Positions 1 through 64,000 of a stretch of DNA of 64,000 nt are shown here, in pieces; the stretch's first letter is position 1, and the number at the start of each line of letters is the position of its first letter. The DNA is from Effrenium voratum. Taxonomy: Eukaryota; Sar; Dinophyceae; Suessiales; Symbiodiniaceae. The stretch is from contig CAUJNA010001005.1 in the NCBI GenBank assembly GCA_963377175.1, positions 1 through 64,000 of the forward strand, in the 5' to 3' direction. A program made the position numbers and the translations under genes. Below the pieces are notes generated by a model that saw only the letters and a program-made list of their open reading frames with translations, made no database searches and was not told the origin of the DNA.

Positions 1-71
1 TACATACATACATACATACATACATACATACATACATACATACATACATACATACATACATACATACATTC

Positions 72-102
<31 letters not shown>

Positions 103-181
103 CATACATACATACATACATACATACATACATACATACATACATACATACATACATACATACATTACATACAGACATACA

Positions 182-212
<31 letters not shown>

Positions 213-288
213 CATACATACATACATACATACATACATACATACATACATTACATACATAAATACATACATACATACATTACATACA

Positions 289-319
<31 letters not shown>

Positions 320-420
320 CATACATACATACATACATACATACATTACATACATGCATACATACATACATACATACATAAATACATACCTGCATACATA
401 CATACATACATAAATACCAG
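1..420. repeat. (CATA)n microsatellite
   Basis: Nearly uninterrupted TACA/CATA tetranucleotide repeat with a few single-base slips. Open frames here read as Tyr-Val-Cys-Met repeats and are not genes. Confidence 0.97.
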
Positions 421-960
421 ACCATACCATATTATACCATACCGTACCATACCGTACCGTACCGTACCATATCATATCATATCATACCATGCATACATTA
501 CATACATTACATTACACTGCATTACTTACATTACATTGCATTGCATCACATTACATTAATTACATTACATTACATGATAATACATTAAATATATTACATT
601 AGATTAGATTAGATTACATTACATTCCGTTACGTTCCGTTACGTTACATTACTTTGCGTTACATTACATTACATTACATACATACAAACATACATACATG
701 CATCATTACATTACATTATACTACACTACACTACACTACATTACATTATTGTACATGTACATTACATGTGCAGTACATTTACATTCCATTTACAATACAT
801 CACATTAAATGACATTACATTACATTACATTACATCACATTACATTACAATACAGTACATTACATTACATACATACACAAATAAGCAAACTAGATAGATT
901 AAATATATTAGATAGATTTGGTAGATTAGACAGACTAGATAAGCGAGTTGAATAAATCGA
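421..960. repeat. Degenerate ATTAC/TACC simple repeats
   Basis: A chain of variants (ACCATACC, TTACATTACA, GATTAGATTA, CACTACACTA) continuing the microsatellite. No coding signal seen. Confidence 0.9.
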
Positions 961-1010
961 TAGGTCGGTTAGATGGAATAGATGGGATAGATGGGATAGA
1001 TAGGATAGAT

Positions 1011-1147
1011 ATAGATGGGATAGATGGGATAGATGGGATAGATGGGATAGATGGGATAGATGGGATAGATGGGATAGATGGGATAGATGGGATAGATGGG
1101 ATAGATGGGATAGATGGGATAGATGGGATAGATGGGATAGATGGGAT
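1011..1147. repeat. 9-bp minisatellite GATGGGATA, about 15 copies
   Basis: Perfect tandem 9-mer, reading Gly-Ile-Asp repeatedly in one frame. It is flanked on both sides by decayed GATTA and AGATA repeats. The frame across it is repeat-driven and not a protein. Confidence 0.95.
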
Positions 1148-1430
1148 TGATAAGATAGATAGATTAGATTAGATTAGATAAGATAGATTAGATTAGATTA
1201 GATTAGGTTAGATTAGATTAGAAGAGATTGCATTAGATAGATACATAGATGGATAGATGGGATGGGATAGGAAAGGAAAGGAAAGAAAAGAAAAGGATAG
1301 GAAAGGATAGAAAAGGATAGGAAAGGATAGAAAGGGTAGGAAAGGATAGGAAAGGATAGGAAAGGTTAGGAAAGGTTAGGAAAGAACAGGAAATGGTAGG
1401 AAAGGATAGGAGAGGAGGATGTATGGCTAG
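1148..1430. repeat. Degenerate GATTA then GGAAAGGATA repeats
   Basis: GATTAGATTA units to about 1235, then purine-rich GGAAAGGATA units to about 1410. The antisense frame is Phe/Leu/Ser-Pro rich only because of the repeat. Confidence 0.9.
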
Positions 1431-2590
1431 AGAAGAAAATATAGAATACGATAATGATAAGATCTCAACTAGAGTAGGTAAGGGAAGACAAGACAAGGTA
1501 AGATATGCTAAGATGAAACAAATACTGTCAATGGATGAATATGATATACACCCCTTATGGACTTGTGTTTTGCTGATTTGTTTGATGTTCCAGGTGGCAG
1601 ATTTCGCAGTTGGCTGACACAACGAGGCAAGATGTGCATATACTTTGTCCAGCCAAAGCGCAACAAAGTATTCAAGTGGCTGTCCTCTGGATCGGAAACT
1701 GAAGACTGGCTTCAAAGAAAAATGTTCCAGCAGAGATTCTTCCATCCTGGCCAGCCCCCAAAGCCTTCAAAAACGTTACGCTGATTGAAATTCGCTAAGC
1801 TTTTCCTCTGGATCGAAGATGCAAGATTAATTCCGCAGAAGTCTGTTCAGAGATTATTCCATCTTCAACTGGGTATTTCGGGCTGGGACAGGTTGGGTTC
1901 GGGGGTGCTTTCGGGTTGGTTCAGTGCTGGCCTTGGGCTGATGCAGGGTTGGCTTAGGGCTGGTCCAGTAGAGCTTAGGGTTGGTTTAGTTGGTTTGGGG
2001 TTGGTTTTGAGGTTTGTTGAGGGGGGTTGGTCTTTTTCGGGTTGGTATAGTTCTGAGTTGGTTTAGGTGAGTTCAGGCTGCGCTTCGGGTTGCTTTGTCC
2101 TGGGTGCGGGGATGTTGGGGTGCGGGCGGGGGCTGCAGGTGGCTGCAATGGGATATCAGGGGGTGTGGGATCGAGGCCGTCGGAACACAGGACCATATAA
2201 ATATATACATATATATATATATAGAGAGATAGGGGTCCACAGCTAGAACAGAGTATGGTTGGGGACGGGTCCGCAGAGTCACGTACTGCAGCAGCTGCGT
2301 TTTATGCTTGAAGTACAGTAAGAGACCCGCAGAAGCATGCTCAGCGAAAGAAGCGGATTGTCGCAATTGGCCACAGGAGGACAGTACTGATCCAGGTTGA
2401 TAACCAGGGTGGCAAGCCATCTCAAGGACTCAAGTCAACATGAGTCCAAAACAAGGTGACCCCAGAACGGCTGCTTTCCACTCGGTTTCCCGGAAGGATC
2501 TCCGTTGCCGAGATCTCCACACCTCCCCCCCATCCTCGGGGGCCATCTCGATCTCTGCCGCGACGCCGGGCTCCGCCTGGCCATGTTTTC
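1431..2590. other. Intergenic, no supported gene
   Basis: Non-repetitive DNA with a G/T-rich degenerate stretch at about 1880-2120 (variants of GGGTTGGTTTAGGGCTGG) and a short TA run near 2198-2222. No recognisable exon was found. Confidence 0.6.
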
Positions 2591-2596
2591 AGACTC

Positions 2597-2801
2597 TCAA
2601 GTTCCCCAGCCAGGAGGATCTGAGACGCTTTGCGGGAATCGCGAAGCTAGCACATGCTGCTTGCGTTCTGGCTGTGCAAAAGCTTGATGGGTGTCGGAGA
2701 GGTCCAGGACGGAGTTGAGAGGGAAGTGAACTTCGCGGACAAACGTCTTGTTCAGGGGATGGATGGACGCCCAGGCGACCAAAGAGTCCAAGACCAGCCG
2801 A
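2597..2801 (-). CDS. Candidate internal or terminal exon, unknown protein
   Basis: Open minus-strand frame beginning after a CACAAACAG acceptor. It reads LVLDSLVAWASIHPLN and then a mixed hydrophobic/charged sequence ending at a stop. It lies downstream, in the transcription direction, of the USP39 exons, so it may belong to an extended 3' part of that gene or to a separate gene behind it. The protein was not recognised. The call rests only on the acceptor-like sequence and protein-like composition. Confidence 0.3.
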
Positions 2802-2971
2802 CTGTTTGTGGTAAACCAGCTCTCCTCTCTCTTCCACTGTAGATACGTCTACGCACCCGTATGTTCTATGGGAGCAGACAGGCCTCGCAAGGATAATGTG
2901 TCTCCAAATGCGGGTACCCCATGAAATGGATGGCTTCACTTTGGTTTCCCTTCAAACCCATAACAAGACAC

Positions 2972-3130
2972 CCTAAGGAGGCCCATCCATGTTGCGAGCG
3001 TTGCAAGCTAAGCGAGTTCACTCCACAATTGGCGGCTCTGCTGGCCTCCGCCAACAAATCCGGGATCTCAGCATCGAACTTGCCGAAAGAGCCGTCCGGC
3101 TTGACATCCTTCGCACTCAACTGGACATGC
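2972..3130 (-). CDS. Candidate exon, unknown protein
   Basis: Minus-strand open segment between an ACGAG acceptor and a GTGTCT donor. It contains DVKPDGSFGKFDAEIPDLL followed by an Ala/Ser-rich helix-like stretch. Its composition looks coding. It sits between the last recognisable USP39 exon (3416) and the exon-like block at 2597-2801. Not recognised. Confidence 0.35.
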
Positions 3131-3339
3131 CTCGTTCCCAGCAGTGGAGCTGACATAGTGCAATCTTATAATTGGATGCCAACATCTTGAGTGGAGAACT
3201 CTCACCGGGGTTGGCCTCAAAATCGAAAGCTACACCAAATGGTGTGTTTTGCTGTACTTTTTCTCTTGAACAACCGCCCAAAGGGGATCCTAGGTTTGAG
3301 ACATTCCCAACAGGCATGCATCCGCAAACATCTGCAGAG

Positions 3340-6300
3340 TCGCACCGCTCCTGTCGCTGATAGATCTGGATGTAGCTCTCAGTGAGAGCCACCATCTGCG
3401 GCAGTACCGGCGTGACCTTAGAACCCACAACTCCTGCAAGTGGCTACAAACCGATGATATGATGTTTTCTGAGCCAACCAAGGCATCTTGCAGACTCCAA
3501 GCACAAGCCATCTTGGCTGACTTTGAAGGATTGAAAGCTCTAAAAATTTGGGCCCTTGGCTCGCAGGTCGTGGATCTCGAACCACTGGGAGGTCGGTTGA
3601 TGAAAGACCTGTGCAAGGTCCCGCGAGGCAAACGATGATTTTGAGACCTGCACCTTGCCATGCCTCTTGGACCCCTTCGGTGCCCCGTGAATTGCCCTCA
3701 CTTTTGACCATGGATACCCTCCTTTTGTGCTGGGTCCGGTTGAGTGCACCGAAAGCCAAAGGCCTCAACAGCCAACGCCTGTCCGGCTGCGGGATCCGTG
3801 TTGAGACGTCAACGGACCAAAACTCGTCTCGCGCCTGCACCTTGTAGGTTCCTCTCTCAGGCTTTCCGTCGTGGCAAACGTTGGCCACCAAGTCCTAAAT
3901 CCAGTGAACAAATCAAAGAATCAAGAGTCCTCAATAGTCACGTCGTTTGCTTGCCCCAAATCGGCGATTGTGGCATTCATGACGAGGCGATAAGCGCAGA
4001 GGGTGCTCTTCCGTTTGCAAGTCTTTCTGAATGGTCAAACACCAGCGCGCAAGAATGTTGAAGCCATCCAAACCACTTCCACCCCATGGGTGTCAGAGAT
4101 TAGCTGCCTCTGGCCTCTTACACCTCATCTTTTGCCGGGCAACGAAAACTGGCAAGCTTAGACTCCGGTCCATCTTTCATAAACCCCATTGAAGGTCATT
4201 CTGGGGCCCCTCTGGGCGCCCCACATACTTGGTCTCCGGATTCGCCGGCTGGCAATCCGGATGGATGTAATCCCGGAGGTCCAGGCCTGGCTTGTGGCAG
4301 GTTGCTCCAATGTCGCAGCAGGTTTTGCCGAGGTTTCCTTTGGCAGTCGTAATCACCTTGCCCTGCCAAAAAAGTATAATTCCCCGGCAAAAGTTCCCCT
4401 CCCTGGCCTTTCAATGGGAAGGTGACGATGGTGGGGTTCTTCTCCACAAAGAAGTTGTTGTTTCTGAAGCGCTTCACCACGCAGCACACATAGGGCGGCA
4501 GCCGCCGCAAGCTATACCTGCCAAGAGAAACAAATACAAACAGGCAGCCACCAACCAGCGAAACAAGCTCCGCGAAGGATTCAACAGCTTGTGGTTCCTT
4601 CAAAATGACAAGTGTCGTCTTCTGTGGCCTAATCCCGAGCTTGACTCAACCACATCTCTAAGTCTCATAAGTTAAAAGGAGAGGCCTCTCGACCTCCCAT
4701 ATGCAAAACCGCCCAGAAGTACGGAGCTTTGTCGTTGGCTTCGAAAGGCCAAACCGAGCATCTGCACGGCTTCGTGTGTCAGGTTGACGCTTGACGCATT
4801 TGACTTTGTAAGGTCCACCACTCAGCAACCGTGCTGGAAAGTGCACGTGCCGTGCCTTTGCATTGCCGCCCTCATCGAAAAACAAAGCCATACAACGGTA
4901 CCAGTACCGGCTTGACATAAGAATGTGTCAAATGGTTGGTTTCAGGTCGGCGTCCGTGGACCAAAACGAGGTCTCCAGTTTTGACACAAACGGCAACAGC
5001 TCTTTCTTCAGCATTTAGCCCCATCCTTTGAAGTGATCCCCTGTGTCAAATGCAGTCCTTGCAGCATGGAAACGGAGGCTAGATAAGGAACCGGTTCCAC
5101 TCGGGCGTACACTCCATTTGAGACAGCGCAACCAACGCTTCCAGGCCTTCGGATCTCGCGAGACTCACCGCCTTTGGCAATCTTCTCGAAGGGCTTCTCC
5201 CCGTTGAACTTCTCGAGCAGGTTGAACAAAGGCACCTGACCCATGCCAACCTCAAATCTCATGCACCTGAGGAATTCCTTGAGGGACTGCGTGGAGTCTG
5301 ATGTAGCCAAGGACGCTGCATAAATATCCAACATCATCAATTCGTAACATAGCGTTGCACGTGGGGGCAAGTTCCTTGACCAAGGAGGGTGTGGAAGTCC
5401 ATTCATTGAAGTTTGATATGGCCAAGCCAACAGTGCGGATCTTCCAAAAAAAGTGGCGCTCGCCCCAGCTGCTTGCCAGTGTGTGGCCTGGGGGATGAAA
5501 TCCAAGTTATCTTTGAAGAGTGGCTCATCTGGCAGCTCCTGCCGCGCAACAAAGCCGGGCCAACATCAAGCATCGCATGCTCAGCCTCGCCCGGCATCCA
5601 CCATCCACGAGTTTACGCATGTTGGTGTGATGCGTCAACCGACGAATGAGACAGACTCGGGTCACTACACAAACCCCCGAACCAAAAAGACTCTTTGGGC
5701 ACGTCGCTGTGGATGAATGGAACCAAACTATTTCGACCCTACTTCCTGATCACGTGGTCAAGCTATGTAATGCATTGGTACTGCCTTTGTTGGGAAGATC
5801 CTCGACGCGTCATGATCGTCAACGAGCAATCACCACACCAGCCACAACCTGTCAAGCCGACAAACACCCGACATGCCCGCTGTCCAGCGTCATGAAGATG
5901 GTCTTCTCCTTGGACTCTGTGATCCGGGACTCTTCATGAGCCGGGCACAGCTTCACCTGACAACTTGGACGGATGTCTGGACCTCACTATGCCCTTGTGG
6001 CTTGCATCCTGGCCCACCCAGTTGTTTGGGCACAACCCTTCTTGGTGGGGCATCAAAAGCCATATCCTGGACGGGACGGACTTGCACAATTACCAAGCAA
6101 CTGTACCTCGCTGCTTCTCTCTTCAAAGGGATGCAGGATTGGGCGAACGGTGGCGTTCGCGAATCAAGCCACCAAATCTGCCTCCTGAGCCGCGCAATTC
6201 CTCGCTTTGCGTGACCAGGTGGAAGTACTTTCTCAAGTCAGAAAACCGTGGCGAGAAGACGCACATTAAATGTGAAGACTGCAGAGAAGGATGATGCAGG

Positions 6301-9300
6301 CAAAACTCCAGGAATCTGCTGACCCCCGCAAAAGATATTGACAAACCCTTCGCAGCTTCCCCGAACCCCTGGCGGTCCCCCGCCCACCGCCCGCACTTGA
6401 CCCCCGGTGTCTGCCTGCACTTCGCCCTGGAAAACGTCGTGAATCAGGGAATCCCCCTTCTTGTCCTTGGTCTTCTTGTGGAGGTACCCCATGAGCCTCG
6501 GCCAACAGTCCTGCTCTCTGACCCATCTTTTGCCGATACATGTGCTGCTTCATCATGTGAGGTCCAGGGCGCTTGAATGGGTGGTTTGCTGCTCTTACCT
6601 CTCCTTTGTCTACTTGCTTATGCTTATTCTGCGCTTTCTTGTGCTCTCTTGTGCTTGCTTGTGCTTGCTTGTACTTGCTTGTACTTGCTTGTGCTCCTTT
6701 ACAACGCAAACATGGATGCATGGAGTGGCGCTGAGAAGCAGGACAGGAGGGTCAAGCCTCAACTTCATGATGTTCAGCCTTCCTTGTTGGAGGCCCTATT
6801 CCTTCCCTTCATGCCCTAGCTTGCCCTAAGTCCTGCCCTCCGTTACATATAAGTTACCCCAATCCAAGCTCGGAAATCAAAGTGCCAAATACCCCGTCGG
6901 CAAAGTATCTGGCACGGCTTCAAGCTCCCCGCACTCCTGCCAAAGACCACAATCAAATTATTGGGTTGTTGTGCGATGTTTGCATTTTGGGTCTAAGGAT
7001 TGTCCTGTTACACCCTGGGAGAGGTTATATCTGGAAATAGGCGAGAATAATGTGCCTCCCCCGGTGTAGTCCCAATTGGAGCACACTGAAACAAGGCATG
7101 GCCAGACCCTGGAGGATGACGGTATGCCAAACAAATGGGTGTAATTGAGCATCCTGGTAAAACTTGCCCGTTCATGGGGCTCCGGGTCGTTTCCTTGTCT
7201 CGCCTTAGACATCCAAACAGGGGCCTCGCAACGGGTTGTTTCCTTTTGGTTTCCCTGGTTGAAAAGACAGCGGTCCGACCCAGCCGCCCTTTGGCGCGGT
7301 CCCAACGTCGCCCCTTGGACTCTGGCCAGCTGAAGAAGGCCACCGGGTCCATCTGCTTTGCGTAGAACCTTGGGAGCTATGGGTCCAAACTTCGGGGGGT
7401 CCTCTAAAGGACTATATGGAAAGCCTTTCGGCTTCCCTTCAGCATGAAAGGAGCGCTCCTCCTAAGTAATTTTGAGAAGCAAAGCCCATCTTTTAATGCT
7501 GCTTGACCGAGCCCGGAACTTTTTCTGCGTGACGCGACCCACCGCCTGGTAGAACTCGTGCGGTGAGACCACCCTTGGCGGCATTGGAGCGACATCGAGC
7601 AGCAACCAAGGAAATTAAAAAACGAGGTATGAGCCTTGAGTGGACGTGGGAAACTAGTGATTCCATATTTGAGACAAAGAGAGAGAGAGAGAAGAGAGAG
7701 GGAGAGAGAGAGAGAGAGACAAGAAACCGACAGAGAGAGAGAGAGAGAGAGACCCCGCATGTTCCTCCCAAATGGACCATAGACTACTGGATATCGAAGC
7801 GCAATGACGGGCCCGCGGGAATGTATGAGCTAAACTTTGCTCATGGTCAGCTTCTCAAAACAGGTGTTTGTTATCATCAAGCGGCGAGTGCATCCGCAAG
7901 CAACCACAAAAAAAATGTCTATCTTGTGTTCGTGCTATAGTGCCTGGGGCCCTGAATTGCTTCAACTGGAGGAAAGGGCCAAGCAACACCAGACCAACCA
8001 GCCCAACAATCAGTCCTTGGCCCTAGGTCCCCGTGCCCCTTGAAGTTCCTGGGGTTGTACATCTTCCGGAAGAGCTGCGAAACCGTCGCCAAGACAGGGT
8101 CCGGCCTCGGTGACTCCGATGCAAACAGATCAGCCGGACTGGCACCAAACAGCTTCCTGCTCTTCCCACTTGTTGTTGGGTCGGTTGCAAGATTCTTGCT
8201 CTGCATCCAAATAGTGTTCAAGGCGAAGCCTGCGACTCGTTGAACAGCAGTTGCTTGTGCCAACGCAAAAGTTTGAACAGCCGGCAACAAAGACTCAGGT
8301 CGGATCTGCAAGAACTAAATGGCATGGTTCAGCTTCAGGTCGCTTGTTCAAACTTATCGTGAAATTCAACCAAATACTCCATGCAAGAGATCCATCTGCA
8401 ATCAATGCCCAATTCAGCTCAGTTGGTTCTTCGCGCTGGGGCCCAGGCTTTTTCTCCGTAGGCGGCTGATAGCCCAGCAAGTAGTTCCGCAGAGGGATCA
8501 CCTCGGCTGTCGTCGCGCCCCTGCAACACTGATCTCTGCTGGCATTTCCCTCGCAGGAAAATTTACGCGCCCCATCTCACAAGTGGCACTATCCTTGTTA
8601 CTTTTGCCTTGGAATGAGATGTGCGGGAAATGACCCTTTGGAGCGGGTAGCAAAAGGTTCAGTCTGGGCTCCTTTGTATGGTGATATTTGCCGTTGGCAA
8701 AACTCTGGTTGCAACGACCACAGTGCGTGACCACCTCCGTAATCCCCAAGCAAGCGGCAAAGGTCCGAGGGTTAAACTCTTTTAAAACCTGTGCAAAAGC
8801 AGAAGAGAAAGGCCCAAGAGAATACAACAAAGACAACACAACACGCACACACACACACACAAACAAAAAAAACAGGAAAAACAACACATAGCACTAACAC
8901 GACCAAACAAAACAAACAAAGCAAGACAAGACTACACAAAACAAACAACCAAACCACCAAAGCAATCTTTCCATCGGCATTTGTAATTGGTTGGCGACCC
9001 GATCCGGACATACGCGACTTGCTCCCGCGTGTTCAGTACTTCAAACAATTGGATGTTCCACGGACAACTCTCACTGGCTTTTGAAAGCTGCTGTTGTTTC
9101 CTCTGTTGAGGCATCCCGATGGCTCAGGCCGGGGCGGTGCACAGCATTTGAATGATGACGTTCTGATAGTCGGAATCCTGGATGTTGTTCAGACCTGCCA
9201 TCAAACAGGGTTGCGAGCCACAAATCCAAGCCGAGAGAAGGGCACTGCCCCAAGCGGAAGAGAAGAAACTGCTAGGACAAAGCTCAACAGGGTTTGTCCC

Positions 9301-10740
9301 TATTGCAGGCAAACGAGCAAAACTGACGCTGGGTGGAGCCCGCTCTAAGGGCCCCGCCAATGCAGCCGGGGATGTAGTCCGTACCGTCCAGCGCCTTGGA
9401 ATACCTCACCCGGGTGGACATGTACTCAATCTCCTGGCAGGACCAGGGCAAATCGCGCGCAGGAATGGATGTGACAACCGCCAACCTTGTGACTGAAAGT
9501 TTGAGCATGCTTCAAACCGATAGCTTGCGTAGTGTGACGCAGAAATAAGTTGATGTGTCCTCCTCGTCGAAGCTTGGGCTCAAGTTGTACTTGATGTCCT
9601 GGCAGCTGATGCCCTGAAGAACTTGGAGGTTTCTTTCGAGTCCTCTTAAAAAGCCATCTTTAAATGTCAGGTTTGGCTCTGCCTGGAAGCCCGGTGTTGC
9701 CGGGGCTCCTCCAAAGACTTATCGACCACCTCGTAGCCGTCAGGTATGCAGTACACCTTCCCATCTGCAGAGTTCATCCAAACGTAGTGGCCCTTCTCGA
9801 GCGCGTGCCCTCAGGAGGAAAGGGCTGGAGGTTGTCAACCAGGCTTGCAGCATTCATCTTCAACGGTATCCCTCTGAAAACAACCATCCTGCATCCAATT
9901 ATGCCTCGTTTGGAGTCTGGTCTTTGAGGGTGAACAAGGGCAAATTTGGCTTCGCCCACGAGTTCCCATCAATCCAAGCAACTGACTAATGGGCTATGAG
10001 GTGGCTTCAATCAGCAGGCCCTTCCTTCTTGGGGGGCTATCCAGAACTTTGACTTCACTTTGCCATGTTTGGTGGCCCTTGCATCCAGCTGCAGTTTGCA
10101 TTTGTGTTTGACAAAGTGCAGTTGCAGAAATGAACATACCGGTTCCAAAAACACAAACCCTGAAGATCCATGTCCCACAAATTGCAAACCTGCACCGGGC
10201 AGCGAGAGGAAGGATTCTCTTTCGTCAAACATCTAGGGGCTCTGCAATGATGTGAGCGACTGTCAGTATGCAGTGTTTGCCCAGCTCCAGAAGCTTGCTG
10301 AGCAACCCTGATCTTCGAAATTCGGTGAGCGAGCCCAAGTCGCCCCATGATACAGACCGTTGCTTACGCAAAGCAAGACGCACACCGGGAACATTTCAGG
10401 GTGGGACGGCATGAATCACATCGTGGAAGTGCCCGGTTCGGGCCGTTGCAGGGTTGCACCCCGAACAAATGGACCAAACTGAATCTTTCTGACACTTGGC
10501 AGCCTGGCAAAAACATCACCATTCCCACTTCGTCTCACCTCTTCTCCCCTTGGCGAAACCAAACCCCACCGTGGCTGACCCTGGGACTTGACCGCCGGAC
10601 CGGACTGGGGCCACCGGCGGTAGGCCGGGGTCTCCTTGCCACGGCCCTGGAAGAACTTCCCGTCCACCAGGTCGCAGTAGACGTTGTCCCCGGACAGCGT
10701 CATGGAGCACAGCTTCTCGAAGTCAAAGTCCAGGACGTGC
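3340..10740 (-). CDS. USP39: USP39/SAD1-like U4/U6.U5 tri-snRNP protein, multi-exon
   Basis: Homologue of the catalytically inactive ubiquitin-specific-protease-like splicing factor USP39 (yeast Sad1), which works in tri-snRNP assembly in the nucleus. Sixteen exons are seen in order on the minus strand: 10740-10619 (VLDFDFEKLCSMTLSG, zinc-finger end), 9809-9702 (KVYCIPDGYEVVD), 9433-9367, 9194-9129 (GLNNIQDSDYQNVIIQML), 8501-8457, 8113-8033 (MYNPRNFKGH), 7573-7513 (VSPHEFYQAV), 7355-7323, 6496-6415 (SLIHDVFQGEV), 5930-5881, 5538-5488, 5235-5169 (VPLFNLLEKFNG), 4517-4408 (NNNFFVEKNPTIVTFPLK), 3894-3841 (LVANVCHDGKP), 3608-3561 (WFEIHDL), 3416-about 3340 (VLPQMVALTESYIQIYQR). The catalytic Cys box has Asp (DSDYQN), as in USP39. 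Many donors are GC, some GA, others GT. Start exons were not found, and the true stop is uncertain because the last frame stays open to 3117. Confidence 0.9.
6605..6705. repeat. Degenerate TTGTGCTTGCTTGTACTTGC repeat in an intron
   Basis: Tandem CTTGCTTGT-type units inside the USP39 intron between the exons at 7355 and 6496. Confidence 0.7.
7675..7755. repeat. (GA)n microsatellite in an intron
   Basis: AGAGAG-rich stretch between the USP39 exons at 8113 and 7573. Confidence 0.9.
8835..8950. repeat. CA/AACA-rich low-complexity intronic tract
   Basis: ACACACAC followed by AACAAAACAAAC variants, between the USP39 exons at 9194 and 8501. Confidence 0.8.
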
Positions 10741-10999
10741 CTAGCACCATAAAACTGGTGCTATGGTGTAAGCGCACCCCTTCAGACGATGGCCCAATGG
10801 GACAAGCCAGAAAAGCCACAGGGCTCCAAGTGATTCCCACGTCACGAACACAAAAACGCAGGACCCAAAAGCCGCAACCCTTCGGGATGTTATTCGTTCT
10901 GGGATTGCCGTCTTCATCCCAGGGAAACTCCATCACTCACAGAATGCGACAACAATATCATGGGCATCCGCCGATCCCTTCTCCAAAGGGGAGGCGCAC

Positions 11000-13330
11000 G
11001 GGAAGGGTGGCAACAAGATCGTCATCATCATGGTCATCACCATCTCTTTTTTCGACTTCAATTGTAGCAAAAAACTAGATGTAAAAGATGCGTGGACATG
11101 ATTATCATCATGACTGCTGGTGATGCTGAGGATGCGCCCTGATGATTATCATCCGATTTGAAATGCAAAAGATGCGTGGACATGATTATCATGATGATTG
11201 CTGGTGATGCTGAGGATGCGTCATGATGATTATCAGCCGAATTGAAACGCAAAAGATGCGTGGACATGATTATCATGCTGGACAGCTGCATGATTATCAT
11301 GATGACTGCTGGGCAGTTATCATCACAGTCATCATCCTTGTCACCCTAGCCATCAATAGCATCATCCTCATCATTGTAGTCATCACCAACTCTTTCTAAA
11401 CTATACATTTCTAGTGTGGCGTTAGAGAGCACTGGTGATGCAGAGGATGCGTCGTCATGACTATCATCATGACTACTGGTGATGCTGAGGGTGCGTCATG
11501 ATGATTAGCGTGCGACTTCAGATTCAAAAGATGAGTTCATGAGGATTGCTGGACAGTTACATGACTATCATGATGACTGATGGACAATTATCATCACAGT
11601 TATCATTCTTTGTCACCCTCGTCATCAATATCATCATCATCATCATCATCGTAGTCATCACCATCTCTCTCTATACTACACATTTCAAGTGTGGCGTTAG
11701 AAGGCCTTGGTGATGCTGAGGATGCGTCATGATGATTATCATGCGACTTGAGATGCAAAAGATGCGTGGACATGATTACCATGATGATTGATGGTACTGC
11801 CGAGGATGCGTCATGATGATTTCTAGCCGAGTTGAAACGCAAAAGATGCGTGGACATGATATTTTGCGGCAGTTTAGCATCTCCAACACCTGGGCCCATT
11901 ATGCCAATCCTGCCGCCGGCATTTTTCGTGGCAAAAAACAACTATTTTTTGCCGCGAAACTTCGCGGCAGTTTAACGTATCTTTTGCGCGATACTCATCA
12001 TGACGCATCCTCAGCATCACCAGCCGTCAGCAAGATAATCATGTCTCATCATCATCATCATCGTCATCATCATCATCACCCTTATCATCATCATCATCAT
12101 CACAACGGTCATCATCATCATGATTCTCATCATCATCTCTTTCTTAGTCTTATACTCATTTCAAGTGTGGCGTTAGAGAGCATTGGTGATGCAGAGGATG
12201 CTACGATGATGGCTATCATCACAGCCCTCACCCTTATCACCATTATCGTCTTAATCATCACCACCTCTTATTACGCAGCATTGGACGCAGAGGATGCTAC
12301 GATGATTGTTATTATCACAGTCATCACCATCATCACCATGCTGATAACCATCATCATCATCCTTCGCATCATCATCACGGTCATCATCATCTCTTTCTCC
12401 TTCTTATATACATTTCAAGTGTGGCGTTAGAGAGCATTGGTGACGCAGAGGATGCTACCATCATACTTATCATCACAGCCCTCATCGTTATCATCATTAC
12501 CATCATTGTCATCATCATCTCTTATTCACTCGTATCATCATCATCATGATGGTCATCATCATCTCTTTCTTATTCTTATATATCATCACAGCCCAGTCCT
12601 CATCCATTATCATCTTAGTCATCATCATCTCTTATGACGCAGAGGATGCTACAATGATAGGTATCATCACAGGCATCATCATCATCATCCTTATCATCAT
12701 CATGATGATAGTCATCATCGTTATCATCACCCTTGTCATCATCATCATAGTTATCATCACAGTCCTCATCCTTCTCATCATTGTCATCATGGTCGTCATC
12801 ATCTCTTCTTAGGCAGCATTGGACGCAGATGATGCTACGATGATAGTTATCATCGCAGTCATCATCCTGTATCATGATGGTCATCATCATCCCTTTCTAA
12901 GAGCACGTTTCAAGTGCGGCGTTAGGCAGGATTGGTGTTGCAGAGGATGCTACAACGATATCGTCACGACCATCATGGTCATCATCATTTCCTATTAGGC
13001 TGCATTGGCGATGCAGAGGATGCTACGATGATAGTATCATCGCAGTCAACATCGGCAGCATTGGTAATGCAGAGGGTGCTACGATGATAGTTATCATGAC
13101 AGCCATCATCTTTATCATCATCACAGTCATCATCCTTATCATCAGCATCATGGTAATCATCACTTATCATCATCTTTGTCATCATCATCGATGTGGCGTT
13201 TGGCAGCATTGGTAATGCAAAGGGTGCTACGATGATAGTTGTCATCATGGTCATCACCCTTATCATCTTCGTGATGATTGTCATGCCAGAATGGCGAGCG
13301 AGGCACATGTTTACCTGCATTATGGCAATC
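11000..13330. repeat. ATC/TGATGA higher-order repeat array
   Basis: Degenerate ATC (GAT) trinucleotide repeats organised into larger units. In the left part (11090-11850) units of roughly 75-80 bp carry GATGCTGAGGATGCG and AAAAGATGCGTGGACATGA. In the right part a core beginning TTTCAAGTGTGGCGTTAG recurs near 11408, 11685, 12158, 12412, 12908 and 13190, usually followed by GCAGAGGATGCTACGATGAT. Long open frames here are Ile-Ile-Thr or His/Asp-rich and are artefacts of the repeat. Confidence 0.9.
11924..11959. repeat. 15-bp near-perfect inverted repeat (hairpin)
   Basis: Arms TTTCGTGGCAAAAAA and TTTTTTGCCGCGAAA with a 6-base spacer CAACTA and one mismatch. It is embedded in a CTGCCGCC(G/C)GCATTTT module that recurs, without the second arm, near 13325-13370. 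Confidence 0.8.
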
Positions 13331-14580
13331 CTGCCGCCCGCATTTTCGCGGCAAAAGAATAATACGCAGTTTAGCGTCCCCACGATCCCCGGCACTATTG
13401 CTGCGAGGCTGCTGCTGGCGAACTAAACCAGAGGGCCCTTGCCATAATTAGATGGGTGATCCGTTTCAAAGCGCAGTCTTCTCCAAAGGGTCGGCGGCAC
13501 AGGGTCCGGCTACGCCTCCTGGGGTAGCATGTCGCCGCTAGGCAATTTGCCTGCTAGCTTCAGCTATAGGGGCTGCGCGCCGCCGACCCTCGTCACTTGG
13601 TCGTGATGCGTCGCCTAAATCCGGCACCTCTGCATCACCAGCTCGGGCTTGCGGTTTTGCTTGCCTGTGCCCTGGCAAAACATCGCGTATACGCAGGGTT
13701 TAGGACATGTGGCTGATGGCTTGGTCTGCATCATCAAGACTTCCTTCCAAAAAGCCTCTCAAACCATGAAGCACTGTTTTTTAGAAGGTATCGCAGGGAT
13801 TTAAGCTCGCCAGGCATGCCGGCGATGCTGGGCCCTACAAAACGCTGTAAATACCGTCGAAAACTGCTTTCTGTCCGTTTTGCTTTTGCTGTGGCTGGCT
13901 CGCGTGCTGCGCGGTCCTTCCTTTTTTCCCGTTGGTTTTCGGGCCTTCTGGCGCGCGCGCGCGACCCCAGCCACAAAACGCTGCTATTTACGGTGTTTTG
14001 TTGCATTTGCGTTTCCGGGCTGGCTTGCGGGCTGTTCTTTTTGGGCTGCTCTTTCTAGGACCTCTGGCGCGCGCGCGCGCGCGACCCCATGTCAGGGCCC
14101 AGAAGCTGGCATCCCCGGCATCATCTGGGGTTGGGGTGGGCAACGTGCATAACCTAACCAGCCATATCATAGCACAGGTTACGTTTCTCATACAAAAGAC
14201 ATGACATGACATGGTATGACTTCAAAGAGGCGTAGCCGGCTGGAGGCCGCAGGCCCAGAAAATAAAGGATTCGAAGATTCAGAGTAGGCAACCAAGCAGC
14301 TTGGATTGGTAGCAAGGGTGGCTCTCATGACATGTAAGGGAGCAGGGCACTGCTGAGCGCACACTTTTGGGCCATCGGGGCGCGCCTGTTGATGGTGCCC
14401 AGGTATGGGCAGTCCATGCCTCAGCATACTGCACCCGTGAAGAGGCTAAAGCCACCAATCCCCAGCACTTTCAAAATCCCCGTGAAGCCCGGTGTTCCAA
14501 AGACCAGCGCGTTGAACAAAAAAGGCTCGACGGGGGAAGAAAGAAAGAGCCGAACTTTGTACACATGGGGCAGCCGGACA
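13331..14580. other. Intergenic GC-richer DNA with GCGC tracts
   Basis: No recognisable exon. It holds two related segments, each containing CTGGCGCGCGCGCGCG followed by ACCCCA (about 13945-13970 and 14065-14090), and an imperfect palindrome around 13973-14001 (ACAAAAC...GTTTTGT). Frames open across it lack family resemblance. Confidence 0.5.
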
Positions 14581-14594
14581 CACGCGAAGGGTTC

Positions 14595-14700
14595 AACCAA
14601 CCAACCAACCAACCAGCCAAACAACCAACCCCGACCAACCCAGCAACCAACCAACTAGCGAACCAGCCAACCACCAGGCCAGTCGAACAACCGGCCAAGA
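14595..14700. repeat. (AACC)n-type simple repeat
   Basis: AACCAACCAACC units with variants. Confidence 0.85.
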
Positions 14701-14747
14701 GCAAACTGCCCAGCACCCAAAGAAGACATAGCTACTCTGTCACACAA

Positions 14748-15033
14748 ACATATGTGTATGTACGTATGTATGTATGTATGTACGTATGTACGTATGTACG
14801 TATGTACGTATGTACGTATGTACGTATGTACGTATGTACGTATGTACGTATGTACGTATGAACGTATGTACGTATGTACGTTTGTACATTTGTACGTATG
14901 TACGTATGTACGTATGTGCGTATGTACGTATGTACGTATGTATGTGCGTATGTATGTATGTATGTACGTACGTACGTACGTATGTATATGTATATGTATA
15001 TGTATATGCTTATGTATATGTATATGTATATGT
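14748..15033. repeat. (TACGTATG)n/(TATG)n microsatellite, left half
   Basis: 8-bp TACGTATG units decaying to TATATG next to the 5' LTR. The same repeat type resumes directly after the 3' LTR, so the retrotransposon appears to have inserted into an existing microsatellite. Confidence 0.9.
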
Positions 15034-15126
15034 TGCAGATCTTGGCATTCTCATGCATGATTTTGTCATTGCAGCCATAGGCATTAGGCTTTGGTAAGTG
15101 AGCTATTTTTGCTTGAGGTTGCATGA

Positions 15127-15157
15127 GTGGACATGTCTTGCAAGTTGACATGTCCAC
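15127..15157. promoter_or_regulatory. Perfect 11-bp inverted repeat in the 5' LTR
   Basis: GTGGACATGTC, a 9-base loop, then GACATGTCCAC. The copy in the 3' LTR (29754-29784) keeps both arms and differs only in the loop. It could be an RNA hairpin or a protein site; its role is not known. Confidence 0.75.
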
Positions 15158-15176
15158 CTTGAGGGAGTTGGAGTGG

Positions 15177-15196
15177 CGTGCCTATTTTGGCTCAAG
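15177..15196 (+). promoter_or_regulatory. Spliced-leader-like sequence in the 5' LTR
   Basis: CGTGCCTATTTTGGCTCAAG matches the 3' 20 bases of the dinoflagellate spliced leader (known form ending CGTAGCCATTTTGGCTCAAG) apart from one missing A and one extra T. The last 13 bases are exact. This suggests that the RNA ancestor of the element was trans-spliced and then copied back, or that the LTR uses an SL-like acceptor. Confidence 0.65.
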
Positions 15197-15414
15197 CCAC
15201 ATGCGCACGGTGAATGAGTGCGCTGCCTGTGAAAACGAGCCGCTTCGCGGGTGTGCCAGAGAGTCGGGACACGGGTGAGACGTGGATTCTGGGTTAGTCC
15301 TTGGTTAGGATTAACGCCTCTCACAGTTGGGGGCTGTTCTGGGAAATACTGAACTCCCTGACCCTTGTAAGCACACCGCGGTAAAAGGCTTGTGTGGGCA
15401 GCCTCTACTGAAGG

Positions 15415-16353
15415 ATGAGCCAGGAAGTTTCAGGCGAAGAACTTGGTGTCGCTCTCCTTGACTGCATCAGAGATGGAAGGGTACCAAGGCCTGAGGAAAT
15501 GAGCTTCCCGGCTTGGCAGCGCTGGAGGAAGCGTGAAGGTCGTCGACCGACCCGCCGGCAGGATGGCCGCGGAATGTCTACGGTCGAAGAAGTAGCTCTT
15601 TGGAGAGCCGTGACGGCGGAGCTATATGGGGAAGACCGAATTGAGGACCTTGAAGAAGAAGAAGAACAAGATGAAGAAGAAGAGCCGGAAGCCAGACCAA
15701 GGCTGAGGCCGATCCCAGCTCTTATGGGGCCAGCAGAGCCTGACGTTGGGACTCGGCCGTCGCCGCGACCAGTGGGGTTTGCGGGCGAGGCCCCGGGTGA
15801 GCAAGCCCGGCCGGCTATCAGAGATGAAGGTGGAAGAGGGGAGGAGAAGGGCAGAGCTAGCCCGGCTCCCTCTTCGGGATACACCGGTGTCTCCATGTCG
15901 GAGATGCAAAGGAAGCTGTTCGCACTTCATGATCCGAGGTATGAGAGCCTCGCGGCCTATCGGGCGCGGGCCGAACGGATCTCCCATGCGTTAGAAGTGC
16001 TGGGACAAGAAGTGGGACCGGCTGACCTGCGGTCAGTCATCATGAAGGCAGAGTTGATACAAGAAGGATACGAAGCTCTGGGTGACTTTGACCCTAGGAC
16101 CATGGTTGGTCACTTGAGGGAACAGTTCATCATGCTGGCCAACGATGACACGAAGGAGCCAGAAGAGAAAGGACTCACGACGGTCGCGATCGCGGAGTTG
16201 ATCCAGGACTTGGGAGGCCGAGTGAGTACGGCTCCTGACAAAGTGTTCTCTACTCCATCCGACGAGCTCCATGATGACCGGAATAGAGGTTCGAAGCGGA
16301 GCCGTGAACCCACCGATGGAGACGAAGGCGTTGTAGCGAGCTGGAGTCCCTGA
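15415..16353 (+). CDS. Gag N-terminal region
   Basis: 312-codon frame starting at an ATG 90 bp after the 5' LTR (MSQEVSGEELGVALLDCIRD). It has an acidic Glu/Asp run at about residues 79-93, a Pro/Arg-rich linker, and helical charged segments toward the C-terminus. There is no named domain. It ends at a stop inside the run that continues in the -1 frame (ELESLKKDKDKD...), so the natural Gag probably spans both frames. No clear slippery heptamer was seen, so an indel is as likely as programmed frameshifting. The position after the LTR and the capsid-like continuation support the Gag assignment. Confidence 0.7.
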   Translation: MSQEVSGEELGVALLDCIRDGRVPRPEEMSFPAWQRWRKREGRRPTRRQDGRGMSTVEEVALWRAVTAELYGEDRIEDLEEEEEQDEEEEPEARPRLRPIPALMGPAEPDVGTRPSPRPVGFAGEAPGEQARPAIRDEGGRGEEKGRASPAPSSGYTGVSMSEMQRKLFALHDPRYESLAAYRARAERISHALEVLGQEVGPADLRSVIMKAELIQEGYEALGDFDPRTMVGHLREQFIMLANDDTKEPEEKGLTTVAIAELIQDLGGRVSTAPDKVFSTPSDELHDDRNRGSKRSREPTDGDEGVVASWSP

Positions 16354-16442
16354 AGAAGGACAAGGACAAGGACAGGGCGGCCTCAGAGGCGTCCTCTCCT
16401 GAGAAAGAGCTCGCGAACGCGCTGGAGCATCAAACAGCGGCC

Positions 16443-19250
16443 TTGATGAAGGCGGTGGAGGGCCGTAATCAATCGCAAGTTACGTCGGTAAAAACAGACT
16501 TGCAATGGCCCACGCTTGGGGACGAAAGGAGCGACTCTAAGGACGTGTCCGAGTTCTACGACCATTTCGAGGACAACTGTGGTCTCGCGAACTCCTGCAA
16601 GGGCATGAACTATCGGGAGATGCCGCTTGCGCTGAGATCTCGGTGCAGGGGGTCCCGCCTCAAGACGTTCACGAACCTCTATAAGTCGGCCTACCGAGCC
16701 GGCGAGATAGAGAAGGACCCGGAAAAAGTGTACAAGCGGATCAAGGCGAAGCATCTCATGTTCTCGGAGAGCCCGGAGGAAAGGGAGATACGAGTTGACG
16801 CAGAGCACGTAGCTTTGGCGAAAGGGAAGATGACAGGGCACCAGTTCGAACCGCTTTTTGAGGCGAGCGTCACGGAGCTGGAGACAGTTGGCCTGGGTAA
16901 GAGTAAGAGGGAGCTGTACCTGTCGTATCTTCGCAAGATGCCTGCGCACCTGCAGAAAGAGATCCGGAGTGACAAGAGGTTGTGGGCTGGTGAGACCCAG
17001 CTGAGAGGACCTCAGACATGGGAGGAGGCTCATCGAGTGGTTCTGGAGGTCGAGCAGCGAGAAGCCACTCATCGGGCGACTGCGAATGCTGTCTACTCCA
17101 CGGAGACGGAGAGGCAACAGCAACCTCCGAAGAAGGAGCCAAAGAAACCGAAGGAGCCAAAGGCGCCGAAGCAGCAGGTTTTGGCGGCCACAGAAGGCAC
17201 GAACGGCAAGAAGCTGTGTTTCCACTACAGGGATCATGGAACCTGTCCGTGGGGAGACAAGTGCCACTACTCCCACGACAAGGAGCTTCGGAAAAAGGCG
17301 CTGGCGGAGAAGAAGCAGCACGCGGAGAGCGGATCAGTTCTCGCGGTTAAGGGCGAAGGAAAGGGCAAGGGGGACCAGAAAGGGAAAGGTAAGGGAACCG
17401 GAAAAGGAAAAGGAGATTCTAAAGGGAAGAGCGGTTCCAAGGGCAAGTATGATGGAAAGAGTAAGAAGGAAGTCCTCTGCCCTTTCTTCCGGAAGAACGG
17501 CGCCTGCAAGAAGGGGTCCGGGTGCGATATGCTGCACGCGCTCGTGATCGGCGAAGAGACCGGAAGGACGCAAGGAGTCGCGACTCAGCAGTCTTTGGCA
17601 ATGGGGCCGAAGCCGGATGCGAGCTCCCTGATCAACCCGTTCGCTGCACTTAGCGTGACGATCGGAGAGTACAGTAACTCAGAAGTGATCTCTGGCGGAG
17701 TGTTGAAGACGTCGCCGAGCAACGGTGGCGGAGGTCCAGGGATCGCGGAGCTTGACGATCTGCCGAAGGATTGGTGGGAGGTCGTCCAGAACGAGTCCGG
17801 AGGGTACCAGTACCGGACCGTGGTGAAGATCCTGGGGAAGCAGGTGGAATGTATGTTGGATGGAGGTGCCGGTGCCAATCACATCACGGAGGAGCTGGTG
17901 GTCAGCATGGTTGAGCACGCGAGGAAGAAAGGAGTCCAGCCCGACAGCAAGGACTACCCGATCCTCAGGTTCGAGAAGTGGGTCTTCCCTGAGTTTGTGC
18001 ATGGCATTGCATCGGGCAAGCCAGTGCCTTTGAAGGGGAGCGTGGTCCTCCGAGCTAGGCTGCAGGAAGGACCGACACCGGAGGCGTCGAAGGACGGACC
18101 AGAGCTGTTCATCCGGTGTAAAATCGCAGCGAAAGGCTGCTCAGATTGGCACGGAATCATACTCGGAGGCCGAGCCCTCGATTGCGAAGCGAGAGGCGGC
18201 TTGGGCTTCAGGCCGGGACCGGGGTTTCACTTCCTTGATACCGTGGGAGTGAAGATGCCTCGCTGCGAAGATCACAGCAAGGGGAGGCACGACAGAGCTT
18301 ACCCGTTCTCGGTGGCCTCTTCCCTTGATGATCATTCGGCTCTTCCGAGGGATGGTGCGCCAAGGGACCTCTTGGTCGCGGCCTGCGGTGAGCCAGTTGA
18401 GCTCTTCCCTGGTGATGGAGTGCTCATCCCGGTCGATCGGGTCCGAGAAGGGCTCGATGTGGATGACCAGGGAAGATCATGCGAGGCGATCTTGCCCATT
18501 GGTGACTCGGTCGAAGCAGTGCCAGGCATTTGGCCTACCGGAAGCCAAGAAGGTATGGTCTTGATAGCCGCGAAGTATGAACCGGTCGTGATTGAGGCCG
18601 GTGAGACGGTTGCGGAAGTGCGCAGAGGGCGCATCGCGGCCAGTGAGTGCACGCGCTGCCACATGTGGGATTCGAAGTTTCAGGACAGCTGCCACTTTGA
18701 AGATGACAGCTGCAGTTCCTGTGGGACCGGCATTTTGCGGCCGGACTCGTGCAGTCAATGCGGAAGTGAAGAAGTCCGACAAGTGCGTTTGCAGGGATGC
18801 GAAGAGTGCATCGCGACGGACTTGAATAAGGAAGGAGCGGCTCGGGAGGATGAGGAAGTACTCCCGGAGCGCGCGTCCGGTATCGGCGCTGCGAGGATTT
18901 CGCGGGGAAACGGCCGACCGAGAAGGTGGGGGCTTGGAGCCTTTGCCGCGATGATCTTCTCTGTGGCTTCGTTGATTGGAGTCAACCAGACAATGTCTCG
19001 GACGAAAGGGAACCGGGATTTCTGGGAGTACGATGCTACCGAGAGGAGAGGACGTGGGCTAGGAAGCACCTGGTCCCGAGACGGGCTTTGTACTCGCCGA
19101 TTGGTGCGTTCAATTGCCCCTTTAACATTGGAGAAGCCCGAGGTAAGCGGATTACCCGGTTTGAGTGCGAGGGCAGCCCTGAGGGAGTCCTGGAGGATGA
19201 CTGGAGGACTGTCGAAGATCCGCACAGAGACTTGGGGAAGCCTTGGGTAG
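16443..19250 (+). CDS. Gag capsid-like, two CCCH zinc fingers and retropepsin-like protease
   Basis: The frame is open from about 16320, upstream of the listed start. Residues about 35-220 form a capsid-like helical region (ELYLSYLRKMPAHLQKEI). Two CX8CX5CX3H fingers follow, at about residues 259-279 and 346-366, separated by a Lys/Gly-rich linker (GKGKGDQKGKGKG). They stand where CCHC knuckles would normally bind the genomic RNA. At residues 472-477 LDGGAGANHI resembles an aspartic protease active site, with DGGA in place of the usual D-S/T-G-A. A Cys-rich zinc-ribbon-like block follows at about residues 736-795 (CTRCHMW, CSSCGTG, CSQCG, CEEC). The frame then diverges from coding and the downstream Pol continues in the -1 phase from about 18950. 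Confidence 0.8.
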   Translation: MMKAVEGRNQSQVTSVKTDLQWPTLGDERSDSKDVSEFYDHFEDNCGLANSCKGMNYREMPLALRSRCRGSRLKTFTNLYKSAYRAGEIEKDPEKVYKRIKAKHLMFSESPEEREIRVDAEHVALAKGKMTGHQFEPLFEASVTELETVGLGKSKRELYLSYLRKMPAHLQKEIRSDKRLWAGETQLRGPQTWEEAHRVVLEVEQREATHRATANAVYSTETERQQQPPKKEPKKPKEPKAPKQQVLAATEGTNGKKLCFHYRDHGTCPWGDKCHYSHDKELRKKALAEKKQHAESGSVLAVKGEGKGKGDQKGKGKGTGKGKGDSKGKSGSKGKYDGKSKKEVLCPFFRKNGACKKGSGCDMLHALVIGEETGRTQGVATQQSLAMGPKPDASSLINPFAALSVTIGEYSNSEVISGGVLKTSPSNGGGGPGIAELDDLPKDWWEVVQNESGGYQYRTVVKILGKQVECMLDGGAGANHITEELVVSMVEHARKKGVQPDSKDYPILRFEKWVFPEFVHGIASGKPVPLKGSVVLRARLQEGPTPEASKDGPELFIRCKIAAKGCSDWHGIILGGRALDCEARGGLGFRPGPGFHFLDTVGVKMPRCEDHSKGRHDRAYPFSVASSLDDHSALPRDGAPRDLLVAACGEPVELFPGDGVLIPVDRVREGLDVDDQGRSCEAILPIGDSVEAVPGIWPTGSQEGMVLIAAKYEPVVIEAGETVAEVRRGRIAASECTRCHMWDSKFQDSCHFEDDSCSSCGTGILRPDSCSQCGSEEVRQVRLQGCEECIATDLNKEGAAREDEEVLPERASGIGAARISRGNGRPRRWGLGAFAAMIFSVASLIGVNQTMSRTKGNRDFWEYDATERRGRGLGSTWSRDGLCTRRLVRSIAPLTLEKPEVSGLPGLSARAALRESWRMTGGLSKIRTETWGSLG

Positions 19251-21898
19251 GCACGACGTACTTCTTCATGAACAGAGGAGAAGCGGAAGGAAGTGGCGCG
19301 ATTGACACGCGAAGGACTCCAGTCTACCACATCGTCGAAGTGCCAGGAGAAATCGAGAGAATGGGGGAGATGACCCCTACGGACTCCTACTATGAGCAGT
19401 TGCATGGGCATTTGAGGAAGAAATATCCGAAGGCCGACCCTCATTTGCTTGACCACTTGATTGCTCTAGAGGCGTTCTTGGACAAGTCGATCGTCTTTGG
19501 CTTCAGCTATGGTCTCTCAAAGGCTGAAATTGCGGTCATGCAAGGAAAGCTTTTGGGACATCACCTCTCCCGTGGCGGTGTCAAGGCCGATCCGGAGAGG
19601 AGCCAGGCGGTGAGGGATTTCCCGCCTTTACGTGAAAAACTGCACATTCAACAGTTTCTGGGATGCGGAAATTGGTTGAGAGCGTATTTGCCCGTGGAGT
19701 ACGGTCATGCTGCGAAGATCCTGAATGCCTATCAGAAGCCGGGTGCAATCTTTCCGGAAGGCGGCTTGGGATCAGCGAATACGGATGGGTGCAAGGCTGT
19801 GAAGGCCATCAAGCGGATGATGACGGAGCAGATTGAGCTCTCGATCTTTGATGAGGCGACCGCCATAACCGGTGAATGTCCGTTGGAACAGATCGCCGAC
19901 GCGTCTGGGATCGCGGTCGGAGGTACAGTACTCCAGATGAGTAGGGATCGGACTAAGATGAAGGTCCTCCTCACTCACAGTAAGAGCCTAACACCTCCTC
20001 AACAGGCGTGGCCTCCTCTCATCCAAGAAGCGTTTGCGCAGCTTGAAGTGAAGCGTGCTTCGAGGAAAGTCCTAGGGACGATCCGGGCCATCTGTTGGAC
20101 GGACCATGCGAATCTGACCAGAGCTCAAGGGTCGGACATCGGAGGAGATGTGAAACTTCTCAGATGGGTGGCCGAGATCATAGCGGATGGTTCGGAGATT
20201 CGGTCGCTAGCAGGCCGTACAGCCAAGTTGGGCGATGGATTCAGCAGGAATCCGAAAGGACGTGATGAGCTCCTGGAACAGAGGACGCTGGACGTGCGCG
20301 GGCTCTCCGGGCAGCTTAGAGGATTCGATCTGGATGCCTATCCGGATGAGATGCCGGAGGGACCAGTGCCTTGGGCGGTGGGCGACCACGCCCTCCCAGG
20401 TGGGCATGAAGACGTTGCGTACGTCGGTAGCCTTCATGGGCTTGTCGCTGCGAAGCTGAAGATCCTGGTCGCAGTGGACTATGAGAATGACGCTGAGAAA
20501 GCGCTTCAACGCGTTTGTGAAGAGTTTAAGATGCCTGAGTGGACGGTGACTGTTCACCCATGCTATGGAGCCTTCGAGGATGACGACGGAGTTTGGGCGC
20601 AGTTTGACGGGGCCACCGGTAGGTTGCAAGGAGACCGGAAGGTCAAGAGGGCTAGAGTCGACTTGTTGACTTCTGCCGCCAAGCTGGCCCGGGCCATTGC
20701 GGATTATGGGCCGGACTTCGTTGTTGGTTTCGGGCAAGGAGGAATCGTCGCAGGGATTCTGCGGTGGCCTCTGGTTTTGGAAGTGGTTCTGCAGGCTAGG
20801 AATCTGCAGAGAAAGGAAGCGCAGGAGATTTGCTTGGCGTGGGCTCGAGTGAAAGCCATTTGGGCAGTAGCCCCGCGGTGGTGGAGAACTAAACCTGAAG
20901 CCGGCCTCTTGAAAGCGGCCTGCCCGGAGTTGGCTCTGGAGTTTCCAGTGGAGCCGATCAAGGGCTATGCTTCGGTGCCAAAGGGCACCGTGAAGGACCA
21001 GGAAGTGAAACAGGTCGTGGAGGTGCTGAGAGTGCCGGAGATTGGGCGGATCAATAGTCAGAATTTGGCTGGTCTGGCCAGGGAGAAGGATAGAGAGATG
21101 TGGGAGCACGACGGGCTCTGTGCCTGCGGAAAGCGTACCTACGTTTTCAGCCGGTGCCCGACGTGCATCCGACGAGAGGCGCAAGATGCTGTAGTCGAAG
21201 CGCAGGAAAGGAAAGAACGCGAAGAACGAGGAGATCTTGAGGAACTGGACGGAGCTGCGCTGATAGAAGAAGTCGGAGCGGCATCCAATATGTGCGAACC
21301 GGACGGGACTACCGAGGTCGTCGGGATTAAGACAATCCACTCTTGGGGAGGCGGCAGCCTGCCGAAATCTGGATCTGGGGGCGCCAAGTGGACCGTCAAG
21401 ATGCCAGGCAAGGGCGGAATTCTGATGAAAGGACGCTGGGACAAGGGGCATTCGCCCGAAATCCCTCAGCTGTCCGGTGACCAGGTCGAAAAGTATCCGT
21501 ACCGGACTGTCTGGGCCGTTGAGCCGGACGGGACTGTATTGACGGTGCAAAACTGTTGCAAGGTCGGTTCTCTGGAGAGCTCTGAACCTGAATGGGCCCT
21601 CCAGGGGCTGAATTGGCACTGTCACAGGAGCGTGGTGAACGCTCAGTGCGATTCGGTATGGAAAACCGGAAGCAAGGAGATGAGTGCCAGATTCAACTGC
21701 CTGATCGGACTGATCGGAGTTCCCGTAGAGGTCGTGGCATGGAACGACGGCGACGGGCAAACGTCGGTCGGACACAGGCGGGATTTGGTTAGCAAAGGAC
21801 GCGGCAATGTCCTAGTCGGGTTTCAGCTCAGAAGCCCCGGGAATCACTGGGATCCGTTTGAGCTGGGCAAGAAGATCCGAGTGGAAGAGCAGATGTAG
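18926..21898 (+). CDS. Pol fragment: RT thumb/connection and RNase H
   Basis: Residues about 180-280 match the end of a Ty3/gypsy RT (KLLGHHLSRGGVKADPER, then FLGCGNWLRAYLP). Residues about 318-440 match the RNase H (ADASGIAVGGTVLQ, LTHSKSLTPPQQ, CWTDHANLT). RNase H removes the RNA strand from the RNA-DNA hybrid. No fingers/palm and no YxDD motif are found upstream of the thumb in this frame or its neighbours; that part lies 5 kb downstream. After RNase H come about 500 residues without a recognised domain, including a Cys-containing segment (CACGKRTYVFSRCPTC). The frame ends where the integrase frame takes over at +1. Confidence 0.8.
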   Translation: MGAWSLCRDDLLCGFVDWSQPDNVSDEREPGFLGVRCYREERTWARKHLVPRRALYSPIGAFNCPFNIGEARGKRITRFECEGSPEGVLEDDWRTVEDPHRDLGKPWVGTTYFFMNRGEAEGSGAIDTRRTPVYHIVEVPGEIERMGEMTPTDSYYEQLHGHLRKKYPKADPHLLDHLIALEAFLDKSIVFGFSYGLSKAEIAVMQGKLLGHHLSRGGVKADPERSQAVRDFPPLREKLHIQQFLGCGNWLRAYLPVEYGHAAKILNAYQKPGAIFPEGGLGSANTDGCKAVKAIKRMMTEQIELSIFDEATAITGECPLEQIADASGIAVGGTVLQMSRDRTKMKVLLTHSKSLTPPQQAWPPLIQEAFAQLEVKRASRKVLGTIRAICWTDHANLTRAQGSDIGGDVKLLRWVAEIIADGSEIRSLAGRTAKLGDGFSRNPKGRDELLEQRTLDVRGLSGQLRGFDLDAYPDEMPEGPVPWAVGDHALPGGHEDVAYVGSLHGLVAAKLKILVAVDYENDAEKALQRVCEEFKMPEWTVTVHPCYGAFEDDDGVWAQFDGATGRLQGDRKVKRARVDLLTSAAKLARAIADYGPDFVVGFGQGGIVAGILRWPLVLEVVLQARNLQRKEAQEICLAWARVKAIWAVAPRWWRTKPEAGLLKAACPELALEFPVEPIKGYASVPKGTVKDQEVKQVVEVLRVPEIGRINSQNLAGLAREKDREMWEHDGLCACGKRTYVFSRCPTCIRREAQDAVVEAQERKEREERGDLEELDGAALIEEVGAASNMCEPDGTTEVVGIKTIHSWGGGSLPKSGSGGAKWTVKMPGKGGILMKGRWDKGHSPEIPQLSGDQVEKYPYRTVWAVEPDGTVLTVQNCCKVGSLESSEPEWALQGLNWHCHRSVVNAQCDSVWKTGSKEMSARFNCLIGLIGVPVEVVAWNDGDGQTSVGHRRDLVSKGRGNVLVGFQLRSPGNHWDPFELGKKIRVEEQM

Positions 21899-22930
21899 GC
21901 CGACGATGGTCTTCGTCGTGAAGCCGAGCGAAGGCCCGCGGGGCGTGCTTGCCTACTTCTCCAAAAGGTGGGTGGTGGTTGATTACGCACACCCTGTCGG
22001 GCATATCTACAGCTTTGAAGATAGGAGTCGCCTTGCTGAAGAAGCAAAGGCCGCGGCGGGGATGTCGAACTTTGAAGTGACAGGCTGCCTGCGAGCGTCT
22101 TGGGTTGAGGCTCAATCCAAGGACCCCTCACTCGCGGAGTCACTCCGGAAGACTCCGGAAGGATACAAGAGGGCTGCAGACGGGATGCTTGAGAAGGAAG
22201 TCAGTCTGCCAGGCGGTGCAATGTCCACGGTGCCAATAGTGCCGAATGGAGTCGCTGCTAGCTCTGGAGTTACTTGGCGGAAGACGTGCTACCTCCAGTT
22301 CCATTGTGGAGTGTTCGGCGCGCATCGGTCGGCTGAGAAGACATATGCTCTCATGAAACGTGTGGTCTGGTGGGCCACGATGAAAGAAGATATCAACTCC
22401 TAGGTAAGAAAGTGCCTGACGTGCTTTAAGGCGAGGTCGAGGGCGATTAAAATCACCACGAAGCCGATGAAACCGGCGGCTGACTATTGCTGGCAAGAGG
22501 TGTCTGTCGATTGCGAGGGTCCCAACAAAGAGGATTACGCAGGGAATCGGTATTCCTTGACGTACATGGATTGTCTCTCGCACGCGGTTTACTTGGAGCC
22601 ACTCCGTGCCCTCAACCACGCTGAAGTTAGGCGCGCCTTCGCCAGGTGTGTCTTGCGTAGCAGGACGCTACCGACCTTGGTAGGTCCGCGATGTTCGCTG
22701 AATATTGCGCCCTCATCGGTGCGAGCGTTGTCAAAGATGTGGCGAGGGGGCACACCGACCATTGGGGCGACCTTCTCGTAGTTGTGGAGTACTGCATCGA
22801 CACGACCCCGGGTCCTCATGGCTATATGCCCAGAGACCTGGACAGAGCGTGGTCCCTGGGTGTGCCTCTGGAAAAGGACCTACTCAAGAGCACTTTAGAA
22901 TTTGAGCCGGAAGATTTTTGGCCAATATAA
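21858..22930 (+). pseudogene. Integrase, zinc-binding and catalytic core, disrupted
   Basis: The HHCC zinc-binding part (HCGVFGAHRSAEKTYALMKR...KCLTCFK) is interrupted by an in-frame TAG at 22401-22403, just before the Cys pair. The catalytic core begins with VDCEGPNKEDYAGNRYSLTY, giving the first Asp. At about 22680 the phase changes and the segment that should hold the second Asp is missing. The region that normally carries the catalytic Glu is also absent, and the frame resumes at DHWGDLLVVVEYCIDTTPG. As read, this integrase cannot have a complete D,D-E triad. Confidence 0.8.
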
Positions 22931-24686
22931 GGCTGTGAGCAAGGTCGTGAAAGACCATCTCACGAGCGCGAGCGAGGCCCGTGTAAGGCTCGCGAACCGA
23001 TACCGTCGCGAGGTGGACCTCAAAGTCGGGGATCGTGTGGTATGGCGTGCTCCGGGCCTGTCAGACCCGGGGGCGAAAGGGGGAGTGCCGTGGAAAAAGG
23101 GTCTAACCGGCCCTTGGGAAGTCATTTCGTGCAAAGGGAACAGATTACAGTTGGCCGGACCCGACGGCGCCCAACCTCTCGCAGCTCATGCCGAAGATTG
23201 CGTCTTGATCCCGGACGATGTGTGTGCCGACGCCAGAGATGAGATCCAATTTGATTACAGACTACAGTTGGCCGGACCCGACGGCGCCCAACCTCTCGCA
23301 GCTCATGCCGAAGATTGCGTCTTGATCCCGGACGATGTGTGTGCCGACGCCAGAGATGAGATCCAATTTGATTCGGATCCAGATGATTCGAGACCCAGCT
23401 TAGGTCAGATGATCAAAGGGGAAACTAAGCAGGTCGAGTTCACGATGAAAAGAAGAGGTAAGCAGTACGTCCTGAAGATTGGAGACATGATTGCGTTCAG
23501 AAAAGGATACGGTCCGAAGCTTTGCGCAATTGGACGGGTCACGTCAGTTGCGGTCTCGGAAGGAGTAGTGCACGTTCACAAGTATGCGCCGGAGATCGGC
23601 GGACTGCATGTGAAGTGGTGCCTTCTGTACTTGGACCAGCAAGGGCAAGAATCTCTGGCCCCGGAAGGAGGACGTCCTTGCGTAGAGGAAGTGAAGATGA
23701 GCTTGCTCATCACGAAGGTTGAGCTGAGCAGGGATGGAATCCTGCAAGCTTCATCTGCCAGGAAGCTTGACAAAGGAGGGTACCGCCTCGAAGAGCGGCC
23801 TCCGGCCCAGAGGGACCCGGAAAGGCGAGGGGAGCATGAGTACTCTGAGCCCCTGGACGACCTGGTCGGGATCCTCAAGGGCGGGAAAACAGAAAGTGGC
23901 GTGGGAGTGTTCGCCGCTGGGCCTTCGGATGGCTTCGCGAGAGAACAGAAAGCTGTCCTTGAATACCTTCGGAATGAAGGTGTGCCCCAGCACGGAGTTG
24001 ACTTCTTGGAGGTTTTCGCCGGACACGGTGGGCTCACTAAGGCCGCTAGGCGCCGTGGTCTGTTGGTTGGAGAACCCGTTGACCGGCTGTATAGAAGCTA
24101 CGGTCGGGATTGGGATCTGCGAAAGAACTCGGACCGGGCGCTCCTTGCTTGGTTGATCAGCAAGGTGATGAAACCGAAAGTCCTCCATGTGGGGGCGCCG
24201 TGTGAAAAGCTGAGCCGATTGGGCGAGCAGACCCCCTCGAGTGAGGATTTGGCTCTAGCAGAGTTTTCATGTGACCTGCTTAGCCACCAGGAGAAAGCGA
24301 ACGGCATCGGAACCCTTGAGAACCCTGTCGGGAGTTTGCTGTTTTCCCTTGAACTTTTCGTCAAGAGATTCGGGACCCTCGTTGAACCTAGGAGGCCTTG
24401 GGCCATGGTTCGGACCGACTCCTGTCAGTACAACATGACCTCGTTGGACGTGAGTGACGGATCGTTTGGAAACCCCGTTGAGAAAGGGCAGATATGGGTC
24501 AGCAACTCCGACCTGTCTGGGTTCTCTCTGAGGTGTAGGAAGCCGGACGCGCTTTTGAGGACTTTGCACCAACACCGGCAAATCCGAGGCTCGATGAAGA
24601 TAAGGGAAGACAATGAGCCCGGACTGGGGCCGAAGTGGGCAGGTGCAGGTAAGTTGAGTAGGGATCTACCCCGAAGAGTTGTGTGA
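22902..24686 (+). CDS. Integrase C-terminal GPF/Y-like module fused to C5-methyltransferase-like domain
   Basis: Residues about 40-75 resemble the integrase C-terminal module (GDRVVWR...GPWEVIS). A 117-bp tandem duplication then repeats 39 residues (about 82-160). From about residue 365 a cytosine-5 methyltransferase-like domain follows: motif I FLEVFAGHGGLTKAARRRG (SAM binding), a Pro-Cys motif VGAPCEKLSRLG (position of the catalytic Cys), and TLENPVGS (ENV-like motif VI). No clear target-recognition domain or motif X is visible, so the domain is compact and activity is unproven. Methyltransferase acquisition by retrotransposons has been reported in dinoflagellates. The next frame (RT) overlaps its end by 8 bases in the +1 phase. 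Confidence 0.75.
   Translation: MSRKIFGQYKAVSKVVKDHLTSASEARVRLANRYRREVDLKVGDRVVWRAPGLSDPGAKGGVPWKKGLTGPWEVISCKGNRLQLAGPDGAQPLAAHAEDCVLIPDDVCADARDEIQFDYRLQLAGPDGAQPLAAHAEDCVLIPDDVCADARDEIQFDSDPDDSRPSLGQMIKGETKQVEFTMKRRGKQYVLKIGDMIAFRKGYGPKLCAIGRVTSVAVSEGVVHVHKYAPEIGGLHVKWCLLYLDQQGQESLAPEGGRPCVEEVKMSLLITKVELSRDGILQASSARKLDKGGYRLEERPPAQRDPERRGEHEYSEPLDDLVGILKGGKTESGVGVFAAGPSDGFAREQKAVLEYLRNEGVPQHGVDFLEVFAGHGGLTKAARRRGLLVGEPVDRLYRSYGRDWDLRKNSDRALLAWLISKVMKPKVLHVGAPCEKLSRLGEQTPSSEDLALAEFSCDLLSHQEKANGIGTLENPVGSLLFSLELFVKRFGTLVEPRRPWAMVRTDSCQYNMTSLDVSDGSFGNPVEKGQIWVSNSDLSGFSLRCRKPDALLRTLHQHRQIRGSMKIREDNEPGLGPKWAGAGKLSRDLPRRVV
23146..23379 (+). repeat. 117-bp in-frame tandem duplication
   Basis: Bases from 23146 recur at 23263 with at least 109 of 111 positions identical. 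The frame is kept (39 codons). GATTACAG stands at both the start of copy 1 and the junction, consistent with slippage between short direct repeats. Confidence 0.95.
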
Positions 24687-26337
24687 ATCCTACTGGGTGT
24701 CCCTTGGTCCCACTTCCAAACAACTTGAAGTCAAGAAGTGTCACGGGGATGGACCCCTTTCGGAGTGGCTGAAGGAGCCACAGCAATTCGGTTGTTCTAT
24801 GCCTGTCGGATCGTCCGTCTTCGCCGTCCATCCTAGGAGTGCCGGCTCGGAAGAGGGCGCGGAGCCGCGGTTGCATGCCAACGCGGCCGCTGCCTCTCCC
24901 GAGGCCGATGTTCTTACCGGAGGGGAGTGGGAATCGGTTACGGCTGCGGAAAGGGAACGACTCGAGGCTGAACTTTTGAAGTTCTCCGAGGAAATGAGGA
25001 TCCATTGGGACGGTCTTGCTAAGAAAGGGGAATGGGATTCCGTGAAGTCCGACCTTTCTGTGTACCGACTCAGTGGTTCAAAGGTGACTGAGGACCCCAG
25101 GAGGACCCCTGAATACAGGGAACAGGTAGTAGAAGGGCTTCACTTCGGCAAGACTGCTGAAGCTAAGAGACCCTACTTGTCAAGTAAGGACGTAGTCAGT
25201 AGGAAAGCTGCTGCCTTCTGGGTAGAAGGGACCCCGCGAACGACCATCCGGGGAGTTTCGCACGATTGCATCCCTACTGGAGCTCCGGTCTCTAGTCAAC
25301 CTCACGCGTTGAGGGGTGAAGCCGCTGCTTGGGTTGATGAACAGCTCGAGAGTGAAGTTGCTAGAGGGCAGTTGGTTCGAGGCTCATCCCCTTGGGGCTC
25401 CGCGCCATTTCCGACCAAAGAGGCCCCTGAGCACAAGAAACAGCGGAAAAGGAGACTGGTTGTTGACTACCGTAGGGTAAATGCCCGTGTGAAGAGGTCA
25501 ACCTACTATTGCAGGCAAGCAAGTGACGTGTTGGCTTGCGCTGCTGGTTCGGCTTGGTTTTCCTTCGTTGATGCGGTGACAGGGTTCAACCAAGTTGCGA
25601 ACACTAGGAGAGCCATGGAAGTGCTCGCCATAGTATCCAGAAGCGGGAAGTTCCTGCCTTTGTGTTTGACCTTTGGACCCACCAATGGACCCGATGACTT
25701 CTGCTACACAGTAGATCGGGCGTTTGCCCCTGGAAGGAACCGGACCCTGAGGTATGGCAAACAGTGGTTGGCCTACGTGGATGACCTTACGGTTCGTACC
25801 GGGAAATGCCTTGATCAAAGGATTCTCACTGATGTTGAGTATGATGAGGAGATCCGTGCAGCTGCAAAGAAAGCAGGGGTTCAGGTAGCCCAGAAACCCG
25901 GGGAAGCTTTGGAGGCTTTGGGTTTCTCGAAAAGAGGTCTTGGGGACGAACTCCAGTCCAAACCAGAGACTGGGGAGAAAGGCAAGCATGATCCAGTGGT
26001 TTCAGATCACAATCATCCTACCCGGATGAGCTTGGTCCCATGGATTCATGCCGCTTATGCACTCCATATGGCTCGAATCAACCTGCTTGCACATGATAGG
26101 AGTTGCATTAGTTGGAGCATGCAATTTAGGCCATTCGGGCTTTGGAGGCAGTGCTTTTGTCGAGTGCAGCATTTGTGTGACTGTGTCAGCTATGGTGGAT
26201 GTCCGGGCTTTGTCCCGGCGCATGGTCAAAGCCCTGCGGCACGCGCCAGTGGGCGAAGGAGGCTGGCTCCCGGTGTCGTGGCTCGCGACCACGTACGGGT
26301 GCTCAGAAGCCGAAATTTTGGCTGCTGCTGGCCCTGA
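24679..26337 (+). CDS. Reverse transcriptase fingers/palm (YVDD), displaced
   Basis: Residues about 200-430 form a gypsy-like RT core: AWVDEQLESEVARGQLVRGS, the RRLVVDYRRVN box, FSFVDAVTGFNQV (first catalytic Asp), LTFGPTNGPDDFCYTVDRAF, and LAYVDDLTV at residues 364-372 (catalytic YVDD), then EALEALGF. It copies element RNA into DNA. The thumb and RNase H are not downstream; they are encoded 5 kb upstream, before integrase. The frame loses RT similarity at about 25990 and the last 110 codons overlap the following Tpt1-like frame. It is either a permuted Pol or part of a second element nested inside the first. Confidence 0.88.
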   Translation: MCESYWVSLGPTSKQLEVKKCHGDGPLSEWLKEPQQFGCSMPVGSSVFAVHPRSAGSEEGAEPRLHANAAAASPEADVLTGGEWESVTAAERERLEAELLKFSEEMRIHWDGLAKKGEWDSVKSDLSVYRLSGSKVTEDPRRTPEYREQVVEGLHFGKTAEAKRPYLSSKDVVSRKAAAFWVEGTPRTTIRGVSHDCIPTGAPVSSQPHALRGEAAAWVDEQLESEVARGQLVRGSSPWGSAPFPTKEAPEHKKQRKRRLVVDYRRVNARVKRSTYYCRQASDVLACAAGSAWFSFVDAVTGFNQVANTRRAMEVLAIVSRSGKFLPLCLTFGPTNGPDDFCYTVDRAFAPGRNRTLRYGKQWLAYVDDLTVRTGKCLDQRILTDVEYDEEIRAAAKKAGVQVAQKPGEALEALGFSKRGLGDELQSKPETGEKGKHDPVVSDHNHPTRMSLVPWIHAAYALHMARINLLAHDRSCISWSMQFRPFGLWRQCFCRVQHLCDCVSYGGCPGFVPAHGQSPAARASGRRRLAPGVVARDHVRVLRSRNFGCCWP

Positions 26338-26763
26338 GGGGAGTCCGGCAAGACGAGGTTCGTAACCGCGGACCTCGGGGGGACCACCTGCGTCAAAGCG
26401 CTGCAGGGCCATAGCAGTGCCACCGGAGTTTCAGTTCAGGAACTATATCCTCGAGCAGATCACGAGCATTTCACTGAAACGTACGGGCCCAACAACGTGC
26501 CGGACTTGATGCTCGCGCACGGGACTTTCGGGCGACACGTTGAGAGTATCCGGAGCGGTGGTTTGTTGCCTGGTGGAGGCACTACGGATCGTCAGACGAC
26601 GCATTTTGCCCTGACCACGCGAGGCGCTTTCTTGTACCCGTTGAATCTCATGCGGAGGAGTGCGGACGTTGTGCTGGTTGCATCTTTGGAAGCGATCCTT
26701 CACTTTGCACTGCGGAGCAGAAGGAGTTTACCTTACAGATCAAGCAGTGGATCCTGGCCAGCT
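26150..26763 (+). pseudogene. Tpt1/KptA-like RNA 2'-phosphotransferase domain
   Basis: Family proteins remove the 2'-phosphate left at RNA ligation junctions using NAD+, through an ADP-ribosylated intermediate. The N-lobe signature is ALSRRMVKALRHAP...EGGWLPVSWL (phase 2, about 26190-26290). After a phase change near 26345 come VKALQGHS, LMLAHGTFGRHVESIRSGGL and DRQTTHFALT (phase 1). After another change near 26700 comes AEGVYLTDQAV. The LRH pair, QGHS, HGT and Arg are present, but the Arg that usually precedes xxQGHS is Lys. Two frame changes make this copy non-functional as read. The order and spacing of motifs match the whole family fold, which makes chance unlikely. Confidence 0.7.
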
Positions 26764-29515
26764 TAGTGCGTGGAGCGTACTTACGGGAGGGCGCCAAGGA
26801 GATCTTCTTTTTGGGAGTGCCGATCGCGGCCTGATTGTGCGGCCGGATAGGCAGGAAACCATCCAGAGGTTAGGGCCTCTGAACCGTAGCTTCTCGCAAA
26901 GCAGCCAGGGTGGGTTGACGGGGCCTGGAGTTAAGCAGTACCTCAGTGCGCTTGCTGCTTACTCTGCCCGGTATCAGGGGAAGGCTCCGGCGGCTAGCAC
27001 AGCTAGCTCAAAGGGGACTGCTGCTGGAGCAGTCTATGATGTGCCTGCCATTTCCCCGACCGTGGCTGAGTTCCGGACGGAACAAGTCCGTGAGCGGGCG
27101 GGAGCCCCTAGAGCTCCGCCTGCGAGATCCGCGAAGGCGGGAGCATCAGAAGCTCCGCCCGCGAAGAAGGCGGGAGCAATTGAGGTGAGGCCAATTGCTC
27201 CGCCTGCCAGTACGGCCACGGCAACTGCCTCTGGTCGCGGGACAGATCCGCCCGCGGACTGGAAGGGGCTGATCGACAAGACGGCGCTTTTGGCTGCTGC
27301 CGTTGGTCCGGGGTTCGAAGAGCGAACTCTGAGAGAGCACGACCAGAACAAGTACAGATTCCTGTTGGCGGATCACCAATATCATCCTTATTATTTGGAG
27401 CAACGGGAACGTGCAGCTAAGGAACGCGCGGAGCGGGAATCATCCAGAGGCTCTGCCGCGGTTCCGGAAGAAGATGATGAAATTGCTCCGCCGCCGTTGC
27501 CGGCACCGGCGGAACCGCCGACCGGATATGTGTCTCTCGACGACGAGGAGTCCGTTGAGATCGAGGAGTCGGGAGAGGGGGAATCTGGAGGAGATGATGA
27601 CAGTTTTTATCCCGACGATCGAGGTGGTGGTGGCGGCCAGCCGTTGAGGCTGAAGAGCAGGAGCCGATCAAGGAGTCGGTCCGGGCCAGTGGAACCGGTG
27701 AGAGCTGTGGTGAAACCGAAGGCCACTCCGCCATGGAGGAGACCGGGAGGAGTTTTCGGTCCGGGAGAGTCCAGGCCGGCTCCAGTGCCGGGTCAATTTC
27801 CTTGGTCCCGCAATACGAAGAGAGTGAGTGTCATGCGGCGCTCCGATGAGGACGAAGATGATGACATTCGGCCACATCCTGAGTCGGCCGGCGCGAGCGG
27901 CCGAGGACCAGCAGGTGAACATGTTCGGAGCACCGAGAGGCGGCATCGAGAGTCCGCGCGGGCCGAAGCTTTGGAAGAGCTTGCTGCAGGCCGCGGTTGG
28001 GACTGCCGCCAATGTGGCGGAAGGAACGTCAAAGCACGGCTGACGTGCTATAAGTGCAGCCGTGCTCGAGAGGGCACATGCGAGCAGGACAGCTCGGATG
28101 ATGTCGTGACAGAGGATGAGGATGTATTTCGCCGGTTCAGTCGCAAGCCCAAAAAGAGGGGCGGGCGACGGCATCCTGGCAAAGGCGACCGCAAGAAGCG
28201 CAGCAGAAAGAAAGTGCGGAGGCCTGGTTTCTCGAGCCGGAAAGGCCGGAACAAGAAGGCCCATGCTGAGCATGGCAACCAATTGAACCTCGTTTATTGG
28301 GGAACCATGCTTGCCCTCATCCCTCTTGGTTACAAAGGTGTGGTCCAGATTGACAATGTTGTGGAAGATGTCATGGGGAGTGTTTCGGTCAACACGGTCC
28401 TCTTAGTCGACAAAATGGGTTCGCAGGGAGTTGCTCTTGTGGAGACTATGGGGCTGTTCCTGCGGGCTACCTTGATGAGCATGTTTGTTGTTTTCATGAC
28501 GTGGTGTGGTTGGACAGTATCCCGCAAGTGTAGGAACAAAGCCATGCACCGACTTCACGGCAATATGCTTGGGGAAGGCCAGAGGACCAAGAAATTCATG
28601 ACAAGGACGGGTCATGTCTTTGTGACAGAGGAGTTGGTCTTGGGACGGAATGTTATGAAGTGTACCTGCAAAGCGTTCATTGACCTGGGTACGGAATGCC
28701 AGCACATTATCGTGGCCAGGCAGCGATGGGCCGACCAGCCGCTGACCGGCGGTGTGGCGTCGACGATAGGCGAGGATCGGGCTGGGGGCGCCGGAGAAAC
28801 CCTCCAGGCGGTCCCCATTCTTGATGAAGTGACCAGTCCGGGATTTTCGCTAAGGTCGCGTTCGGCTCCATCTAGGAGTGAATATGTCGAAGTCGGTTGC
28901 CTTCAAGGCCTAGTGAGTAAGGCTAAGGAGCTGGGTACCGGGAGTAGGAATAAGCAACCGAGAGTGGCCAGTGCGGAGCGGGATGACGCTCGCGGGCAGA
29001 GTTCAGGTTTGGTCAGGGACGATTTCTCGAGTCCGTTGGCAACTTCGGAGGGAGCCGTGTTGTATTTGCAACAGGTGCTCAACGACATTCGTAAGGAATC
29101 GAAACCCCCGGGATCGTTGCGATCTGACCACCTTTCCAGGCTTAACGCGGCTGTGTTCAATCTTTCCGGGCGAGGCGCTGTGGATAGCGCTTTGGCGCTC
29201 AAGGTCTTCCAGACCGTGGATAAGATTCACACTGCATACAACGCGGAGAAGTATGACAACTCGGATTCTGCCTTCTTCAGTAACTATTTGGCCTTGCTGG
29301 GCACCATGCAGAATCAGGTCTTCTTCAGCCAGAAGCAGAATGAGAAGTTTGTGAGCTGGATTAAGCTAGCCGTCGATGGGAGCGGCAAGCTGGTTCACTT
29401 GCTAGACAAGGCGCTGGAGACTGAGAATGAGAAGCTGCGACTGCAACTTTCCAGGCTGGAAAGATCGGATGAGCCGAGCCGAAGCAGTACTGAGCCCAGG
29501 TCCAGGGCCGGATGA
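26660..29515 (+). CDS. Accessory ORF with RanBP2 and SWIM zinc fingers and hydrophobic segments
   Basis: A 951-codon frame whose first about 40 residues are the tail of the Tpt1-like domain. It then has an Ala/Pro-rich disordered region, an acidic Glu/Asp stretch, an Arg/Ser-rich tract (KSRSRSRSRSG), and a RanBP2-type finger at about residues 445-469 (WDCRQCGGRNVKARLTCYKC, fitting WXCX2CX3NX6CX2C). Next come a Lys/Arg-rich tract, two hydrophobic segments (about 543-562 and 598-618), and a SWIM finger CTCKAFIDLGTECQH at about 668-682. The C-terminus is helical and charged. The fingers suggest RNA or protein binding. No enzymatic domain was recognised. It ends 146 bp before the 3' LTR, where an envelope-like gene might sit, but no envelope features are claimed. 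Confidence 0.7.
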   Translation: MRTLCWLHLWKRSFTLHCGAEGVYLTDQAVDPGQLSAWSVLTGGRQGDLLFGSADRGLIVRPDRQETIQRLGPLNRSFSQSSQGGLTGPGVKQYLSALAAYSARYQGKAPAASTASSKGTAAGAVYDVPAISPTVAEFRTEQVRERAGAPRAPPARSAKAGASEAPPAKKAGAIEVRPIAPPASTATATASGRGTDPPADWKGLIDKTALLAAAVGPGFEERTLREHDQNKYRFLLADHQYHPYYLEQRERAAKERAERESSRGSAAVPEEDDEIAPPPLPAPAEPPTGYVSLDDEESVEIEESGEGESGGDDDSFYPDDRGGGGGQPLRLKSRSRSRSRSGPVEPVRAVVKPKATPPWRRPGGVFGPGESRPAPVPGQFPWSRNTKRVSVMRRSDEDEDDDIRPHPESAGASGRGPAGEHVRSTERRHRESARAEALEELAAGRGWDCRQCGGRNVKARLTCYKCSRAREGTCEQDSSDDVVTEDEDVFRRFSRKPKKRGGRRHPGKGDRKKRSRKKVRRPGFSSRKGRNKKAHAEHGNQLNLVYWGTMLALIPLGYKGVVQIDNVVEDVMGSVSVNTVLLVDKMGSQGVALVETMGLFLRATLMSMFVVFMTWCGWTVSRKCRNKAMHRLHGNMLGEGQRTKKFMTRTGHVFVTEELVLGRNVMKCTCKAFIDLGTECQHIIVARQRWADQPLTGGVASTIGEDRAGGAGETLQAVPILDEVTSPGFSLRSRSAPSRSEYVEVGCLQGLVSKAKELGTGSRNKQPRVASAERDDARGQSSGLVRDDFSSPLATSEGAVLYLQQVLNDIRKESKPPGSLRSDHLSRLNAAVFNLSGRGAVDSALALKVFQTVDKIHTAYNAEKYDNSDSAFFSNYLALLGTMQNQVFFSQKQNEKFVSWIKLAVDGSGKLVHLLDKALETENEKLRLQLSRLERSDEPSRSSTEPRSRAG

Positions 29516-29660
29516 AGGGTATAAGGAATTGGCCACTGCCCAGTGGAATAGGATAGGGAGCCCCCGCAATTTGAAGAATGGGGCTGTTCCCACAATTAAG
29601 GATGAGAATGCTCTGGAGTTGCATTCCCCGCCGCGGCTGGAGGCTGCAACTGGGGGCGAC

Positions 29661-29955
29661 TGCAGATCTTGGCATTCTCATGCATGATTTTGTCATTGCA
29701 GCCATAGGCATTAGGCTTTGGTAAGTGAGCTATTTTTGCTTGAGGTTGCATGAGTGGACATGTCTTGCGAGTTGACATGTCCACCTTGAGGAAGTTGGAG
29801 TGGCGTGCCTATTTTGGCTCAAGCCACATGCGCACGGTGAATGAGTGCGCTGCCTGTGAAAACAACGAGCCGCTTCGCGGGTGTGCCAGAGAGTCGGGAC
29901 ACGGGTGAGACGTGGATTCTGGGTTAGTCCTTGGTTAGGATTAACGCCTCTCACA
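29661..29955 (+). repeat. 3' long terminal repeat (295 bp)
   Basis: Same TGCAGATC...CTCTCACA boundaries as the 5' copy, with an extra AAC near 29861. The hairpin is at 29754-29784. It is followed directly by ATGTATATGTAC microsatellite. Confidence 0.95.
29804..29823 (+). promoter_or_regulatory. Spliced-leader-like sequence in the 3' LTR
   Basis: Identical to the copy in the 5' LTR. Its presence in both LTRs shows it is part of the replicating element. Confidence 0.65.
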
Positions 29956-30410
29956 ATGTATATGTACATGTATATGTACATGTATGTGTATATGTATATG
30001 CTTATGTATATGTATATGTACATGTATATGTAGATGTATATGTATATGTATGTACGTACGTATGTGTATGTGTATGTGTATGTGTATGTGCATGTGTATG
30101 TTTATGTGTATGTGTATGTGTATGTGTATGCGTATGTGTGTGTATACGTGTGTGTGCGTGGTGTATGTGTATGCGTTTGCGTATGTGTGTATGTATGTGT
30201 GTGTATGTATGTATGTATGTATGTATGTATGTATGTATGTATGTATGTATGTATGTATGTATGTATGTATGTATGTATGTATGTATGTGTGTGTATGTAT
30301 GTATGTATGTATGTATGTATGTATGTATGTATGTATGTATGTATGTATGTATGTATGTATGTATGTATGTATGTATGTATGTATGTATGTATGTATGGGT
30401 GTGTGTTTTG
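29956..30410. repeat. (TATG)n/(TGTA)n microsatellite, right half
   Basis: TATATGTACATG units, then TGTGTATG, then long (TATG)n. Continuation of the array to the left of the element. Confidence 0.95.
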
Positions 30411-30880
30411 ATGTAATGTACTGTGATGTGATGCAATGTGACGTGATGTGGCGTGATATGTTGTACTGTGATGTGATGTGTTGTGTAGCGTAGTGTGATG
30501 TAATGTAATGTGACGTGGTGTGACGTGATTGGATGTGATGTAATGAAATTTGACGTGATGTGATGTGATGTCATGTCATGTACTGCAATTGCATGTCATG
30601 GCATGTAATGTCATGTAATGTCATGTGATGTAATGCAATGTATGCACACATATGTTTTATATATGTGCATGATACTGTATGAATTTGAATCATATTTTAT
30701 TGTATTGCATTGCATTACACGTTGTGTTGTATTGTATTTGTATTGTTTGGACTGTACTGTAGTGTATTGTACAGGACTGTACCGTAATGTATTGCACAGG
30801 ACTGCACTGTATTGTATGATGCCATAGTGTAGTTTATCAAATTACATTATATTATATTGTATTATATATATAGACGAGAG
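30411..30880. repeat. Degenerate GTGATGTAATG simple repeats
   Basis: Decayed ATGTGATG and TGTATTG units ending in TATTATAT. No gene seen. Confidence 0.85.
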
Positions 30881-31700
30881 AAATAGCATGCTTGCTTGGG
30901 ACCTTTGAAAAACACCTGATCATTAGAGTGATTTCAGAATGGAACTTGCACGTTAACCCAGGCGTTTTACATACAATATATATGTGTGTGTATGGTATTG
31001 TTCCGAACTTTACTGATCAACTCCGCGGCAGGAGATAGGCACTGACTTTAGTGGAAAAGCCTGTAAATGTCAAGTGTTTTCTGGAAAAGGTAGGTGTTGT
31101 TGCTGCTGCTGCTGCTGTTGCTTGTTGTCGTCGTTGTCGTCGTCGGTGTCGTCGTCGTTGTTGTTGTTGGCTCTTTTGGGGAGGGGGGGGTACCATAAAT
31201 GCTATATATATATATTATGCATGCCTTTCCTGGGCCTCCCCACGCTGCGGCACCTCCTCCACGCGCTTCTTTTTCTTCACCTACGCGAAACAGAAAATGT
31301 CTTCCCACCACAACACCTTTGGTTTTGGACCTGTAGGCTTTTTGGCCCAAGTTGGACCTCCACTCTTCCAAAAAACTCATCAGAAGCAAGACTATGCCCA
31401 CTTGTGTGCGCTGCCTGCATTTCCTCCTCTTCATCCTCCTCAATCGGCCGTCTGGCTGGTGGTGGCAACTCCTGCGTCGCAGGCTCCCCCTGAAAGGGAG
31501 CGGGCCATGAAAAAACGCTGTGAAGGCCAGCGTCGTATCACTTGTGCAAGAACAAATAAAAGAAGGCCCTGATTGGGCGACGGAATCTTGACTTGCGAGC
31601 CTTGATCCCTGAAGCCGTAGTAAACCACACTCTGAAACACTTGCAATCTCTCCTGAGCCGCCATGATGACAAGACTCAGAGAAACAAAATGTGGTGTCTG
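30881..31700. other. Intergenic with CTG/CGT trinucleotide tract
   Basis: (TGCTGC)n then (GTCGTC)n at about 31090-31170. A minus-strand ATG at 31664 opens MAAQERLQVFQSVVYYGF followed by a GTCAAG donor-like site, which could be a first exon. Evidence is thin. Confidence 0.4.
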
Positions 31701-31706
31701 TGCGTG

Positions 31707-31787
31707 TTATTCTCGTAGTCCCTCAGTAAGGACATTGTGCTGCCTGTCAGCTTGCTCGCTGTAGGTCGGCAGCTGCGTCGACTCGAC
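31707..31787 (-). CDS. Candidate terminal exon, unknown protein
   Basis: Begins after a TATGTGAG acceptor, reads VESTQLPTYSEQADRQHN and runs into a TAA stop. Composition is coding-like. It could be the 3' end of a gene whose earlier exons include the candidate at 32495-32639. Not recognised. Confidence 0.35.
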   Translation of the reverse strand, partial: VESTQLPTYSEQADRQHNVLTEGLRE

Positions 31788-32494
31788 CTCACATATTGGC
31801 CTGCTTCTCAAGTGTAAGACCTGCCTTTCACATGGATGCCCTGAAACATGAAGCAAATGCGCTATTGAGCCTGACATGTTGCGCAAGCATCGAGTTTGCC
31901 ATGTCTGGCTCCCTTCCTGCCTGGCAGCGCATGCAAGCCCTCGCAACATGTCCAGAACAAATATCCCCAAATATCATGTCTTCTTCCATGCCACGCCTGA
32001 AAGCGGTTCTTTTCGCTCACATTCGCACCGAGGTCAGTTCCGCGGGGTGATTCCCACTCGGCTCGTCAGGCCAGGCGCCGAGCTCCAGCGCACCTGTCAA
32101 AGTGCCGGGGATTGAATGGGGGTGCCTTCCATTCGATCCAAACCTATGCTGTTTGGGCGCATCTCCGGCAGACTTTGAATCCAAGCTAAAACTCACATGC
32201 CAAAAGGCAGAAGTGGCAAACTCTGACTGCCACCAGAGCTGAAATGAAAGGAAATTTCTCAAATTGACATTGACAGTCGCCTAGCGTACAAGCCTTCACG
32301 CACCTGTTTACAAAAGCGTGGACTCAATCCGGGGAGACATGGACGCAATCGTCAGGGCCTCCATTGAGCCTAGGGCTCCAGAAACTGACCCTGGCCTCGG
32401 CAGCCTCACATCACCGGCCTGGCAGAGCAGGGCCGCGGACGAGCGCTGAATGAATAAAAAGAGGGAACCAATGACCAAGGCTTCGCTACCTCAC

Positions 32495-32639
32495 TGGAAC
32501 AAATAGCTTGGCGAAGCTGAAACCACGGATTGAGCTCAGGGCGCCAACAAGGAGGTTTGGCCAAGGAACACGCTCTGCATTCACAAATCTCAAGTCCGAA
32601 CTGCATCGCCAGAAATGCGACAGCGAAATACAAACCTCC
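32495..32639 (-). CDS. Candidate exon, unknown protein
   Basis: Lies between a TTTGCCTCAG acceptor and a GTGAGG donor. The 48-residue reading contains FVNAERVPWPNLLVGALSSI. Both splice signals are good and the third frame is open throughout. No family recognised. Confidence 0.45.
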
Positions 32640-33309
32640 CTGAGGCAAAGCACAGCTGTCACAGCACAAGTCTGTCCATCCCGACACGTCAGCCCCTGCC
32701 TGGCAAAGGCCTGCCATGGCGGGGAGCCGTTTTCATCTGAACGTGTCTCAGTGTCCCTGGTGTGCAAGGCATGAGGTTGGCTCGGGTGCCCTTCTCTGCC
32801 AGGCGCAGACTCAGTGCTCTGGACCAATTTGCACGGACGAAGAAACAAAAGTAACCACCCCCTCCCAGGGTAAGAACAGCACACCGACTTGACAAATCCA
32901 GGGCCCGGCGCCTTCTCTTCTGACAGCTGCCTCTGTCTGTCCTCAGGCGGGAAAGATCCGCAGGGGTGGCTTCGATCATCCGTCCTGATAGGTGTGTATT
33001 GCCCATCAAGATTGACCTACCATTGATACTGATATTAAATTATTGGCGAACATGGGCCAGACCTGTTGTTTTCATCTGCCATCCCCAACTTGCCGGCGGG
33101 CGTCAGCGCAAATCATGAAGATGACAATCGCAAAGACCTGGCAGCGCAAAGCAAGCTGTGTGCAAGCGAGCTGTGAGCTCTAAAGCCCGTCTCATGTTTC
33201 GAAAGACCATCTCAGAAATGGTTCAAACAAAAGATATGCAGATACAATCGCATTCAACTGTGAGAGGGGTGTGTACGCCCGTCTTTGCCTGCCCGGACCA
33301 AACACAAGC

Positions 33310-33457
33310 TTTTCCACGAAGAGCCGAGCCACGCGCCCAAGCCCAAAACCCGCACCGTGAGGGCGCCGTAGCAGGCCGCCATGGTCCAGAGCAGCACGCT
33401 GCCCCTGGAGCTCTGCAGGTCCTTGCGCAAGTCTGCGGATGCCGAATTTGAAAGCTG
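33310..33457 (-). CDS. Candidate exon with a hydrophobic segment
   Basis: The minus frame after a CTCTGAAG acceptor reads SASADLRKDLQSSRG, then a membrane-like stretch rich in Leu, Ala and Gly, and ends at a GTCCGG donor-like site. A single-pass membrane protein is possible. Not recognised. Confidence 0.3.
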
Positions 33458-36157
33458 AACTTCAGAGTGAAAACCGCAAGCCGTTGAAGGCATCCAACAT
33501 GTGTCCTAGAGTGTCCCAGAGCCGCGCCTCTAAGAACGACAAAGCATGATCAGCACGCGTGTATCGGCGCAGCCAAGCAGCGGCACGGTGTTCGGTCCAC
33601 GGGCCCCACTTCCAGCAACCCCGTGTCATAATCAACTGGAAGAGGCAAATGCCATTGAGGCAATGACAGGCTACGTGCTCAAGCCAAGGTTATCAACCTC
33701 TGGTCTGGTGAAAGTAGAATTGCCATCATGTCTCTGCCATAAAAACAGAGAGAGAGAGAGAGACACACACACACATACACGCGCACGCACACCGACCGTG
33801 TTTGTACACATGCTTCGTTTCTGCAAGTGGCAAAACCAATCTGCCTATACCGATGCCCGTTCACACCTGCACTTTGTACATGTGTCCGGTACGTCTAAAG
33901 CTTCGCTTTTGCTAGAAGAACATGTTGGTGAGCGGAAAGGCAGATGCCCTCCACCTCTTCCTTGCCCCATGCCGAACAAAGCAATGGATGACTGGGGTCT
34001 AACTTGTGGCCCCTTGGGACCGATAGCCTATCCAACTGTCATGTAAGAAGCTCATCGATGCATGCCTCCCCCTGCACCACAAGCGGCGCATCGACTAAGA
34101 GGCTGCTTTACTTGATCTGTCGATGTTCTACACTCTCAATCGTTGCTTCACCTCCCTCTCGTTCGGCCGCATTGGCAGATTTTGAGCATTACACCCGGGG
34201 TGACTTTCATCTGGGCGGCAATTCTTGATCTAATGAAAGAACCAATTGCCGGAGAGGGCGAAAACATACATACACACACGTTAAAAAAAGGAAGAAAAAC
34301 AACAACCCGGTGGTACGGTGTTCAGCCATGGCGGCCGAGGCGCGTAGCTAGAGGAGTAGTCGGCAGTGGCCTTGACCTTAGCGACGCCCTGAAGCTTCAA
34401 ACATGCAATTTCAGGTGAGTACTAATGAGAGCGACAGCAAAGGGGGTCTACCCAAATCCATGGTAAAGAAACAAAGTTAGATTTTGAGAGGTATGTATGG
34501 TTGGGACTGTCCCCTGACAGCCTTCACTTAGCCAGCCTTTGATTGTGGCTCAAGCTAATGGGCTGGTGCAACCAGCTTGGCAAAGAGGGATGGTTCCAAG
34601 CTAATCCCTCGGAGTAACAAAGTACCGATGTCTGGATTGCATGCCCTTGCCCTTTTGTGTATTGGCAGCAAAATGGTCACAGTCCTTCTCTCTGACTCTC
34701 TGAGGGCCTGAAATGCTGGCAAGCATGCTACCTACAACTGCACGATTGCCTCTGGTCGATGTGTTCCTCACCTGAAAAGCTCTCACCCATTGTGTCGTAA
34801 AGATTCGTACTGGAGCAGCTCTCCGGCTCAGGATCGCAGGGCGGTTCTTTCTCAAACCCGTCTTGCTGAGAACTGCCGCAGCTTGTCACGTGTGCATCTC
34901 ACGGTTCAACCCGAGACCTGAGCTGCAGCGTGCGAGCCGAGGCTCTGGCATTGTCGTCCGGCCTTGGTGCGGTGATGTGCCTACTCCCGGAACACTCGAA
35001 AATGGGGTTACCCAGCAGGAAATTCATCATTAACCCAATGGCCCCAGTTTGACACACAAAAGGCAAAGCACATGCACGGCGGACTGCTCAGACTCCTTTG
35101 GGTTTCCGGCGTCCAGCCCAGCACAGCTGCATTGCTCTGGCAGGCACAGGGGTGCTTTTTGGTCAAAGAAACTACTTTTGCTGGAACTGTTCACGTCCGT
35201 CCGAAACAGATGCCTCATGTTGCCCGAATTGGTAGCAATCCTAAAGTCTGCTCAGCCTCACTGTTGCTCAAGCAGCTGAAAGGAGTTTAGGCTTGGTTTG
35301 GGCATCCATGCCCTGTTTGTGGCACAGCTTGCAAAATAGAAACCTGCACAAGCACAGTCAAGGGCAAAGGTTTGCCCTGTCCAAAATATTTACTTCAGGC
35401 CGCCAACTCCCTCTGGATTAAAATCAGGGGTGGTTCCCACCGACACGGTCCCTTTGGGAACTTTTGGGGAAGGGCTTTGTGCACTTCCATGTTTGTTGCT
35501 GGGAGGGTAATCCGAGCCGAACATTGTTGATCAGAAGCAAGCTTCCCCGCCGACTTTCGGGTCAGAAGGCCCGCCGGTCACTTTGCCCGCAAAACAAAGC
35601 TCAGGCCTTCTCGGCTGCAGCTTGCCTGGCACAAGCCAAACGTTCCCAAAGCGCCTTGCCCAAAGTTGCGATTCGCGTGTAGACCGAATGGATCAAGGGA
35701 GCCCTCCGCCATCCGCTGTGAGCTGCGAGCCAACGAGATGAAAACATATTAAAAAGATTCGTGTGCCCCCTGGGTTTCACTGCCCATACTGCTCCAGGTC
35801 GCCCTCCAGGCACAGGTACGCCGAGCTTCCCATTCAAAGCTGTCGCCTTCATGATTTGGGCGGGAAATCGAAAGAAAGCCACCCGTATTGGGAAATGCGA
35901 GCCCCAGTTTGGAAAGCCTTCTGCAGCTCCGCGCCTGTCCTCCATCGCCTGCTCCTGGCTGTCGTGCTTAGGCCTTAGGTCTCTGATGCTCTAGCTGTGG
36001 AAAGAGGGACCAGGCAGGAAGCAAAGAGAACCGAAGGGGCACCAGAAGGAGCTAGAGGCGAACGAGGGAAAAGGGAAGAGCAACCAGCGAGAATCACAAA
36101 CCACGAACGTCATCCGATTCCAAAGGATGGGGAATTGATCAGCTTGGGTTGTCACCA

Positions 36158-36766
36158 TCAGTTTGTCACCCTGAGGCTCCTTTGGCGGCCGACCCTGATA
36201 CAAGGAAGGGGCTTGCAGGACACTCCCTGATCAATGCAGCCAAAGAGCAGGGCGGTCTCGTTGTCCGATTTGATTGCTGTGTCTGTGGAATTGGCTGCAG
36301 AAGCTTTAGTGGAGCTGCTGGTCGGCAGCAGTGGCTTTTCCGCTGTGGCGTTGCTTGCCGCTTTGGCTGCACTTTCTGTTGCATTGCCTGCTACAGTTGC
36401 TTCGCTTTTGGCCGCACTTTCTGATGCATTGGCTGCTGCAGCTGCTTCTGGAACTTCTGCAGCGTCGCTTTTGGATGCACTTTCCGTTGCATTGGCTGCA
36501 GTTGCATCAGACACTTCTATAGTGTCGCTCTTGGCTGTAGCTTTTGCATCGCCTTCGGGCGTGGCTGCAGCTTTCGCAGTGCTGTCTGCCACTGTTGCTT
36601 CAGCCGCCGCTTTTGTGGCATTGCTCTTTGGCCCGGTGGCTGCTGTGTCGTTGCCCGTAACCTCAAAAGCAGGCGTGCCATGATTCGGACAACGGCAGGC
36701 TAACAGCCCCAGAAAGTCATGGTCTGGCAAAAAAGAGCTTAAGGGAGTACACACTGGTCCATCCAC
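36158..36766 (-). CDS. Ala/Ser/Thr-rich repeat protein segment
   Basis: A 202-codon minus frame built of imperfect repeats of about 15-25 residues around NATESAAKS and EATVAGNAT, with several N-x-S/T sequons. It ends in a more complex tail (CIDQGVSCKPLP). GCT/GCA-rich DNA repeats of roughly 60-70 bp underlie it. If expressed it would suit a secreted, glycosylated, extended protein. It may start inside an exon, since the DNA before GNDTAATG looks like an acceptor (TTTTGAG). A repeat-driven open frame cannot be excluded. Confidence 0.45.
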   Translation of the reverse strand: MDGPVCTPLSSFLPDHDFLGLLACRCPNHGTPAFEVTGNDTAATGPKSNATKAAAEATVADSTAKAAATPEGDAKATAKSDTIEVSDATAANATESASKSDAAEVPEAAAAANASESAAKSEATVAGNATESAAKAASNATAEKPLLPTSSSTKASAANSTDTAIKSDNETALLFGCIDQGVSCKPLPCIRVGRQRSLRVTN

Positions 36767-37436
36767 AAATCAGGACAGAACCACCATGACCTAGGTTGCG
36801 TTAATAAGCAACATGACACTGTCTTGTTCAAGCCATGGTTCCATGCCCACAGTAGGCATGACAGTGAGGCTGCTCTGTTAGCCGTGGTGTCGACTGCGAG
36901 GCTTGATGCTGGTTCTCATACTAGGGATCCTTGTCGGCTGCCTGAAATCCATGAGTGTCCAGCCAGATTCGGTTAGACAAAAGGCCGAGGGATGGCAAAG
37001 GGTGCCCTTTGTCCACCACATGATCATGGTCTCAAGGGCAGCTATTGGCAAAGGGCCCCAAAGATTGTTGGTGTGGCATGGGGCGGTTTGTTCGTGAAAA
37101 CATCAAAAAGGCATTGTGATCAGCGAGTGGTATGGGCGGGCCTTGAGCGCCCGGCATTCAGCGCCAGCGGCGCTTCTCGCTTCACTCGGCGGCTCCGGCT
37201 GAGGCCGGTCTGGGCGGGCAGCACTTGCCACAAATTGGGACAAGATCCCCCGCGAAAGGTTCTTGTTTTGTTCAGGTCGATCCAACACATTGCGGTATGC
37301 GTGTTCATTGTTCCTCACCAAGATGCGATCAAGGCATATCGGGAGAAGAAAAAAAGCGCTCCAAGCAAAGCTCGAATCCGAGAGACCACCCTGCCTGCAT
37401 CAACACAGTGGCCTCATGCTGGTCAAAGCTCACCGC

Positions 37437-37499
37437 GGCCTTGGCAGGGCGGTGACTCGGTTTCCTCCCACCCCAAGGGACCAAGTTTCCAGCCTAGGT
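37437..37499 (-). CDS. Candidate short exon
   Basis: About 62 bases between an AACACCTAG acceptor and a GTGAGC donor on the minus strand. All frames are open, so the protein cannot be chosen. Confidence 0.25.
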
Positions 37500-39669
37500 G
37501 TTTCTTGTTGAGAGAAAAACTGGCACTGGGTTGCAGACAACTGAAACCAGCGCAATCCAGCGTTGTTCAACCAAACTGACTTTGGAGGGCGCCTATCCTG
37601 GCCGCTCTGGCACTGCCTGCATCTGCTGCTTTGAAGCTTTGAATCTGTGTACGAACAACAAGTTTGGCTGTTAAGAAGACGTCTCGTAGCTCTGTTGATT
37701 TCCATGCCTCATGAAACATCAAAGCTCAAATGAAGCAGTAGCAAACGTGTCTGTGACCAAGGGTACCATGCACTTGTCACACGGCTAAGCCATGGTTTAC
37801 CTTGTAGCGGGACAAAGGGCAACTGGAAGACTGCGAAGCCGAATCCTCAGCCCCATGCCGCCAATGTCCACAGCGGCACTAGCTCGAGGCGCATGGGGAC
37901 GTGGGCGACGCCACCTGTCGAAACTCTTTGCACGGCCACGGTTTGCTGAATAACCCTTCAAAGTTGTCCTGGGCATTTCCTGAAGGATCCAGGAGCATCC
38001 CTGACAATAGGGACCTAGAAGGACCAGGGAAGAGAATAGACTGAGGTCGACCTTCACAAGAAACAGCAGGAGCTAACCAGCCCCTTTGAGTCAGGATCTG
38101 ATGTACAAAAGTACATCGGCCACCATTTGATCCATCTCAGAAACGATGCAAGGAAGCCCTCCCTTTGCCTGTCTTCAACTGATTACCCCACAGGTTTTTC
38201 CCGGAGCCCTATTTGCCCCCCTTTCCCACCGCGCCTCCCTGTCGTCCCGGCGAGGAATTGTTCAATCCCGGATCGCGGCGAGGGTACTGCCGGCGAGCCC
38301 TTCTAGGCTGCAGCACTAGCTCTCGGCCAAAGTTCATGGTTCTTGTCAGGACCTACCACGCGAATGAGCGTTTTCGGAGAGCAAAACCCCCTTTTGGTTG
38401 GTTCCAAAGGGAAGCCGCAAGCCATTTTGGGATTTCGCCATCTGGAGACACCTCCATATTACTGAAAGAGCCTCTGACATTCGGCGCATAAGCTGAACTA
38501 CAGTTGATTCTCTCACCAAGTGGAGCAACTTCAAAGTCTCGGGAGAAAGACATTCAATATGTTGGTTCATCACCAGCAATAGCTGAAGAAAAAAGGTCGT
38601 ATTGACGGGTTATAGATCCGAGGCAAGATATGGTTGACCAGAAAACATGCAAGGCAGCAAGGCAGCACCTGTGACCAACAGCCAACCAGGCGGGGCCAAG
38701 CCAAAAAAACAGCTGTAGGACTCACCGCTCCCCAGTTGCGGACCGTCCCCAGATTGCTTCTGCGTGATGTTAGACCCTTCTTTTCTGCACCGGCTTCCTA
38801 TTATCAGACATGTACGGAATCCTGGCCTGCATGTTCTGGACACAGGGTCAATCGCTTGTGGACGGACACATTCCCGTTTACACATCAAACGTGGTGTTTG
38901 CAGTTGGCATCAAAACTGAAAGGAAACACCGAACCAACGAGTTGGCTTCTTGTATGCAACGTTTCTGCTCCCCCCCCCCTCCGGCGCGCGCGCCCACTGT
39001 TCCTTTCCGTTTCCAACCCCCTGAAAAACCGTCAAAACACAGACATCGCCGCATCGACTTTTCTCTGGACAGTGCCGCACGCACCAGGTCCACTGCGTGA
39101 ATAGCAGCCAGGGCGGCCAGGCGGGCTGGCAAGAGGCTGGCCGATTGGACCCAGACCGGTCAGGCGTCAAGCCATCAACGGCTTGAAAGCTTGGTGCACT
39201 TCGCCTTCTTGGGGTTTGAGCTTACTCCCAAATAGGGATGAAGCAGTGAGAGATGCCAAAGAGAGGGACCTTCATCAGGGGCGAGGTCTTTGATCGCTGC
39301 ATCTTGTGTTTATCAAGAAATTCCTGAAGCAGCAACGTGGGTCTCATTGGGCACTTCAACGGTTATGCACAACAAAAGGGTCACGCAAAGAAGAAGACTA
39401 GCTGGCAGCTACCCACCTCGTATGCCAGCCAAAGAAGACTGTCAAGATGTCAACATCAGTTCACAGCCCGTGTATCCTCCGCGGCTCCAAGAACGTATCC
39501 ATTCGATCTAAACGCCGTGTCGACCGTAAGCAAGAAAGCAAGCAAAGCCAGCAAGCCAGCCAAGCAAAACAGCCAGCTGGCACGCATACAGGCAAGCAAG
39601 CACCCTCCTTACACCAGAACCGCCCAGGCCAATGACAAAACACAAGGTTCGGCGAAACACTTCACGCAC

Positions 39670-39731
39670 CGGGTTCTTCTCAATGAAGCTGCGAAACGCA
39701 CGCTCTTCCCCATGAACAGAAATTGCGACGC
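39670..39731 (-). CDS. Candidate exon, unknown protein
   Basis: Lies between a CGAGTGAG acceptor and a GTGCGTGAAG donor. The favoured reading is VAISVHGEERAFRSFIEKNP. It probably belongs with the coding-like block at 40040-40233 upstream. No family recognised. Confidence 0.4.
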
Positions 39732-40039
39732 CTCACTCGTGCCTTGCCTTTTTTGCCAACCCTCGGAGGCGTGCCACGCTCGCAGCGCCGCTTGGCCCCG
39801 TGGCACGCCCCTGCCACGCTCTTGCCTGGGGGCCCATGCCGACCGGAAACGGGCAGAGCGCGGGTCATGGGAAAGGCTCAAACAGGCAGCTGTCAGGAAG
39901 CTGGCTTAACCGGAGTCCAAACGAACAGGACTCCTGTCTGTTCCCTGAGCCTCCCCACCCTGAGGGCTCCCATGTGGGCTTGAAACCCAACACAGCAAAG
40001 CTCGTGCTGTGTAGCGCCCGCATAACGGATGGAAACGCC

Positions 40040-40233
40040 CCATGCGCCGCAAGCAGCCCATGGCACTAAAAGTGATGCTCGTGGCATACGCATGAGCACT
40101 CGGATTGGGTGTGTCCCTGTGCGAATCAATTTGGCATTGTCAAAGCGAACCAGTGCATTGTCCAACGCCTCAAACATGTCTCGAAAAACATCACTCAGCT
40201 TGCCAAATGTTGCTGACATTCTTTGGGCTAAAA
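40040..40233 (-). CDS. Candidate exon, unknown protein
   Basis: The minus frame after a CAGAGGCAG acceptor reads RMSATFGKLSDVFRDMFEAL, then LVRFDNAKLIRTGTHPIRVL and a hydrophobic tail. It is strongly protein-like, mostly helical. The donor is not clear (GTGCTC or GTGCCA sites are possible). No family recognised. Confidence 0.45.
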
Positions 40234-41046
40234 CTGCCTCTGGGACATGTGCATTCTTCCCTGGGCACAGCTGAAACTCTTGCAGTCTCTGAACATTGCC
40301 AGCTTTCACTGGCGGAGAGAGATCTGGGAAATCAATGCATAAAGCAAGTTGCCAAAGCTGGACCCAAACTGTGACGATTCTAAGAATAGCAGGCTCTCAG
40401 GATAATGGGAACATTGAGATTCAGCCCGGTAAGGAGTCAGCTAATCAGTCTCTGGCGGTTTCAACTGTCATTCAGAACTGTTGGGAAACCCACCTGTGTG
40501 AGCCTGCTTGAGGTTGATTCCTTACTCATTTCATCCATCCTGCTTTCCCAAAACTAGCAGCTTGCCTCCGGGGGAATCGAACAAAATCGACCTGAAGTGT
40601 GACGAGTTCCGACCCAAAACCGAAGTCCGAAAGCACGCCTTCAAGTGCCAGAAAGGCCCCGAACTTGCTCTGGCGGTGCCCAAAGCAAACAGGCGGTGCC
40701 CAAAGCAAATCACACCCTTGGAGCGGAAACTCAAACTGACAGTAACTCGCAATAGGCATGGGTTTGGGTGGTTTCCTGATTGCTTCTGTTTCAGGAAGCA
40801 CCGACAACAGAGTTCCCCAATTTCAGACATATGAGACATGTCCTGTTGACACGCGGTCAACGTGGCACAAGAAATTGAAAAAGAAAGCCATGGAGGTGGC
40901 GGTAACAGTGTCGCCTCCTTGCCACTCATGCAACTTTTTGGCAACTTGCAACGACAGTATTAACAAACCATTCGGTGGGTCTTCACAGCGTCCAGGTTTC
41001 CATCCTCAGAAAGGCCAAGAACGCGGAGAGGTTTGGGAAGTAAGAG

Positions 41047-41150
41047 CCTGAGGCGCCTCATACCTGGATCCAAGATCCACGATTTCCCCAGACTCTCCAG
41101 AGAAATCTTGGATCTTGGATCTTGGACCCGGGTACTTCGGCGCCTCAGGC
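41047..41150. repeat. Imperfect inverted repeat of about 35 bp, MITE-like
   Basis: Left arm CCTGAGGCGCC...TGGATCCAAGATCC and right arm GATCTTGGATC...GGCGCCTCAGG, separated by about 30 bases. Further GGCGCCTCAG-like copies follow to 41175. It stands exactly at the border of the AT-rich island. Confidence 0.7.
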
Positions 41151-41199
41151 GCCTCAGACGCCTGAAGCGCCTGGGGCTACATTTCATTTCTGATTGGAA

Positions 41200-42420
41200 C
41201 ACATACTATATATAATAGTCATAACACGTTGAGTATATAATATATGTGTATGTTGCATTGTTAGCTGAATATGATTAGCGGTTGTTGCATTAGCATGCTT
41301 TCGTTTATCAAACAATAATTTGCTTGATAGGTGTAAGGGTATTGATATTTGTGGTGGTGGGTAGGTTATTTAAAAAGTCACATGCATATACACATATATC
41401 AGTCATAAGGACAGCAATGGTGTTGTTTTTAAGGTTAACAAATATATTTTGTGTATTATAATATATGGATTTAAATATGTGCAAAAACATCCTGCTGATG
41501 GTAGAAGTCTAAACAAACTTAATGCTTACAAGACATAGCATACTTGTAGAAGTAGTGTACTGCTGCAGTGTGTGCCAAATGCAATATGATTTCACTAAAC
41601 GAGTTTCATACTATACTTACCTGTGTTCTACAAGGAGTTAAACAAGTTTTCTAGTTTGTTGTTGAATACGCAACCTTTATCATGTTGTTATGATATGTCT
41701 AATAGTGCGTTACTGATATTGTAAATACTAGTACTATGTTGCAAGACCCGCCATGGGGCTTGTGTTATTGCAACAAAGCACACCGACGCACTATACTCAG
41801 GCAGTTAAACAATGATTCATAACCCAAACTTCGAGACGAGACAATCCCCCTCCAAAAAAGAAAGGCGCAAAGAAAACGAGAGAACACTTTAAGAAACCAG
41901 AAGCAACCAAGTAAACTAGGGACATGATTAGTATCTCGGTTTTGTGTTTTATTTTTGTTGGGTTCAGGGGATACTAGTCAACTATTAGGAAAATACTTGG
42001 ATAATACTAGAAGAATATTAGAGTATGTCAAGAAAATGCTAAGGCCTAAGGAATACTAGACCTACTGAGAAGTTTGGGAGAATACTATGGATCTGCTAAG
42101 AAAGTGCTAAGGAATACTAGGACAAACATTTGGGTGGTAAGGTACTAATAAAGGAATAGAGGAATATTACGGGATATATTCGGGACAATTCAGGGAATGC
42201 TGGGGAAGTATTAAGGGTAAACACTAGCAAAATAGTTGGGTATCTTGGAAGGGTGCTAAGGGAACACTAGGAATCAGAGAATACTAAAGGAATAGGGAAT
42301 TCGAAGGGAATATTAAGGAAACAATCGGGGTTTATCAGGGAACACTCAAGGAATTCTAGGAAAACACCGAGAGGCTAATAGGGAAATACTAGGAGAATAC
42401 TAGGGGAATACTGGAGCACC
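41200..42420. repeat. AT-rich island with degenerate AGGAATACTA repeat
   Basis: Base composition changes sharply to AT-rich. From about 41950 to 42420 the sequence is a diverged minisatellite around AGGAATACTAGG (for example 42050, 42112, 42265, 42385-42415). There is no open frame longer than about 60 codons that looks coding. Confidence 0.8.
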
Positions 42421-42515
42421 ACCTAGCAAATAATAGCTCTGTCCATCTGGAACTGCCCACATAACAAACGTCCATCTGTAAATGTACCTTGAAAAATGTT
42501 AAACAGTGGACCTCT

Positions 42516-42572
42516 GGGGGGGGGGGGGGGGGGCGCGGGGAAGCAAATATATATATATATATATATATATAT
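42516..42572. repeat. 18-G homopolymer next to a (TA)n run
   Basis: Eighteen consecutive G at 42516-42533, then CGCGGGG, then TATATATA to about 42572. Possible quadruplex-forming strand. Confidence 0.95.
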
Positions 42573-43081
42573 AGATACACATAAAGATTCACGCTTCGCC
42601 TCCTGTCGGCACTGCAAGATTATGTTTATTTAAGTTGAACCACTTTAACAGAATCAAATATAACCACACCATCCGTTTTGGGACAAAACTCCATGTCCCA
42701 AGTACCCCCAGGACGTCCCTGCCACACCATATATGTATACATAAAATATATGTGTGTGTGTGTCCGTGCGTTTGTGTGACACAGCCCCGTGCACTACACA
42801 TGTGGTAACGTATATAGATATGTGTATGCAAGCTAACCAAACGGCACCACACACAAGCACGCGATAACTCTTTTATCCGAGCAGTGTGTTGGTGCCAGGA
42901 CTCATCTTCCCCTGTCAGATGACAAAGGCTGGGTGGGCCCCATGGGCCACCCAACTCACAATCTCAAAAACTGAAGAACGGGTGTGCAGACTGATAGCGC
43001 CCGCCCCTGAGCCGGGGCCCGTGGCACCCAGGCCACAGGGGGGTCTGCCACCAGGGGAAGTGAGTCGCCCACCGGCTCCGG

Positions 43082-44932
43082 TCACGGGAGCATGGGTGGG
43101 CCCACGCTAAGATCAAATGCATCTCCATTCAGGAGACGCGGGAGAAAAACGAACTCCTCGCAGAGTTCCTGCTTGGGGACCCTTTGCAAAGGGTCGAACC
43201 CAGAGAAATCTGGGTGCGTCAGCTCATCAGCCCATTGATTGAATTCACGGGGCACGTGGTTGGCCGCCAGCGAGCAGCCATGGGTGTGGAGCAGGAAGAC
43301 CAGCTCCATCAGGATCGCCGCCGTGTAGGGCTTCTTGGATCCAAGGTTGAGCATCGCCATGACGTTGCCCTGATTGTCACTGCCCACCGGGAGTCGGACC
43401 CGGGAGGACAGAGGGCCTTGGTGCGTGAGGATCATGTTACAGAGGAAGAGCGTGCCCAGCATCTCCAGAGCCGCAATCCTCCGCTTGGGATCCCCATTCT
43501 TGAAAGCCCAAGGGTACTCCTCCACGTGGATCTGCTCGTGGAACCAGTACACCTCCTTCTTTTCCGGCTCCACTTTGTTGGAGCACCAACCTCCCACAAA
43601 TGCCAGTCCTTCGTCCGAGGCGCTAGCATCGCTGCAACCCCACCAAGAGGACTTCGGCAAGTAAGGGGAGTACTGGACGAAAGGCGTGTTGAAGAGGAAC
43701 CGCAGCATGAACGCCAGCATCCTGACCACCTTGGGGGGTTTCCCCACCGTGGTGGTGGCCATCTTCCAGGCCCAAAGTGGCTGGAGCATCGACTTCGCCA
43801 GCGGACATGCAGCCGTCGCCCATTGGATGCGACCCAGGGCCTTCTCGATGTCCTTTGAGTGCATCGCCTGCCCTTCCACCATGGTCTGCAAAACCTCCAT
43901 AACCAGGATGTGTTTGTTGGCTGCCATGAGAACCTGCGGGATGTTCGGGTGGACCACGAAACCCAGCCACGTGTTAACCTCCGCCAAATGCGTCTTCTTC
44001 CAGCTAAGCGGGGTGCCCAAGGCCAGGAGTGTTGCCAGCAGCGCCACCGCCAAGTTTACTGCCCCCTCGCTTCGAAGCAGCCACAGGAAGTCATCGACAA
44101 AGACGAAGTTCCAATCCACTTGAGGGAAAAGTGCGTATAGGACCCTGAGTAGAAGGGCTACCGAGGCCACCCAGGTAGTCCACCAGGGGATTCCCGTGAA
44201 GCTGTACTTCGGAGCAATCAAGGGGACCGGGTTGCGGTTGATTCGTGCTGCAGAGACCGTCTTGGTCTGCCAGGCCTTCAGCTCCACAGTGTTGCTGGTG
44301 TGGATAAGGTCCTTGGGGTGAACGTGCTGGAGGTCATTGAAGCGAGCGCTGCAACCAACCTGGAACCGGGCGAAACCCAGGATGAAAGCGTCCAGCACCT
44401 CGTGTCTGCTCCCCGGGGCCTCCTGCGTGCCGGGGCCGGTGGCACAGCAATCGTAGCCGGCCCCTCCTCCAGAGCCCAAATGAACCACCGCCTTACGCTG
44501 TGGCCTGGTGACCGTGTCCGTGAGCGCCTCTTCCAATGAGCTCTTCTTGGACTTGAGGCGATGGAGCTCATCTATCTTCAGCAATCCGAAGGTCTTTGAG
44601 AACCACTTGAGGGTGTTCCACACCTGCCGCAACTTACACGGGGTGACCTCCTCATCGGCGAGCTGGTTGAGGAGAGAGCGGACATGTCGTTCCTGCCAAG
44701 GAATGACGGTGAAGCCTCTCTTGCGGAGACTCTCGTAGACCAGGCAATGTTGCCTGAGCGTCCGGAACCTGCTGTCCCCCAAGAGGTCCAATGCCTCCTT
44801 GCGGAAGTCCTCCCCCAGGATGTCCTGCATGTATGCAATGTGCTCCGCAAAGGGGGCGAAGTGGGCAAGGAGCCGTTCCGCCCATTTCCCGCGCATATGG
44901 AGTTCCAGCGCTCTCTGGGTCGTGGGCTCCAT
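43082..44932 (-). CDS. Recombinase-like N-terminal part, RT palm and RNase H
   Basis: Residues about 1-225 look like a tyrosine recombinase core-binding region and the start of its catalytic domain (RFQVGCSARFNDLQHVHPKD with the first Arg, then WQTKT with a Lys), but the His-x-x-Arg and Tyr parts are not seen. The sequence then passes into an RT palm (WNFVFVDDFLWLLRS, FVDD catalytic box, PLSWKKTHLAEVNTWLGF). RNase H follows at about residues 425-590 (GCSDASASDEG, ALEMLG, SDNQGN, NQWADELTHPD). RT fingers are also missing, so a deletion may have joined the two halves. The usual DIRS order puts the recombinase last, so the order here is unusual. An earlier frame (45458-44940) supplies its N-terminus. 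Confidence 0.75.
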   Translation of the reverse strand: MEPTTQRALELHMRGKWAERLLAHFAPFAEHIAYMQDILGEDFRKEALDLLGDSRFRTLRQHCLVYESLRKRGFTVIPWQERHVRSLLNQLADEEVTPCKLRQVWNTLKWFSKTFGLLKIDELHRLKSKKSSLEEALTDTVTRPQRKAVVHLGSGGGAGYDCCATGPGTQEAPGSRHEVLDAFILGFARFQVGCSARFNDLQHVHPKDLIHTSNTVELKAWQTKTVSAARINRNPVPLIAPKYSFTGIPWWTTWVASVALLLRVLYALFPQVDWNFVFVDDFLWLLRSEGAVNLAVALLATLLALGTPLSWKKTHLAEVNTWLGFVVHPNIPQVLMAANKHILVMEVLQTMVEGQAMHSKDIEKALGRIQWATAACPLAKSMLQPLWAWKMATTTVGKPPKVVRMLAFMLRFLFNTPFVQYSPYLPKSSWWGCSDASASDEGLAFVGGWCSNKVEPEKKEVYWFHEQIHVEEYPWAFKNGDPKRRIAALEMLGTLFLCNMILTHQGPLSSRVRLPVGSDNQGNVMAMLNLGSKKPYTAAILMELVFLLHTHGCSLAANHVPREFNQWADELTHPDFSGFDPLQRVPKQELCEEFVFLPRLLNGDAFDLSVGPPMLP

Positions 44933-44934
44933 TT

Positions 44935-45458
44935 CCCTGCTTCCCGGGCCGCCAGTGCCTCCACTTCAGAAGCTCCGGCTGTTGGAGTGGGGGCGGGTCA
45001 TCTCGCGAGAACCACCTCAGTTGGTCCTGGCGGTCCCATTCATTCTCCAGCGGGGAAAATTTCTCGCTTGGCTTGCCATCCGTAGCCGCCATGAGGAGGA
45101 ACCATAGGCTATCCCAAAGGTCGGCCAGGTCCGCCGCGGACAAAGGCTGGGGAAGCCTGCCCGCCGCCGACGCCACCAGGCCGTTGAAGTAGTCCGTTGG
45201 TACCACTTGGTCATCTTGGCCCACCGGAATGTTTGAGAGTTCCAGGATCTGAGCGAAGCGGATGGCCGGCTCCCCGCCCAGCTGCCTCCCTTCCTCTGCC
45301 GTGCCATGGCGCAGGCACATCAGAACCAGCAGCTCCCCGTCCGTCTGTCTCGGGGAAAAAAACTCATCCGCCAACGTGTCCCACAGGACCCTTGGAATGC
45401 GGTCCCAAAGACGAGTGTAAGGCGGGCGCAAAAGAAACTTTGCAGAGACCCTAGCCAT
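44935..45458 (-). CDS. N-terminal part of the Pol-like protein
   Basis: Starts at ATG 45458 (MARVSAKFLLRPPYTRLWDR) and reads helical, Trp/Leu-rich sequence to WRHWRPGK, where the phase changes into the 616-codon recombinase/RT frame. No domain recognised. Continuity of composition supports one ancestral protein. Confidence 0.55.
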
Positions 45459-45978
45459 GATGAAAATGGGGGGTTCGAGCCTCCTATTGAACGGCCGGGA
45501 CCCAACCGCGGCACACTGCACGCATGTTCCAACCCCACAGGATGCCGAGTGCAAATGGGGCAGGCAGGCCACATGCAGCCCAACAGGACCCAAAAGTCAA
45601 CCCCCGGAAATCCCCAAAAAGCACCACGGAGGGGGGAAGACCAACCCGGCGGGGGATTCCCCAAAACCCCCAGGGGGACCTCAGGCAACCCAGAGTCAGC
45701 CGCAGCCACTTTCTCCAAAACTGTGGCCGATATGGCCCGTCCTTGGGGCAGCCAAAGCGTGCAGCCTCCAGATCGAGGCAAACCGGCAGTCGTGACGCGT
45801 TGAACAGGGGGGGGAAACCCAGGTGAAAGAAGAACCCAACAGGGGACACCCTTACTCCTCCCCCCAGCCAGGTGGGAAGAGATCTCACGACTCCCCATCC
45901 AAAAAGGCTGTGAGACACGACCTAGCGGCTCTCACCCTTCAAGATCGCCTCCTTGGCCACCAGACTTCTCCGGGTTGC

Positions 45979-46995
45979 TCAAGATGACCGACCACAAGGC
46001 AGTGGAGACATCCCCCAGGCCATTCGAGGAGCTGAAGCGCATGCGCGGGGTGCTCGCATCGCCAAGTCCTTGGCCGCTCGTCCCTGGGAGGCTCTGTCGG
46101 CTCCACCCGCGAGTAGAACTCCATCCTGTCCCGGATCCGGGGGCTCGTCCATCACCAGCTGCAGGCATGTGGCCTTGTCCTTGTGCCACCCCGCGATCTG
46201 GAGCAGCCTGGTCCCCCCGCGGCTCGCCCTCCAGAAGCCCTTGCAGAACCTGCACATGTAGCGCCCGGTGGTCTTGAACTTCTCCTTGCCCACCACTTCC
46301 CAGGCGCTGATGCTGGGCAGGACCAGGCCGCACTCCACGGAGGCCCAAAACACGTGCTTCGTCTTTTTTGGGAAGTGCTTGTTGATGTACTTCCGGCCCG
46401 CGACCGCCGTGACCGTGGACGTGGTGATAGGAGGGTACCGCCTGGTGCCCTGGTCCGGCGTGCGGAGCGTGGTGTCCGCCCCCCCCAGAATCTTGGCCTT
46501 GGGGTCCGATTCCTTGGCCGCTCCTCCCCCGCGGCCAGAGGCACCCAAGGGGGGGGAGCAACCCAGCTGCCTGATAAGGTCCTGGGAGCCCAACCGGTCG
46601 TACAGGGCCCCCGCCGCCTCCTGCGGGACCTGCTCCACCCAGTCATGGACCACGTTGCAACGCCAGTTGACCTTGACCTCCACCATGGAGGACTTACTCA
46701 GGCCCGACACCAGCTTGGTGTACACCAAGTCGAAAGCCCTCAACGATGACAGCGGAAGGGTGATTCGCTCGTCGCAGACCGCCCTGAAACGCAGCGCCTC
46801 CTTGCTGTCGTGGACGGGGGCCACTGGGATCTCCATCACCGGCAACGGGCAGTTAACGATGAAATTCTTGGCCGCCAGAAACGTCCCCATCTCCTTGAAG
46901 ATGTAGCTCCATTCCGCCTTGCTGTGCGGCTTGGGGATTCCCAGGCTCTCCAGGAAGGGGACCGCCTCCTTCCTCATCTGGAGGATGTTGCCCAT
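45979..46995 (-). pseudogene. Retroelement Gag/accessory region, 3' part
   Basis: Continues, in another phase, from the frame at 46853-47611 (KAEWSYIFKEMGTFLAAKNF, later KHVFWASVECGLVLPSI). It contains a CRFCKG...C segment that may bind zinc (about residues 245-275). It loses coding character near 46150 and ends at 45979. No named family. Confidence 0.5.
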
Positions 46996-47611
46996 CCACT
47001 TGTCCGAGGCCGAGCCCTCCGCATTGTGGCCCCGGCGCTGCCTTCACGATCAGCGGGAAGGTGATGTACTTGAAGGTGAACCTGTGGGCGTACACCCCCG
47101 TCAGGCTCGGCAGGTCCCACGTTCTCGTCTGCCTTGTCCAAAACACTCCATCGCCCTTCGCCCAGAAGATCCCCACCACCTGCTCCGGCGCCGGGCGCTC
47201 GCCCCGGTTCACCTGCGCTCGGATCTCCAAGGCCGTGTAGATGACAGGGTCGATGTGGTCCTGCTCGCACGTGAGTGGGCGGGTCCTGCGTTCCACGGCC
47301 AGAAGCTCCTCCGGAGTGAGCTTGAATTGCTGGTCCGCGCCCTTGGGGATCTCACCGCTTGAGTGCTTCTTCCAGATCCCCCCAAACATCCGTAGCTCGC
47401 CTTGGTGCCTCTTCATCGCCCAGAGGAGCAGGGACAGCTTGCCCTCCTCCGAGTTCAGGTCCTGCTGTGGCATTGACTGGTCCGCCCCGGGGCCGGGTGG
47501 GCCGGTGTCGCCAGATCGGGCATCTCCTCCAGCAGCGCCTCCTGGTTCCATGGGCTGCGCCTCTCTGAGCCTCCTGATGTAGGGGACATACTTCTCCTTG
47601 ATGTCACCCAC
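46853..47611 (-). pseudogene. Retroelement Gag/accessory region, middle part
   Basis: Reads DIKEKYVPYIRRLREAQPM, then a linker, then KLSLLLWAMKRHQGELRMFG and VFWTRQTRTWDLPSLTG. Coding similarity stops near 47040, where the frame at 46995 takes over. Function unknown; position before Pol suggests a structural protein. Confidence 0.5.
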
Positions 47612-47997
47612 GTTGGGGATGTCCTCGGGGTCATCCAGCTCAGGGGGCAGAACAGCCCCCTCTCCAGTGCCTGCCTGAGATCATCTGGCCACGCCGACAC
47701 TTCCAAGGGCTTGAGGGTGTGGTTAAGCATCCATGCCTGGTTGGTGTCCTGGGTGCGCTTGTTCGCCTCCTGAGCCTCCTGGATGGAGCCCATCGCCTCA
47801 GCCAGTGCCTGGCTGGCGTCAACGCCCTTCCCCTCCAGGTACTGATCTCGCAGCTTGGCCTTGAATCGCTCCAGGTTGACCTTCCTGAGGGCCCGGGCTC
47901 CCTCATTGGCCACCTCCTCTGACGGCAGGGCCTGCATGCCCTCCTGGAGAGGCGCCAGGATAGCCATCTCATTGTCCAGCATCTCGTCCGTGACCAA
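47455..47997 (-). pseudogene. Retroelement Gag/accessory region, helical part
   Basis: Long amphipathic helices (MLDNEMAILAPLQEGMQAL, AEAMGSIQEAQEANKRTQ). The coding part is about 47997-47640, after which the next frame takes over. Likely coiled-coil, consistent with an assembly role. Confidence 0.5.
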
Positions 47998-48445
47998 CTC
48001 CTTGTGCCGGCGCCTGGCCGAGGACTCCTCCGGGTCGGTTCCCGGTGCTCCCTCAAGGCCTTATGCAGCTCCTCCTTCTTCCGGATCGCCTGGTCCACCT
48101 GGGGGTGGTAGAGCTGGAAGCTCTGAGCCTCCGCCTCCTTCAGGGACCGCTGCACTTTGACCTTGACCTCCTGGTGCTCCCGGACCTTCAACGCCTCATC
48201 GTCCGCCTCCATGGACAGGATCTCCTGCCGGATGTCCACCCGCCTGTTGAGCGGGACCACGTCTGCCATGGTAATCTCCTCTGCCGTGTCCGTTTTCGGA
48301 GGAGCTCTCCCCAGGACCGTGCCGTCCACCAGGTTGCGGTCTGCCTGTGCCCGGGTACCACCGGGGCCAGCGGCACCCAGGCTTCCCCCTTCCCGCTGCT
48401 GGATCCAGGTCGGCTTGCCCTCCACAATGAGCAGGTTGTACTAGC
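47998..48445 (-). pseudogene. Retroelement Gag/accessory region, charged helical part
   Basis: The phase between the 5' zinc-ribbon frame and the helical frame reads MADVVPLNRRVDIRQEILSM and VKVKVQRSLKEAEAQSFQ. Coiled-coil-like, no named domain. It joins its neighbours only through single-base phase changes near 48440 and 48040. Confidence 0.5.
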
Positions 48446-49147
48446 CGAGGGTGCCTGGAAGGGGACGAACTCCTTGCCCGGGCAGACCCAGCATTGCTTG
48501 GCTGCCTCCGGCCACCCCGTGCCGCATGCCTTGCACATGAATTTGTAGTCTGAGTGGCCGGCATCGAGTCTGTGCATCCGCTGGGTGCCAATGCACGCCT
48601 TGTTCCTCTGGAACTGTGAGGCCCAGACCTCCTCCTGCCGGATCTGGATCTTCATCGGAACATAGGCCTCCAGGATGCGAATCACCAAGTCCTCCGTGAG
48701 ATTCTTCCCGACAAACTTGTGGAACAGGGAGACCGCCTCCTCCACCGGCACAAGGGAGACCGGTTTGTTCACCTGAACCGTGGTCTTCTGGGAAGCCGCC
48801 ACGAAACCCTTCAGCCTCTTCGTTGGTGGAGTAGCCCGCTCCGTGGCGTCCGCATCTTCCATGTCCTTGTCCTCCTCCTCGGCGGGGCCAGGGGCACCCA
48901 AGCCGGAAGTCGGTGTGGAGAAAGCCACACGGAGACGCTCCAGTGCACTGGAGAGGTCGTTCATCACGTCGGTAGCCGAAGCCGACGGGGGGGCCTCGGG
49001 CTCGTCCAACACCAGGCCGGCCGCCACTGCCGCCTCGCGTGTGCGAATTTCCTGGGCCTCCTGGCTGGCCATTTCCACCTCCTCCGCGGTGAGCTTCTGG
49101 TCCTCAATCAGCTCGAAGGAGGTTGCCGAGGTTGCCGAGGAAGCCAT
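48446..49147 (-). CDS. Retroelement first protein, zinc-ribbon-like C-terminus
   Basis: ATG at 49147 (MASSATSATSFELIEDQKL) lies 68 bases after the spliced-leader relic, which favours it over the in-frame upstream codons. It has an N-terminal acidic helical region, then VEEAVSLFHKFVGKNL, and a Cys set CKACGTGW...CWVC at about residues 215-235 that suggests a zinc ribbon for nucleic-acid binding. This suits a Gag-like role, but no family is claimed. Coding continues in another phase after about 48445. Confidence 0.55.
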
Positions 49148-49214
49148 TGCTAGATCGGAGTTAGTTCGGGTTTTTTTTTTCACACAAATTGGGTTCAAAG
49201 AACCCAGGGCAAAG

Positions 49215-49230
49215 CTTGAGCCAAAATGGC
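49215..49230 (-). promoter_or_regulatory. Spliced-leader relic upstream of the minus-strand retroelement
   Basis: On the minus strand GCCATTTTGGCTCAAG matches the last 16 bases of the dinoflagellate spliced leader exactly. It ends 68 bases before the first ATG of the element. Expected if an ancestor was reverse-transcribed from a trans-spliced mRNA. Confidence 0.8.
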
Positions 49231-49264
49231 ATGCGCCATTATGGTCAAGCATTGCCAACACAGT

Positions 49265-51420
49265 TCATGTTTCCACATGCGTTTCAACATTAACAAAGAA
49301 TTTTAGTACAGTCTTTGTCTTTCTACACATGAGAACTTGCCACAGCTGGTGCACACAACTAAAGCTGCGTTCAGCCAACCACGAGACTTCCAAACGGCAT
49401 CCCATACGTGTTCCAAAACTCCAACCCCTGCAGTTCCCTTTCGAAAGGGTTCTCTCCCTCATTCCCTCATTCCGCACAAACAGACGTGGTGCCGCTGAGG
49501 GACTTGCAATGGGCAATGGCTCAAGCTAGGAAGAAGCCTCCATGCAAAGAACACCTTTCCATCCTGCAGCACTTTCGCATGCTGCATGACACTGCAGTCC
49601 ACCTGAACGCCTGTGAAGCCGATCCTTGGTCGTGATCTGTGAAGAAAAGAAAGACCTGACCCAAGCATTCTCGCAGCCAAACAGCTAGTGAAAAGAAACA
49701 GCCACCGTTCTTTCCCTGCTGAGGACGGGGCATCTGCACAAGTGCTCACGGACACGATCATGCTGCCCTGGCACGCCAGACACCCCAGCACAGCCAAGCC
49801 ACCCCAAACAAACATACACAGAATGCAGACCTCATGAGTTCACAGCTCCCAGACCTGCCATCTTTTGCATTTGCATTAGGTCACGCAGTTGTGCTTGCGT
49901 GCCTGTGCTTCTGTGTGTGTGTGTCTATTCTGTTTGCACATTGGGAGGGGGGGTGTTGTGTTTCGGTGCTGGTAGGTTGCCTTTGTGCTTGTGCCTGGGT
50001 GCCTGCAGCAGTATGTCCACTTGTGTGCCTGTGTGTGTGTGTGTGTGTTTGTGCGTGTGTTGTCTGTTTGAAGAGGCCCGCAAAAACGAGTGGGTCCTTG
50101 CAGGTCCATCCAGTCACGCTCCCCCATGAGTACTGTGCCCTGAAAGGCCCCTGCATATCTGGTTTGTTTTCTGTCAATTCCTCTACTCTTTTACAGAATC
50201 CCCCATAAAAAGCCATCCATCCTCGGAGAAATCTCTTTTGGAGGGACCCCTCTGCAGTTCCAGTCACTGGAGTGGACACCATGGGAGACGAGGGTTAGAT
50301 ACATGACGTAATCAATCCCCTCCTGCCAAATGGAAAAAGAAGACGCCGCCGTAGAAAGACAAGACAAACAACGAAAACGTTGTAGCAACACTCTACATGT
50401 ATACATATGGCTTTATTTAATGAAAAAGTAAGTTATAAACGTGGTACCACAGAAATAAACCATATGTAAGTACATATATATATATATATACGTACTATGC
50501 TGTTATTGCGTCATTCATTCATGCGGGTATTCATTGCCCAAATAGCTAAAAGCTATAGGGGGGTGCTGCTGTTTGGGGAGCTGTTTGTGCGCTGCTGACG
50601 GTGCTGGCGCATCTTTGCCACATTGATGGCAGGGTGCTAGGGCATATAGTTTGGGTGCTGGCGCAGGTGGTGCTTTGGGGTGTCGCTTGGGTGTTGTTTG
50701 AGGTGCTGGTGACGGTGTGGGCGCATTTTTGCGAGATAGACGGCAGGGTGCTGGGGGGCATGCAGGTGACGGCGCCGGCGCAGTTTTGCCAGTTCTGCTT
50801 TGGGGTTTGGGGCTGCTAGGGGGCATGCAGTTTGGTGCTGGTGCGGCAGGTGCAGTTTTGGGGTGGCGACATTTTGCGAGATTGACGGCCGTGTGCTCTT
50901 GGGGTGCTGTTTGCTGCGCTCTTCCGGGTGCTGTTAGAGGTGCTGGTATACAATCATCCGCTATCTGGGGTCTATGCTGGTGTACTTCATTAATTGTTTA
51001 CCGACTCAATTACAAAACAGCGAAAGCACCTCGAAGTGGAGACCGCAGATCTGGCGCCCCGGCAATGAGCTGAAGCGTCGTGACCCAAAGGCCTGCACGC
51101 CGTCAGAATGTGCGATGCATGTGGATGAGCTGGTCTCAGAAGGGGGAATGAAAGGGTGCCAACTCCCGAAAAGTCATACCCAAATGCAGTTGCGTGCTGC
51201 GGAACAGAAACGTGGGCTCAGCCACTGAATTAAGGGTGGTGGCTCAAGCCTGCTCCTGGGCAACTGGGCAACTGGGAGATGTCCTTGGAAGGGTGCGAGG
51301 CAACGGTTGTGCAATGGCGCAATCAAATGACTTTTTGGCCAAACAATTCTCCGAAGGCCTCCCCTTCTTGTCCGCTCCACTTCACAAACCATCTCGCAAA
51401 AGCAGAAGCACGCCTCCATG
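49265..51420. other. Intergenic with TG microsatellite and G/T-rich degenerate repeats
   Basis: (TG)n at about 49912-50060, a TA run at 50475-50490, and a degenerate repeat of GGTGCTGG(C/T)G(C/A) units from about 50570 to 50960. No recognisable exon. Confidence 0.6.
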
Positions 51421-51421
51421 C

Positions 51422-51509
51422 CCTTGAGGCAGAAGATGCTCCCCGTGGTGGTGTAGAAGGCCAGCGAGGTGCCCAAGAAGGCATCCCGCACCAACTGCCA
51501 AAACCCAGA
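51422..51509 (-). CDS. Candidate exon with a membrane-like segment
   Basis: After a TGCGAGAG acceptor the reading is SGFWQLVRDAFLGTSLAFYT, then TTGSIFCLK, ending at a GC donor. Hydrophobic and uncharged in its second half. Not recognised. It is the lowest-coordinate of the minus-strand exon candidates that extend to 62.3 kb. Confidence 0.45.
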
Positions 51510-53234
51510 CTCTCTCGCAGGGTCGTGGAGTCGTCGGAGTCGGGAGTGGGGGCCAGAAGCCGAGGTGCTTTGCCCCATCAACAAGCTAGGAGCCTCAATT
51601 CAAGTCAGAAGACATGATATGGGGAAGCATCAAGCATCAGGGGGCCTCCGGGGCCTCCTTTGGCGGAACATGCTGTGCACTCATCGCACTCCTCTTTTGT
51701 CAGACAAATGTGATCACTCATCGCCGCATCGCTATGAAGCGGCTCCCGCCTGCTCCACGGCGACAATGTGCTCTCCAGGCTCAAGAACCCACGGGCCGTG
51801 CTCCACCCCTGCGCCGGGTGACAGGACTGTCTTCAAATCGGAGGCCTCGCTTGGACGTCCTTTTAGAGAGGAGCCAAAACCAAACCTGGAGAGACCCTTC
51901 TGCAGATCACAGTACCCAAGGGGTCCCCGAACAAAGGATGCCGGTTTTGTTTAGGGGATCCAATGGAGTGTTCAGGAAAGTATGCCCAACATGTTTGAAT
52001 TAATGGCCTCTATCAACCTCTGGTTTCGGCTCACGTTGATACGCAGCCGACATCAAACCCTGGCGACGGTGAGTATCCACAACGTCAGATTGTTGTCCTT
52101 TCTTGGCTCTGCAGACGCTGAACTGATCTGGGGAATCCTCAAGAGAGATTTTGTACGGGGCTGACCGTCCTCAAGTGGGGATTAGTGGTCTTTGGCTTCC
52201 CAGGTGATGCAAAACACTTGTCAAAATGCTACGTTATCTGCTCCCAACTGTCCGAGTTGGTCAAGACCCTTGCGAACGGCCGATCAATGAGTTCAACCGC
52301 CACAACCCTGGTTGGAATCTCCTGTGCGTCTACTTGTGATTCATCCGCATAGCAACACTCTTCCCTTGGTCAGATATGGCAAATCTCACTTTTGGGTCTG
52401 GCACCTGAGTGACTGGCACTCGCAAAATAGCCCTACTTGCCGACCATCCACTTTGTACATGACCCATGCCTCCGTCGGAACTTCCGTACTCCCTGGTCGT
52501 GCCGTCCCGAAGGCGAAACCAAACCTGCAAGCAGGCAGCAACACACACGAGAGGGTCCGAGACGCTTCATCGGCAGCGTTGGAGCAAAGTATAATATGCA
52601 AGAAGCACCAGACCTCTTCTCGCTCATGCTGACAATGATGGGTGTGATATAAACAGGTATACACACAGTTGTACGCAGTATCATGCATTCAAACGTGCAT
52701 GATCTCAACTAGGAATTTGATCCATTACATCCACTGGTTGCTGAGAAGCAGAAAACCTTGGCCTTGTCCACGGCGTGCCCCACTCGGCCACCCAGAGATG
52801 CTACACAGCCCGGCTCCTGAAAGCTGATGGGCAAACGAGGAGCAAGGCTCCAAAGAAGCCGCCTACAAGGCTAGAACCATCAGACTCAAGCCACGTCAAT
52901 GCTTGGAAATTGCTTTGGTCCTCCGCTCCAAGTAAGGCACGACGATTTCGATTTAAAGCTCCAATGTGGGTAGTTCCTAAAAGTGGATCCCCTCTAGCTG
53001 CAGCATCCGGAAACCTACGTGTCCTGTACGCTCCCTTAGGCGGAAGCCACCAGGTACCTTGTTAAGAACGGTCTTCCCAAAATGGTCCTGGGAGCTTCCA
53101 CGTCAACCAGGGAGGGTAATTCCCCGACAAGAATTCAGACACCCAGAAAGAAATTACATACTCATCATGGTGAGGTCCCGCACCCTCTTCTTGAGAAAAA
53201 GAAAAAAGGAGAAGATTTCCTTCTGATAGCCTAC

Positions 53235-53375
53235 ATTCATGCGATTCGATATCTCCTCCATCGAGATCTTCTCCAAATGGATGCCAATCAAACGGTGCCC
53301 TGGCTCGCTGACCGGAATCCAACGGTGGTGAGCCAAGATGGGGGATGCAAGACAGCGAACTGCCCAGGATTGCAT
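53235..53375 (-). CDS. Candidate exon, unknown protein (47 codons)
   Basis: Phase-0 exon between a CCTGCGAG acceptor and a GTAGGC donor. It reads SWAVRCLASPILAHHRWIPV, then GHRLIGIHLEKISMEEISNR. Both splice sites are good and composition is coding-like. No family recognised. Confidence 0.55.
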
Positions 53376-53602
53376 CTCGCAGGTGCGCGTATGTTTGCAT
53401 GTAAGTGTGTGTGTGTGTTCAAAAAGTGTAGACGTCTTGATGACGGGAGCTGGCATCTCACTTACCCGCTCAAGTGGTTCAATTGGTTTTGACACACTCC
53501 CAGCTGCTCTCTCTGGACTGCGATTCAATGGGGCAAAAGGCTCTTGGAACAGGCCTGCCTCAGAGTGGATTCCTCTGAAAGTGCCGCTGCTGGACCCCCT
53601 GT

Positions 53603-53718
53603 TTCAGTGTTTTGGTGTGGAGGAGGGGTGATTGGATCAGAAAGTTGGCCAGGGCCCGCGTCCATTCAACACCCCCATGCTCTTTCAAAATCCATCCACG
53701 GCTTGGAAGCCTTTGCCC
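53603..53718 (-). CDS. Candidate exon, unknown protein
   Basis: After a CATCCACCAG acceptor the frame reads GWILKEHGGVEWTRALANFL and then TKTLKQ before a GTCCAG donor-like site. Likely part of the same gene as the exon at 53235-53375. Not recognised. Confidence 0.4.
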
Positions 53719-54851
53719 CTGGTGGATGCGTCCAATGGGCTGCTGCTGTTTCTCACAGCCCTTGGTCCCAACCACACAAAAACGAACCGAGTTGCTGACT
53801 TGCGACACCTGCTTGTCCAAGCCCAAAACGAGAAGCGCTGAACCATGGAGCCCTGCCTTGGAACTGGAGCCCCACAATGGAGGAGCCAGCCGGCGCGATG
53901 AAGCTCCGGCGCTTTCGCGCCTGCGCGCCCTGGCGAAAAGAAGAAGTGGGCGCTCAGCCGGCCAATGGTCGGATAACCAGCAAGCGCAAAGGCCGCTTAA
54001 AGTTTGAAGAATTGGAGGTCTCTTGCTTTCATGTCTTAATGTCATGTTGCTGGCTGGCTTCTTGGCTTCTTGGTGCCAAGTTGTCAGGGCTGCAGCCTGT
54101 ACCTTGCGCCTGGCCTTGCGTGGTAGCGTGGTTTGATCTCAGTGCAAAGGGGGTGTGTCTCATGGGCTTTTGACACCTGGATGCAAGTGAATGTGCCGGT
54201 GATGAGGGCTGACCCTCTTTGGGGGCCCTCGTTAATACAGGCGACAGAACACTGTCGTGCTACTCTTGATCATCTGGCATCGATCAAACTTGATGGCACC
54301 TTTTACCCGAATTGGTTCTCGCTTCGAGAGCTTCATGCTGGCAACTGGAATGCGCTGATCAGCACAAGGTTCAGTGCCAATGCAGTCTGCTCATGGGGAA
54401 CAAGTGTGTTGTCAGATTCAGGTTTGTCATTTGGAGCCTGCCTATCAAGCTTTGTCTGATGGCATAAGAGGAAGGGCTCAGCGACGCGACGTGATGTTGC
54501 TGCAATTGCTTCAAGCGTCCATGGTTCGGCCATGCTGACTCCACCCTCCACGTGTGTCTCTCACGCCTGTAACGCCAGCACGTCCCCTCTAGAAGTGTGG
54601 AAAACGAGAGCCAGGCCCAAGAAGTCGTGCCTCTCCTGTCGCGGCAATCCGGCCGCTTTGAGGTTGGCAGGCATCACACGAGCCATCGAAACTCTCATGG
54701 GCAGGTTCATGTCATGGCCGAATCAAGGATTTCAACATGTCTAAGTGTTTCCAGGCAGAAGCCCTGAATGAGCTGGACCTCCAGCAAAGACCAGCTGCAA
54801 GGAAGTCTGCAACTGAAAGGCAGATTATATGCAAGGTGTCAATTGACTGAC

Positions 54852-54932
54852 CCCGTTCGAACGAATGCGACATTGCAGCGATCTGGGTACGGTGAGTCCT
54901 CCTGTAGGACAGCGATGATTCTCTCATCTGGC
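54852..54932 (-). CDS. Candidate exon, unknown protein
   Basis: After a TTTTCGGACAG acceptor the frame reads PDERIIAVLQEDSPYPDRCN, then VAFVRTG, ending at a GTCAGT donor. Strongly protein-like. Not recognised. Confidence 0.5.
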
Positions 54933-55603
54933 CTGTCCGAAAAGGAAAACAACGATCGGATATTGTGCCTTGGTTACTGCCTGACCGTCGTAGCAACTAA
55001 AATGCCACACTCCAAGATGAAAGCGTGACAGAGCCCAGCAAAAATGATATCATGCATTGCCGTTGGCATGGATGCAAACAGCTGTCCACATCCGGAAGCA
55101 TCAACCCGACTGAACGGTGTGTCCCAACCTCGATGAAGAGGTAACCAGCCATCTCGACACGGTCCGCCAAACATGTGTCTTTTGGCCGGCCACTGGGAAC
55201 ATGATGACCCCGCAAAGGAACAAAACACAGTCCGGCAAAGGAAACTTGAAACTACAAACAGGACCATTTAGGAAGACACCAAACCTCAGGAGTTCCGCCC
55301 TCTGCTGAAAAAAATAAAGTGAGCGTAGCACGGTCCCCACCTCAATTTCCATTGCTGCTGGATGTCGCCACCTGCACCTCAATGTGCGGAAAACTGGCGG
55401 CAAAACGCCTGCCACGCCAAGCTCGGCTCCCCATTAAACAAAAAAAAAGATGCCGACATGCCGGCGTTTTCCAAAGGTGAAGGAAGAAGAGTTGCCGGCA
55501 CAAAGCACATGGCATCGCCCCAGCCACTGTATGGCTTGCAGTGGATGTGCTTGCTCCGTGACTGCCGTAGGGCACCTTGTTGATTGGTTGAGACACTGCT
55601 CAC

Positions 55604-55703
55604 CCCTGTCGAGGTCTGAAATCCTACGACACACCAAGTCGAAAATAGCCGCGCTTCCGTCTGAACCCCGGATCAAAAAGACACCAAGATAGGGCATCTC
55701 TTC
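55604..55703 (-). CDS. Candidate exon, unknown protein
   Basis: After a GGGACCCAG acceptor it reads EEMPYLGVFLIRGSDGSAAI, then FDLVCRRISDLDRG, ending at a GTGAGC donor. It lies 67 bases downstream of the exon at 55770-55846. The pair has the alternating beta pattern and Gly placement of a beta-rich fold, but no family is claimed. Confidence 0.55.
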
Positions 55704-55769
55704 CTGGGTCCCATCAAAAATCCCTCGCCTTCCAACGGAGTCGAGAGGCCCACCGCCCGACCCTTCAGC

Positions 55770-55846
55770 CCGGGGGGCTTCCGAAGGTCAGAGTCTTTCC
55801 GCTCCGAAGCTTCAGTTGCAAGTTGTCCACCGCATAGCCCGTGCCT
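55770..55846 (-). CDS. Candidate exon, possibly beta-prism (jacalin-like) fragment
   Basis: After a GCTAACCAG acceptor it reads GTGYAVDNLQLKLRSGKTLT, then FGSPPG, ending at a GC donor. The G-YAVDNLQL-L-SG pattern resembles a jacalin-type strand pair, but the piece is too short to be sure. The reading phase with the next exon does not join cleanly. Confidence 0.4.
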
Positions 55847-56926
55847 CTGGTTAGCACCCAGGCAAGTGGCACCAACCCTTTCCACCCTTCTCATGTTACA
55901 AACAGTTCACAAGCTTCAATGCGGTGCGGCTTGCCTGCCCACCTGCCAGGATCAATTCCAGACACATGGAAATGTTCAGACTCTGCTATCACCAAAGTAG
56001 GCCTGGTATGCCTTCACCCAAGCACGCATTCAAAGCAAATACACCTGGCACAAAGCGCAGACCTTTGAAAGGCAAAGTGACCAGGCCTTGTTGCCGAACA
56101 TGCGGTGTTCCTTTCTCAGGGCCCCTTTCCGGAGTGCCTTCAGGGAAAAGAGCAAACCACCCACTTTGGGATTTCCATTCGTTTGATACCCTCCCATATG
56201 CAAAACCAGCCTGCTGGCAAGGCACATCCGCTGATCTCTTGAATTACAGCTCGGGGCTCCCCGTCTTTGAGAGCCAAGTTCTCCGGGAAGCTCACCTGAA
56301 GCAACTCTCAGCTTGGAAGCGGAAGCTCCTGAAGTAAGCCCTTGTGAATAACATGGAGCCTCAAAAGGCATCCCTCCCAATAAATCCCCCTCTGGAAATG
56401 ATGTTTATTTATCTTCGAAGTTCCACGTTGGTTTCTGTGGTCGATGGTTCGCATCAAACAAGTGTGTGACAACCGGTTGAAACACAAGCACAAGCCACTT
56501 CCCCTTGGCTCTCGCTAGCAATCGGCCTTCCGGTTTTCGTTTACTAGACATCCAACATGAATCATAGTAACCGGCAAAAAAGGCACATGGGCGCAACAGC
56601 AATAGCACCGAGAAGAGGCGACGGGGGCAGATTTGGCAACCATGCAAGATCGACTGATAAACCCCAATCCATCTTGGACTTTCGTCGTCCGGGCTTGTGA
56701 GCGCTGGCCTTCCCGACCATCTTGTGCATGTCTGTGCAGCTGGAGAACCAGGAGTGGTGGACACAGTCGACATGGCTGAACCTCCGGAGTGGCTCGTCTG
56801 TTTTACGGGATACGGCTGTTCCGAAGGCCCCCTTCTCGACAAAGAGAGTCTGCAAAGGAATGCTGGAAGGGAGCAGGAAGCAAGACTAAGTTCACCAAAA
56901 AAGTGTCAAGATAATTGGATAGTGAC

Positions 56927-57040
56927 CGTGTTCTTTGCAACGCGCACACGCTTTCGCCACGGAATCCCGCAGGTCAGATCCATCTCCACTCGTTGAAACT
57001 TTTTAAGATCGTCGTGGAAATTGACAGTGCCGCAACTCAC
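56927..57040 (-). CDS. Candidate exon, unknown protein
   Basis: Reads VNFHDDLKKFQRVEMDLTCG, then IPWRKRVRVAKNTV, with a GTCACT donor-like end and an acceptor near GAGGCGTGAG. Basic and protein-like. Not recognised. Confidence 0.4.
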
Positions 57041-57253
57041 GCCTCGCTGTTGTGTTAGACTACACAGCCCGGCCAGAGGGCAAAACGTTTGCTCACTTGA
57101 AGTAGCCCGCTGCTCCCAACAAGAGAAACATGAAACATGCCAGAGGTTGCCTCCATTAGAATCCGCTATTTTGGTTGGAAGATCCTGGCTCCGCATCAAC
57201 ACTCAGATTTCTGCAAACCCAATGGTCACCTGGAGCTCCCTCTTTTCCCTTAC

Positions 57254-57367
57254 GTCCGACCACCCCAAGAAACCATTATGTGCTTGATGAATTTGGACCC
57301 ATGTGATGTCTCGACTCCGCCTTCCCGCCATGTTGATGTTGAGGAGGCCCTGCACCAACTCGTGCAC
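57254..57367 (-). CDS. Candidate exon, EF-hand-adjacent-like sequence (38 codons)
   Basis: Phase-0 exon between an ATCCTCCAG acceptor and a GTAAGG donor. It reads VHELVQGLLNINMAGRRSRD, then ITWVQIHQAHNGFLGWSD. The opening resembles the exit helix of an EF-hand followed by the short segment seen in some protist ion channels and kinases. That resemblance is from memory and weak. Confidence 0.5.
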
Positions 57368-58216
57368 CTGGAGGATGGCTGGATGCACCACACAAGACCC
57401 CAGAAAGGACATCCGACCACATCGAACAGGGTGGTTCTTTATTCATGTCAATCGGACCTCCCATGTGCAACTGGGCCAAACCACTTTATTCGAGTGAAAA
57501 GATACACACCCAAACCACACACGGTTGGTAGTGTCTTCAATCAAGCCTGTGAGAACACCCTTAAAAAGCAACAAGCAACCTAGCCCGAATCCGAGACTGG
57601 CCATCGCTTTGGCAGCTGTCAAATTGAATGACTCTCATCCAGCTCTTGGCTACATGCAAAGGGGGTGCTGTTGTCTGCTCTCTCGCATCGGCCACCCCGG
57701 CACACCCAAGCTAAATCCGGAAATCACCAGGCAAACACTGGCGCTAGAGCTCTGCCCAAAGCTGGCGGCTGATGTTTACCTGCAATGTGCTCTTTTGTTG
57801 CTGGTCACACGATAGACTAAACTCCTCCAGCTTGAAAAAAACACATCACAAATCTCCATGCCTTGCTGCTTTACCCAACCCAGTCGAGCAAATCCAGCCA
57901 GGCGAATGACTTCAGCAGTAAGTAGCCAACACTTGGCGTGCTCTTGTCTCTGGACACCAAAGTGCGCGGCTGTGGTTGAAGAAAACTATATACCAGCTGA
58001 AGAGCGCACGTCTGTCTGGTCGCGCTGCTGAGATTCATCGGCCGAAACCGCTGTCAGACTCACACAACGCCTGCTGAGGCTGACACCTTTGCATCAAAAC
58101 AAAGACAGCAGGCCTGTTTAAGAGTACGATTGCCTCAACATCCTCCGCTAGGCTTGACCTTGAAGGGGCCATGGTATGGCTAGTTGGTGCCCATTCTCAC
58201 ACGACCCGGATGGAGG

Positions 58217-58235
58217 GGAGGAGACAAGGAGACAC

Positions 58236-58274
<39 letters not shown>

Positions 58275-58375
58275 CAGAGAAGATACAGAGAAAGAGAGAG
58301 AGAGAGACAAAGAGACAGAGAGACAGAGAGAAAGAGACAGAGAGAGAGAGAGAGAGCGAAAGAGAGAGTGAGAGC

Positions 58376-58412
<37 letters not shown>
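58217..58412. repeat. (GA)n and (GAAA)n microsatellite
   Basis: AGAGAG runs then AAAGAAAG. Frames through it are Arg/Glu or Leu/Ser repeats and not genes. Confidence 0.95.
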
Positions 58413-58415
<3 letters not shown>

Positions 58416-59124
58416 GCCTGTGTGTGTGTGCCACCTTGTTATCCCTACCAGCCCTGGAATTACAGCGCCTCTGTCGACGCATGCTGCCAGGACTTTGAGG
58501 CTTTGATGCAGGAGACCACCTGCCGCGGCCGTTGGTGCCATAAAACCGAAAAAGGACTGACAGCCGAAGTTTGTATTTCTCCAACACAACTCTTGACTGG
58601 CAAGAAGTATGGCTGCATGCAAAAACATGTAGCTTGTTGCATGCTTGCATGTCAAACTCATTCAAACGGGGTCCTCCTCATCAGTCACTAGAACTGGTCT
58701 GTCCTTTTGTTCGGTCATGCAGCACTCATCAAGCGGTGGTCATACTCCCTGCCGTGGAAACCACTTCAACGCGCAGAACAAATACAGTGACAAGCGCCGC
58801 GGCGTTGCCACAACGTGCATCGCAGAACACTGGCAGAACAACAACAAGCAAAGTAGCGCCTGTGACCCTTCCAAGCACATCTGCTCCCTCAAAACCCTCC
58901 AGTTGCCTCCTTGTGCCGCTCAGGCACCAGGTCCTTTTTGCTCCTGAAAGGATGGGAGCTTCACTCGAAGATGCAAAGAGACAATGCCAGTCTTTTTCAG
59001 CCCATGCATGCCAGAAATGGCGCCCGAAGTTCAGCCAATAGATGCAACCAAAAAGGAAGGATGACCCTCAACTTATCAGTGCCGCTTCGAGCCCAGCCAA
59101 GCACGTGTGTGTGTGTGTGTGTTT

Positions 59125-62100
59125 GAGGTCTGTCCTGATGGTGAAAGGCCACTCCCCACAGATCATGGCGTAGATCATCACCCCAAAGCTCCAGTAGTCG
59201 CAGGACTGACGAGCGTTGGACTTGGTGTAATGCTCTGCTCAACACCCAGACCCTGCCAGCTCGGCGAGACTGAAAGCATCAGGGGACCTAGGTTACAACA
59301 AGCCAGCGTGGTTCCCTTGCCCCGTAGACCAGCTTGATATTTTGCGTTGTCATCTAAAAGCAATGTTCGATGCTGGGCTACTGCAAGCTGCACACAAGGG
59401 GGGTCCCTCAAACTGACGCATGCATTTCATAGGCTTTGCGAGCTGCTTCCAAACCAAGTGTTGCAAGTTGAGAACGATTGGGCTGAGAACGCTTATACAG
59501 AGAAAGGCTTGCCAACGTCTACCACTGCCGTGGTTCCACAGCTCGGCAGAGAAGCGATTAGGTACAGGTCAGAAATTAGCAAATGTGTGCGTAACATCCA
59601 TTCCGCTGCGAGAAGCAGAAGGGCATGCGTTGTTTGCCCCACAACAACAGAACGTCAAGGTCTGAGGCCTTGAGCGCCAAATGCCCAAGTGCCAATCCGC
59701 CGCTCGCCTGATCACAGACTCCATGGAGCACCTGTGCAATCTTGAGCGGAGAAGGGCAGTGCGGTGAAGGATGTGGTACGTGGACCATCCCCAACAGTGC
59801 GAGGATCCGCACCAAAAAGAAAAAAGCAAAAACGAAACGAAGGTAATCGAGAGTGGCCCGCCGTTTGCCATTGCAGTCATGCAAGTTGTGGCCCAACACA
59901 AAACTGTCCTCTACCTTACGGACATGGACAGGTTCCCTCAGGGCAGTCCTTCATGCGAGTGGTGTCTGAATGCTGCTCGCAACCTCTCCTGATTTGGTCA
60001 CCGCCCCAACAATTATGCAACAAAAAATCCCCACACAACCCTGCCGCCAGGACCATGGCAACTTTAATAAAATAATAATAGTAGTAGTAATAATAATAAT
60101 AAAGTCGGAAAGAAACAAGTCGGATATGTTTGGCGATGTTTCGGTGCGGCAACGCTCCATGTGCCAATCTAGAACAGCCACGAAGAGAGGCCGGCATGGA
60201 TCGCTTCCCTGCAAGACGCGGTCAAAACGCATACATGTTTGATGCCGGCTGATCCGACTCGCAGGCAAAAAGCTGCTTGACGTTGATTGAGCCGAACGCA
60301 CGAGAGAGGGAGAGAGAGAGAGAGAGAAGGGAAAAAGAGAGAAGCAAGAAGCGCAAGAAAGAAAAACAAACAGAAAGCAACACAAGCTTGCCGAAAAAAT
60401 GGTGGCAACTGGCTCTTGACCTCCCTTGGGCAATGGCCTCTGGCGCCACAAAGTCTGGCGACCCCACCGCCGTGGCGCGGCGCACCAGCGGTGCGCTGTG
60501 CCTCAGCCGACCCGGCAAGCCGAAGAGGTCCGATCCGTCTGGTGCCGTCTGGTGCACTGGTACCGGAGTCGGTCCCGATTCGGTCCCGATTCGGTCCCGA
60601 TCCATCAAATCATCCAAAAGCTTCCCGAAGGCCCTACCCAACCAACATGTCTTTCGAGTTGGCAAAGGTGAGCCCAGATTGATCAACCTGGTAGATTGTG
60701 CTATAGGGATATGTTCACTCCAATAGTGAAAGACTTCCCTCTAAAAATTGGGAAACCAAAAGGAAACCACCCATTTTCGAGGTCCCCCCCATTTTGAGAC
60801 AACCTCAGGTGAAGGAAAGCAAGTGGCAGGAAGTTGCTGTTAGTTTACCACTGTCTGTCCGGGCGTTGCATCGTTGAGCTTCCCCGTGTGCTTCCTATGC
60901 CCTTGAATTGGTTGCACAAATCTTTGATGTGTTTGATCTCTGGCACACGCTCTTTGTCAGCTGCGCACCGGTTGAAGAACAGGCTAACAAGCTGAACGCC
61001 CGCTGCGTGGTAAGCAACATCAACTAGCCAATACACAAGCAAGAAAAAGCGCAAGCTGGCATTCTGATTCGACCAACGTCATGACCCTTCGCCAATACGC
61101 CCATTGGGCCCTGAGTATCCTTCTAGAATAGCTCCGAATGAGTTGGTCTGAAGGTACAAACAACCAAAAGGGGGTCGCAAAAAAAGCACACACACACACA
61201 CAAATACATGCTCTCGGCGTGTTGGGCCGGCCAGCAAAAAAAGGCTGCGGCATCGATAGTATGCTTCTTCTGTTCAGTCCGCCTCCAAAACTCTCAACAC
61301 AAACGAGAGCATCCTAGCGAAGGTGCACAAGGCTTCCAGGGCTCAGCAAAACGAGTCCTTGACTCATTACCTCCGCGCAAGCCATGCGGCCAAGCAGCAT
61401 GTTCTTGGAAAGCCCAAAGTCGGTGATCTTGACCTGCGAACCAAAGCCAAAGTGTGGAAAGCCAAGAAAAGTTGCTACAATGCAAAGAGAGTAATGAGGT
61501 GTCGCCGTCAGAGCTTCTGGTTAGACAGAAGTAGTGGCTGAACATAAGGAAAAACTGCCACACCACAGCAAGCGAAGGCATTTGATACTGTGGATCGGAT
61601 GCTCGACAACCACCGGGCCATGCCAGACTGCATGCCCAAAAGCAAAAACGCGTCGAAGCAGAGTTACCCCGCGTCAAAGTGGGTGGGGGGACTCTTCCGA
61701 GAGAAACCGAGTCTCATTAAACCTCGGCGTCAGCAGCTTCGCAAGAGGACAGGCACGGGAACATCCAAACCGCCAGGTTCCGCCGAGACACATCGTGCAC
61801 CTCCGAAGGCGTGGGAATGCCCTGCTCCGCCGGACCAGGGTATGAATAGGTGCGCGAGATGAGCCTCCCGCCATTTGGGCAAAAGGGAAGCGTGAAATGA
61901 GAATCCACGCGCAAGGAATATCACCCGGATCCCTACTCCTGATGTGTGTACACTGGCACCAACGCCACTTCTTTCGTTACTTAGAAAGTCCGTAGACCAA
62001 ACAGCTACTTTTCTGCACACGTGTATAAAGCAGCCTGGTGATGTGTGTTAACCATAAAGTTGAGTGATCTTTGGTACTTCTGGGGCAGGCTGCACAGGGC

Positions 62101-62349
62101 GGGCCAAATCAATTTCGGTCAACGGAATACTGAACCTGATCGTCTACTCGTGAAATCTGGCCACATTGCCAAACTCGACCACCTTGGAAACCGGCACCTC
62201 CAGACTGGCAATTTCCTGGCCGGCTCTTCCAATCTGGTGACAAAAGGCCGGTTTCCACCCTTGTGCTATGTAGCTTGTCACACCGAGGCACACGTTTTCC
62301 AACTTCATATCCCGGTGGACGACGCCGTTGGAATGCATGTACCCCATAC
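59125..62349 (-). CDS. Protein kinase, catalytic-domain exons
   Basis: Three exons of one serine/threonine-type kinase domain lie in transcription order. 62349-about 62284 has MGYMHSNGVVHRDMKLEN, the catalytic loop with HRD and Asn. 61433-61371 has VKITDFGLSKNMLLGRMAC, the DFG magnesium loop, with clean CGCAG acceptor and GTAATG donor. 59232-about 59125 has SCDYWSFGVMIYAMICGEWP, helix F with the conserved Asp. The HRDMK (Lys two after Asp) and VKITDFGLSK favour a CAMK/AGC-like Ser/Thr kinase. The APE exon, the N-lobe (glycine loop, VAIK lysine, Glu) and the C-terminal exons were not located; they may lie between these exons and above 62.35 kb. Candidate exons below 59 kb may be its C-terminal part. 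Confidence 0.85.
60296..60330. repeat. (GA)n microsatellite in a kinase intron
   Basis: GAGAGAGAG run between the DFG exon and the DYWSFGV exon. Confidence 0.85.
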
Positions 62350-63230
62350 CTCGGTTCTCGACAGCACCTTCCACCCTGTCCGCAATCGACAACGCAAACA
62401 TGCTACTTGTGCCTGTGCTACGAATAGGAGAAGGCAAAGCTGCCTGCCAGCCCATCCGGCACAGAAAAAACAAAGCAGGCGCAAGAAGCGGCAACCAACC
62501 CAGACGTCCAGTAGCAAAGCAAAGCAGCCATCTCAAGGACGTGCCCTTAAGCAAGGCAAGTCAAACAAAAGACCAAACAAAACAGCTTTCATCCACAAAC
62601 TTCGACCGATCACCTTGCCCCCGGCCATCAACACTCCCTTATCCTTACCCATCCACCCCTGGCGCTCCAGCCCAAATGTAAACCCCGGAGAAATAAGGGG
62701 TGTTTGCCCAAAAGGAGATGGGACACCCCTCCATTGCCCAAGCGGGGTTGTTTGCCAAATTACCGTTTCCGGGGGTGGTTGCTAGGCAACCAAAGCAGAA
62801 TGACGGAGGTGGAGGTCTCCCCACTATTCAAAAACAAATCAGCGTCCCCCTCCATTCAGAAACTCCCATCGGCTCAAAAAAACCAAGCGGAAAAACAAAA
62901 CAAAAAAACAGAAAGAAATGGCCATGGGTCAAAATCCCGTACCCCCCGTGAACATCCCAATCCCCGCTCAAGTCGGCTAAACTGGGTGAATGAATTCACC
63001 TACCGAACCACAAAATGGGATCCCAAAACAGTTTTGACCACGGCCAAATGGCCCGTTCCCCCGGCACTCTGCCGCGGGCATCTCTGAGCTTCCGGGCCGT
63101 CAAGGAGCTGCTGCGCCACGTGCCGGCTGGCCAGCTCCGAGCGCCCGAGGCCCGGGAAGTGGTCATCCCCTCAGCCAAAGCCGAGGGCCCAAATGGCAAA
63201 GAGGCCAAAGAAAAGGAGAAAAACGTGCGT
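62350..63230. other. Region upstream of the kinase exons
   Basis: Frames are open on both strands at about 63010-63215 (GC-rich, CCGCGGGC), which may be an exon of the kinase or its neighbour, but no motif was recognised. Confidence 0.4.
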
Positions 63231-63239
63231 ATACATAAA

Positions 63240-63278
63240 ATAGATATCTATACATACATATATATATATACATACATA

Positions 63279-63322
<44 letters not shown>

Positions 63323-63330
63323 TGTATACG
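63240..63330. repeat. (TA)n with CATACATA
   Basis: TATATATA runs broken by CATACAT. Confidence 0.95.
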
Positions 63331-64000
63331 CATATGAATCCCAGGACTCACGCACTTGCTGTAGTATATGCTCACACCCCTCCCATGATCCACTTTTCCT
63401 CCTTTGCACATCTTCCATTTCCATTTTTGCAAATCTACTCCAAAGCTGCCACATCTGCTCTTTTGCCATCTTCCACCTTTTCAAATCTGCTCCACCACTG
63501 CCCACTGCCTTTCCACTTGCTTGTCAAACTGCAACTAACTTTGTTTAAATTCCTGTTTGGAACTCAAATTAGCACTCAACATAGACTTTCAAGTCCATTA
63601 ACATGGCAATTATCGTTGATTAAAGTCCGAGTTGGAAAGTACTTCCTACGTTAATCCTCAAGACATTCAACTGCACATGTGTTGCTCTTCAATTCAATTA
63701 CAATTCTGATTACATGTTGATTCAAATCTTACTTAACAGGGATTTAGATTTAGATTTAAATTCTAATTGATACAGCAAATATATATATATATATTTGAAC
63801 TATTCCCGTACTAAGCTCTATTGATTGACAGGATGCTTTACTTAGTTTTCAACTGAAGATAGAAGCCTAATGAAACTCGTGCCTTATTAAATTATATGCA
63901 CATTCTGCTAGTGTATGTTAGTTTCACATCATATATGGAAAGGGCTTCTCCTTTCCATTCTCATTCAACATAGAAACCCTGATAGGCATTCTTCGCTCAA
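63331..64000. other. AT-rich DNA, no gene seen
   Basis: Pyrimidine-rich then AT-rich sequence similar in composition to the island at 41.2-42.4 kb. No coding or RNA gene signal. Confidence 0.6.

Follow-up and report, generated by a model that had tools for sequence, protein, structure and literature searches.

An Effrenium voratum LTR retrotransposon with an apparently permuted pol, integral extra domains and a leader-like sequence in its LTRs

The window analyzed here, a 64,000-nucleotide stretch of DNA from the free-living dinoflagellate Effrenium voratum, contains an LTR unit that is confirmed as a genuine multicopy LTR retrotransposon. We consider it probable that this element combines a permuted pol with old, integral extra domains and that it draws on trans-splicing, a two-piece reverse transcriptase (RT), steering to (ATGT)n DNA and RNA processing, the roles of the extra domains being proposed from sequence. 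The features new here are the split RT, the (ATGT)n flanks, the leader-like LTR sequence, and Tpt1 in a LINE ORF1 and beside a copia-like RT. The interpretation offered in the initial annotation is partly supported: the unit and its integral extra domains hold, cytosine methylation is unsupported as it was stated, and the SURP and RS region, the split RT, the leader-like sequence, the microsatellite insertion and the other Tpt1-bearing families had been overlooked.

All features of the element lie on the forward strand. The 5′ LTR (15034..15325, TG...CA, 292 bp) and the 3′ LTR (29661..29955, 295 bp) differ by two substitutions and one 3-base indel, in agreement with the annotated single unit enclosed by one near-identical pair, and the 11 LTR pairs examined showed 0-5 mismatches in 291-295 positions. 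ATGT borders both ends of the element, but within an ATGT-type microsatellite, so that a target-site duplication is unprovable. A presumed primer-binding stretch (GTTGGGGGCTGTTCTGGG..., 15326..15350) starts identically in 10 of the 11 copies compared (C287 deviates), and a tRNA search of the 64-kb window found none. An N-terminal Gag-like open reading frame (ORF1, 15415..16353), whose start position is shared with copy P0001, is followed by a Gag frame (16443..19250) containing two CCCH zinc fingers (Pfam zf-CCCH, 17205-17276 and 17475-17537) and a protease-like Asp-Gly-Gly-Ala motif (17844-17885). Gag, RNase H, integrase and RT, as annotated, were recovered through Pfam, whereas the protease stands as a motif seen by eye, with no RVP match in the window's frames. 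The Pfam check that had been proposed thus returned RT_RNaseH, Integrase_H2C2 and RVT_1 in the window and PTS_2-RNA above cut-off elsewhere, and DNA_methylase, zf-RanBP and SWIM, like RVP, were without match in the window's frames.

The RT appears to be split, with thumb and RNase H ahead of the integrase and fingers-palm behind the methyltransferase-like domain. The upstream frame (18926..21898; Pfam and structure-chain match) carries the RT thumb/connection (from about 19490, by chain match) and RNase H (19895-20176, Pfam RT_RNaseH 9e-8), and the frame downstream of the integrase (24679..26337; Pfam and chain match) carries the fingers-palm (about 25309-25940, YVDD within 25765-25794), for which RVT_1 on a cut piece scored 30.6 bits (cut-off 29.6). 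Between them lies the integrase frame (21858..23400; Pfam, tail by eye), with an H2C2 zinc domain (22293-22394, Pfam Integrase_H2C2 1.8e-7), a catalytic core interrupted in the window copy by one stop and one deletion, a GPY/F-like tail (23097-23153) and a 117-bp tandem duplication in the integrase region (23140-23373). The window integrase being broken, a retroviral-type H2C2 and DDE integrase was recognized in copy P0009, where H2C2 scores 44.2 bits, rve scores 29.0 bits (slightly below the cut-off of 32.6) and the match to PFV integrase reaches 4.3e-17. The palm follows the integrase in every copy that has a palm (10 of 11), and the same split order is found at the diverged relatives C500 and C2701. 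Ty3/gypsy elements are ordered PR-RT-RNase H-integrase and Ty1/copia elements PR-integrase-RT-RNase H, with RVT_2. Ty1/copia membership was rejected, as RNase H lies ahead of the integrase and the palm matches RVT_1, not RVT_2; judged by its integrase and RNase H, the element is Ty3-like with what reads as a rearranged pol.

A serious, though less probable, explanation of this order is that two retroelements were fused, one contributing RNase H and integrase and the other the palm. An LG[HF].S..G motif noted by eye in both RT pieces would fit such a fusion, as would their differing best solved matches, which are 8r0s 'Enzymatic polyprotein' and Ty3 for the palm and 8wus and p80 RT/RNase H chains for the RNase H piece. 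The two frames nevertheless tile one RT chain, the palm frame matching 8wus_E at 55-259 (E 0.71) and the RNase H frame at 249-429 (E 0.0019), so that they join at a single boundary with an overlap of 11 residues, and neither a second palm nor a second RNase H was matched by Pfam in the window's frames. If a single RT was permuted, as we prefer, the palm and the thumb-RNase H, both from one large polyprotein, would assemble into a working RT, and a pol organized in this way would probe the limits of dividing and rejoining an RT.

Within each LTR lies a spliced-leader-like sequence (CTATTTTGGCTCAAG, 15182..15196 in the 5′ LTR and 29809-29823 in the 3′ LTR) that matches DinoRL at 14/15 positions, the DinoSL and DinoRL references being those given in the available text of PMC12014239. 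It occupies one place in 37 of 38 retrieved LTRs, and 0 of 3000 shuffled LTRs reached 14/15. In the retrieved parts of the relatives, where the LTRs were unlocated, the best match was 12/15, no better than the best control. Elsewhere in the window, another exact leader relic is found at 49215-49229. We think it somewhat unlikely that the leader-like sequence has no role and merely derives from a retrogene relic that the LTR acquired by chance. Relics are common in dinoflagellates, marking many retrogenes (22-25% of genes in Symbiodinium, in the portion of PMC12014239 available), the window has that second exact relic, the LTR sequence has one mismatch to DinoRL and only 17/21 identity to the full leader, and in copies this young conservation says little; its constant position across LTRs and the result of the shuffles argue the other way. 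Under the functional reading that we favor, trans-splicing of the transcripts would take place in the LTR, at the leader-like sequence or close to it, and the 5′ end of the trans-spliced RNA could thereby pair with the 3′ LTR copy at first strand transfer. An LTR element of this kind would be a testable route to dinoflagellate retrogenes, whose generating element is said to be unknown in the accessible text of PMC6050394.

The C5-methyltransferase-like domain (23889..24626) shares one frame with the integrase, and the stretch covering both (P0009 residues 2-820) is stop-free at 11 places. C5 DNA methyltransferases are recognized by motif I, motif IV (PC) and motif VI (ENV), and FAGHGG, PC and ENP were seen directly in the sequence, with motifs at 24000-24059, 24180-24224 and 24303-24341. 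DNA_methylase (PF00145) gave no match to this frame up to E 10, under search filters that discard most matches above about 0.1 despite that limit; phrog_363 'DNA methyltransferase' matched at 0.00031, in part (positions 51-138 of 327), and a structure prediction with a mean pLDDT of 39 was too poor for use. Identity as a methyltransferase is therefore weakly indicated, by the motifs and the phrog_363 match, and the annotated cytosine methylation is unsupported as it was stated. The domain would perhaps be a DNA binder rather than a methylase.

The Tpt1/KptA-like domain (26192..26763) is broken by two frame changes in the window copy, and because of this break PTS_2-RNA scores only 19.7 bits there (cut-off 26). 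In copy P0002 the match spans positions 5-176 of 177 and scores 52.9 bits, bearing out the annotated Tpt1-like domain, and the Tpt1-SURP stretch (P0002 residue 1 to 521 or 525) is stop-free at 13 places. The Tpt1 catalytic tetrad is Arg-His-Arg-Arg, with Arg68 of CthTpt1 as the third residue (PMC6333775, text available in part). The tetrad of P0002 departs from this and reads R-H-K-R, with Lys at the third position also in P0004, P0006 and P0007; the C500 relative carries CVRALQGHS in its Tpt1. In RslTpt1, replacing the residue at this position by Ala reportedly leaves step 1 almost intact but severely impairs step 2. Given Lys in place of the third Arg, full 2′-phosphate removal by the element's Tpt1 is only putative. 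Tpt1 was also found inside the ORF1 of a LINE and in a frame adjoining a copia-like RT, the copia-like LTR type likewise having Lys at the third position, and pairwise identity among five Tpt1 sequences is 23-31%. That several classes of retroelement carry the domain suggests that 2′-phosphates on RNA, or RNA ends, matter for reverse transcription. Tpt1 is described as being without obvious reaction in organisms lacking the fungal ligase (PMC6333775, in the part available); here, it would remove or ADP-ribosylate 2′-phosphates on element RNA or primer tRNA.

The 3′ frame (26660..29515), an open reading frame from the end of Tpt1 to the C-terminal part, contains SURP (27248-27409, Pfam Surp 5e-8, 33.2 bits, cut-off 21.1), followed by an RS stretch, and also a RanBP2-type finger (27989-28075), a hydrophobic segment (28310-28573) and a SWIM-like motif (28661-28708). 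RanBP2 zinc fingers follow W-x-C-x2-4-C-x3-N-x6-C-x2-C. The annotated finger has the exact W-x-C-x2-C-x3-N-x6-C-x2-C, seen by eye, and its best solved relatives are RBM10 (E 0.005), Nup153 (0.06) and RBM5 (0.14), but it has no Pfam match; similarly, the SWIM part is kept as a CxC...CxH pattern by eye only, with no profile match in the Pfam search of the window's frames. SURP, RS and finger together would bind RNA or splicing factors, keeping or routing full-length RNA.

RNase H, integrase, methyltransferase-like domain, SURP, finger, SWIM-like motif and C-terminal part follow a common order in all 11 LTR pairs examined, with the RT palm and Tpt1 present in 10 (C3304 lacks both), and the order is retained in C500 and C2701, the SURP core being unmatched in the latter. 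With this order conserved across 11 copies and also in two diverged relatives, we assign the extra domains to the element as old, integral parts; the set is no chance assembly. Copies lacking the extra domains, or their confinement to a separately bounded insert, had been named as outcomes that would speak against this; among the 11 copies none lacks the whole set, and separate borders were looked for without any bordering repeats being found. A nested insertion or chimera as the source of the set is ruled out by the 11 copies. Stop-free frames reach up to 5922 aa among copies, whereas in the window copy both integrase and Tpt1 are interrupted. Some copies, P0001 among them, are deletion derivatives; the junctions of P0001 near 15723/23066 and 23236/26747 lack GT-AG by eye, so that we rejected a spliced product, and the second junction shows a GCCAG match that would fit a deletion by template jump. 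Viral-contig scans gave no useful match, the phage-tail-like contig L001 matching through a single short word (by eye), and a padloc run gave none.

Compared with C500, pN is below pS in 7/7 domains (pN/pS 0.29/0.77 for the methyltransferase-like domain, 0.47/0.70 for Tpt1 and 0.29/0.91 for SURP), as it is in 6/6 compared with C2701, which points to long-term constraint on the domains compared. A comparison restricted to young copies, from which C287, stops and codons changed more than once had been removed, gave no purifying signal in the 3′ frame (N 29, S 15, 0.90 of random); the methyltransferase alone gave 1.07 of random (N 7, S 2), and neither the RT palm at 0.56 nor Tpt1 at 0.53 reached significance, with equally low values in 177 and 233 of 1000 shuffles. 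The near-random ratio of the 3′ frame, the deletion derivatives (P0001, C3304 without palm and Tpt1, and the C54 fragment) and the broken Tpt1 of the window copy would suit host coding sequence captured beside pol and carried unused, which we regard as quite unlikely given a module in the same order with pN below pS in diverged relatives, Tpt1 in other element families and long stop-free frames running through the module.

The integral module is carried by an element inserted in an ATGT-type microsatellite, whose left part is at 14699..15033 and right part at 29956..30400. Strict (ATGT)n was found in 33 of 40 outer flanks and (ATGTAT)n-like sequence in 3 more, compared with 7 of 1960 control windows from contigs that hold element copies, the flank counts being not fully independent since some flanks are shared (C1005/C3179, C92/C64). 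That survival or assembly, rather than targeting, produced these flanks is improbable, for although the common 5′ flank of C1005 and C3179 (60 bases compared, with different 3′ flanks) and the opposite-strand flanks of C1445 suggest recombination or misassembly, the contrast between flanks and control windows comes from near-identical young copies, in which selection has had little time to act. An element that inserts into a single tetranucleotide repeat shows a sharp target preference, and the integrase, in frame with the methyltransferase-like domain, would be steered to (ATGT)n DNA.

A joint reading of these results is speculative and, taken whole, unlikely: at least three retrotransposon classes (permuted LTR, copia-like LTR and LINE) would have recruited Tpt1 in a trans-splicing host, ADP-ribose may stay on the RNA because both LTR types have Lys at the third tetrad position, and the permuted type would keep a leader in its LTR for first-strand transfer, together with a two-piece RT and (ATGT)n integration.

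With Ty3/gypsy elements (Metaviridae), the element has in common TG...CA LTRs around gag-pol, RT_RNaseH, an H2C2 integrase and a GPY/F-like tail, and it differs by the palm after the integrase, the CCCH Gag fingers, and the Tpt1, SURP and methyltransferase-like parts. Its SURP, above cut-off and similar to chains 7vh9 and 2dt6, resembles that of the splicing proteins SF3A1/SWAP, and its finger is similar to 2mxv among RBM5/RBM10 fingers; unlike these proteins, it unites SURP, finger, Tpt1 and a SWIM-like part within a single frame of a mobile element. Relative to Tpt1/KptA as represented by CthTpt1 (PMC6333775, available in part), P0002 matches nearly the full PTS_2-RNA profile and keeps Arg-His and the fourth Arg, whereas the third Arg is Lys and the domain sits in a retroelement frame. 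SymbioLINE-Dnmt and SymbioDIRS-Dnmt3, described in the available text of de Mendoza 2018 (PMC5890265) as LINE and DIRS elements carrying PF00145, are likewise Symbiodiniaceae retroelements with a methyltransferase-related domain; here, in contrast, an LTR element with an integrase carries a remote, Pfam-negative one. Finally, ta-TRIM of Echinococcus (PMC4558846) is also an LTR element that meets a trans-splicing system, but there an acceptor site of the host is used by the transcript from the LTR, with no leader inside the LTR reported in the available part of that source, whereas the element described here carries a leader-like sequence within the LTR itself.

The LTR retrotransposon at 15034-29955 opens with a 5' LTR (15034-15325) and closes with a 3' LTR (29661-29955), both starting with TG and ending with CA. 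The near-identity of this pair, claimed in the initial annotation, is borne out, the two LTRs being 2 substitutions and one 3-base indel apart. From 5' to 3', the interior carries Gag (two CCCH fingers), then a protease-like motif, the RT thumb/connection together with RNase H, integrase and a methyltransferase-like domain. RT fingers-palm (YVDD) comes next, followed by Tpt1, SURP, an RS stretch, a finger of the RanBP2 type, a hydrophobic segment, the SWIM-like motif and, last, a C-terminal part; the protease-like motif, GPY/F, RS stretch and SWIM-like motif were recognised by eye. The window copy carries one stop and one deletion in the integrase core, a frame shift between the methyltransferase-like domain and RT, and two frame changes in Tpt1. 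Its integrase tail shows a 117-base tandem duplication (23140-23373) that the protein cluster P0009 lacks. Named relatives of the element's frames come from the host, Effrenium voratum, described in PMC11453091 as a free-living member of the Symbiodiniaceae.

The reverse transcriptase of this element is split. No RVT match was found in the frames scanned upstream of RNase H; within a single chain, 8wus_E, residues 55-259 correspond to the palm frame (E 0.71) and residues 249-429 to the RNase H frame (E 0.0019). Copia elements place RT before RNase H and Ty3 elements carry integrase at the end, and the pol order seen here (RNase H, integrase, then palm) matches neither. A literature search on LTR elements whose RT is permuted or split listed one paper, by its title a curation guide.

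Searching the genome (1,155,904,702 bases in 3699 contigs, the window lying on C1005) with the LTR gave 67 candidates, 40 of them scored; 11 LTR sets, window copy included, were paired. The copy on contig C3304 measures 17 kb and the remaining paired copies 14.3-15 kb. As the LTRs of the 11 pairs differ by 0-5 of 291-295 bases, the insertions are young. Within the fetched pieces (tblastn, 1e-5), thumb-RNase H, integrase, GPY/F, methyltransferase-like domain, SURP, finger, SWIM and C-terminus were detected in all 11 copies, and 10 of the 11 also had palm and Tpt1, part of these matches being spread over two or three frames or containing a stop. Residues 2-820 of P0009 are open without a stop at 11 genome places, as are residues 1 to 521 or 525 of cluster P0002 at 13, and a stop-free frame of 5922 aa containing matches to three queries is long enough that it could span the whole element. 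Protein clusters from other sources are consistent with the genome copies: P0009 (17 member sequences) fuses integrase to the methyltransferase-like domain, P0011 (25) fuses that domain to the first RT part, P0002 (2) fuses Tpt1 to SURP, and P0001 (13), a deletion derivative, joins the ORF1 start to the 3' frame (end of Tpt1 to C-terminal part).

An (ATGT)n 8-mer was present within 30 bases in 33 of 40 outer LTR flanks, the others comprising three (ATGTAT)n-like flanks, one GGGTATGGGT repeat and three of degenerate or other sequence. The corresponding counts were 7/1960 in control windows, drawn from contigs bearing element copies (twenty 1-kb stretches, placed at round coordinates), and 61/4808 in the window outside the element. 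The copies on C1005 and C3179 have a common 60-base 5' flank (window 14974-15033) and different 3' flanks, and flanks are also common to C92 and C64; some copies have therefore been touched by recombination, duplication or misassembly.

A diverged element on C500 (L090, L072) keeps the same domain order, with amino acid identities of 62-77% for thumb-RNase H, 70% for integrase, 56-71% for the methyltransferase-like domain, 66-71% for palm, 33-38% for Tpt1 and 62% for SURP, and with finger and SWIM also present in order. A second diverged element lies on C2701 (L073, L091), where no match to the SURP core was found, and C54 (L075) holds a deletion derivative. Among 79 scored candidates, matches to the RT frame query were confined to the element family, C500, C54 and C2701. 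With copy C100 as reference, pN was below pS in 6/6 domains against C2701 and in 7/7 against C500, where pS approaches saturation. In a set of nine or ten young copies (C287, multi-change codons and stops excluded), the replacement/silent ratio relative to random placement was 0.43 for the pooled pol parts and 0.42 for the linker plus methyltransferase-like domain (1.07 for that domain alone, on nine changes). Tpt1 gave 0.53 (on ten changes; 233/1000 shuffles reached this value or less) and the 3' frame 0.90. The extra parts are therefore constrained over the long term, and the 3' frame shows no short-term constraint. Frames with SURP at 43-50% identity also occur at L074 (C1446:2261500-2266000) and other SURP-only places; at L074 no element domain other than SURP was matched.

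Both LTRs contain the leader-like sequence CTATTTTGGCTCAAG (15182-15196 and 29809-29823), exact in 37 of 38 fetched LTRs. In dinoflagellates the spliced leader, DinoSL, reads DCCGTAGCCATTTTGGCTCAAG, with CCATTTTGGCTCAAG as its relic form (PMC12014239). The 14 matches to the relic were reached by 0/3000 LTR shuffles; over all 21 bases of the leader, the LTR matches at 17, a number also attained by 1/3000 shuffles. We infer that this sequence marks the RNA start. Literature searches pairing the leader with LTR elements gave nothing on this arrangement in the titles and abstract openings listed; the text covered also included passages of PMC12014239, PMC11453091, PMC3229502 and PMC4558846. Upstream of the leader-like sequence lies an inverted repeat, GTGGACATGT...ACATGTCCAC (15127-15157), and the first 163 bases of the LTR have a fold energy of -60 kcal/mol, a raw value without shuffle control. 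A second retroelement-like gene on the reverse strand (43082-49261) has an exact leader relic (49215-49229) followed by a Gag-like frame, and a frame at 43082-44932 (reverse strand) in which VDDF and RT/RNase H-like text were recognised by eye; around it, the stretch 36000-56000 showed no direct repeats 40 or more bases long.

CthTpt1 requires the tetrad Arg18, His19, Arg68 and Arg121 (PMC6333775). By alignment, the element's Tpt1 keeps the first, second and fourth of these residues, the first two in a weak 4.9-bit stretch; the third is Lys in P0002, P0004, P0006 and P0007, and Arg in the C500 relative. Across the genome, PF01885 gave 558 candidates, of which 150 were scored, all above cut-off; these 150 places do not include the element's own copies and therefore represent a minimum. 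Among the 150 matches listed, at least 30 places score 148-167 bits and at least 43 have in common an open frame exactly 1114 aa long, and one place of each kind was read. The former (C458:267000-279000; L093, L098) is a LINE with Tpt1 in its first frame (159.8 bits) and Exo_endo_phos and RVT_1 in its second. The latter (C813:283000-299500; L092, L096, L097, L099) is a copia-like element between identical 146-base repeats, with a CCCH-finger frame, RVT_2 at 20.8 bits (below the cut-off of 31.6), and a separate 1114-aa frame with Tpt1 (60.8 bits) ahead of the 3' repeat; three upstream frames scanned gave no integrase match, and the tetrad His is missing as aligned. At L094 (C1241:46500-53500), a 1958-aa frame combines a helicase-like start (weak AAA_30 match) with Tpt1, and L095 appears to be the Tpt1 of the host itself. 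The host-type, LINE and L094 domains have the full tetrad by alignment, and the five Tpt1 domains show 23-31% pairwise identity.

The titles and abstract openings listed by literature searches showed nothing on Tpt1 with transposons or dinoflagellates, and the passages seen of PMC6338049 do not mention Tpt1 among accessory domains. Cytosine methyltransferases occur in Symbiodinium LINE and DIRS elements (de Mendoza 2018, PMC5890265). Compared with those elements, as presented in passages of that paper, the E. voratum element belongs to another class, its methyltransferase-like domain is different and putative, and it has an RNA-enzyme domain besides.
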